DNA of 28,572 nt from a virus (IMGVR_UViG_3300030107_000131:1-28572), one strand, 5' to 3'; shown: positions 1 through 28,572, counted from the stretch's first letter. Translations and numbers: made by a program. Notes: generated by a model from the letters alone, not told the origin.

Positions 1-36
1 CTAGAGCGAATGAGCATAGAAGAAAGGAATATATAA
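1..36 (+). CDS. Possible 3' end of an upstream gene (partial)
   Basis: The frame beginning at base 1 stays open for 11 codons (LERMSIEERNI) and stops at TAA 34-36, two bases before the ATG of the next gene. The AAAGGAA inside this tail would serve as the ribosome binding site of the gene at 39. This spacing is typical of the packed + strand operon. Eleven codons are too few to prove coding or name a product. Confidence 0.35.
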   Translation, partial: LERMSIEERNI

Positions 37-38
37 CA

Positions 39-287
39 ATGAAGTTATTAACTTTTGAAAACTCGGAAAGAATGGTCGTAGACGGTTTTTTGACTAGAGA
101 AGCCCAAGCGAAAATGATACAACAAGGAAAGATATCTACTCCTCCAAAGATGCACTATGCACCAACAGAAGTAAAGGAAGCATTTAATTCTTTACTTAAA
201 ATCGTAGAAAAAAACAGGATAGATTGGGAAAACAATTTACCTGCTGGTCAGACAATCGGAAAAGTTACTCTCAATATAAGCAAGTAA
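39..287 (+). CDS. Hypothetical protein, 82 aa
   Basis: I do not recognise this family. The protein is soluble-looking, with no membrane segment and no cysteines. ATG 39 follows a purine-rich AAAGGAA at the right distance. The stop codon touches the ATG of the next gene at 288, so the two are likely translated together. A short hydrophilic protein near other small unknowns at one end of the early/replication arm may be a host-interaction gene, but nothing in the sequence shows this. Confidence 0.7.
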   Translation: MKLLTFENSERMVVDGFLTREAQAKMIQQGKISTPPKMHYAPTEVKEAFNSLLKIVEKNRIDWENNLPAGQTIGKVTLNISK

Positions 288-785
288 ATGATAGAGAAGG
301 GAAACATAGAAAAAAGGGTAGGTTCTCACTTGGCAGAGCCTACCCAAACCAAAGATATTTTTAGACATAATTATAAAGAATATAACCCTTTTAATTATTA
401 TAGGTATGGACATATAAAATTGAAAGGTAATATAGTTATAAAATACATTAAAAATATAGATAACAATTATTATACATTAGAATATAATATAGATAATAAA
501 GTTGTAGAACTAGAACCACAAACACAAACAGAACTTTGGTATATTATAGAATTGATACGGTCTAAAAAGAATAGAGAAGGCTACACTATAGAAGTCAGAG
601 ACCTAGACACTAGAACTGTATACAAGAAATTGACTCTAGCTCAAACACTTTCAGAACTAGACTATGCCGAAGAATTAGAACTAGACAAGAAAAGACACAA
701 AAGGGATAGAGCGAGATTTGTTCTAAAGAATCTACCAACTAAGAAAACAAAATTTGTTAGAGGCATAGACCCAAAGACTTGGTAA
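288..785 (+). CDS. Hypothetical protein, 165 aa
   Basis: Unrecognised. The first half is rich in Tyr, Asn and Ile (residues about 25-75), and the second half is strongly charged, with a Lys/Arg-rich C-terminus (about residues 130-160) that could bind nucleic acid. There is no signal peptide or membrane segment. It begins directly after the stop of the upstream gene, with GTAAATG at the junction and no clear Shine-Dalgarno of its own, which suggests translational coupling. Codon use (ATA, CTA, AGA) matches its neighbours. Confidence 0.65.
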   Translation: MIEKGNIEKRVGSHLAEPTQTKDIFRHNYKEYNPFNYYRYGHIKLKGNIVIKYIKNIDNNYYTLEYNIDNKVVELEPQTQTELWYIIELIRSKKNREGYTIEVRDLDTRTVYKKLTLAQTLSELDYAEELELDKKRHKRDRARFVLKNLPTKKTKFVRGIDPKTW

Positions 786-800
786 AACATAGGAAAGAAA

Positions 801-923
801 ATGGATAGAGACTCTGAAGAGAGACTAATTAGTATACTAGAGAGTATACAAGAGATTACAATAGCACTATTAATTATAGTGCTTTTTTGTTTTATAGGTT
901 TGAATTTTATTATAAACATATAG
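801..923 (+). CDS. Tiny single-pass membrane protein, 40 aa
   Basis: Read directly from the bases: ATG 801 to TAG 921-923, with AGGAAAG just upstream as ribosome binding site. A charged N-terminal half (MDRDSEERLISILESIQE) is followed by about 20 hydrophobic residues (TIALLIIVLFCFIGLNFIIN) forming one membrane helix. It fills the gap between two better-supported genes. Function unknown; it is one of five tiny membrane proteins in the + strand arm. Confidence 0.55.
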   Translation: MDRDSEERLISILESIQEITIALLIIVLFCFIGLNFIINI

Positions 924-937
924 GAGAAAATATATAG

Positions 938-1366
938 ATGCAAACATTTCTACCTACAGAAGATTTTAGAGAGTCAGCACAAATACTAGACTACAAAAGA
1001 CTAGGTAAGCAAAGAGTAGAAGCATTACAGATATACAACGCTCTATGTAATATACCTACTAAGAGTGGCAGAAGTTATAGAGGCTGGCTAAATCATCCTG
1101 CTGTTCTAATGTGGAAAGGCTACGAAGAAGCACTTGTTCTATACAGAAACGCTATGATAGAAGAGTGGATTCTACGAGGATACAACAATACAATGGAGAT
1201 GTATAGTGTAGGGTCTAATGTAAAGATGCCCTATTGGATAGGTGATGATAGAGTACATTCATCACATAGAAGTAATTTACTTAGAAAAGATTTTGATTTC
1301 TATAGTAAGTATGGTTGGGAAGAACCACTTAATATAGAATACTTTTGGATAACAGATAAGGAGTAG
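938..1366 (+). CDS. MSMEG_6728-like / pyrimidine dimer DNA glycosylase-like protein, 142 aa
   Basis: The opening MQTFLPTEDFRESAQILD, followed by KRLGKQRVEALQIYNAL, GWLNHPAVLMWKGYEEAL and SSHRSNLLRKDFDFYSKYGW, matches the conserved blocks I know from the MSMEG_6728 family, which is related to pyrimidine dimer DNA glycosylase (T4 endonuclease V-like, Pyr_excise). Members are about 140-180 aa, so this copy is full length. T4 endonuclease V excises UV-induced pyrimidine dimers and nicks the abasic site. Whether this subgroup has that activity is not established. A repair role would suit a phage of sunlit water. ATG 938 follows TAGGAGAA. Confidence 0.8.
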   Translation: MQTFLPTEDFRESAQILDYKRLGKQRVEALQIYNALCNIPTKSGRSYRGWLNHPAVLMWKGYEEALVLYRNAMIEEWILRGYNNTMEMYSVGSNVKMPYWIGDDRVHSSHRSNLLRKDFDFYSKYGWEEPLNIEYFWITDKE

Positions 1367-1369
1367 AGA

Positions 1370-1516
1370 ATGAGAGAGATAATACATCATCTACTAGGCT
1401 CTTGTGGAGAAACACACATTAGTATAGTTACATTACTGTCTAGTGGTGTGGCTATTCTATGCAAAGATTATATTATATATATAATTAGAGAGGTTAGAGA
1501 TGCAATGTTTAAATGA
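1370..1516 (+). CDS. Tiny membrane-associated protein, 48 aa
   Basis: ATG 1370 lies in GGAGTAGAGAATG just after the stop of the glycosylase-like gene, and the frame runs to TGA 1514-1516. It therefore overlaps the start of the amidoligase gene at 1500 by 17 nt. The product starts MREIIHHLLGSCGETH and continues into a hydrophobic stretch (about residues 17-40), then charged IREVRD. One membrane helix is likely. Unknown function. The position, overlaps and start site support a real gene. Confidence 0.5.
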   Translation: MREIIHHLLGSCGETHISIVTLLSSGVAILCKDYIIYIIREVRDAMFK

Positions 1517-3410
1517 AGTATTAGTATTAAATGCTAGAACAGTATATCGTGTAGAGCCTAGAGTATCAAAAATAGAAGATATTAATTTTGCTAATATACG
1601 ACATATTGTTCTACACGCTTTAGCTAATAATAAAACTTTTCATAATGATTTAAGTGCAAGTGATGATAACTTAAATAACTCTATAAGATGTAGAACTTTT
1701 AAAGTTCTAAGGTCTATAGGTGGTGTTGAAGGATATGCTGAGAATACTATACACCATAATTTTGTTATACAGAGCACAGTAAACAATCTGATTTATCTAG
1801 CTAGAGCAAATGACCTAGCGTTTCAAGGTAGATACGATTTTCTATCTAGGGTTGGTTGTATATATTTTGATAGTAAAGATTATGGTATAAGTCCTTATGG
1901 TAATTTCTATGTAGCTAATCAAACAGATATGACTAAGGCTTTAAATCCAAATACTATAAAAACTGTTATGTATGAGAGATTTACTCCTACAATAGATTTA
2001 GCATATAATGCTATAGAATGGGTAGACTCTATATATCATGAGAATAGATTTTTTAAGATACAAAAAAGTTATCTTCATTCTATAGTACATAAACAATCTA
2101 CACATGTTTACGCTGAGAGTGATTATCATTATAAATGTAAAGTCTATAAAACTTTATACTATAATCCACATGAAGAATCTGTTAATGTAGATGGCGATAA
2201 ATATTGTTTTGAAGCATATATAAATCTTAAAAAAGAATGTGATATGTGCCTATATGAAAATAGATTAGATGACTTGTATTACGAAGAAAAACTAAATAGA
2301 TATAGTGATGATATTATAGTAAAACTGCTAGCAAAATCTGATATAAAAAAGATATGTAGTGATTGTATGAATTATATATATAGACTTTGTACACATTGTG
2401 GGAACTATAAACATTTAGATATAGATGTGTGTACTTCTATAAAAAGTAAGGATGACAGAAATCAGTTTTTACATGAACATAGAGCAAGTATAGGTAATAG
2501 CTACACTAAGATAAATGACTATCAATATTGTAATGATTGTGCAGATGAAGCTCTAACTAGTAACTTGTATAATACAACAAGACAATATAGAACTCCATCT
2601 ATACATGAGATAGATAAGGATAGTAAGATACATAGACATTGTTCTATAGAAAGTGAAGTTATTACAGAATATGATGACTCAGATAGTTATATAGATAATG
2701 TAGGTGAACTAAGGGGTTGGAAGATAGTACATGATGGCTCTCTATCTGATGGAGGCATAGAGTTCAAACATAGAAAGCCTTTGATTGGTTCAAACATAGC
2801 TAGAAGTATAGACAATCTAGAAGACCATCATTTTAGTGAGGGGAATTGGGTAGATGGTTCTTGTGGTATACATGTTCATTTTAACGCTAGAGATTTTAGA
2901 TTCAAAGAAATGCAGATACTATCTATAATTATGAATCATATAGACGATACAATACAAGAGTCTCTACCTAGAGAGAGAAGGAATAGTTCCTATGCTAAAA
3001 AGTTTGTAATGAACTATAATAGAATAGTTAAGTGGAGAAACATATTAGATTTATCTAAACATTATTATGAAGAACGAAACAATACAACCATAGACAATAG
3101 AAGATATAATAGTGCTAGGTATACAAGTACAAACTTACACGCTAGATTCTATCACGGTACAATAGAATTTAGACATCACGAAGGTTCATTAGATGGTAGA
3201 CCTATCTACAAATGGGTTAGATTCCTCTATAATATTATGCAAGCTACAAAAGAAACTGCTAATCAATCTACAAATAGAGGCAAAAGACTTAATAAGATTT
3301 TATATAATAGAAACTTGATAGAGAAAACCACCCCTATGAAGTTGATAGATATAATAGGTGGTAACTATTCAAGTAATTATATAGGAGACAGAATAAACAA
3401 TAACAAATAA
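1500..3410 (+). CDS. Amidoligase_2-type (GS-like) amidoligase with N-terminal zinc-ribbon region, 636 aa
   Basis: The C-terminal part (about residues 378-600) carries the motif set of the glutamine-synthetase-fold amidoligases: IESE at 383-386 (acidic Mg/ATP-binding pair E384/E386), CGIHVHF at 455-461 and HGTIEFRHHEG at 552-562 (E556, R558). Family members are predicted to use ATP to join an amine to a carboxylate. The N-terminal 240 residues match nothing I know. Residues 247-347 contain four CxxC pairs (247/250, 286/289, 297/300, 344/347) typical of zinc ribbons. It is a paralogue of the protein at 4818-5963, and motif order and spacing agree. All key residues are present, so activity is plausible. 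The gene is followed after 12 nt by a glutamine amidotransferase. The substrate cannot be read from the sequence. Confidence 0.8.
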   Translation: MQCLNEVLVLNARTVYRVEPRVSKIEDINFANIRHIVLHALANNKTFHNDLSASDDNLNNSIRCRTFKVLRSIGGVEGYAENTIHHNFVIQSTVNNLIYLARANDLAFQGRYDFLSRVGCIYFDSKDYGISPYGNFYVANQTDMTKALNPNTIKTVMYERFTPTIDLAYNAIEWVDSIYHENRFFKIQKSYLHSIVHKQSTHVYAESDYHYKCKVYKTLYYNPHEESVNVDGDKYCFEAYINLKKECDMCLYENRLDDLYYEEKLNRYSDDIIVKLLAKSDIKKICSDCMNYIYRLCTHCGNYKHLDIDVCTSIKSKDDRNQFLHEHRASIGNSYTKINDYQYCNDCADEALTSNLYNTTRQYRTPSIHEIDKDSKIHRHCSIESEVITEYDDSDSYIDNVGELRGWKIVHDGSLSDGGIEFKHRKPLIGSNIARSIDNLEDHHFSEGNWVDGSCGIHVHFNARDFRFKEMQILSIIMNHIDDTIQESLPRERRNSSYAKKFVMNYNRIVKWRNILDLSKHYYEERNNTTIDNRRYNSARYTSTNLHARFYHGTIEFRHHEGSLDGRPIYKWVRFLYNIMQATKETANQSTNRGKRLNKILYNRNLIEKTTPMKLIDIIGGNYSSNYIGDRINNNK

Positions 3411-3422
3411 AAGGAGAAACAT

Positions 3423-4547
3423 ATGTGTGGTATATTTGGCTTCGCTAAGAGTAGTCAAAAGCAGACTCAAAATCAGCTAGACATTCTCAAGCGTACCTTT
3501 ACATATCTTACAGAGGAATCATCTCGTAGAGGCAAAGATAGTACAGGCTTCTCTATTATGAATCCTAAAGATAGGTATACATACAAGACATTGACAGACT
3601 CTGAAACCTTAACAGGTAAGCATGAGTGGTTTAATGTTATAGACAAGATAGATGAAGACACATCTATAGTGTTGGGTCATACTAGATACGCAACTACAGG
3701 AGCAAAGACAGTAAACAATGCACACCCATTTAATATAGGTGAGGTTGTAGGTATACATAATGGTATTATATATAACTACAATCAAGTAGCTAAGAATCTA
3801 GGTAAAGCTGTGCCTCAAGTAGACTCAGAGGTTATATTTCAATCTCTGAACACTACAAAAAAGTCTAAGGCTTTCGAGCATATAAACGGAGACTTTGCAG
3901 TAGCTTGGGCAAAAGAGAACAACACTACTTTACATCTAGCTAGAGAGAGTGGTAGACCAATGGTTGTATCTTATTGGAAGAAAGCTAAGGTTCTATTCTT
4001 TGCTAGTACAAGAGCAATTATGAAAGATGCTATGAGAGATGCAGGGTTAATGCTAAAGATACAAGATGTATCAGAGGACAAGATATTTAGTTTTGATACA
4101 TCTAAGTTCTCTACAAAACCATTCTATGATACAGAAGAGTTCTCTACTCTAAGTCAAGGTATAGACTATGGTTATGGTAGCTATAATTGGGGTTATGGTA
4201 GTCATTACAACAATGTAAGTAGTTGTGATTCTAACTACAATACATTTGAGAATGATGGCTACTGTACTAAATGTGGAGACTATGAATACAAGAATGGCTA
4301 TTGTGCAGAGCATTTGCCTGCAGAAGAGTTTAATATGAGTCCAGCTACTAAATCTCTTCACGATATGAAAGAACAGTTCTATTGTGAGTTGTGCTATGAA
4401 GAGTGTTTTGTAGATGACCTAGACTATAATGAAGATATAAACAAATGGGAATGTATAGATTGTGCTGATGATTTATTTAAGGATGTTCCTAAATATCTAT
4501 TAAAAGGGGGTAGTGATGAAGAAAGTGATTCTAGTGGGGTTTCCTAA
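3423..4547 (+). CDS. Solitary class II glutamine amidotransferase with C-terminal zinc ribbons, 374 aa
   Basis: The protein begins MCGIFGF, so Met removal would expose Cys2 as the N-terminal nucleophile of the GAT-II family. Further GFAT-type signatures are HTRYATTG (86-93), NAHPF (99-103), IHNGIIYN (111-118), DSEVIF (134-139) and INGDFAVAW (154-162). The glutaminase domain ends near residue 225. There is no SIS/isomerase or asparagine synthetase domain; instead a Tyr/Gly-rich linker leads to cysteine pairs at 281/284, 321/324 and 344/347 that look like zinc ribbons. The glutaminase would release ammonia from glutamine for a partner enzyme, and the amidoligases encoded on both sides are the obvious candidates. 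ATG 3423 follows AAAGGAGAAAC. Its end overlaps the next start. Confidence 0.88.
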   Translation: MCGIFGFAKSSQKQTQNQLDILKRTFTYLTEESSRRGKDSTGFSIMNPKDRYTYKTLTDSETLTGKHEWFNVIDKIDEDTSIVLGHTRYATTGAKTVNNAHPFNIGEVVGIHNGIIYNYNQVAKNLGKAVPQVDSEVIFQSLNTTKKSKAFEHINGDFAVAWAKENNTTLHLARESGRPMVVSYWKKAKVLFFASTRAIMKDAMRDAGLMLKIQDVSEDKIFSFDTSKFSTKPFYDTEEFSTLSQGIDYGYGSYNWGYGSHYNNVSSCDSNYNTFENDGYCTKCGDYEYKNGYCAEHLPAEEFNMSPATKSLHDMKEQFYCELCYEECFVDDLDYNEDINKWECIDCADDLFKDVPKYLLKGGSDEESDSSGVS

Positions 4548-4815
4548 CTCTATCAAACTAAAGTCTAAGAATTATGTTATTAGAACTTTATATGAGAGAG
4601 CAAAAAAGAATCCGTTTCTATCTAATCACTCTTATGATGAGTACCTAGACTTTCTAATAAATCAAGTAGAAAGTTTGTCATCTACTAAGGTAGATATAGA
4701 TAGGAATAGTGATACATTAGAGAGAGATATATACAATGCTCTAAGAAAACTAAATTGGCTGAAGGTGATTAATGGATTGTTTGTAGGTATCATAACAACC
4801 AATGTGGGGGTGTAG
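4516..4815 (+). CDS. Hypothetical protein inside the amidoligase cluster, 99 aa
   Basis: ATG 4516 is preferred over GTG 4513 because AAAGGGGG ends only 5 nt upstream of the ATG. The gene overlaps the end of the glutamine amidotransferase gene by 32 nt and stops two bases before the second amidoligase, so it is embedded in the cluster. The product begins MKKVILVGFPNSIKLKSK, has a helical charged centre and ends in a more hydrophobic stretch (about residues 83-99, GLFVGIITTNVGV). No cysteines and no family I recognise. Context makes an accessory protein or modification acceptor possible, but this is inference only. Confidence 0.7.
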   Translation: MKKVILVGFPNSIKLKSKNYVIRTLYERAKKNPFLSNHSYDEYLDFLINQVESLSSTKVDIDRNSDTLERDIYNALRKLNWLKVINGLFVGIITTNVGV

Positions 4816-4817
4816 AT

Positions 4818-5963
4818 ATGCCTAGCCTTACACAAGTACAAGCACAAACAGAGCCACCCCCAGAGACACATCCTTGTGGAGATTGTGGGGAGGATATTTC
4901 ATTAGATGTGTGTAGATGTGATACTTGCCAAGAGGATTACTATGAATGTGCTGGTTGTGGCGACGAAATTCATATGGATGATACTAGCTGTGTTAATGAT
5001 GAAGGCTATTGTCAAGATTGTTTCTATGAATACCATGACTATTGTTATGGTTGTGGAGAGGCTCACGATAGAGATGATATGTACTATAGAAATGAAGAGT
5101 ACTATTGTGACTCATGTGTTCCAAGCGAAGATGATTGTGTAGATAGATTAGAGAACCTATCCGTGCCTTCTAGTGCTCGCAGTTCTAGTACATTTAATTA
5201 TCTAGATGTAAAAAGATATGTAGGCATAGAGGCAGAGTGTCAGTACCCTAATGATGTATCATCTATAGACTATCCAAGTGGATGGACTCATTGTTATGAT
5301 GGTTCTATAAATGCAGATGAAGGATACTCTGGCACAGAGATGGTGTCTAAGCCTGCAGATGGAGATGCATTATATGATACAGTTAATAGTCTATGTGATT
5401 GGGCATACAGATATGAAGCTAGAGTTAATAGGTCTTGTGGTCTACACATACACTTCAACTCTTTAGACTTAAATGCTAGACAAATAGCTAGTATAGGTAT
5501 GGTATATAAAATATTAGAGGATACTATATATAATATGATGCCACCATCTAGAAAGAAAGCTAATTGGTGTAAGAGATTCCCTATAAGCTATACAGGTCTA
5601 AGAGATGTAGCAAAGTATAATTGTGAACAGACTCTAGTGGATTATTATTATAGCCGTTATGGTGCTAGTACAGAGAAGTATAATGATAGTAGATATCATG
5701 GTCTTAATCTACACGCTAGGTATTATCATGGAACTATAGAGTTTAGACATCATAGTGGTACTCTAAACAAAGAGAAGATTCTTAATTGGATTAAGATATG
5801 CAACGCTATTATAGAAGCAGGGATAAGACTTAGTAGTAGTGATTCTAGATTAGAAAAACTACATCATAAGACTACCAATGTTGTTAGAAGGTATGTATTA
5901 GGTACTGAATTAATAAAGTATGTAAACAAGAGAACTGCAAAGTTCAGAACAGAAGGAGAGTAA
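4818..5963 (+). CDS. Amidoligase_2-type (GS-like) amidoligase with N-terminal treble zinc-ribbon/LIM-like region, 381 aa
   Basis: Residues 20-100 hold a dense row of CxxC pairs (20/23, 34/37, 44/47, 65/68, 76/79, 97/100) separated by acidic and aromatic residues, which look like two or three stacked zinc-binding modules. The amidoligase domain follows: GIEAEC at 136-141 (E138, E140), CGLHIHF at 207-213 (H210, H212) and HGTIEFRHHSGT at 304-315 (E308, R310). These are the same motifs in the same order as in the 636-aa protein upstream, so the two are paralogues. The expected reaction is ATP-dependent amide-bond formation. ATG 4818 follows GGGGGTGTAGAT. The two copies may have different substrates, or may form a heteromer with the glutaminase. 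Confidence 0.85.
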   Translation: MPSLTQVQAQTEPPPETHPCGDCGEDISLDVCRCDTCQEDYYECAGCGDEIHMDDTSCVNDEGYCQDCFYEYHDYCYGCGEAHDRDDMYYRNEEYYCDSCVPSEDDCVDRLENLSVPSSARSSSTFNYLDVKRYVGIEAECQYPNDVSSIDYPSGWTHCYDGSINADEGYSGTEMVSKPADGDALYDTVNSLCDWAYRYEARVNRSCGLHIHFNSLDLNARQIASIGMVYKILEDTIYNMMPPSRKKANWCKRFPISYTGLRDVAKYNCEQTLVDYYYSRYGASTEKYNDSRYHGLNLHARYYHGTIEFRHHSGTLNKEKILNWIKICNAIIEAGIRLSSSDSRLEKLHHKTTNVVRRYVLGTELIKYVNKRTAKFRTEGE

Positions 5964-5966
5964 ATA

Positions 5967-6143
5967 ATGAAAAAATATATTTTAGTTATAGGCAAAACAA
6001 AAGAAGGGAAAATTGAATATCAAGTTTCTGATGGCGAGCCTTACAATGGTAAACATAATAAAAATGAAAGAAGTCATTCTTATGATTTTACTAATATAGA
6101 GGAAGCGAATAAAATGTTAAATAAGCTAAATAAAGGAGAGTAA
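5967..6143 (+). CDS. Hypothetical protein, 58 aa
   Basis: ATG 5967 follows AAGGAGAGTAAATA and the frame runs to TAA 6141-6143, one base before the next ATG. The product starts MKKYILVIGKTKEGKIEYQV and ends EEANKMLNKLNKGE, a beta-then-helix look typical of small soluble phage proteins. No cysteines, no membrane segment. Unrecognised. Confidence 0.6.
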   Translation: MKKYILVIGKTKEGKIEYQVSDGEPYNGKHNKNERSHSYDFTNIEEANKMLNKLNKGE

Positions 6144-6144
6144 T

Positions 6145-6378
6145 ATGAATAATAAGTCGTTTGATATAGACGCAGACTATGAAACTGTAGTTGTAGAGTT
6201 AGCCGTATATCCAGACTCTAGAGGAGTTCGTAGAGATACTTACGGATTCATAGAGGATGAGTTTGGACTACTAGAAGAGAGTGGCATCTATCTACAAAAA
6301 ATAGTAGAAGATGTAGATGTAGTAACAGACACTATAGACAAAATAACAACAGAGGAGAAAATAGAATGGGAAAAATAA
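6145..6378 (+). CDS. Hypothetical acidic protein, 77 aa
   Basis: ATG 6145 follows AAAGGAGAGTAAT. The product is strongly acidic throughout (for example EDEFGLLEESG and EDVDVVTDT) and lacks cysteines and membrane segments. I do not recognise the family. Its acidity and size would suit an anti-host or DNA-mimic-like role, but no motif supports that. The end overlaps the next gene by 13 nt. Confidence 0.65.
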   Translation: MNNKSFDIDADYETVVVELAVYPDSRGVRRDTYGFIEDEFGLLEESGIYLQKIVEDVDVVTDTIDKITTEEKIEWEK

Positions 6379-6524
6379 AATCAATAGTAACAGAACATGG
6401 TTGGAAAAAAGCTGAAGAGATTCTCAAGACAATAAAACATAATAGAAAGATAAAAAGTTCTTGTGGATGCAGAAATAAAGATGTAAATTCAACCACTAAA
6501 AAAGGAGAGATTAGATGCCGATAA
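6366..6524 (+). CDS. Hypothetical basic protein, 52 aa
   Basis: ATG 6366 lies inside the end of the preceding gene, behind GAGGAGAAAATAGA, and the frame ends at TAA 6522-6524, overlapping the start of the nuclease gene by 10 nt. The product is basic, with a CGC motif near residue 38 (KSSCGCRNKD). The overlap on both sides and the clear ribosome binding site argue for a real gene. Function unknown. Confidence 0.5.
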   Translation: MGKIKSIVTEHGWKKAEEILKTIKHNRKIKSSCGCRNKDVNSTTKKGEIRCR

Positions 6525-7390
6525 AGGGTTTTACATACCCAGATGGAGAGAAGATTGGCATAGATAAAGTAGTGAGTGGAGAAGTAGATGTAGAGAGAAT
6601 GGGAATAGCATTACCATCTCTAATACAAATGACTCAAGAGAGAGACCCAAATAGAAAACCATCTACTACAGAACTATTAAACGGAACTTGCCAAGCATAC
6701 CTAGAGAGGATTACAGATTATTATATAGACCCTCAATCTAGGGCATTCTCTTTAGCTGGTACTTTACATCACGAAAAGCTAGAGAATTCTGCATCAGTAT
6801 TATCTAGGCTAGAATCAGAGTTACCATTAGAACATTTTGGTATAACAGGTATTGTAGATTTATATGATAAAGAAACTAGAACTATTATAGACTACAAACT
6901 AACAGGTTCATACAAAGTTGCACAATGTCTAGGATTACAATATAGGTATGTACCTCATCCTACTGAGAAGTATAAAAGAAATAGTAGATGGGGAAAGAAA
7001 GGACAACCCAAGAGAATGAAACAGTTCTACATAGACGAAAATACTATAGACTTTGGAGATTGGGGTTGGCAGTTAAACTTCTATAGATTACTATTAGAGA
7101 AGAATAACTATCCTGTAGACAAGATGTTGATGCAACTTACAGTAAGAGATGGTGGTGTACAGATAGCAAGAGAGAGAGGAGTGGATAGAAATATTTACCT
7201 ACTAGAAGTTCCTAAGATACATGATGACCATTTAACTAACAAGTTTTTATCTAAGAAAGTGTCTTTAGAAAGTGCATTGTCTAGTGGTGTCATGCCAGAA
7301 CAATGTACTGAAGAAGAGCGTTGGGGTGGCAATAAGTGTAGAAACTACTGCCCTGTTAGTGATGCTTGTATATATTACGAAGGAGAGTAG
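6515..7390 (+). CDS. RecB/Cas4-like PD-(D/E)XK nuclease with Fe-S type cysteines, 291 aa
   Basis: The PD-(D/E)XK pattern is visible: GTLHHEKLE at 82-90 (helical His/Glu motif), GIVDLYD at 112-118 (D115) and TIIDYKLTG at 123-131 (D126, K128). One cysteine in the N-terminal helix region (C59) and three at the C-terminus (C275, C279, C285 in CRNYCPVSDAC) match the 1+3 spacing of the [4Fe-4S] clusters in AddB/Cas4-type nucleases. Such proteins degrade or resect DNA ends. In phages they sit with annealing proteins and SSBs, as here (8131-9295). ATG 6515 follows AAAGGAGAGATTAG. Confidence 0.82.
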   Translation: MPIKGFTYPDGEKIGIDKVVSGEVDVERMGIALPSLIQMTQERDPNRKPSTTELLNGTCQAYLERITDYYIDPQSRAFSLAGTLHHEKLENSASVLSRLESELPLEHFGITGIVDLYDKETRTIIDYKLTGSYKVAQCLGLQYRYVPHPTEKYKRNSRWGKKGQPKRMKQFYIDENTIDFGDWGWQLNFYRLLLEKNNYPVDKMLMQLTVRDGGVQIARERGVDRNIYLLEVPKIHDDHLTNKFLSKKVSLESALSSGVMPEQCTEEERWGGNKCRNYCPVSDACIYYEGE

Positions 7391-7391
7391 A

Positions 7392-7523
7392 ATGATAGTG
7401 TTTGATTTAGCAACTTGGGTATGTAATGCTTTTGTATTAAGTCTTACATTCTTGTTCTTTACTGTAGGAATATTCTTATTGTTCTTAATATATTTTTGGA
7501 ATAAAAATAGGAGAAATAGATGA
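7392..7523 (+). CDS. Tiny single-pass membrane protein, 43 aa
   Basis: The frame is open from further upstream inside the nuclease gene, but ATG 7392, just after the nuclease stop and behind GAAGGAGAGTAGA, is the natural start. The product MIVFDLATWVCNAFVLSLTF continues as one long hydrophobic helix and ends in a basic tail (WNKNRRNR), predicting an N-out/C-in or simple anchored protein by the positive-inside rule. The stop overlaps the next ATG (ATGA). Function unknown. Confidence 0.6.
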   Translation: MIVFDLATWVCNAFVLSLTFLFFTVGIFLLFLIYFWNKNRRNR

Positions 7524-7897
7524 ATAAAAAACAGTATGAAGAAATGAGAACTAAGTTTATAGAAGATACATTTAAGCTGTCTGATAGCAAAAGAATAGAA
7601 TATACAGAAGGTAATCACAATGATAATGTATTGTGGAACTTTGATAGTATTTCTAGCAATTTAGGTATTGCACCTATAGAAGTTTTATCTGTATATTTAT
7701 CTAAACATATTTCTAGTTTATTTAGTTATTTCAAAACTAGAAAGACTTACTCTGAACCTATTGAGGGTAGAGTACAAGACATCATTAACTATCTTATACT
7801 AATGGTTGCTATGATTGAAAGAGATAAAAAGAAAAGCTGGGATATAAAAGATAGAATGGTAAAAACTAGTGATGATGATACACCAGAAAACAGATAA
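7520..7897 (+). CDS. Hypothetical protein, 125 aa (faint DUF1599/Nmad1-like look)
   Basis: ATG 7520 overlaps the previous stop and follows ATAGGAGAAATAG. A stretch around residues 75-105 (SEPIEGRVQDIINYLILM) resembles the conserved helical block near the end of small phage proteins of the DUF1599/nucleotide-modification-associated or MazG-like kind, where the Asp of a 'DxxNY' box follows a charged arginine. I see no complete metal-binding motif, so this is a hint only. No membrane segment, no cysteines. Confidence 0.65.
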   Translation: MNKKQYEEMRTKFIEDTFKLSDSKRIEYTEGNHNDNVLWNFDSISSNLGIAPIEVLSVYLSKHISSLFSYFKTRKTYSEPIEGRVQDIINYLILMVAMIERDKKKSWDIKDRMVKTSDDDTPENR

Positions 7898-7906
7898 GGA
7901 GAGCGT

Positions 7907-8134
7907 ATGCCAATGAGAGGAAAGAGAGTCAGCCCTTTAAGAAAAGAAGTTTACAAGCTAGACTTTAGGGTTGAGCAATTAGAAATCGCATTACAACATC
8001 TGATGTATGTAGTAGCAAATCAAGATGAAGAGTTAGATGATTTTAAGAAGTGTATGAAGAGAGCAGATACAGATTCAACAAAGCTAAATACAATCTTATC
8101 AGATATAATGCAAACAGAAGGAGGCGAGGCTTGA
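7907..8134 (+). CDS. Hypothetical coiled-coil protein, 75 aa
   Basis: ATG 7907 follows AAGGAGAGCGT. Residues about 13-60 show heptad-like spacing of Leu/Val (RKEVYKLDFRVEQLEIALQH), consistent with a coiled coil. The C-terminus is acidic. The TGA stop overlaps the TTG start of the Rad52-like gene (TTGA), so the genes are coupled. A partner of the annealing protein is conceivable, but nothing shows it. Confidence 0.65.
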   Translation: MPMRGKRVSPLRKEVYKLDFRVEQLEIALQHLMYVVANQDEELDDFKKCMKRADTDSTKLNTILSDIMQTEGGEA

Positions 8135-8742
8135 AAGAAGTTGCTGTAAGTAACGAATCAATAGAACAAAGTCTGGCTAGTATTACTAGTTTACATGACA
8201 AAGTTTCTATGGAGAATACCCCTAAGTCTTTTGTGAAAAAGAAGATGGGGCAAGACTATGTAGAGATTTCTTATATGAAGAAACTTGCAGATAAGTATTT
8301 TGCAGGATGGTCTTGGACAATAATAAAAACAGAAACTCTAGGTTCTGAAGCATTTGTTGTGCATGGTAGGTTAAAGTGGTATGAAGGTGGTATATGGAGA
8401 GAGGGCGATATGACAGCCGCACATAGAATACAGAAGAAGAAAGGCTCTAACGAGTTTGTAGACATAGGAAACGATATTAAATCAGCCAATACAGATTGTA
8501 TGAAGAAGGCTTTTAATATGTATATGAATATAGCTGATGATGTTTACAGGAATAGAGTAGAAGACCCATCACTAACTCAAGAGGATATAGATTATATCTA
8601 TGGAGAGATGGAGGGTCTAACAGAAGAATGGAAGCTAAAAATATCTAACTCTGTAGAGCATGGAGAAATTGAGAGAAAAGATATTCTTAGAGTAATAAGT
8701 AAGATAAACAGACTAAAAGAGGAGTCAAATAATGATAAGTGA
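8131..8742 (+). CDS. Rad52-like (Sak/DdrA-type) single-strand annealing protein, 203 aa
   Basis: The central part (residues about 40-140) reads like the Rad52/Rad22 fold: VEISYMKKLADKYFAGWSW, a beta-rich middle (EAFVVHGRLKWY), then a helix with NDIKSANTDCMKKAFNMYM (114-132) matching the family's 'K..aATDAlKRA...fG' block. Such proteins form rings that bind and anneal single-stranded DNA. The TTG at 8131 is chosen as start because AAGGAGG lies 6 nt upstream, ideal spacing. An in-frame ATG at 8050 would overlap the previous gene by 85 nt and has no ribosome binding site. Genes for an SSB-like protein and a RecB-like nuclease nearby complete a recombination module. Confidence 0.75.
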   Translation: MKEVAVSNESIEQSLASITSLHDKVSMENTPKSFVKKKMGQDYVEISYMKKLADKYFAGWSWTIIKTETLGSEAFVVHGRLKWYEGGIWREGDMTAAHRIQKKKGSNEFVDIGNDIKSANTDCMKKAFNMYMNIADDVYRNRVEDPSLTQEDIDYIYGEMEGLTEEWKLKISNSVEHGEIERKDILRVISKINRLKEESNNDK

Positions 8743-9295
8743 CATACTAAATGATAGCGTAGGAGGAGAATCTTTCTACGACCCAACAGAAGATAAACCT
8801 AATGTTATAACACCAGAAGGAGAATACTTTGCTCATGTAAATGATGTGCATGTCAAAGAGGATGTTGTCGTTAGAGGTAAATACCTAGCTGATATATATA
8901 ATATTATATTCAGACTATCTCCAGATAACTCAACTAAAGAGTTTAATGGGATAGGTGGTAATGCTTTTGTTGGTAAAGAGGTTAGGTCTAAAGGTTACTT
9001 TAGATTTAAGACTCCAGATAGTAAAAACTTAGAACCTAATGCTGGTGGTAATGGTGGTTACAAGGCTATGATAGAGGCACTAGGTCTTAAGATAGAGGAA
9101 AAAGAGATAGATGGTAAGACTATGTATTCACTTCCATCTATAAATCCTACTGAAGTAGAAGGTATGCCTGCAATAATAAAAGTGGCACACGAAACTTGGA
9201 AGAATAGAGATGGTGAAGATATGACTAGTCCAAAAGCCGTTGCTGTTTTTAGATGGGCAGATGGTAAGCGTGATGAATCTGATTTACCATTCTAG
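8732..9295 (+). CDS. SSB-like single-stranded DNA-binding protein with DLPF tail, 187 aa
   Basis: The product ends RDESDLPF, the acidic-plus-Phe tail by which SSBs recruit repair and replication proteins. The preceding 175 residues are beta-rich (for example EGEYFAHVNDVHVKED, YFRFKTPD), fitting an OB-fold-like phage ssDNA-binding protein. I cannot assign a named subfamily. The gene lies directly after the Rad52-like gene and overlaps its end by 11 nt. GAGGAG precedes ATG 8732. It would coat ssDNA during phage replication and hand it to the annealing protein. Confidence 0.72.
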   Translation: MISDILNDSVGGESFYDPTEDKPNVITPEGEYFAHVNDVHVKEDVVVRGKYLADIYNIIFRLSPDNSTKEFNGIGGNAFVGKEVRSKGYFRFKTPDSKNLEPNAGGNGGYKAMIEALGLKIEEKEIDGKTMYSLPSINPTEVEGMPAIIKVAHETWKNRDGEDMTSPKAVAVFRWADGKRDESDLPF

Positions 9296-9544
9296 ATGAA
9301 AATAACGAATAACGAATACGACATAATCATTAGAGCAATAAATACTTTGATTAGTCAGCACATAGAGTTAGATTCTTTTGTGAAAGAGGCTGAGGTATTT
9401 AGAGACAAGCTAATGAAAGAGTACGACAGAATAGCAGAGAAGAATATAGAAGAAGGCATGACGAAAGAAGAAGAAGAGTTATATCCTAGTAGATTGAATA
9501 CAGAGTATGGAGGCAGTAAAGATGCAACCGAAACAATGGAATGA
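9296..9544 (+). CDS. Hypothetical coiled-coil-like acidic protein, 82 aa
   Basis: The ATG follows the SSB stop with no spacer (TAGATG) and no clear ribosome binding site, so translation probably depends on the SSB gene. The product is a charged, mostly helical protein without cysteines (FVKEAEVFRDKLMKEYDRIA). I do not recognise it. The 3' end overlaps the next gene. Confidence 0.6.
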   Translation: MKITNNEYDIIIRAINTLISQHIELDSFVKEAEVFRDKLMKEYDRIAEKNIEEGMTKEEEELYPSRLNTEYGGSKDATETME

Positions 9545-9746
9545 AATACAAGAGGTATTTGTAGATACATTTGGATGGAAGGATGGTATAAAGATAATGC
9601 TAGATGCTAGTTGGGATATAAAGAGAGGCAAGATGGTCTATGAGATGTCAGAAAGAGAAGACAGCTTGCTAATCAAACACCTAAGAACCGTATATAATAA
9701 GGAGAAAAAATGGCTAGAAAAAGAAAAAGTCAAATTGAAAAAGTGA
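9522..9746 (+). CDS. Hypothetical protein, 74 aa
   Basis: ATG 9522 is preferred to the in-frame ATG 9507 because GGAGG at 9509-9513 then sits 8 nt upstream. The product begins MQPKQWNEIQEVFVDTFGWK and has a Lys-rich C-terminus (KEKKWLEKEKVKLKK). It overlaps genes at both ends. Unrecognised; small basic proteins next to recombination genes may contact DNA, but there is no motif evidence. Confidence 0.6.
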   Translation: MQPKQWNEIQEVFVDTFGWKDGIKIMLDASWDIKRGKMVYEMSEREDSLLIKHLRTVYNKEKKWLEKEKVKLKK

Positions 9747-9910
9747 GAACATTCTTGTTGTCTGGAAGAAAACTAACACCTAAGTCAGCATTGACTAGGT
9801 TTGGTACAATGAGATTGGCTGCTATAGTTCATGTTCTTAGAACTAATTTTTCTATGAACATAACTACAGATAAGAGCAAGGGTTACGCTACTTATTCTAT
9901 AGCATCATAA
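9710..9910 (+). CDS. Small helix-turn-helix DNA-binding protein (HTH_39/55-like), 66 aa
   Basis: The sequence KVRTFLLSGRKLTPKSALTR followed by FGTMRLAAIVHVLR and a basic wing ending in YATYSIAS matches the layout of the short phage helix-turn-helix family in which 'GkslTpleAl..fGtmRLaarI..LR' is conserved. Members are about 65-80 aa, so this is full length. It is a candidate transcription regulator; the structured intergenic region immediately downstream (9911-10325) is a candidate target. ATG 9710 follows AAGGAGAAAAA. Confidence 0.75.
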   Translation: MARKRKSQIEKVRTFLLSGRKLTPKSALTRFGTMRLAAIVHVLRTNFSMNITTDKSKGYATYSIAS

Positions 9911-9921
9911 AATAATAGCTA

Positions 9922-9941
9922 GGGGTGTGCTATAACACCCC
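9922..9941 (+). promoter_or_regulatory. Perfect GC-rich hairpin (7-bp stem), possible terminator or leader element
   Basis: GGGGTGT (9922-9928) and ACACCCC (9935-9941) pair perfectly around the loop GCTATA, only 12 nt after the HTH gene. The stem is followed by AAAAATTTT, which is a weak tail for a Rho-independent terminator because five A residues precede the T run. The 3' arm and following bases resemble those of the second hairpin at 10245-10316. Confidence 0.6.
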
Positions 9942-10022
9942 AAAAATTTTATGCATAGCCTATATTTTTTTCTTTTCCTTTTAAGTATAGGCATAGGTCT
10001 TAGGCACACCTTGAGAGTTTTG

Positions 10023-10052
10023 TTGATTTGCCTCTCTAAAGTGCCTTAATAC
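10023..10052 (+). promoter_or_regulatory. Possible weak sigma70-like promoter
   Basis: TTGATT and TAATAC are separated by 18 nt and lie 22 nt before ATG 10075. The match to consensus is partial and the region is AT-rich, where such matches arise by chance. It is the only sizeable non-coding gap on the + strand, which makes a promoter here more likely than elsewhere. Confidence 0.25.
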
Positions 10053-10074
10053 TTTAATTAAAATAGGAGTGAAT

Positions 10075-10239
10075 ATGTCTTATTATTTTGAGAGTTTGTT
10101 TAATGAGAACTTAACATTTATATTTGGTTGGGAAGCCTATGTGTTTTTTATGCTATGTATATTTATTAGCATCATAGTTAGACTACATAGGATAGAAAAT
10201 AAATTAAATGATATAATGCAAATACTAACAGGAGAATAA
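10075..10239 (+). CDS. Tiny single-pass membrane protein, 54 aa
   Basis: ATG 10075 follows AATAGGAGTGAAT, a good ribosome binding site, and the frame ends at TAA 10237-10239. The N-terminus MSYYFESLFNENLTFIFG leads into a hydrophobic helix (about residues 21-37), and the C-terminal 17 residues are amphipathic with heptad-like Leu/Ile. One membrane pass is likely. It stands alone between two structured non-coding stretches. Function unknown. Confidence 0.6.
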   Translation: MSYYFESLFNENLTFIFGWEAYVFFMLCIFISIIVRLHRIENKLNDIMQILTGE

Positions 10240-10244
10240 TTATA

Positions 10245-10316
10245 TTTGGGGTACGCATTAACAATAATAAAAAGAATAGTTGATGACTAACAAGGTTGGC
10301 TGCCTAGTACCCCAAA
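10245..10316 (+). promoter_or_regulatory. Long-range 10-bp inverted repeat enclosing a 52-nt structured loop
   Basis: TTTGGGGTAC (10245-10254) pairs perfectly with GTACCCCAAA (10307-10316). The enclosed bases can form smaller stems (TAGT/ACTA around TGATG, and AGG/CCT around TTGGCTG), giving a cloverleaf-like outline. Taking GGGGTAC/GTACCCC as an acceptor stem gives 66 nt, but no D arm, anticodon arm or T arm fits, so it is not a tRNA. It lies 9 nt before ATG 10326, a gene without a visible ribosome binding site, so a cis-acting RNA or operator is possible. Confidence 0.5.
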
Positions 10317-10325
10317 GAATTTATT

Positions 10326-10577
10326 ATGAATAGAAAAAAGAAAAACAAAACACAAAGAAAGATAGACTACTTATATCAAGTATCTATGAATAATCAAACT
10401 ACAATAAAAGTACTTAGCGATTTCTTCTACAACTATCTAGAGATGAAAGGAGATAAGGATAAGTATGAAACATATATGAAGGAGAAGGTAGATGGAATTT
10501 TGGAAGAAAGTAGAGAAAGGATTGGAGAAATTTCTAGAGAGTCCATTCAAGAAGAAAACAAAAAGAAGGAGGAGTGA
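10326..10577 (+). CDS. Hypothetical charged helical protein, 83 aa
   Basis: No Shine-Dalgarno is visible before ATG 10326; the upstream bases are the 3' arm of a hairpin and an AT-rich spacer. The product starts very basic (MNRKKKNKTQRKIDYLYQ) and ends acidic and Lys/Glu-rich, with a likely coiled coil from about residue 40. The TGA overlaps the ATG of the resolvase-like gene (TGATG). Unrecognised. Confidence 0.6.
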   Translation: MNRKKKNKTQRKIDYLYQVSMNNQTTIKVLSDFFYNYLEMKGDKDKYETYMKEKVDGILEESRERIGEISRESIQEENKKKEE

Positions 10578-10879
10578 TGCCATCAAAAAGCAAAGCAAAG
10601 GGAAATAGATTTGAATATGAGGTGGTTGCTAGGCTAGAGAAACTAGGATATAAGAATGTAAGAAGAGCCTATGGTTCTAATGGTTTATCCCTACCAGATT
10701 GTGCAGAGGATGTTGATATTCTTGTTGGTGGTAGTGGAGAAATGAAACCTATAAAAATACAATGCAAGGTTAGAAAGACTATACCTAAATGGTTATCTAT
10801 GGGTACTTGTGATTGGGTTGTATTTAAAGAAGATAGAGGAGATATATTTGTAATAACTAAAATGAAGGGGGCGAAATGA
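10577..10879 (+). CDS. Hjc-like Holliday junction resolvase / PD-(D/E)XK endonuclease, 100 aa
   Basis: The pattern KAKGNRFEYEVVARLEKLGY (E13 in the first helix), EDVDILV (D45, D47) and IQCKVRK (Q62, K64) fits the small PD-(D/E)XK resolvases related to archaeal Hjc, with Gln in place of the usual Glu before x-Lys. At 100 aa it is close to minimal for the fold. It would cut branched DNA made during replication or recombination before packaging. ATG 10577 is chosen over GTG 10574 because AAGGAGG is spaced 4 nt from the ATG. Confidence 0.7.
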   Translation: MPSKSKAKGNRFEYEVVARLEKLGYKNVRRAYGSNGLSLPDCAEDVDILVGGSGEMKPIKIQCKVRKTIPKWLSMGTCDWVVFKEDRGDIFVITKMKGAK

Positions 10880-11265
10880 ATAGCAAGATAGTTGGAGAGA
10901 AGCTGAACAATAAGATACTAGGTAATGATTACAGATTAGATAGCGAGTTTGATTACGCTGTAAAAAACAAAGCAACTATAGATTCTTTAGTGTATTACTT
11001 AGGAGAAGATTGGATTGATTGGAATTGTGTTACTCAAACATCACAAGGTGCAGAACATTATAAGAAGTACACTAAGACTAGACCATCATACGAATGTACA
11101 ACTAACCCACCTCTAAGGTGTACAAAATGCAAGATGGCATTTACACCAAACAAGCGTAGCATATTTGGAAAGCAAAGGTCTCCAAGAAAAAGCTGGTATC
11201 TACCAAGAACTGTATTTGAGGGAGTGTTGTTAGAAAAAGGTGATTGTGGGATGTGTGATGAATGA
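10876..11265 (+). CDS. Hypothetical protein with four-cysteine zinc-binding look, 129 aa
   Basis: The ATG overlaps the previous stop (ATGA). Near the C-terminus are CTKCKMAF (about residues 82-89) and CGMC (about 124-127), together a CxxC...CxxC pair that could bind zinc, with basic RSIFGKQRSPRKSWYLP between them. This suggests a nucleic-acid-binding zinc module. The family is not recognised. Its place just before the helicase genes suggests a replication accessory role, as inference. Confidence 0.65.
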   Translation: MNSKIVGEKLNNKILGNDYRLDSEFDYAVKNKATIDSLVYYLGEDWIDWNCVTQTSQGAEHYKKYTKTRPSYECTTNPPLRCTKCKMAFTPNKRSIFGKQRSPRKSWYLPRTVFEGVLLEKGDCGMCDE

Positions 11266-11383
11266 GATATTTATAGTTACATATTTATTTTATCTTCTTG
11301 ATTTTAAGAACATGTTACCCTTAATTTCTATAGGTATGATAATTATTACATTAAATATGTACGGAGATATATTTGATGGCTAA
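11258..11383 (+). CDS. Tiny membrane protein, 41 aa
   Basis: ATG 11258 lies inside the end of the preceding gene (8-nt overlap) and the frame ends at TAA 11381-11383, overlapping the next start. The product MNEIFIVTYLFYLLDF... has two short hydrophobic stretches (residues 4-14 and 19-33) separated by FKN, so one or two membrane passes. The ribosome binding site is poor. The gap would otherwise be empty. Confidence 0.45.
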   Translation: MNEIFIVTYLFYLLDFKNMLPLISIGMIIITLNMYGDIFDG

Positions 11384-11741
11384 ATGTCCTATGTGTGATG
11401 GGAAAATATCTAAGAGAGAGATATCAAAAAAACTAAGTAGTCTTATGTTATCTGTTTCTCCTACTCTAACTAATTGCATAGAAAATGTATTTGAGTTAAT
11501 AGATAAAAATTGGAATTTAAAAGATGCAGACAAGTGTGCTTTCTTCGTTAGAATAAATGGAGTAGATGAAGATATAGTTATAAGAATGATACAGGTATTT
11601 ATAAACAAAGGCTATGCTGAGATGGGCAAAAGCATAGCTTATTTAGGTGGCATGGTAGAAAGAGAAAGCAAACAGCAAAGATTTCAAAACGAATATGAGA
11701 GAAAGAAACTAGATAGACTACCCCCTAAGTTAAAGGATTAA
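11376..11741 (+). CDS. Hypothetical zinc-finger-like protein upstream of DnaB, 121 aa
   Basis: ATG 11376 is preferred to the in-frame TTG 11373 because CGGAG sits 9 nt before it. The protein opens MAKCPMCDGKIS, half of a zinc ribbon, with further Cys at about residues 34 and 54. The rest is helical, ending in a basic Arg/Lys-rich tail with PPKLKD. It ends just before the helicase gene, where phages often encode a helicase loader or primosome protein. I see no AAA+ or DnaT-like motif, so the role is undecided. Confidence 0.6.
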   Translation: MAKCPMCDGKISKREISKKLSSLMLSVSPTLTNCIENVFELIDKNWNLKDADKCAFFVRINGVDEDIVIRMIQVFINKGYAEMGKSIAYLGGMVERESKQQRFQNEYERKKLDRLPPKLKD

Positions 11742-11742
11742 A

Positions 11743-13074
11743 ATGAAAAGCGTAGATTTAGAACAAGCATTGTTAGGTTGTCTTATACAAGACCCTAACC
11801 AAATAGACAAAGTATTATCTTGGATTACTGCAGAAGATTTCTTTTATTCTGAGTTTAACAAGAAAGTATGGAAAGCTATAAAGAGAATATATAATAGCAA
11901 AGACCAAGTAGATTTAAATACAATTAGCAACGAGGTTTCTTTAGGAGATTCTGGTCGTCATGCTATGTATGAAATAACAGGGTTCTTAGATAAGGTTGTG
12001 TCTCCATCATATGCAGTTACCTATGCAAAGATGCTTCATAACTACTATCTAAGGAGGATGCTTAATAAACAAATGTCTGCTATCTCCAATGATATAGACG
12101 ATAACAGCGTAGAAACTCAATCATTACTTGAAGATGCACATACTACAATAGGCAATATTATAAAGCTACAACCTAATAAAATATTTAGCGTTAATGCTTT
12201 ACTTGAAGAGACTAAAGAATCTATATTTAATTCTACTACATTGATACAAACAGGGCTACCTAAATTAGATAGAGTTATAACAGGTATGACTAGAGGAGAG
12301 ATAACTATTATAGCTGGTAGACCCGGAAATGCTAAGACAACTGTAGCTGCGAATATGGCTAGAAATTTAGTTCATCAAGGAAAGAAAGTAATAATGTTTA
12401 ATAGAGAAATGCCTAATACAGAGATGATGAAGAAGTTTTTAGCTATGGAAAGTGATAGCTTGCAATATAGAAACCTTAGAAACAATGTAAGCCTTGACAA
12501 AGATAATATACAAGCAACTGTAGATAAGATAAAAGAATTGTACGAAGGTAAGTTGTTTATGTTTGATGATGTTAGGGATATGGAGAATACATTTAGAGAG
12601 ATAAAAGCTATCAAGCCAGATGTAGTTATTGATGACCATATAGGGTTAATAGAGCATCCACCTCAAGACAGAAGGGACTTACGCTTAAAGATAGGAGATG
12701 TAAGCCGTAACTATAAGTGGTTAGCAAAGGCAGAAGATATGTCTGTAGTTTTAGTATCGCAGATGAATAGAAATATGGAGCATAGAAATGACAGAGTACC
12801 TAGACTATCTGACCTTGCTGAGTCTGGCAACCTAGAACAAGATGCAGAGATTGTAGTATTCTCTCATTATCCTTGGGTATCTAGATATGGAGATGATGGC
12901 AACAGCGATTGTTATTTAGAACTTATAGTAGCTAAGAACAGATATGGGCAAACTAATTCTTGTGAGGTTGGATATCATGGTAACAGTTGTTTAGTTACAG
13001 AGTCAGAACAGGATGCAGTAGATATGGCTAACAAAAGAGGAGATACAGTTAGTGGTACTCCTAATCCTTTTTAG
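11743..13074 (+). CDS. dnaB: DnaB-like replicative DNA helicase, 443 aa
   Basis: The N-terminal helical domain (EQALLGCLIQDPNQI, residues about 6-20) and linker are followed by a RecA-like ATPase core: Walker A GRPGNAKTT at 192-200, the DnaB 'FNREM' motif near 226, Walker B PDVVIDDHIGLI around 292-303, VSQMNR and the LAESGNLEQDAE block near 360-376. It would unwind the replication fork as a hexamer. Length (443 aa) is normal. The Walker A has Ala197 where Gly normally precedes the Lys. No primase domain is fused and no DNA polymerase gene is visible in the window, so polymerase and primase may come from outside the window or the host. The stop overlaps the convergent gene by 3 nt. Confidence 0.92.
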   Translation: MKSVDLEQALLGCLIQDPNQIDKVLSWITAEDFFYSEFNKKVWKAIKRIYNSKDQVDLNTISNEVSLGDSGRHAMYEITGFLDKVVSPSYAVTYAKMLHNYYLRRMLNKQMSAISNDIDDNSVETQSLLEDAHTTIGNIIKLQPNKIFSVNALLEETKESIFNSTTLIQTGLPKLDRVITGMTRGEITIIAGRPGNAKTTVAANMARNLVHQGKKVIMFNREMPNTEMMKKFLAMESDSLQYRNLRNNVSLDKDNIQATVDKIKELYEGKLFMFDDVRDMENTFREIKAIKPDVVIDDHIGLIEHPPQDRRDLRLKIGDVSRNYKWLAKAEDMSVVLVSQMNRNMEHRNDRVPRLSDLAESGNLEQDAEIVVFSHYPWVSRYGDDGNSDCYLELIVAKNRYGQTNSCEVGYHGNSCLVTESEQDAVDMANKRGDTVSGTPNPF

Positions 13075-13868
13075 CGATTATAATATTGATTGATAAATTT
13101 TCTAATAGTAGCAGAGTGCCCAATACGACCTTTTTTAGGAGAATATCTAAGATTATCTCGACTTATTTCATCCCATGCAAAAGACGCTGGTTCTGTTCTT
13201 CTTTTTTTAAAACCAGCAGTTCTTCCTAATTGTGTCCAAAAATTATCCCATAGCTTTGGCTCTATCATTGAATGTGCTGTATGTTCTACAGTTCCTTTTG
13301 TTTCATATCTTTTATAATCTCCAAGTTTTATATATTCTTGTTGATTTTGTTTTTTTAAAGATTCTCTTTTGCTTTTGTCCCCTTTAAATTGTTCTGAATG
13401 AGCCATTTCTGCAAACAAATCTGATACATTACCACTTTCAACTTTTAAAGTATCTGTTTTATCTCCTAAATGAAAACTAGCTCTGTGTGTATGGTCGCTT
13501 TGTTTTATATATGGCTTACCTACTTTTTCCCAAATTTTTCTTAATGTATTTTTTTCTACAATATCTGGTGTTGGTCTTAGACTTTCAATTCCAAATGAAC
13601 CGGAAAGTTCTTTGCCATATTGAGGAGTAAAATCGCTATATAAATTATCTAATGTAAATGGTTTATTTGTGCCATATAGAAGTTTATTGCCGTAAGTAGG
13701 CACTGTATTTCTTAACTTATAGTATGAAGAAATAAAAGATTTGAAACTATTATCTGGGTTATCTAACTCAGACTCAAATAGTAAATAGTCTATGTTGTTA
13801 TGCACGCTGGTTGATGCAGGAGTAGTAGCTTGTGGCTTAAGAAAATCTGACATAGATTGTTTAGGCAT
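13071..13868 (-). CDS. Putative virion-associated protein with zincin-like Glu/His motif, 265 aa
   Basis: This is the last gene of the minus-strand structural operon; its ATG overlaps the stop of the 1218-aa gene (TAATG). The N-terminus MPKQSMSDFLKPQ is low complexity. The centre contains FAEMAHSEQF (152-161) and, about 35 residues later, VEHTAHSMIEP (194-204), a combination like that of zinc metallopeptidase-like domains (Glu/His helix, then Glu-xx-Ala-His). The first His of a classical HExxH is absent, so catalysis is uncertain. A protein ejected with the DNA or acting on peptidoglycan is possible. Confidence 0.6.
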   Translation of the reverse strand: MPKQSMSDFLKPQATTPASTSVHNNIDYLLFESELDNPDNSFKSFISSYYKLRNTVPTYGNKLLYGTNKPFTLDNLYSDFTPQYGKELSGSFGIESLRPTPDIVEKNTLRKIWEKVGKPYIKQSDHTHRASFHLGDKTDTLKVESGNVSDLFAEMAHSEQFKGDKSKRESLKKQNQQEYIKLGDYKRYETKGTVEHTAHSMIEPKLWDNFWTQLGRTAGFKKRRTEPASFAWDEISRDNLRYSPKKGRIGHSATIRKFINQYYNR

Positions 13869-16800
13869 TATAATTTAAACCCTTTAAATTCATTTAACGC
13901 TTGTTTCTTATATCTTTTCATCTTTCTTTGCATTAATTTTTTAAAGCTGATGTCACTCATAGTTATAGGAAATTGAGTATTTGCATTATTCCAAGCATCT
14001 ACTTCAGCATATGCTCTATCATAGTCTTCGCTAGTCTGTGCTTTTTCTAGCATATTCATAATCTTTCTAACTCTAAATCCCTTAGAAGATTTTATTCTAT
14101 CTAACTTCATACCTTCAGTTTCAATTCTCTTTGATGCCTCTCTTAGTAAAGAACTTCCTGTTAGCTTTGCTAATCTTGCTGGACTTCTCAGTAAAGCATC
14201 AGCCCTTAAGTCTCTAAAATCAGATTCTATAGCTGGTAAAAACCTAGTAAAAAAATTATCTACATCTGATAGTAATGGTGGGTACGCTAAGAATTTTAAT
14301 GAACTAGAAACAGTTTTTCCTTCATCTAAACTAGCTGATACAAGTTCTCCCATAAACCCAAAAGCACCAACAGCCATAACACCTTCTGCTATTTCCTGTA
14401 TATTTTCTGGCATACCACCATCTGCATTAGGAGGTACTTCTCCAGATATCCACCTCTTCATAAAATCTTTAGCTTGATTTGCTGTGTAAGCACCAGCCAC
14501 ACCAGCTATAGCCAACCTCATTATAGGCATAAAGTTACCATAGGCTATATCATGTCTAGCTAAATCCATAAGATAATTATATTGCCTGTAACCAAATCTT
14601 TTAAACTGAGTAAGCATTTTAGCTTTAGGATTATTAAAGATTAATGGGTCTTCTAGTATGTCTTTTTGTAGCTGACTTCTTCTAGCAAACTTAGACATAG
14701 CCCTTACATAATCATCATCAGTTAATCTAGAAACCTTAGAGTCTATACCAAGTTGATTTAACTTACTAGCTGCCCACTCTCTTCTAAGCTTAGACCTACC
14801 TAATAAACCTTGACCTTTAACTGCTTTAAACATATCATCTACTAAAACTCTAGCTGTAGCCGCTGCAGTTATTTGATTTATTTTATTTATACCATTGAAT
14901 CCACTAAACTTACTTAACCCTTCTACTACTTTATTAGTTATTTTAGATTGGTTAGATATACCAATCATTTCATTAAACATAGAGTAGTTAGTTACACCAG
15001 ATTTTTCAATAAGTTCTCTTGTGTTTTTGTTTGTTAATGAAAACAATCCTCTAAAAAAAGGAATATACCCAGCTTCTAAAGCTGTAGATATAGTTGCCTG
15101 TGATACATTCATAAGAGGAGCATAACCAAGTCCTATCTTAAATCCTGTTTGCCACTCCATGTATTTTCTCCACAGATTCTTAGTCTCTGGTTTATAGTTG
15201 TATTTGGAATTGTATTCTATATCTCCTTTAACATGAGAGAACAACTCTGTCATTATTCCTTTGTCTTCTATCTCAGCAGATTTTAATAAGGCATCAAATC
15301 TCTCTCCCTTAGCACCAAAGTTTTTAACAAAAGCAGTTCTATTAGCAGCTTTAGTAGCATACCTAGTCATCAATGTTTTAAAGTTTCTTTCTAATAATTC
15401 TTCTGGCACATTAAATCTTCTTGCTTTTTCTAGGTTTCCAAAGGTGTTAAATAATTCTTCTGATAACCCATTAGCAACTCTAGAATATGCTCTTAAATAT
15501 TGTAGGTCAGAACCACTTTCTATGTTAGCAAAAATTAAATCTCTTGTATTTTTATTTAACCTATCAGAACTTCTTTGAATTAATTTATTTAAGTATTCAG
15601 CTAACTTTTTATTTTTATTTATAAATAGTTCTGGGTTTACCATAGCACCAAATACAGCATCTCCCTCCATATATGCAAAATCAGTTTTTAATATTTTAGC
15701 TATTTCAGATTTCTTTCCTATAACACTTAGCATGTCATCAAATACAGCATCAGCTATATCTCTGTTAAGCATTTGAGGTACATAGTTTTTTATGTAACCC
15801 GGAAGCTGACCACCTTCTGCAGAAAACCTTCTTGCAATTAAATCAGTAACACTATCAGCTTCTGGAAATTTACCTTCTTGTTTTATTCTTGTTAGGTCTC
15901 TATAGTAAGCTTCTTCTGCTTGAGCTTTGCTCATACCTTTTTTTCTAAATTTATTTATAGTCTTACTACTAGGATTAAATACACCTAGTCTCATTAATCT
16001 ACCTATATACTCTCCAGTTAAAACATCTTTGTCTGCTGTATAATTTGCAGTTGAATTGTAAAACTTTCTTATTGATGCTTTTTGAGAACCTCTATATTTT
16101 GCTCTGTTTAATGTATTAAATAAGTTTTGTATAGGTTTTGGAAAAAAGTTTTCTTTGTTCAATCCACTCTTTGCTTCTTGAGTAACCCAACCCTCTGCTT
16201 TAATTTTATTTATATTGTCATTTGCTAATTTCTTTTTAGCTAATGAGTTTCTATATCTGTCTAGTTCAAGAGGGTTTAAAAAGTCTAAATTTATTCTATC
16301 ACCTATAAGTTCTTTTACTTGAGTATCTGATAGAAGTTTTTGTTTTTCTTTGTTTAAAGAATTGTTTCTAAGAAACTGTAAGTTAGATTCATTGAAACCT
16401 AAATCCTTTTCCATCTTTCTTAAGTTTTGTTTTCTAACTTTTAGTATGTCTTCAAACGTAGCTTTTTGATTTTCGCTAGACAATCTATATGTTTTATTAA
16501 ATCTTAACTTATTAACATTTCTAACTTCATTAGTACCAGAACCTATTAGTGTATAACTGTTACCTTTTTTATTTATTATATTCCATTTCTTACCAGCTCT
16601 ATCAATCCAAATTTCATTCTGTTGCCTTGCTAAATCTAATGTATCTACCTCTGAACCATATGCTTCTGCTAGTTCATTACTAACTTTTTCTCTTTTAGTT
16701 AAAGGTTTTCTACCTCTCTCAATAAATTTTTCTAACTCTGTCTTAGAGTTTAATGCTCTAGAAACACCTCTTAATCCAAGTAACATACCACCAGCAGTTA

Positions 16801-17524
16801 GATAATCTTGTGGTGTAGGCATCTCTCCTTCTGATAACGGAGTAATTGTGCCTAACGCTGCTGTTTCTCCAGCTACTTTAGTTAATGTACTAGCCCCTCT
16901 TGCAGTTAAGTAAGTACCTACTCCAGCAGTAGCCCCACCTAATACAGCACCAGATACAGTATCTTTAAGCACTCCACCTAATTGTATCTCCCCTGTATCT
17001 TTTTTCTGTTGTAAAGCACCACCAAATCCTTCGTACAGCGATAAAGCACCAGCTTGTCTGCCTATATTAGCAGATGCGTTCCTAGCTACATTCTTAGCAA
17101 CACTACCCTTAACTCCATTACGAACTAAGTTTTTAAATACATACTTAGTTGCAAGGTTTTTAGCTGCAGCTCCACCTATACCACCACCTAAAGCCGTTAC
17201 AGCTAAATCAGTAGGAGCAAGAAAAGATGCGATACCAGCTCCCAAGTCAGCAAGGACTCCGGGTTCATACCCAGACAAATCAAACCTTTTCTTTCCTGTA
17301 GCCATCTCTTGAGCCATACCCTGTATAGAACGATTATATCCAAGCTTAATAAAACTTGGCAAAGAGTCAAATATATTTTTAGAAGTTTCACTAGAGTAAT
17401 CTGTTATCTCATTCTTATATTCTGGAAACTTTTTGACAAGTGCATTAAACAACTTATCATCATCTATATTATTTAAGTCTGGATAGGTGTTTCTATATTT
17501 AGATAAGAGTTGAGACTTATTCAT
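13868..17524 (-). CDS. Large internal/ejection virion protein, 1218 aa
   Basis: Size, place in the structural operon and composition point to an internal virion protein of the podovirus type. Residues about 85-265 are Gly/Ala-rich and hydrophobic with glycine-zipper-like runs (LGGGIGGAAAKNLATKYV, GAVLGGATAGVGTYL). The middle is long, charged and helical. Near residues 780-830 there is a WQTGFKIGLGYAPLMNVSQ block, and hydrophobic segments sit near 995-1015 and 1045-1060. The C-terminal third resembles the large polyvalent-protein-associated (LPD38-like) region of phage virion proteins, by eye only. It may cross the host envelope during DNA entry. No clear lysozyme or protease motif is seen. 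ATG 17524 overlaps the upstream stop (ATGA). Confidence 0.75.
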   Translation of the reverse strand: MNKSQLLSKYRNTYPDLNNIDDDKLFNALVKKFPEYKNEITDYSSETSKNIFDSLPSFIKLGYNRSIQGMAQEMATGKKRFDLSGYEPGVLADLGAGIASFLAPTDLAVTALGGGIGGAAAKNLATKYVFKNLVRNGVKGSVAKNVARNASANIGRQAGALSLYEGFGGALQQKKDTGEIQLGGVLKDTVSGAVLGGATAGVGTYLTARGASTLTKVAGETAALGTITPLSEGEMPTPQDYLTAGGMLLGLRGVSRALNSKTELEKFIERGRKPLTKREKVSNELAEAYGSEVDTLDLARQQNEIWIDRAGKKWNIINKKGNSYTLIGSGTNEVRNVNKLRFNKTYRLSSENQKATFEDILKVRKQNLRKMEKDLGFNESNLQFLRNNSLNKEKQKLLSDTQVKELIGDRINLDFLNPLELDRYRNSLAKKKLANDNINKIKAEGWVTQEAKSGLNKENFFPKPIQNLFNTLNRAKYRGSQKASIRKFYNSTANYTADKDVLTGEYIGRLMRLGVFNPSSKTINKFRKKGMSKAQAEEAYYRDLTRIKQEGKFPEADSVTDLIARRFSAEGGQLPGYIKNYVPQMLNRDIADAVFDDMLSVIGKKSEIAKILKTDFAYMEGDAVFGAMVNPELFINKNKKLAEYLNKLIQRSSDRLNKNTRDLIFANIESGSDLQYLRAYSRVANGLSEELFNTFGNLEKARRFNVPEELLERNFKTLMTRYATKAANRTAFVKNFGAKGERFDALLKSAEIEDKGIMTELFSHVKGDIEYNSKYNYKPETKNLWRKYMEWQTGFKIGLGYAPLMNVSQATISTALEAGYIPFFRGLFSLTNKNTRELIEKSGVTNYSMFNEMIGISNQSKITNKVVEGLSKFSGFNGINKINQITAAATARVLVDDMFKAVKGQGLLGRSKLRREWAASKLNQLGIDSKVSRLTDDDYVRAMSKFARRSQLQKDILEDPLIFNNPKAKMLTQFKRFGYRQYNYLMDLARHDIAYGNFMPIMRLAIAGVAGAYTANQAKDFMKRWISGEVPPNADGGMPENIQEIAEGVMAVGAFGFMGELVSASLDEGKTVSSSLKFLAYPPLLSDVDNFFTRFLPAIESDFRDLRADALLRSPARLAKLTGSSLLREASKRIETEGMKLDRIKSSKGFRVRKIMNMLEKAQTSEDYDRAYAEVDAWNNANTQFPITMSDISFKKLMQRKMKRYKKQALNEFKGFKL

Positions 17525-18636
17525 TTTTTATTTTTTCTTCTTTGCATATACATTTCTTTTTTAGACATTATCTTACCACCTTCTTTTCTAGTTTGTATAG
17601 GTGTTCCAGAAAAACCTCTTGCATATGTAGGAATATTTTCATATATGTTTTTAGCACCAACTTGTAATGTATCAAGAATATCGTCTACAGGCAACCTCCT
17701 AGCTAATCCTACTGCAGTAGAACCTCCGGGTGCTGCTTGAGCAACACCTCCAATTAAATTTAAAATAGTAGAGGATAAATTACCTTCATCTTCATCATCT
17801 TCAACTTTTCCAATATTATCTAAATTTGGTTCAGTATCAGTTGAAGATTCATAACCAACTAAACCTTCCATAGTAGCAGAGCCTACTCCATATTGTCCAT
17901 ACTTTTCTATAAAAGGTTTATAAGCACTTTTTAATGTTGCCAAAGCTTTTGCTTTTTGGTCATCTCCCAATGCTTGTGTGTATGAAGTTAGTAAACCACC
18001 AAGAACTGACAAATCAGTTTCATATGCCATTTTCACACCCTCATCAAGTATACCAGTTCCAAAACTTTTATCTAGCGATTCGGATACAAACCTCTTTTTT
18101 ACCTCTGGATTATTTCTAAATAAATCTCTGTGTATTGTATCTTCATATTCAAATCCCTCAATAGATTCACTAAAAAAGTTACCTATATTATCTATCTCTG
18201 TGTTTTCTCTTTCAGTATTACTTCTTAGAGCTTGTACTGTTTGCATAGCTAAGTCGTAAGCATTATTATTAACACTAAGATATTTAGCAGCGTGGTCTTC
18301 TAATGTCTTAAATCCCGCCTCATTTTTTTCAACACCAGATGCTACAAGATTAAATCCTGTCATTAAGTCCTCTGCTTCTCTTCTCTTTTTCTTCTCTAGG
18401 TATTCTTCTCTAGCTGTTTTAACTTGTTCTTTTCTAAGAGAAAGCATTTCATCTTGCCTTCTACTATTGTCACTAACTTGTTTTTGTGCTAGTTCTAATC
18501 TTGCATCAGCCCTTCTGTTTTCTGGACTAGCATATTCTGATAAAGTTTCTAATAACATATCAGTACCACTTTTAGGTTGCACTATGTTGATGCTATCTCC
18601 CATAGGAACTACATTATATCTACTTTTTATTGCCAT
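17521..18636 (-). CDS. Probable internal virion protein, coiled coil, 371 aa
   Basis: Residues about 40-95 are a strongly charged coiled coil (LELAQKQVSDNSRRQDEMLS, then KTAREEYLEKKKRREAEDL). The rest is helical, with an acidic stretch (EDDEDEGN) near 285 and a short Gly/Ala-rich segment (LIGGVAQAAPGGSTAVGLA) after it. The C-terminus has one copy of the EGG motif shared with the two neighbouring proteins (353-354) and a basic tail (YMQRRKNKK). It lies between the motif-rich 513-aa protein and the 1218-aa protein, the usual set of ejection proteins. Confidence 0.65.
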   Translation of the reverse strand: MAIKSRYNVVPMGDSINIVQPKSGTDMLLETLSEYASPENRRADARLELAQKQVSDNSRRQDEMLSLRKEQVKTAREEYLEKKKRREAEDLMTGFNLVASGVEKNEAGFKTLEDHAAKYLSVNNNAYDLAMQTVQALRSNTERENTEIDNIGNFFSESIEGFEYEDTIHRDLFRNNPEVKKRFVSESLDKSFGTGILDEGVKMAYETDLSVLGGLLTSYTQALGDDQKAKALATLKSAYKPFIEKYGQYGVGSATMEGLVGYESSTDTEPNLDNIGKVEDDEDEGNLSSTILNLIGGVAQAAPGGSTAVGLARRLPVDDILDTLQVGAKNIYENIPTYARGFSGTPIQTRKEGGKIMSKKEMYMQRRKNKK

Positions 18637-18640
18637 TTAC

Positions 18641-20182
18641 TTATCCTCCGGTAATATTAAGTGAGGGAACAAAATTTCCACTTTGAAATTGATTTTGAAG
18701 GTCTTCCATAATATTATTGTAATCAGATTGTGTTATGTATTGACCATCATAAAAAACATATCTAGTTCCATTGTATGTTACAGCACCCTCATCACGACTT
18801 GGTAACTGACTTACTACCCTTGCAGAGCTTGCAACAGTTTCCGTTCCTTCTGTTCCTTCTAATTGTCCTAACTGTGCTATAGTATCTCCTATAAACTGCT
18901 CACGCATACCTCTTATAGTTTCAAATCTTCTTTGTCCAGCTTGTTCTAAACCAGATTGATACTGCATACCAGCTCTCCTTCTTAAAGCGTCTTGTGATGC
19001 TTGTCTACCACCAAATCCTGCAAAACCACCACCCATATTCTGTGCTCTTAAACTAGCTTGACCAAGAGCACCAGTTCCTTGACTTCTAAGGTTTTGTACT
19101 CCCCTACTATAGTCAGCTAAAGCACCTTGTTCTCTACTAGCATCATATTCTTGAAAATTACGAGCTTGTTCAGCTATAGGTCTAAGACCAGCCATTTCAT
19201 ATATATCTTCTAGCATTGGAGTTTCTGTTGTTTGTGAACCAAAGCTATATACTTGACCACCATTTTGATAACCTCTTATAGTATCGCTTTTAGGTTTAGT
19301 CATCTTAGAAGCTTCGTTAAGTATCTCCATTATATCTTCCATATTGGGAAGCTCTCTTACTCTAATTTGTGCTCTCATATTTTCTGGGTTGTCTTTAAAT
19401 CTTTCTCTTAAAAATTTTATCATAGATATATCATCTTGTAATTTAGAAAGCTCAGACATCATATTTCTTTTAGGATTGACAACACCGATAGTACCAACAT
19501 CTTTAAACTCTCCACGCATCCTTGCATCTATTTGTAATGGGTCTGGGTCTTTTGGTACTTTACCACCCTCTTGGTAGCCAGCATCTTTTAACATATCAAA
19601 AAGAATATTTGTTGTGTCTCCTTGACTTCTCATGTAATTTGCTTTTTCAAAATTTAACAACATATTTAAAGCTTCTTTAGGCTCTAGCTTTCCAGATAGT
19701 ACTTTTTGTTGAATCATACCAGATGGTTTATTTTTAGAATCTTTCATTTCGCTTCTTATAAAATAATCAATCATAGGCTTATCTAGTAATGCTTGTTTTA
19801 AGCTGTCATTTTTTACAGCCTTATCTATAAAACCACCTTCTTGCATATAGCCCATACGATTACGAACTGTAGCTGGCAACTTACCTAAACCTTTGTTGTC
19901 TTTTGGTATTGGTTTTAACTGACCACCTTTGTTCATCATAGAGCTTTCTCTAGTCATATCAACATTATCTTGATTGGCAAGAGTATTAAGAGCTAATAAC
20001 TCATCTATTGCTGAGTGTGCATTTTGTAGTTGAGGAACTAAGCCACCATGACTCATATACATCTGGCTAGACCTATCTATATTGTTCATCATATCTAAAT
20101 TTTCTACTCCTATTTTATCAACGGCATCTTTACGAATAACATATTCACCGGGTTCTAACATAGCTGGTACTGTATCTGCCAT
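18641..20182 (-). CDS. Virion protein with repeated Gly-Gly motifs and tape-measure-like N-terminus, 513 aa
   Basis: The N-terminus DTVPAMLEPGEYVIRKDAV resembles the 'DsVPAlLtPGEfVi...' box that recurs in phage tape-measure and ejection proteins. Five copies of an aromatic/Met-x-x-Gly-Gly-x-hydrophobic motif occur (Gly pairs at 46-47, 86-87, 116-117, 206-207 and 308-309). A central region is charged and helical. Residues about 350-430 are Gly/Gln/Arg-rich. The C-terminus has a WW-like small beta segment (VTYNGTRYVFYDGQYITQ). The ATG overlaps the previous stop (TAATG). Probably an internal or ejection protein, on context. Confidence 0.65.
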   Translation of the reverse strand: MADTVPAMLEPGEYVIRKDAVDKIGVENLDMMNNIDRSSQMYMSHGGLVPQLQNAHSAIDELLALNTLANQDNVDMTRESSMMNKGGQLKPIPKDNKGLGKLPATVRNRMGYMQEGGFIDKAVKNDSLKQALLDKPMIDYFIRSEMKDSKNKPSGMIQQKVLSGKLEPKEALNMLLNFEKANYMRSQGDTTNILFDMLKDAGYQEGGKVPKDPDPLQIDARMRGEFKDVGTIGVVNPKRNMMSELSKLQDDISMIKFLRERFKDNPENMRAQIRVRELPNMEDIMEILNEASKMTKPKSDTIRGYQNGGQVYSFGSQTTETPMLEDIYEMAGLRPIAEQARNFQEYDASREQGALADYSRGVQNLRSQGTGALGQASLRAQNMGGGFAGFGGRQASQDALRRRAGMQYQSGLEQAGQRRFETIRGMREQFIGDTIAQLGQLEGTEGTETVASSARVVSQLPSRDEGAVTYNGTRYVFYDGQYITQSDYNNIMEDLQNQFQSGNFVPSLNITGG

Positions 20183-21066
20183 TACATAATCCTCCTGTTA
20201 AATGGTAGCATGTTTATTAAACCACCGCCTGCGTACATTTTCATTTCTCCACCTTCTTCATATCCATACTTTTTCTTTTTAGCCATACCACCTTTTGCAA
20301 AAGTACTAAAAGTAAATAAATCATCTGATAGATTTGATGTATCTACTAACTGCTCTGAGCCAAAGTAATCTAATCCAGAAGCAAATGCATCATCTGCATC
20401 ATCCATAGTTTCTAAGAAAGGATTATCTGCTAAACCTTGAGCAGTTACATCTCTAGCAAAAGCATCACCTCCTAAACCAAAAGTTCTAGCACCAAAATCT
20501 CCTAACAATCTAGGGGATTTAGCAAGAAGTTTTTGACCAAAATCTTTTCCACCAGCCATCAATCCAGTTTTAAGTCCTGTAGCCAAAGACCTTCCTAAAG
20601 CACCTTCACTAGCTTCTTTATTTATATCCTTTAACCTGTCAAAACCACTTCCTAATAAACCAGTAGATGACCTTCTACCTACACCTCTAGTATCAGTTAC
20701 TCCTTCTGCCAATTTTTCTCCAGCAAAAGAACCAGCAGCAGAGCCTAAACCTTTAGCTATAGCCGGCATAGCAAGTAAGCTTAATCCTCCTGTTGCTCCT
20801 GCAAGTGCTGTTGCGGCTAATCCTCCAAGAGCAGTACCACCAAGACTTCCTAATGTACTAAACAAACCTCTTCTTTTTTCTTGCCTTTCTAGTTTTTTAG
20901 CTTGCTCTATTTGTTCTTGTTGTGCAGTTGCTACATCTCTAGCTAATCCCATTCCAAATAGCTGTCTAGATATTCCGGGGATATAACCACCAGTTTGATA
21001 CTGCATAGGTTTCATGTATCCACCACCCATATATTCTCTTATTGTTTTACCTTTATCGTATGACAT
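20182..21066 (-). CDS. Glycine-rich membrane-active virion protein, 294 aa
   Basis: A long Gly/Ala stretch at about 70-120 (LGSLGGTALGGLAATALAGA, then GGLSLLAMPAIAKGLGSAAG) has the small-residue periodicity of glycine zippers that insert in membranes, as expected for an ejection protein like T7 gp14. Gly-Gly motifs shared with its neighbours sit at 14-16, 26-27, 259-260, 272-273 and 280-282, so they flank the hydrophobic core. The C-terminal part is acidic, then Lys-rich. Likely internal virion protein; family not recognised. Confidence 0.65.
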   Translation of the reverse strand: MSYDKGKTIREYMGGGYMKPMQYQTGGYIPGISRQLFGMGLARDVATAQQEQIEQAKKLERQEKRRGLFSTLGSLGGTALGGLAATALAGATGGLSLLAMPAIAKGLGSAAGSFAGEKLAEGVTDTRGVGRRSSTGLLGSGFDRLKDINKEASEGALGRSLATGLKTGLMAGGKDFGQKLLAKSPRLLGDFGARTFGLGGDAFARDVTAQGLADNPFLETMDDADDAFASGLDYFGSEQLVDTSNLSDDLFTFSTFAKGGMAKKKKYGYEEGGEMKMYAGGGLINMLPFNRRIM

Positions 21067-21078
21067 AATTATATCCTC

Positions 21079-21756
21079 TTAAACTTCTATAAATGTTTTC
21101 CAAACTGATGTAATCCAAAAAACCGTAGATTCACCATCTTGTAAATCCGAACTTGATGTTTGAATAGTCATTGTTGCTAATGCATTTGCTGGAACAATAG
21201 GAGACGCACTCCAGTCAGAGTTGTTAATAACCGTAACTGTACTTGCAACAAAATCTGTTGTGTGTGCAAATGTAGCAATACTGTCTTGAGTTGTATCTCC
21301 ATTATCAATTCTTTCTATGCCAAATGTAATAGTTTGAGTATTATCATTCATGTTTTCTGGTCTAATAATAAGCTTATGACAAATCATTTTAAATGGAGCT
21401 AAAAAAGAACTTTGCTCATTTAAACCAGTAGTTTGCTCTCCAACACCAGACCAAGGCAAATAATGTTTTGTTGTTCCAATATCGTCTTTAAAATTATGAT
21501 TGAAATATCTATAGTCTATAAATCTTCTTTTATACTCTAATTCATTTGCACTAAGTTTTTTATCTACAATCTCATTACCATCTCTTGACATAAGAGTTTT
21601 AAAAACAATACCTTTGTGCTTTCTTCTAACAGCAAGCCTACCATTATCTAAAGATATAAACGTGCCACCTTCTTGTAAGGATGATGCTGGAGTTCCGTCT
21701 GTAAAAGATTGTGGAGTCTCTACTGAATTCATTATTCTTCTTATATCTCTAGACAT
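21079..21756 (-). CDS. Probable structural protein, beta-rich C-terminal domain, 225 aa
   Basis: ATG 21756 overlaps the stop of the tail gene (TGATG), making it a better start than the in-frame TTG three bases upstream. The C-terminal half is beta-rich, with Thr/Asp/Asn-rich strands (MICHKLIIRPENMNDNTQTI and TDFVASTVTVINNSDW), like small receptor-binding or decoration domains. The N-terminal half contains a charged YKRRFIDYRYFNHNF stretch. By context it is a tail-associated or fibre-attachment protein; no family is recognised. Confidence 0.6.
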   Translation of the reverse strand: MSRDIRRIMNSVETPQSFTDGTPASSLQEGGTFISLDNGRLAVRRKHKGIVFKTLMSRDGNEIVDKKLSANELEYKRRFIDYRYFNHNFKDDIGTTKHYLPWSGVGEQTTGLNEQSSFLAPFKMICHKLIIRPENMNDNTQTITFGIERIDNGDTTQDSIATFAHTTDFVASTVTVINNSDWSASPIVPANALATMTIQTSSSDLQDGESTVFWITSVWKTFIEV

Positions 21757-24668
21757 CAACTAACTCTTTTTCTAATTGTTCTATATTCTATTTGTATATC
21801 GTTAATATATAAACCTGTATCTACTGTAGGTTCTATTTTAATAGCAACACTCTGACATTCAAATTTAGATGATGGTGTGAATACAGCTATATCGTAACCA
21901 GCTCCAGATGACTCAGACCTTGCCATACTACCAGAATTAAAAGCAACCCAACTATTGTTTTGATTCACTTGATAAAAAACCATTCCAGCTGTTATAGTCA
22001 CATTTTCAGTACTTCTATAATGAATATATATTTTATATATTTTTTTAATAGTAGAAGGAGAACCAAAATTAATATCTGGAGTTACTAATTTGTAATGACT
22101 AAAAGTTGATGGCGTATTATCCCATTCTGTAAAATGGACTTTGCCATTACCAGCAGCACCTAAATTAGTTGATTGCACATCATAACCAACAACTAACTGA
22201 CCATTACTAGTGTTTACAAAATTAGTAATTATTGGAGTAAAAGAACCACTAGAATTTGGAGCTATATGTTTTCCATAAGAAAAAGCATTTGTTTTTAAAT
22301 TGTAAACATAACCATGTAGTGATGAATCAGCCCTATCTATTATTATTACTTGGTCTTCTTTAGGCTCATATCCTAAAGTCATCTCTTTATTAGCACAAAA
22401 TGTAGCCCATTCATTTGCACTTATCTTACCTTCTAATAAGTTAATTACTTGAGAGCCATTATATAAAAACAACCCATTTAAGTTTGCCCAAACCACACCA
22501 GCTTCTCCTTTACAAATAGAATATGGTTTTGCTATTCCTCCAAACTCAACCGTGTCTTCTAAAAACCAATTAGAGGGAGATGGTGATGCTATATTTAATA
22601 TCTGTAAAGTTCTTTGTTTGTATGCAAGCAATCTATCTGAATAGTTTTCTAATTTTACATAATCTTCTCCATCCCCAACAGTAACATCTATAAAATTAGT
22701 ATTTGGAAAAGTATCATATTTAGCTATTTCGCTAAACATAATTCTATCACCAAAATGGTCAAACTCGTCTTCAGATACTAAAGCTCCATCATTATATAGG
22801 ACATTTGCTACAAAAGCCCTTCTGTTGCAAACAGTAGCAGTTTTATAACCAGTACCAGCATCACCAAAAGAAATTTGTCTTGTTGATTGAGGAAAACCAT
22901 TTATGCTTGCATATGTATCTAAGCTAGGTGCTCTATGTTTTAATATAAAATAATTATTTGCTGGTGTTGTAGCATCAAAACCTCTGTTTGCAGTTGCTGT
23001 GCTAGTAGAAGATGTTATTCTAAAATTTTGAGCAGAATCCCCATCTTGAACCCAAGGCTTGTAATCTCCATTTAATGTTGCCCTTACACCTTTTGTAATA
23101 TCTATATCGGCAAATAAAATCCAATCGTTATTAGTTTCGGTTTCTCTTATATATATTCTACCACCACTTACCCTATCTGGATATGTTTGTTCTTTGTGTA
23201 AGTTAGAGTCATCAGCAACTCCAAAATTTGTAGGTGCTCTAAAATTAATAGTTATATCTCCACTACCATCAGTTGCTACTGTGTGACTTTCAACATCACC
23301 TATATGCCTACCAAACAAATCTAATACTCTAGAGCCTACAGGAAAATTTGTTTCAGCACTATTACCATCTGTTCTCATTTCAGATGCTCCTAAAGCTATA
23401 CCTCCAGTTCTATCTGCTAAAACACCAGTTGCTTCTAAAACATTTTGGTCTGCGTATACATTAAAATACAATTCTTTAAATCCATTAGTAGGAGTAAAAG
23501 TAGCATCAAAAACTTTTAATAAAGACTCTTGGTTTTTATCATATATAAAAGAACAGGCAAATTCATATGTAACTTTTTCCCAAGTTCCCTCTTCACTAGC
23601 CTCTCCAACAGATAACCCCCACCCAAGTCCATCAGCTCCAAACTCAGCAGAACCATTAACGCTACCAGCTGCTGTAAATGAAGCATATGTTGGAGCATTT
23701 AATGATGTACTTCTTTCGTAAAATTGATTAGGAAGTGAACGAGAAACTTTGTTAATTGTAGAGCCGTTTCCTTCTATATAAGAAAATTGCTGTCTGTTTA
23801 TCTTACCAAACCACTTTGGTTCTGACTTGTTTGCAAATTGACCATCAGCAGTTCTTAATACATTATCTGCGTAGTAAAAAACAAACTCAGAAGAAGTTAG
23901 TGAGTTTTCTTCAGTTGTTAATTTTATAGCATTTGTGTCAAAAACATCTGAGCTATCTGCATATACATCAACTTTTCCATCATCTAAATTACCTAATGCT
24001 AAAAAATTATCTCCTACAAAACCAGTAGCCCCAATATTTACAACAGTATCATCTGCTACATTTTCATCTTGAATTGTATTTTCTGCTAAAACTAAAAGGC
24101 AGTTATCAATGCCTCCACCCATAGTTAGCATTGTAGTACTACCATCAGAGCCAACTATTGTTTGTCCATTTGCTCTACTTAATTTATTAACAACAGTATA
24201 TACACCATCATTATTAAGAGAACCTGTAACTTTTATTCTTGCTGGTAGAGTTTCTGGTATTATATTATTGCTAGTCCAAAAATCACTTTCATCTATAAAA
24301 ATTTTATTACCACCATTAAATACTAATGCATAATGACCACTACCATCAGCACCAGAAGTAGGGTTAGATGTTGAGCCTGTTGCTGTAATAGATACACCTC
24401 TTACTACAGTTGGGTCATCTGCCTCAAAATAAAATAAACCTCTACCGGGATTGATAGAGGCTGTATGATTTGGTACTGTGTTTGATTGTAGTGTTACATT
24501 AGTACCATTTACTGCAGTTTTAAATAATCCCCTAGGTCTCAACTCTCCTCTGTTTGAAATATCAAAGTTATCTGACTCAACAACCTCTCCAACTACTAAA
24601 TCTCTAGGGTTCTTTACAGTATTTATACCACGACCAAAATCGTTTATATTTAAAAATTGTTTAGGCAT
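21756..24668 (-). CDS. Tail nozzle/stabilisation protein, T7 gp12- or P22 gp10-like, 970 aa
   Basis: The opening NINDFGRGINTVKNPRDLVV, followed by GEVVESDNFDISNRGELRPR, is the typical start of phage 'tail tubular protein B'/stabilisation proteins ('F.gGlnt...p..l..ge..eleNv.i...G.lr.Rpg'). The second half contains QRTLQILNIASPSPSNWFLE, GVVWANLNGLFLYNGSQVI and TLGYEPKEDQVIIIDRA, matching the repeated blades of that family. Members are about 600-900 aa; at 970 aa this one is at the large end, with Gly/Ser/Asp-rich insertions. In virions it would form the distal part of the short tail. The neighbouring ejection proteins fit this. The ATG overlaps the endolysin stop. Confidence 0.75.
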   Translation of the reverse strand: MPKQFLNINDFGRGINTVKNPRDLVVGEVVESDNFDISNRGELRPRGLFKTAVNGTNVTLQSNTVPNHTASINPGRGLFYFEADDPTVVRGVSITATGSTSNPTSGADGSGHYALVFNGGNKIFIDESDFWTSNNIIPETLPARIKVTGSLNNDGVYTVVNKLSRANGQTIVGSDGSTTMLTMGGGIDNCLLVLAENTIQDENVADDTVVNIGATGFVGDNFLALGNLDDGKVDVYADSSDVFDTNAIKLTTEENSLTSSEFVFYYADNVLRTADGQFANKSEPKWFGKINRQQFSYIEGNGSTINKVSRSLPNQFYERSTSLNAPTYASFTAAGSVNGSAEFGADGLGWGLSVGEASEEGTWEKVTYEFACSFIYDKNQESLLKVFDATFTPTNGFKELYFNVYADQNVLEATGVLADRTGGIALGASEMRTDGNSAETNFPVGSRVLDLFGRHIGDVESHTVATDGSGDITINFRAPTNFGVADDSNLHKEQTYPDRVSGGRIYIRETETNNDWILFADIDITKGVRATLNGDYKPWVQDGDSAQNFRITSSTSTATANRGFDATTPANNYFILKHRAPSLDTYASINGFPQSTRQISFGDAGTGYKTATVCNRRAFVANVLYNDGALVSEDEFDHFGDRIMFSEIAKYDTFPNTNFIDVTVGDGEDYVKLENYSDRLLAYKQRTLQILNIASPSPSNWFLEDTVEFGGIAKPYSICKGEAGVVWANLNGLFLYNGSQVINLLEGKISANEWATFCANKEMTLGYEPKEDQVIIIDRADSSLHGYVYNLKTNAFSYGKHIAPNSSGSFTPIITNFVNTSNGQLVVGYDVQSTNLGAAGNGKVHFTEWDNTPSTFSHYKLVTPDINFGSPSTIKKIYKIYIHYRSTENVTITAGMVFYQVNQNNSWVAFNSGSMARSESSGAGYDIAVFTPSSKFECQSVAIKIEPTVDTGLYINDIQIEYRTIRKRVS

Positions 24669-25048
24669 TAATCTATTAACTCTACATGAACTAAATCGTC
24701 GAAGCCATTATCTTTGACATCTCCATCAGAATCCCAATCTCCTCCCCATCTTACTTTAACACCTAACTGTTTTGCAATACCTCTTATCATACCACCCATG
24801 TAATGAAAGCCATCTCTATTTTTCCAATCTATTGGGTAGGGAGCTAAATCAACAGCCTTTCCTTCCATGTGTTTCGAGTATTTAACCTTAGTAGCTCCCT
24901 TTTCCAACAGCTCTTTCTGTCTTTCTTCACTACGCAATCCTTCTATAATGGTTACATCCATTATCTTTATTAACTCATTAAGAACATTAACTAATTTTAT
25001 ATCAACGCCTTTAAGTCTTTCTTTGCTTCTTTTACCAAACTTAAACAT
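24668..25048 (-). CDS. Endolysin, peptidase M15-type (L-alanyl-D-glutamate/D-Ala-D-Ala carboxypeptidase fold), 126 aa
   Basis: The zinc site of M15 peptidases is complete: SKHMEGKAVDLAP (58-70) with H60 and D67, and DDLVHVEL (117-124) with H121 and probable catalytic D118. GLRSEERQKELLEKG (37-51) is the family's Arg-Ser/Gln helix, and WGGDWDSDGD precedes the last motif. Its 126 aa is the normal length for phage M15 endolysins that cut the peptide of peptidoglycan. No signal peptide is present, so export needs a holin; the holin-like gene at 26788 is a candidate. Confidence 0.9.
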   Translation of the reverse strand: MFKFGKRSKERLKGVDIKLVNVLNELIKIMDVTIIEGLRSEERQKELLEKGATKVKYSKHMEGKAVDLAPYPIDWKNRDGFHYMGGMIRGIAKQLGVKVRWGGDWDSDGDVKDNGFDDLVHVELID

Positions 25049-25055
25049 ATAAACT

Positions 25056-25361
25056 CTATTTCTTTTTAGTTGCTTTCTTTCTAGTGGTTTTCTTTTTACC
25101 TCTAATTAAATCTGCATCTGCTTTTCTAGCACCGCCTTTACCTGTAGCAAAACTTCTTACTCTGCCAGCTGCCCATTGATGTGCTCCCACACCGGGTCTA
25201 GAACCACTAGAATAATATGCACCCAATCCCCTAGAATATACTTTTGATAATGTAGACTTTGCTATTCCAGAACTTTTTGAGTACTTATTTATAACTGCAG
25301 CTTTACTTCCGCCTGCTTTTGCTTTTGGTTTTGCTTTTCTTTTTATAGGTTTTCTTGCCAC
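25056..25361 (-). CDS. Small basic protein, DUF5824-like, 101 aa
   Basis: GTG 25361 is chosen because AGGAG lies 5 nt upstream (GGAGCAAAAGTG). The core INKYSKSSGIAKSTLSKVYS, RGLGAYYSSGSRPGVGAHQW and AAGRVRSFATGKGGARKADA match the pattern I know from conserved cyanophage and marine-phage proteins (DUF5824-like). The ends are rich in Lys/Arg. The role is unknown; the charge suggests DNA or RNA binding in the virion or the host. Confidence 0.7.
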   Translation of the reverse strand: MARKPIKRKAKPKAKAGGSKAAVINKYSKSSGIAKSTLSKVYSRGLGAYYSSGSRPGVGAHQWAAGRVRSFATGKGGARKADADLIRGKKKTTRKKATKKK

Positions 25362-25536
25362 TTTTGCTCCTTTGTTTTGATATTTTATCCATCATAGCTG
25401 GAGTTAGCTTACCAGACTTGTAAAGCTTTCTAGTTCTAAGTATTTCAGATTCACTTTTCTTTTTATTCTTTGAACCTTTAACATATTTCTTAGGTACACC
25501 TTTTTTAGTCTTTGGTACTTTTTTAAATTTTCTCAC
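25303..25536 (-). CDS. Lys/Arg-rich conserved phage protein, 77 aa
   Basis: Starts at GTG 25536 without a strong ribosome binding site; its 3' end overlaps the next gene by 59 nt. The sequence VPKTKKGVPKKYVKGSKNKK and then YKSGKLTPAMMDKISKQRSKS resembles a short protein conserved in cyanophages and other marine phages. About half of the residues are Lys, Arg or Ser. Function unknown; nucleic-acid binding is likely on charge alone. Confidence 0.65.
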   Translation of the reverse strand: MRKFKKVPKTKKGVPKKYVKGSKNKKKSESEILRTRKLYKSGKLTPAMMDKISKQRSKSGKKTYKKKSKTKSKSRRK

Positions 25537-25538
25537 AG

Positions 25539-25619
25539 TTATTTCTTCTTTTTTACCATCTTTTTCTTTTTCTTTTTCATGGACTTTTTACCACCATAAC
25601 CAGCCTTACTATGTTTCAT
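25539..25619 (-). CDS. Very small Lys-rich peptide, 26 aa
   Basis: ATG (complement of 25617-25619) to TAA (25539-25541) encodes MKHSKAGYGGKKSMKKKKKK plus MVKKKK. The start is 2 nt past the previous stop. Poly-Lys content could arise by chance from a purine-rich strand, but the fit between neighbouring genes and the MKHSKAGYGGK start, familiar from marine phages, supports a gene. Confidence 0.5.
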   Translation of the reverse strand: MKHSKAGYGGKKSMKKKKKKMVKKKK

Positions 25620-25620
25620 A

Positions 25621-25788
25621 TTACTTCCCCTTCTTTTTTGTTTTTGAATGAGTCATTTGAACTTTAAAATTAGCCATCATACTTGCACCTCTATGAGGTT
25701 TAAATTTACCACTATGCTTCATAAGCTTATAACTACTGCCAGATTTCATCCAATGATATCCAGCTGGTGCTTTAACTTTTTTATTCAT
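25621..25788 (-). CDS. Small basic conserved phage protein, 55 aa
   Basis: Starts at the ATG overlapping the stop of the 111-aa gene (TAATG). The sequence APAGYHWMKSGSSYKLMKHS, then KPHRGASMMANFKVQMTHSK, resembles small conserved marine-phage proteins of the 'KAPKGYHWMK..gYKLMKH' type. A basic C-terminus ends it. Function unknown. Confidence 0.65.
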   Translation of the reverse strand: MNKKVKAPAGYHWMKSGSSYKLMKHSGKFKPHRGASMMANFKVQMTHSKTKKKGK

Positions 25789-26123
25789 TACTTCCTCTTC
25801 TTCTTAGCTTTATTTCTTTTACTAATTGCTGCTGCTTTTCTTTTTGCATCTGCTTTAGAACTTGCTCCCCAAGCTCTTAATGACAATAGCAATCTAGTTG
25901 GCTTACCATTCTTTCTTTCTGGGCCGGGCATACCACCCATTCTAGCAAGAAAGCTAGCTCTTCTAGGGTTATCTCCAGACTTGACAGGAGCTTTTAATGT
26001 ACCACCTGTTTGTCTTTTGTAGCTTGCTCTACCTTTAGCATTTAAACCACCTTTAGGATTCTTACCAGCTTTTCTTTGCCAAGCTGGAGATTTTTTTCTA
26101 CCGGATGTTTTTTTTCTAGGCAT
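25788..26123 (-). CDS. Basic conserved phage protein, DUF6321-like, 111 aa
   Basis: The core AWQRKAGKNPKGGLNAKGRA, SGDNPRRASFLARMGGMPGP and NGKPTRLLLSLRAWGASSKA matches, by memory, the strongly conserved small protein called DUF6321-like in cyanophages and pelagiphage-like genomes. The ends are basic and of low complexity. Function not known. It overlaps its downstream neighbour by one base. Confidence 0.72.
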   Translation of the reverse strand: MPRKKTSGRKKSPAWQRKAGKNPKGGLNAKGRASYKRQTGGTLKAPVKSGDNPRRASFLARMGGMPGPERKNGKPTRLLLSLRAWGASSKADAKRKAAAISKRNKAKKKRK

Positions 26124-26126
26124 AAT

Positions 26127-26255
26127 CTACTTCTTCTTTTTTACTATTTTTTTAATTTTACCATTTTTTGTTCTGGCAAACTTATGAGTCTTAGTTTCTC
26201 GAATCAATGTACCATAGTGCTTTTTACCACCCCACATCCAGCTAACCCTTGCCAT
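26127..26255 (-). CDS. Small basic protein, 42 aa
   Basis: ATG complementary to 26253-26255 overlaps the stop of the 69-aa gene (TAATG) and the frame ends at TAG (26127-26129). The product starts MARVSWMWGGKKHYGTLIRE and ends in a run of Lys. It fits exactly between its neighbours. Part of the basic small-gene cluster; function unknown. Confidence 0.6.
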   Translation of the reverse strand: MARVSWMWGGKKHYGTLIRETKTHKFARTKNGKIKKIVKKKK

Positions 26256-26464
26256 TACTTACTACCAAATATCTTTGAGAAGAAACCCTTCTTAGACTTC
26301 TTTCCTTTTGCACCACCAATCTTTTTACCTTTCTTCTTCTTCTTTTTTACATCACCATATAAAGAGTATGATACATCAGAGTATCTCTCTGGATATTGAA
26401 TCATGTCTGGTATTGACCCATGCAAACATGAGGTTGTGAGTAAGGTAATTATTACATTCATCAT
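26255..26464 (-). CDS. Small membrane/lipoprotein-like protein with poly-Lys tail, 69 aa
   Basis: The N-terminus MMNVIITLLTTSCLHGSIPD has a short hydrophobic stretch ending in TTSC, a weak lipobox-like site with Cys13. The second half is a dense Lys/Gly block (VKKKKKKGKKIGGAKGKKSK) ending FFSKIFGSK. It could be a surface-anchored lysis or membrane protein. Two ATG codons stand in tandem at the start. An o-spanin-like role is a possibility only. Confidence 0.6.
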   Translation of the reverse strand: MMNVIITLLTTSCLHGSIPDMIQYPERYSDVSYSLYGDVKKKKKKGKKIGGAKGKKSKKGFFSKIFGSK

Positions 26465-26641
26465 TTATAACCCCAACTTTTTTTTAATTGCCATTTCAAA
26501 TAATTCCCAGATAGCTTCTAAAATCTTAGCTTCTGTCTTTTCATTTATCATAGGCACATTAACGGATTTATTAACTGATGCAATCAAATCTGCTTTGACC
26601 TCATCATCTAATATGTATTCAGCTATTATCTTGCCGACCAT
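26465..26641 (-). CDS. Hypothetical protein, 58 aa
   Basis: Read directly: ATG (complement of 26639-26641) to TAA (26465-26467). The product MVGKIIAEYILDDEVKADLI plus an amphipathic helix ending EAIWELFEMAIKKKLGL is soluble and mostly helical. GGAG precedes the start (AAAGGAGTCTTAAATG). The stop lies directly before the ATG of the next gene. Recognisable only as a small marine-phage-like protein. Confidence 0.6.
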   Translation of the reverse strand: MVGKIIAEYILDDEVKADLIASVNKSVNVPMINEKTEAKILEAIWELFEMAIKKKLGL

Positions 26642-26788
26642 TTAAGACTCCTTTACTTTTTTTATTTTATAATACAGGTAAATAATATTCATTACAGCTA
26701 TAGCTACACCTAAAAAATAAGGTAGCATATCCATAAAAACTATTGCTTGACTTGCAAAACTTGTACCAGATACTTTTAAACTATCCAT
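26642..26788 (-). CDS. Small single-pass membrane protein, 48 aa
   Basis: ATG complementary to 26786-26788 overlaps the stop of the holin-like gene (TAATG); the frame ends at TAA (26642-26644). The sequence QAIVFMDMLPYFLGVAIAVM followed by NIIYLYYKIKKVKES gives one membrane helix and a basic C-terminus. Next to the holin-like gene it may be a second holin or an antiholin, by context only. Confidence 0.6.
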   Translation of the reverse strand: MDSLKVSGTSFASQAIVFMDMLPYFLGVAIAVMNIIYLYYKIKKVKES

Positions 26789-27105
26789 TAATGTCTCCCA
26801 TTAATTCTACTTAAACTTCCTTTTACTTCTGATACTTGATTATCAACTGAATTTACATCTTTTGACAAAGCATCAAATTTTCGGTCAAGTTTATCATCAG
26901 ATGCGTTCCATCTATTTATTAATTTAATAATCATTCCTTCCATATTTTCTAAGGTTTCAGATTGCCCTTTATTTTCTACTTTTAAATTTTCTAAAACTTC
27001 TTGCTGTTTAGCTGACTTATTTGACAAGGAAACTACTAGGTATACAAACATAGCACCTACAACACCTATCATCCCTGCTTCCCCATATATAGCCATAAAA
27101 TCCAT
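26788..27105 (-). CDS. Holin-like protein (one TM plus coiled coil), 105 aa
   Basis: The N-terminus MDFMAIYGEAGMIGVVGAMF runs into a hydrophobic segment to about residue 27, followed by a charged coiled-coil region (ENLKVENKGQSETLENMEGM and DDKLDRKFDALSKDV). One N-terminal membrane helix with a long soluble helix resembles BhlA/UviB-like holins. The endolysin gene lies downstream in the same operon. Membrane topology alone cannot separate a holin from other small membrane proteins. Confidence 0.55.
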   Translation of the reverse strand: MDFMAIYGEAGMIGVVGAMFVYLVVSLSNKSAKQQEVLENLKVENKGQSETLENMEGMIIKLINRWNASDDKLDRKFDALSKDVNSVDNQVSEVKGSLSRINGRH

Positions 27106-27431
27106 TATTTCTTCTTCCTTTTACCCCAGCTCATAGGGTTTAAATTGATTTGTAATTCTTTTTCATAGAAGGATAACTTCTCCTCCAGTTCTTTTCTGGA
27201 TTTAGTTTCCTCCAACTGGTGTTTAGCAAGTAAGTTCCTAATCTCTGTATTTGCATCCAACATTCCTTCTTCAAGCTTTTTAATTCTTGTTTCAATGCGG
27301 TAATAACCCCATACAAGACAAGAACACAATACGATAATTTGAGCCATCCATTTAAGGTTGATGCTAATAACAGCGTTATCATCAATAACATTAGTCCTGT
27401 AAGACCTAGCAGTTTGAGGTTTTTCATTCAC
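27105..27431 (-). CDS. Membrane-anchored coiled-coil protein (i-spanin-like?), 108 aa
   Basis: GTG 27431 (Val read as Met) is preferred because GGAGGTG lies 4 nt upstream; the frame is open further upstream, to a TTG at 27458, but without support. Residues 1-23 are hydrophilic (NEKPQTARSYRTNVIDDNAV), then one membrane helix (WMAQIIVLCSCLVWGYY, about 28-45), then a long charged coiled coil ending in a basic KRKKK tail. This is the shape of an inner-membrane spanin subunit or similar lysis protein. A competing frame (27140-27427) covers the same bases but lacks this organisation. Confidence 0.6.
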   Translation of the reverse strand: MNEKPQTARSYRTNVIDDNAVISINLKWMAQIIVLCSCLVWGYYRIETRIKKLEEGMLDANTEIRNLLAKHQLEETKSRKELEEKLSFYEKELQINLNPMSWGKRKKK

Positions 27432-27568
27432 TTCACCTCCCAGCCTGCAACAGACCAACCACCATCACAAGCAATACAAAATATTAACAACACCCCTATA
27501 AAGACGAACTTTATAGGGATATTGTAGGATGTTGATGTAACCCAGTTACTCTTATTCTTCTTCTTCAT
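27428..27568 (-). CDS. Small membrane protein, 46 aa
   Basis: Read directly: ATG (complement of 27566-27568) to TGA (27428-27430), overlapping the upstream 76-aa gene by 17 nt and the downstream GTG start by 4 nt (GTGA). The sequence NWVTSTSYNIPIKFVFIGVL, then LIFCIACDGGWSVAGWEVK, has one hydrophobic helix and a CIAC site that is lipobox-like at best. The coding span explains what would otherwise be a 100-nt gap. The 10-bp hairpin at 27494-27518 lies within it. Confidence 0.6.
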   Translation of the reverse strand: MKKKNKSNWVTSTSYNIPIKFVFIGVLLIFCIACDGGWSVAGWEVK

Positions 27569-27782
27569 TCTTCTCCAAACTTACTTTTAATGCATCTACA
27601 AAGGCTTGTTTGCCAAATCTTAATTGCTGAAGATTAAATTCACTAGAGCCAATCTTTCTATCTAAGTCAGCAACATGATTAATCATAACCTTTTGCTCAT
27701 CATTTAATTCAGACTCTTTATAAGTCTTATCAAATAATGTTATTTCAGTTTCTTTAGGCATTTCTTTTTCTTTTTTTGCCAT
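27552..27782 (-). CDS. Conserved small phage protein, 76 aa
   Basis: The short start TEITLFDKTYKESELNDEQK, then MINHVADLDRKIGSSEFNLQ, resembles small proteins of cyanophages and other marine phages that begin 'itidgkeY..sel...qk.l...i..l...i'. Helical and charged, no cysteine or membrane segment. An AGGAGTTAATA ribosome binding site precedes the ATG. Function unknown. Confidence 0.68.
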   Translation of the reverse strand: MAKKEKEMPKETEITLFDKTYKESELNDEQKVMINHVADLDRKIGSSEFNLQQLRFGKQAFVDALKVSLEKNEEEE

Positions 27783-27804
27783 TATTAACTCCTATTGTTA
27801 TTGT

Positions 27805-28131
27805 TTAAAGTTTTTTAAAATCCTCGATAGCTAATGCAAGACCGTCACTATATGCTTTGGCGTTTGCCATTTCATCATCCCATCTTTTCTTTTCTTGTTC
27901 TAATTGTGCTAGTGACCATTCTCTTTCATTGTCTGGCATAGCCTCACCAGTTTCAGAATCCCAGCACTTACAAGCACAAACAATATAACTTTCTTTTACT
28001 GCATCTTGTTTAGCTTGAACTACCTCACCAGCTTCGTTTTTGATTTCTTTTTTAGCTGGAGAGATTTCTCTTTCTTTCTTAGCAAAATCTGCTGTTTTGC
28101 CTTTCTTTTCTTTGTATTTTGACCAATTCAT
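27805..28131 (-). CDS. Hypothetical protein, 108 aa
   Basis: AAGGAATAAAA precedes the ATG. The N-terminal 50 residues are Lys/Glu-rich; the middle has CACKCWDSETGEAMPDNERE (about residues 52-71), with three closely spaced Cys; the C-terminal 40 residues are helical and charged. Not recognised. Its place upstream of small membrane proteins and downstream of a virion-protein tail suggests a virion or assembly role. Confidence 0.62.
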   Translation of the reverse strand: MNWSKYKEKKGKTADFAKKEREISPAKKEIKNEAGEVVQAKQDAVKESYIVCACKCWDSETGEAMPDNEREWSLAQLEQEKKRWDDEMANAKAYSDGLALAIEDFKKL

Positions 28132-28133
28132 TT

Positions 28134-28382
28134 TTATTCCTTATCTGCTTTTAGTTTATCTGACCATGCCTTTTTAATAACATCTGTCCAAATTGCACCA
28201 GCTAATGCTTTGATTTCATCTGATTCAGAAGAAATATCCATATCTGGTGTTAATACTTTTCTATGATAAGAAAATGATATTTCCTTGCCATCTTCCATAA
28301 TTGAAGTTTTAGTACGAACATTAATATGTTTGTATTCTGTACGAACTTCGTAATCATCTTTTATTTGTTTTTCTAAAGCCAT
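28134..28382 (-). CDS. Hypothetical protein, 82 aa
   Basis: The ATG follows AAGGAGTTAAA. The product starts MALEKQIKDDYEVRTEYKHI and continues with a beta-like middle (SFSYHRKVLTPDMD) and a helical C-terminus (AIWTDVIKKAWSDKLK). This layout is familiar from short marine-phage proteins of unknown function that follow virion-protein genes, but I cannot name a family. Confidence 0.65.
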   Translation of the reverse strand: MALEKQIKDDYEVRTEYKHINVRTKTSIMEDGKEISFSYHRKVLTPDMDISSESDEIKALAGAIWTDVIKKAWSDKLKADKE

Positions 28383-28417
28383 TTTAACTCCTTGTTTTGT
28401 TCCACTTAATTATCCAA

Positions 28418-28572
28418 TTAAGCTGTAAAATATGTAACATTAATTCTAATGCTAGTGCTATTAGCAAATATCGCTGTAGATGTAGCGGTTGCAGTAGCAC
28501 CACTTCCACCTACACTACAAAGCGTAACTGTACTTGCATTATTATTAACAGATGGATTTATGGTGCTTACTG
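28418..28572 (-). CDS. C-terminal end of a virion-type protein (partial, runs off the window)
   Basis: The minus-strand frame is open from the window end and stops at TAA (28418-28420). The visible 50 residues are rich in Ser, Thr, Asn and Ala (for example TLCSVGGSGATATATSTAIF and NSTSIRINVTYFTA), a composition typical of surface-exposed virion proteins such as fibres, decoration or neck proteins. The start lies beyond base 28572. Confidence 0.55.
   Translation of the reverse strand, partial: VSTINPSVNNNASTVTLCSVGGSGATATATSTAIFANSTSIRINVTYFTA

Follow-up and report, generated by a model that had tools for sequence, protein, structure and literature searches.

A virus contig of 28,572 bp from an uncultured phage (IMGVR_UViG_3300030107_000131, analysed in its entirety and referred to as the window) carries on its plus strand an operon of four genes, AL1, GAT, orf100 and AL2, whose products very probably constitute a glutamine-dependent amide-forming ligase system. 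For the complete explanation, in which such a system is directed to the cell wall of the host, our estimate is about 0.4. The general cassette of amidoligase and class II glutamine amidotransferase (GAT-II) is already recognised in phages; hence, the preliminary description of the locus as a candidate undescribed system applies only to its version, and the novelty lies in a distinct, strongly conserved arrangement with two ligases.

Early genes of the window are placed on the plus strand and late genes on the minus strand. The operon comprises the amidoligase AL1 (1500..3410, 636 aa), the class II glutaminase GAT (3423..4547, 374 aa), the small protein orf100 (4513..4815, with a probable true start at the ATG at 4516) and the amidoligase AL2 (4818..5963, 381 aa); the limits and lengths of the three enzyme genes had been given exactly in the preliminary description. 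The 5′ end of orf100 overlaps the 3′ end of GAT, and AL2 starts 2 nt past the orf100 stop codon. Across the AL1-GAT-orf100-AL2 loci the medians of the three intergenic gaps are 17, −24.5 and 1 nt, as expected of one operon. Shine-Dalgarno-like sequences precede the gene starts, as the AGGAG before the ATG of GAT at 3423, and a promoter scan gave no signal above that of shuffled sequences. Genes that serve the replication and repair of DNA (PDDEXK, DnaB, pyrimidine-dimer glycosylase) surround the module. Two of these form syntenic flanks outside the module, both on the plus strand: a T4 EndoV-like pyrimidine-dimer DNA glycosylase (938..1366; PF03013, E=3.1e-23), with a homologue in the equivalent position in the related locus L003, and a PD-(D/E)XK exonuclease (6515..7390; PF12705, E=2.4e-7; phrog_2139, E=4e-12), with homologues in equivalent positions in L003, L004 and L005. 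The module proteins are 60% (orf100, against orf107), 54% (GAT), 47% (AL2) and 29% (AL1) identical to their L003 counterparts. All four genes are under purifying selection, with dN/dS values of at most 0.53 in every pair tested, and orf100 is the most constrained of the four in all but one of the six pairs (0.02-0.08, against 0.41 in the remaining pair).

By profile and by predicted fold, AL1 and AL2 are amidoligases of the glutamine synthetase (GS) superfamily. Both score far above the curated cut-off of 22 bits for PF12224 (Amidoligase_2), AL1 with 70.5 bits (E=2.6e-19, residues 403-578) and AL2 with 108.3 bits (E=7.6e-31, residues 151-331), and their PHROG matches are the amidoligase families 2443, 7469 and 7631. 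The motif set noticed earlier in the 636-aa and 381-aa products was found in both, as VGIEAE, CGLHIHF and YHGTIEFRHH in AL2 and as CSIESE, CGIHVHF and YHGTIEFRHH in AL1, where the first motif lacks its initial G. The two proteins are paralogues (28% identity over 314 aa, E=1e-31). In alignments of 27 AL1 and 26 AL2 sequences the active-site motifs ExE, CGxHxH and G[TS]xEFR are invariant or nearly so, and 23 conserved positions are common to both ligases. Among these are the AL2/AL1 equivalents E138/E384, E140/E386, D161/D412, E174/E421, H210/H458, H212/H460, R245/R493, N297/N545, H299/H547, R301/R549, E308/E556, R310/R558 and H312/H560; S414 and C455 of AL1 are likewise invariant among its 27 homologues. 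Since each ligase keeps the same 23 positions, both are plausibly active ATP-dependent enzymes, and a pseudo-enzyme role for either was rejected, the conserved set being intact in the two of them.

No solved structure was matched by the sequence of the ligase domain, and the fold was approached through AlphaFold2 models (pLDDT 77.7 for AL1 and 86.4 for AL2). The AL1 model comprises a small beta-rich N-terminal region (1-108), a low-confidence or disordered stretch (110-207), a cysteine-rich zinc-finger-like segment (about 213-347) and a GS-fold ligase domain (about 380-590). In AL2 a tandem CxxC zinc-finger-like segment (C20-C100) precedes the ligase domain (about 131-345). Foldseek related both models to YbdK and its relative 1tt4 (E 4e-5 to 4e-4), in line with the fold anticipated in the preliminary description. 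For AL1 these matches (E=4e-5 to 1e-4, probability 1.00) were followed by glutamine synthetases and glutamate-cysteine ligase; for AL2, YbdK was the best match (E=2.7e-4, probability 1.00), with PafA (E=8e-3), glutamine synthetase and plant glutamate-cysteine ligase behind it. Whole-chain TM-scores are low (0.24-0.40), so that the fold is assigned at the level of the superfamily. The predicted fold and, as we take it, the ExE motif of the first strand are common to AL1, AL2 and the YbdK/GCS2 and glutamine synthetase proteins, from which the phage ligases differ by an identity of only 8-14% and by the addition of zinc-finger-like and N-terminal segments. A tree of the ligase domain gathers the AL2 sequences in a single set with a support of 96 and the majority of the AL1 sequences in a second one, which indicates that the pair is older than the diversification of the lineage; the tree was built by a quick method, contains long branches and leaves a few AL1 rows unplaced.

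The product of the gene between the ligases is, judging from its residues, an active-looking solitary GAT-II, as had been proposed. It matches GATase_6 (E=4.8e-20) and the glutamine amidotransferase families of PHROG; its Pfam matches are limited to glutaminase-type families, and neither a SIS nor a synthetase domain was detected. The glutaminase domain (1-235) is followed by a C-terminal CxxC segment (C321, C324, C344, C347). The catalytic set C2, R36, G37, R88, H101, N113, G114 and D134 is invariant in 24 sequences and presumably corresponds to C1, R26, G27, R73, H86, N98, G99 and D123 of GlmS, whose structure 4amv is matched by profile with E=5e-19. Despite the glutaminase domain and catalytic residues that it shares with GlmS (GFAT), GAT carries a cysteine-rich tail in place of the SIS isomerase domain. 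An identity as GlmS/GFAT was discarded on this ground and on its TIGR01135 score, 65.9 bits against an NCBIfam equivalog cut-off of 418.

Cysteine-rich zinc-finger-like segments are present on AL1, GAT and AL2 alike, and would bind metal. The number of CxxC pairs in AL1 homologues is typically six and reaches eight at most, the AL1 of the window having four; AL2 typically has six, and GAT has two conserved pairs plus extras. Ligases of the other phages surveyed are mostly devoid of such motifs, with the exceptions of L084 and L086. Both by sequence and by fold, the AL2 segment comes closest to LIM structures, the N-terminal part of the AL2 model matching LIM zinc fingers. A LIM domain was nevertheless rejected, because the two-residue spacer between zinc sites occurs in none of 77 sequences and the AL2 linker is mostly of 7 residues. 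The annotation 'LIM domain containing' is carried by a viral protein whose predicted fold is comparable. The 18 aligned members of orf100 have invariant KK, G, K, Y, NPF, L and W residues. Among the loci surveyed orf100 is present in the AL1-GAT-orf100-AL2 module only; it gave no PHROG, PDB or NCBIfam match, and in Pfam nothing convincing, a weak similarity to DUF5312 appearing in 5 of the 18 members (best 1e-4).

Baits from all three enzymes gathered more than 80 contigs, which were surveyed with iterated profiles; single-sequence searches of viral contigs with GAT or AL1 returned no relative, while queries built from two-sequence alignments did. The order AL1-GAT-orf100-AL2 on one strand was found at 52 loci on 51 records, window included, some of which are near copies, with mean pairwise identities from 0.34 (AL1) to 0.55 (orf100). 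No module gene was lost away from contig ends, every incomplete case being located at one, and the loss of GAT, named in the preliminary description as one of two outcomes that would speak against the system, was seen in no comparable locus; the other, a lack of any profile or fold match of the ligases to amidoligases, is contradicted by the matches given above. Recurrence at 52 loci with invariant catalytic residues argues that the module is not a chance assembly. Outside it, 24 of 26 loci recovered with GAT (L083-L108) also contain an amidoligase, which was absent from the bait, most often directly upstream of GAT. A scan of genome contigs yielded one distant locus only, in a Sulfurovaceae MAG. 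The relative G001 encodes a P22-like portal, an SU10-type capsid protein, a terminase and an M15-peptidase endolysin, and in the phage collection no isolate close to the lineage of the window was found. An anti-phage defence system was considered and rejected, none of the four proteins matching a PADLOC profile.

A gamma-glutamyl cyclotransferase (GGCT, PF06094) was found in the records of 22 of 22 relatives and confirmed on four proteins. It lies about 5-6 kb upstream on the opposite strand, where the late genes begin, and overlaps the start of a neighbour presumed, from its placement, to encode the large terminase. The window ends short of this place and has no GGCT. Neither this gene of the relatives, beyond the window edge, nor orf100 or the cysteine-rich segments of the three enzymes had been mentioned in the preliminary description.

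We propose a model in which GAT would hydrolyse glutamine to release ammonia, and AL1 and AL2, with ATP and Mg2+, would convert a carboxylate to an acyl phosphate and so activate it for joining to ammonia or another amine. The zinc-finger-like segments, and perhaps orf100, would hold the complex together or hold a polymeric substrate, so that ammonia could be passed directly from GAT to the ligases, and the presence of two ligases would allow two successive or alternative bonds. The phage GGCT would cleave gamma-glutamyl linkages within the same pathway; its link with the module is perhaps looser, given the distance of about 5 kb and the placement of GGCT on the opposite strand, where the late genes begin. 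In the cell-wall precursors of the host, the stem peptide, which contains a gamma-glutamyl unit, would be the target, and its modification in the course of infection would serve to alter lysis or to exclude other phages. A more demanding form of the model, in which the four proteins build a stable four-subunit enzyme on a zinc-finger/orf100 scaffold, with one glutaminase feeding two ligase centres that create a pair of linked amide bonds in a substrate new to phage modification, seems to us unlikely.

By analogy, our guess is that a host cell-wall peptide is the most likely target, followed by gamma-glutamyl small molecules and then by proteins, DNA being disfavoured. The cell-wall target is drawn entirely from published genomic inference; our literature search found neither biochemistry of phage PF12224 proteins nor a demonstrated product, altered peptidoglycan included, of phage amidoligase/GAT cassettes. 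PF12224-like proteins occur also where no peptidoglycan is expected, as in Catovirus CTV1, and the family is therefore not specific to cell walls. The best fold match of both ligases, to YbdK, which is of the glutamate-cysteine-ligase type, followed by glutamine synthetase and plant glutamate-cysteine ligase, would fit a role in small-molecule metabolism, where gamma-glutamyl amines of polyamine- or glutathione-like kind would be formed by the ligases and cleaved by GGCT, serving nitrogen supply or the protection of amines during infection. GGCT in all 22 relatives is consistent with such a role, and phage ZRK32 has comparable genes for which a part in nitrogen metabolism has been suggested (PMC10945688). 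However, zinc-finger-like segments on all three enzymes point to macromolecular docking or assembly, and a solitary GAT suggests that the amine is ammonia, whereas synthesis of gamma-glutamyl amines requires no GAT; we regard this alternative as somewhat unlikely.

Docking segments of this kind, resembling protein-interaction zinc fingers and carried by two ligases, would also suit a reaction like that of the Pup ligase PafA, in which carboxylates on proteins of the host or the virion are amidated or tagged; PafA is one of the lesser fold matches of AL2. That match is inferior to the one with YbdK, no substrate peptide or Pup-like gene was identified, and PafA works without a GAT, which makes modification of proteins quite improbable. 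Placement of the module among DNA replication and repair genes, together with the participation of GAT-II enzymes in some phage 7-deazaguanine pathways, would be compatible with the amidation of a modified base in phage DNA. Nevertheless, PF00303 (thymidylate-synthase-type hydroxymethylase) and PF06508 (QueC) were found in none of the 22 records formed by the window and 21 relatives, with controls that worked, and the 32 larger proteins of G001 include no base-modification family. Absence of PF00303 and PF06508 disfavours a DNA target, and hypermodification of DNA is, in our judgement, very improbable.

The assemblage of amidoligase, GAT-II and GGCT, as a rule accompanied by ATP-grasp and a PF14395 (COOH-NH2) ligase, is a recognised phage cassette for which modification of peptidoglycan has been hypothesised (PMC5498523, PMC3890496, PMC10580990, PMC11945000). 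PMC5498523 and PMC10580990, which rely on Iyer et al. 2009 and on Hardies et al. 2013, attribute it to phages RIO-1, PSA-HP1, phiEco32, LUZ24, PA11 and CW02, and the cell-wall hypothesis is stated, with citation of the same two studies, in PMC5498523, PMC10580990 and PMC11945000. Like the classical cassette, the genomes studied here unite a PF12224 ligase, GAT-II and GGCT in one phage, among early DNA-metabolism genes. The classical cassettes that we compared have the equivalent parts plus ATP-grasp and PF14395, whereas profiles detected neither ATP-grasp nor a PF14395-type ligase in any of 22 contigs (possibly incomplete records, 20 of which exceed 40 kb), each profile being positive in 3 of 3 control contigs. 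The module departs from the classical cassette also in that two PF12224 paralogues flank GAT, orf100 is added, all three enzymes bear cysteine-rich zinc-finger-like segments and GGCT stays outside the operon. With the AL + GAT pairs of Arthrobacter phage Ottawa, OM43 phages and many IMG/VR contigs it shares an amidoligase directly upstream of GAT, although those pairs have a single ligase with few or no CxxC motifs and are without orf100.

Cassettes of amidoligase and GAT are common among phages: AL2 has matches in 160 phage records and GAT in 329. AL1 matched 27, and no second PF12224 copy was seen, the AL2 and AL1 records being matched at one place each. In the literature we found no description of paired zinc-finger-bearing PF12224 ligases with GAT and orf100 in the absence of ATP-grasp and PF14395. 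With its shortened parts list of two ligases, a glutaminase and a small protein, the module hints that ATP-grasp and PF14395 can be dispensed with, and it offers a compact setting for identifying the substrate. Two amidoligase genes together with GGCT occur, according to its description, in a Clostridium prophage (PMC11318856).

The first 200 residues of AL1, the amidoligase that heads the four-gene module (window 1500-2120), have no family match, are evolving fast and are in part disordered in the predicted model; this region may be the one that reads the substrate. Farther along the protein, the first putative zinc site of the window's AL1 (1500-3410) is probably degenerate, because C216 and C239 are missing. 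In the AL1 of the closely related locus L110, other cysteines have been lost.

Two copies of the module, differing from each other, are found on the 63.9 kb contig IMGVR_UViG_3300030101_002855 (surveyed as loci L038 and L118); the assembly may be a chimera or combine several phages, or else the module is genuinely duplicated. An amidoligase and a class II glutamine amidotransferase also occur together on JAQTLE010000013.1 (L119), an 8.8 kb contig of a Sulfurovaceae MAG binned as Campylobacterota, which is possibly a phage or prophage.

The gamma-glutamyl cyclotransferase gene of the relatives, present in 22 of the 22 contigs examined, lies outside the window (L121:12811-13182, on a surveyed contig, and its equivalents in others). 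It heads the late operon and overlaps the start of its neighbour, taken to be the large terminase; a cyclotransferase expressed late, as this position implies, fits oddly with an early modification pathway.

Within the window, the minus strand at 13071-24668 encodes two large products of the late region, 1218 and 970 amino acids long, neither with a Pfam or PHROG match, and an adjoining 513-residue protein with weak matches only, to PHROGs of unknown function. A terminator-like hairpin with a T tail (863-883) is placed just 5′ of where the pyrimidine-dimer glycosylase gene begins.
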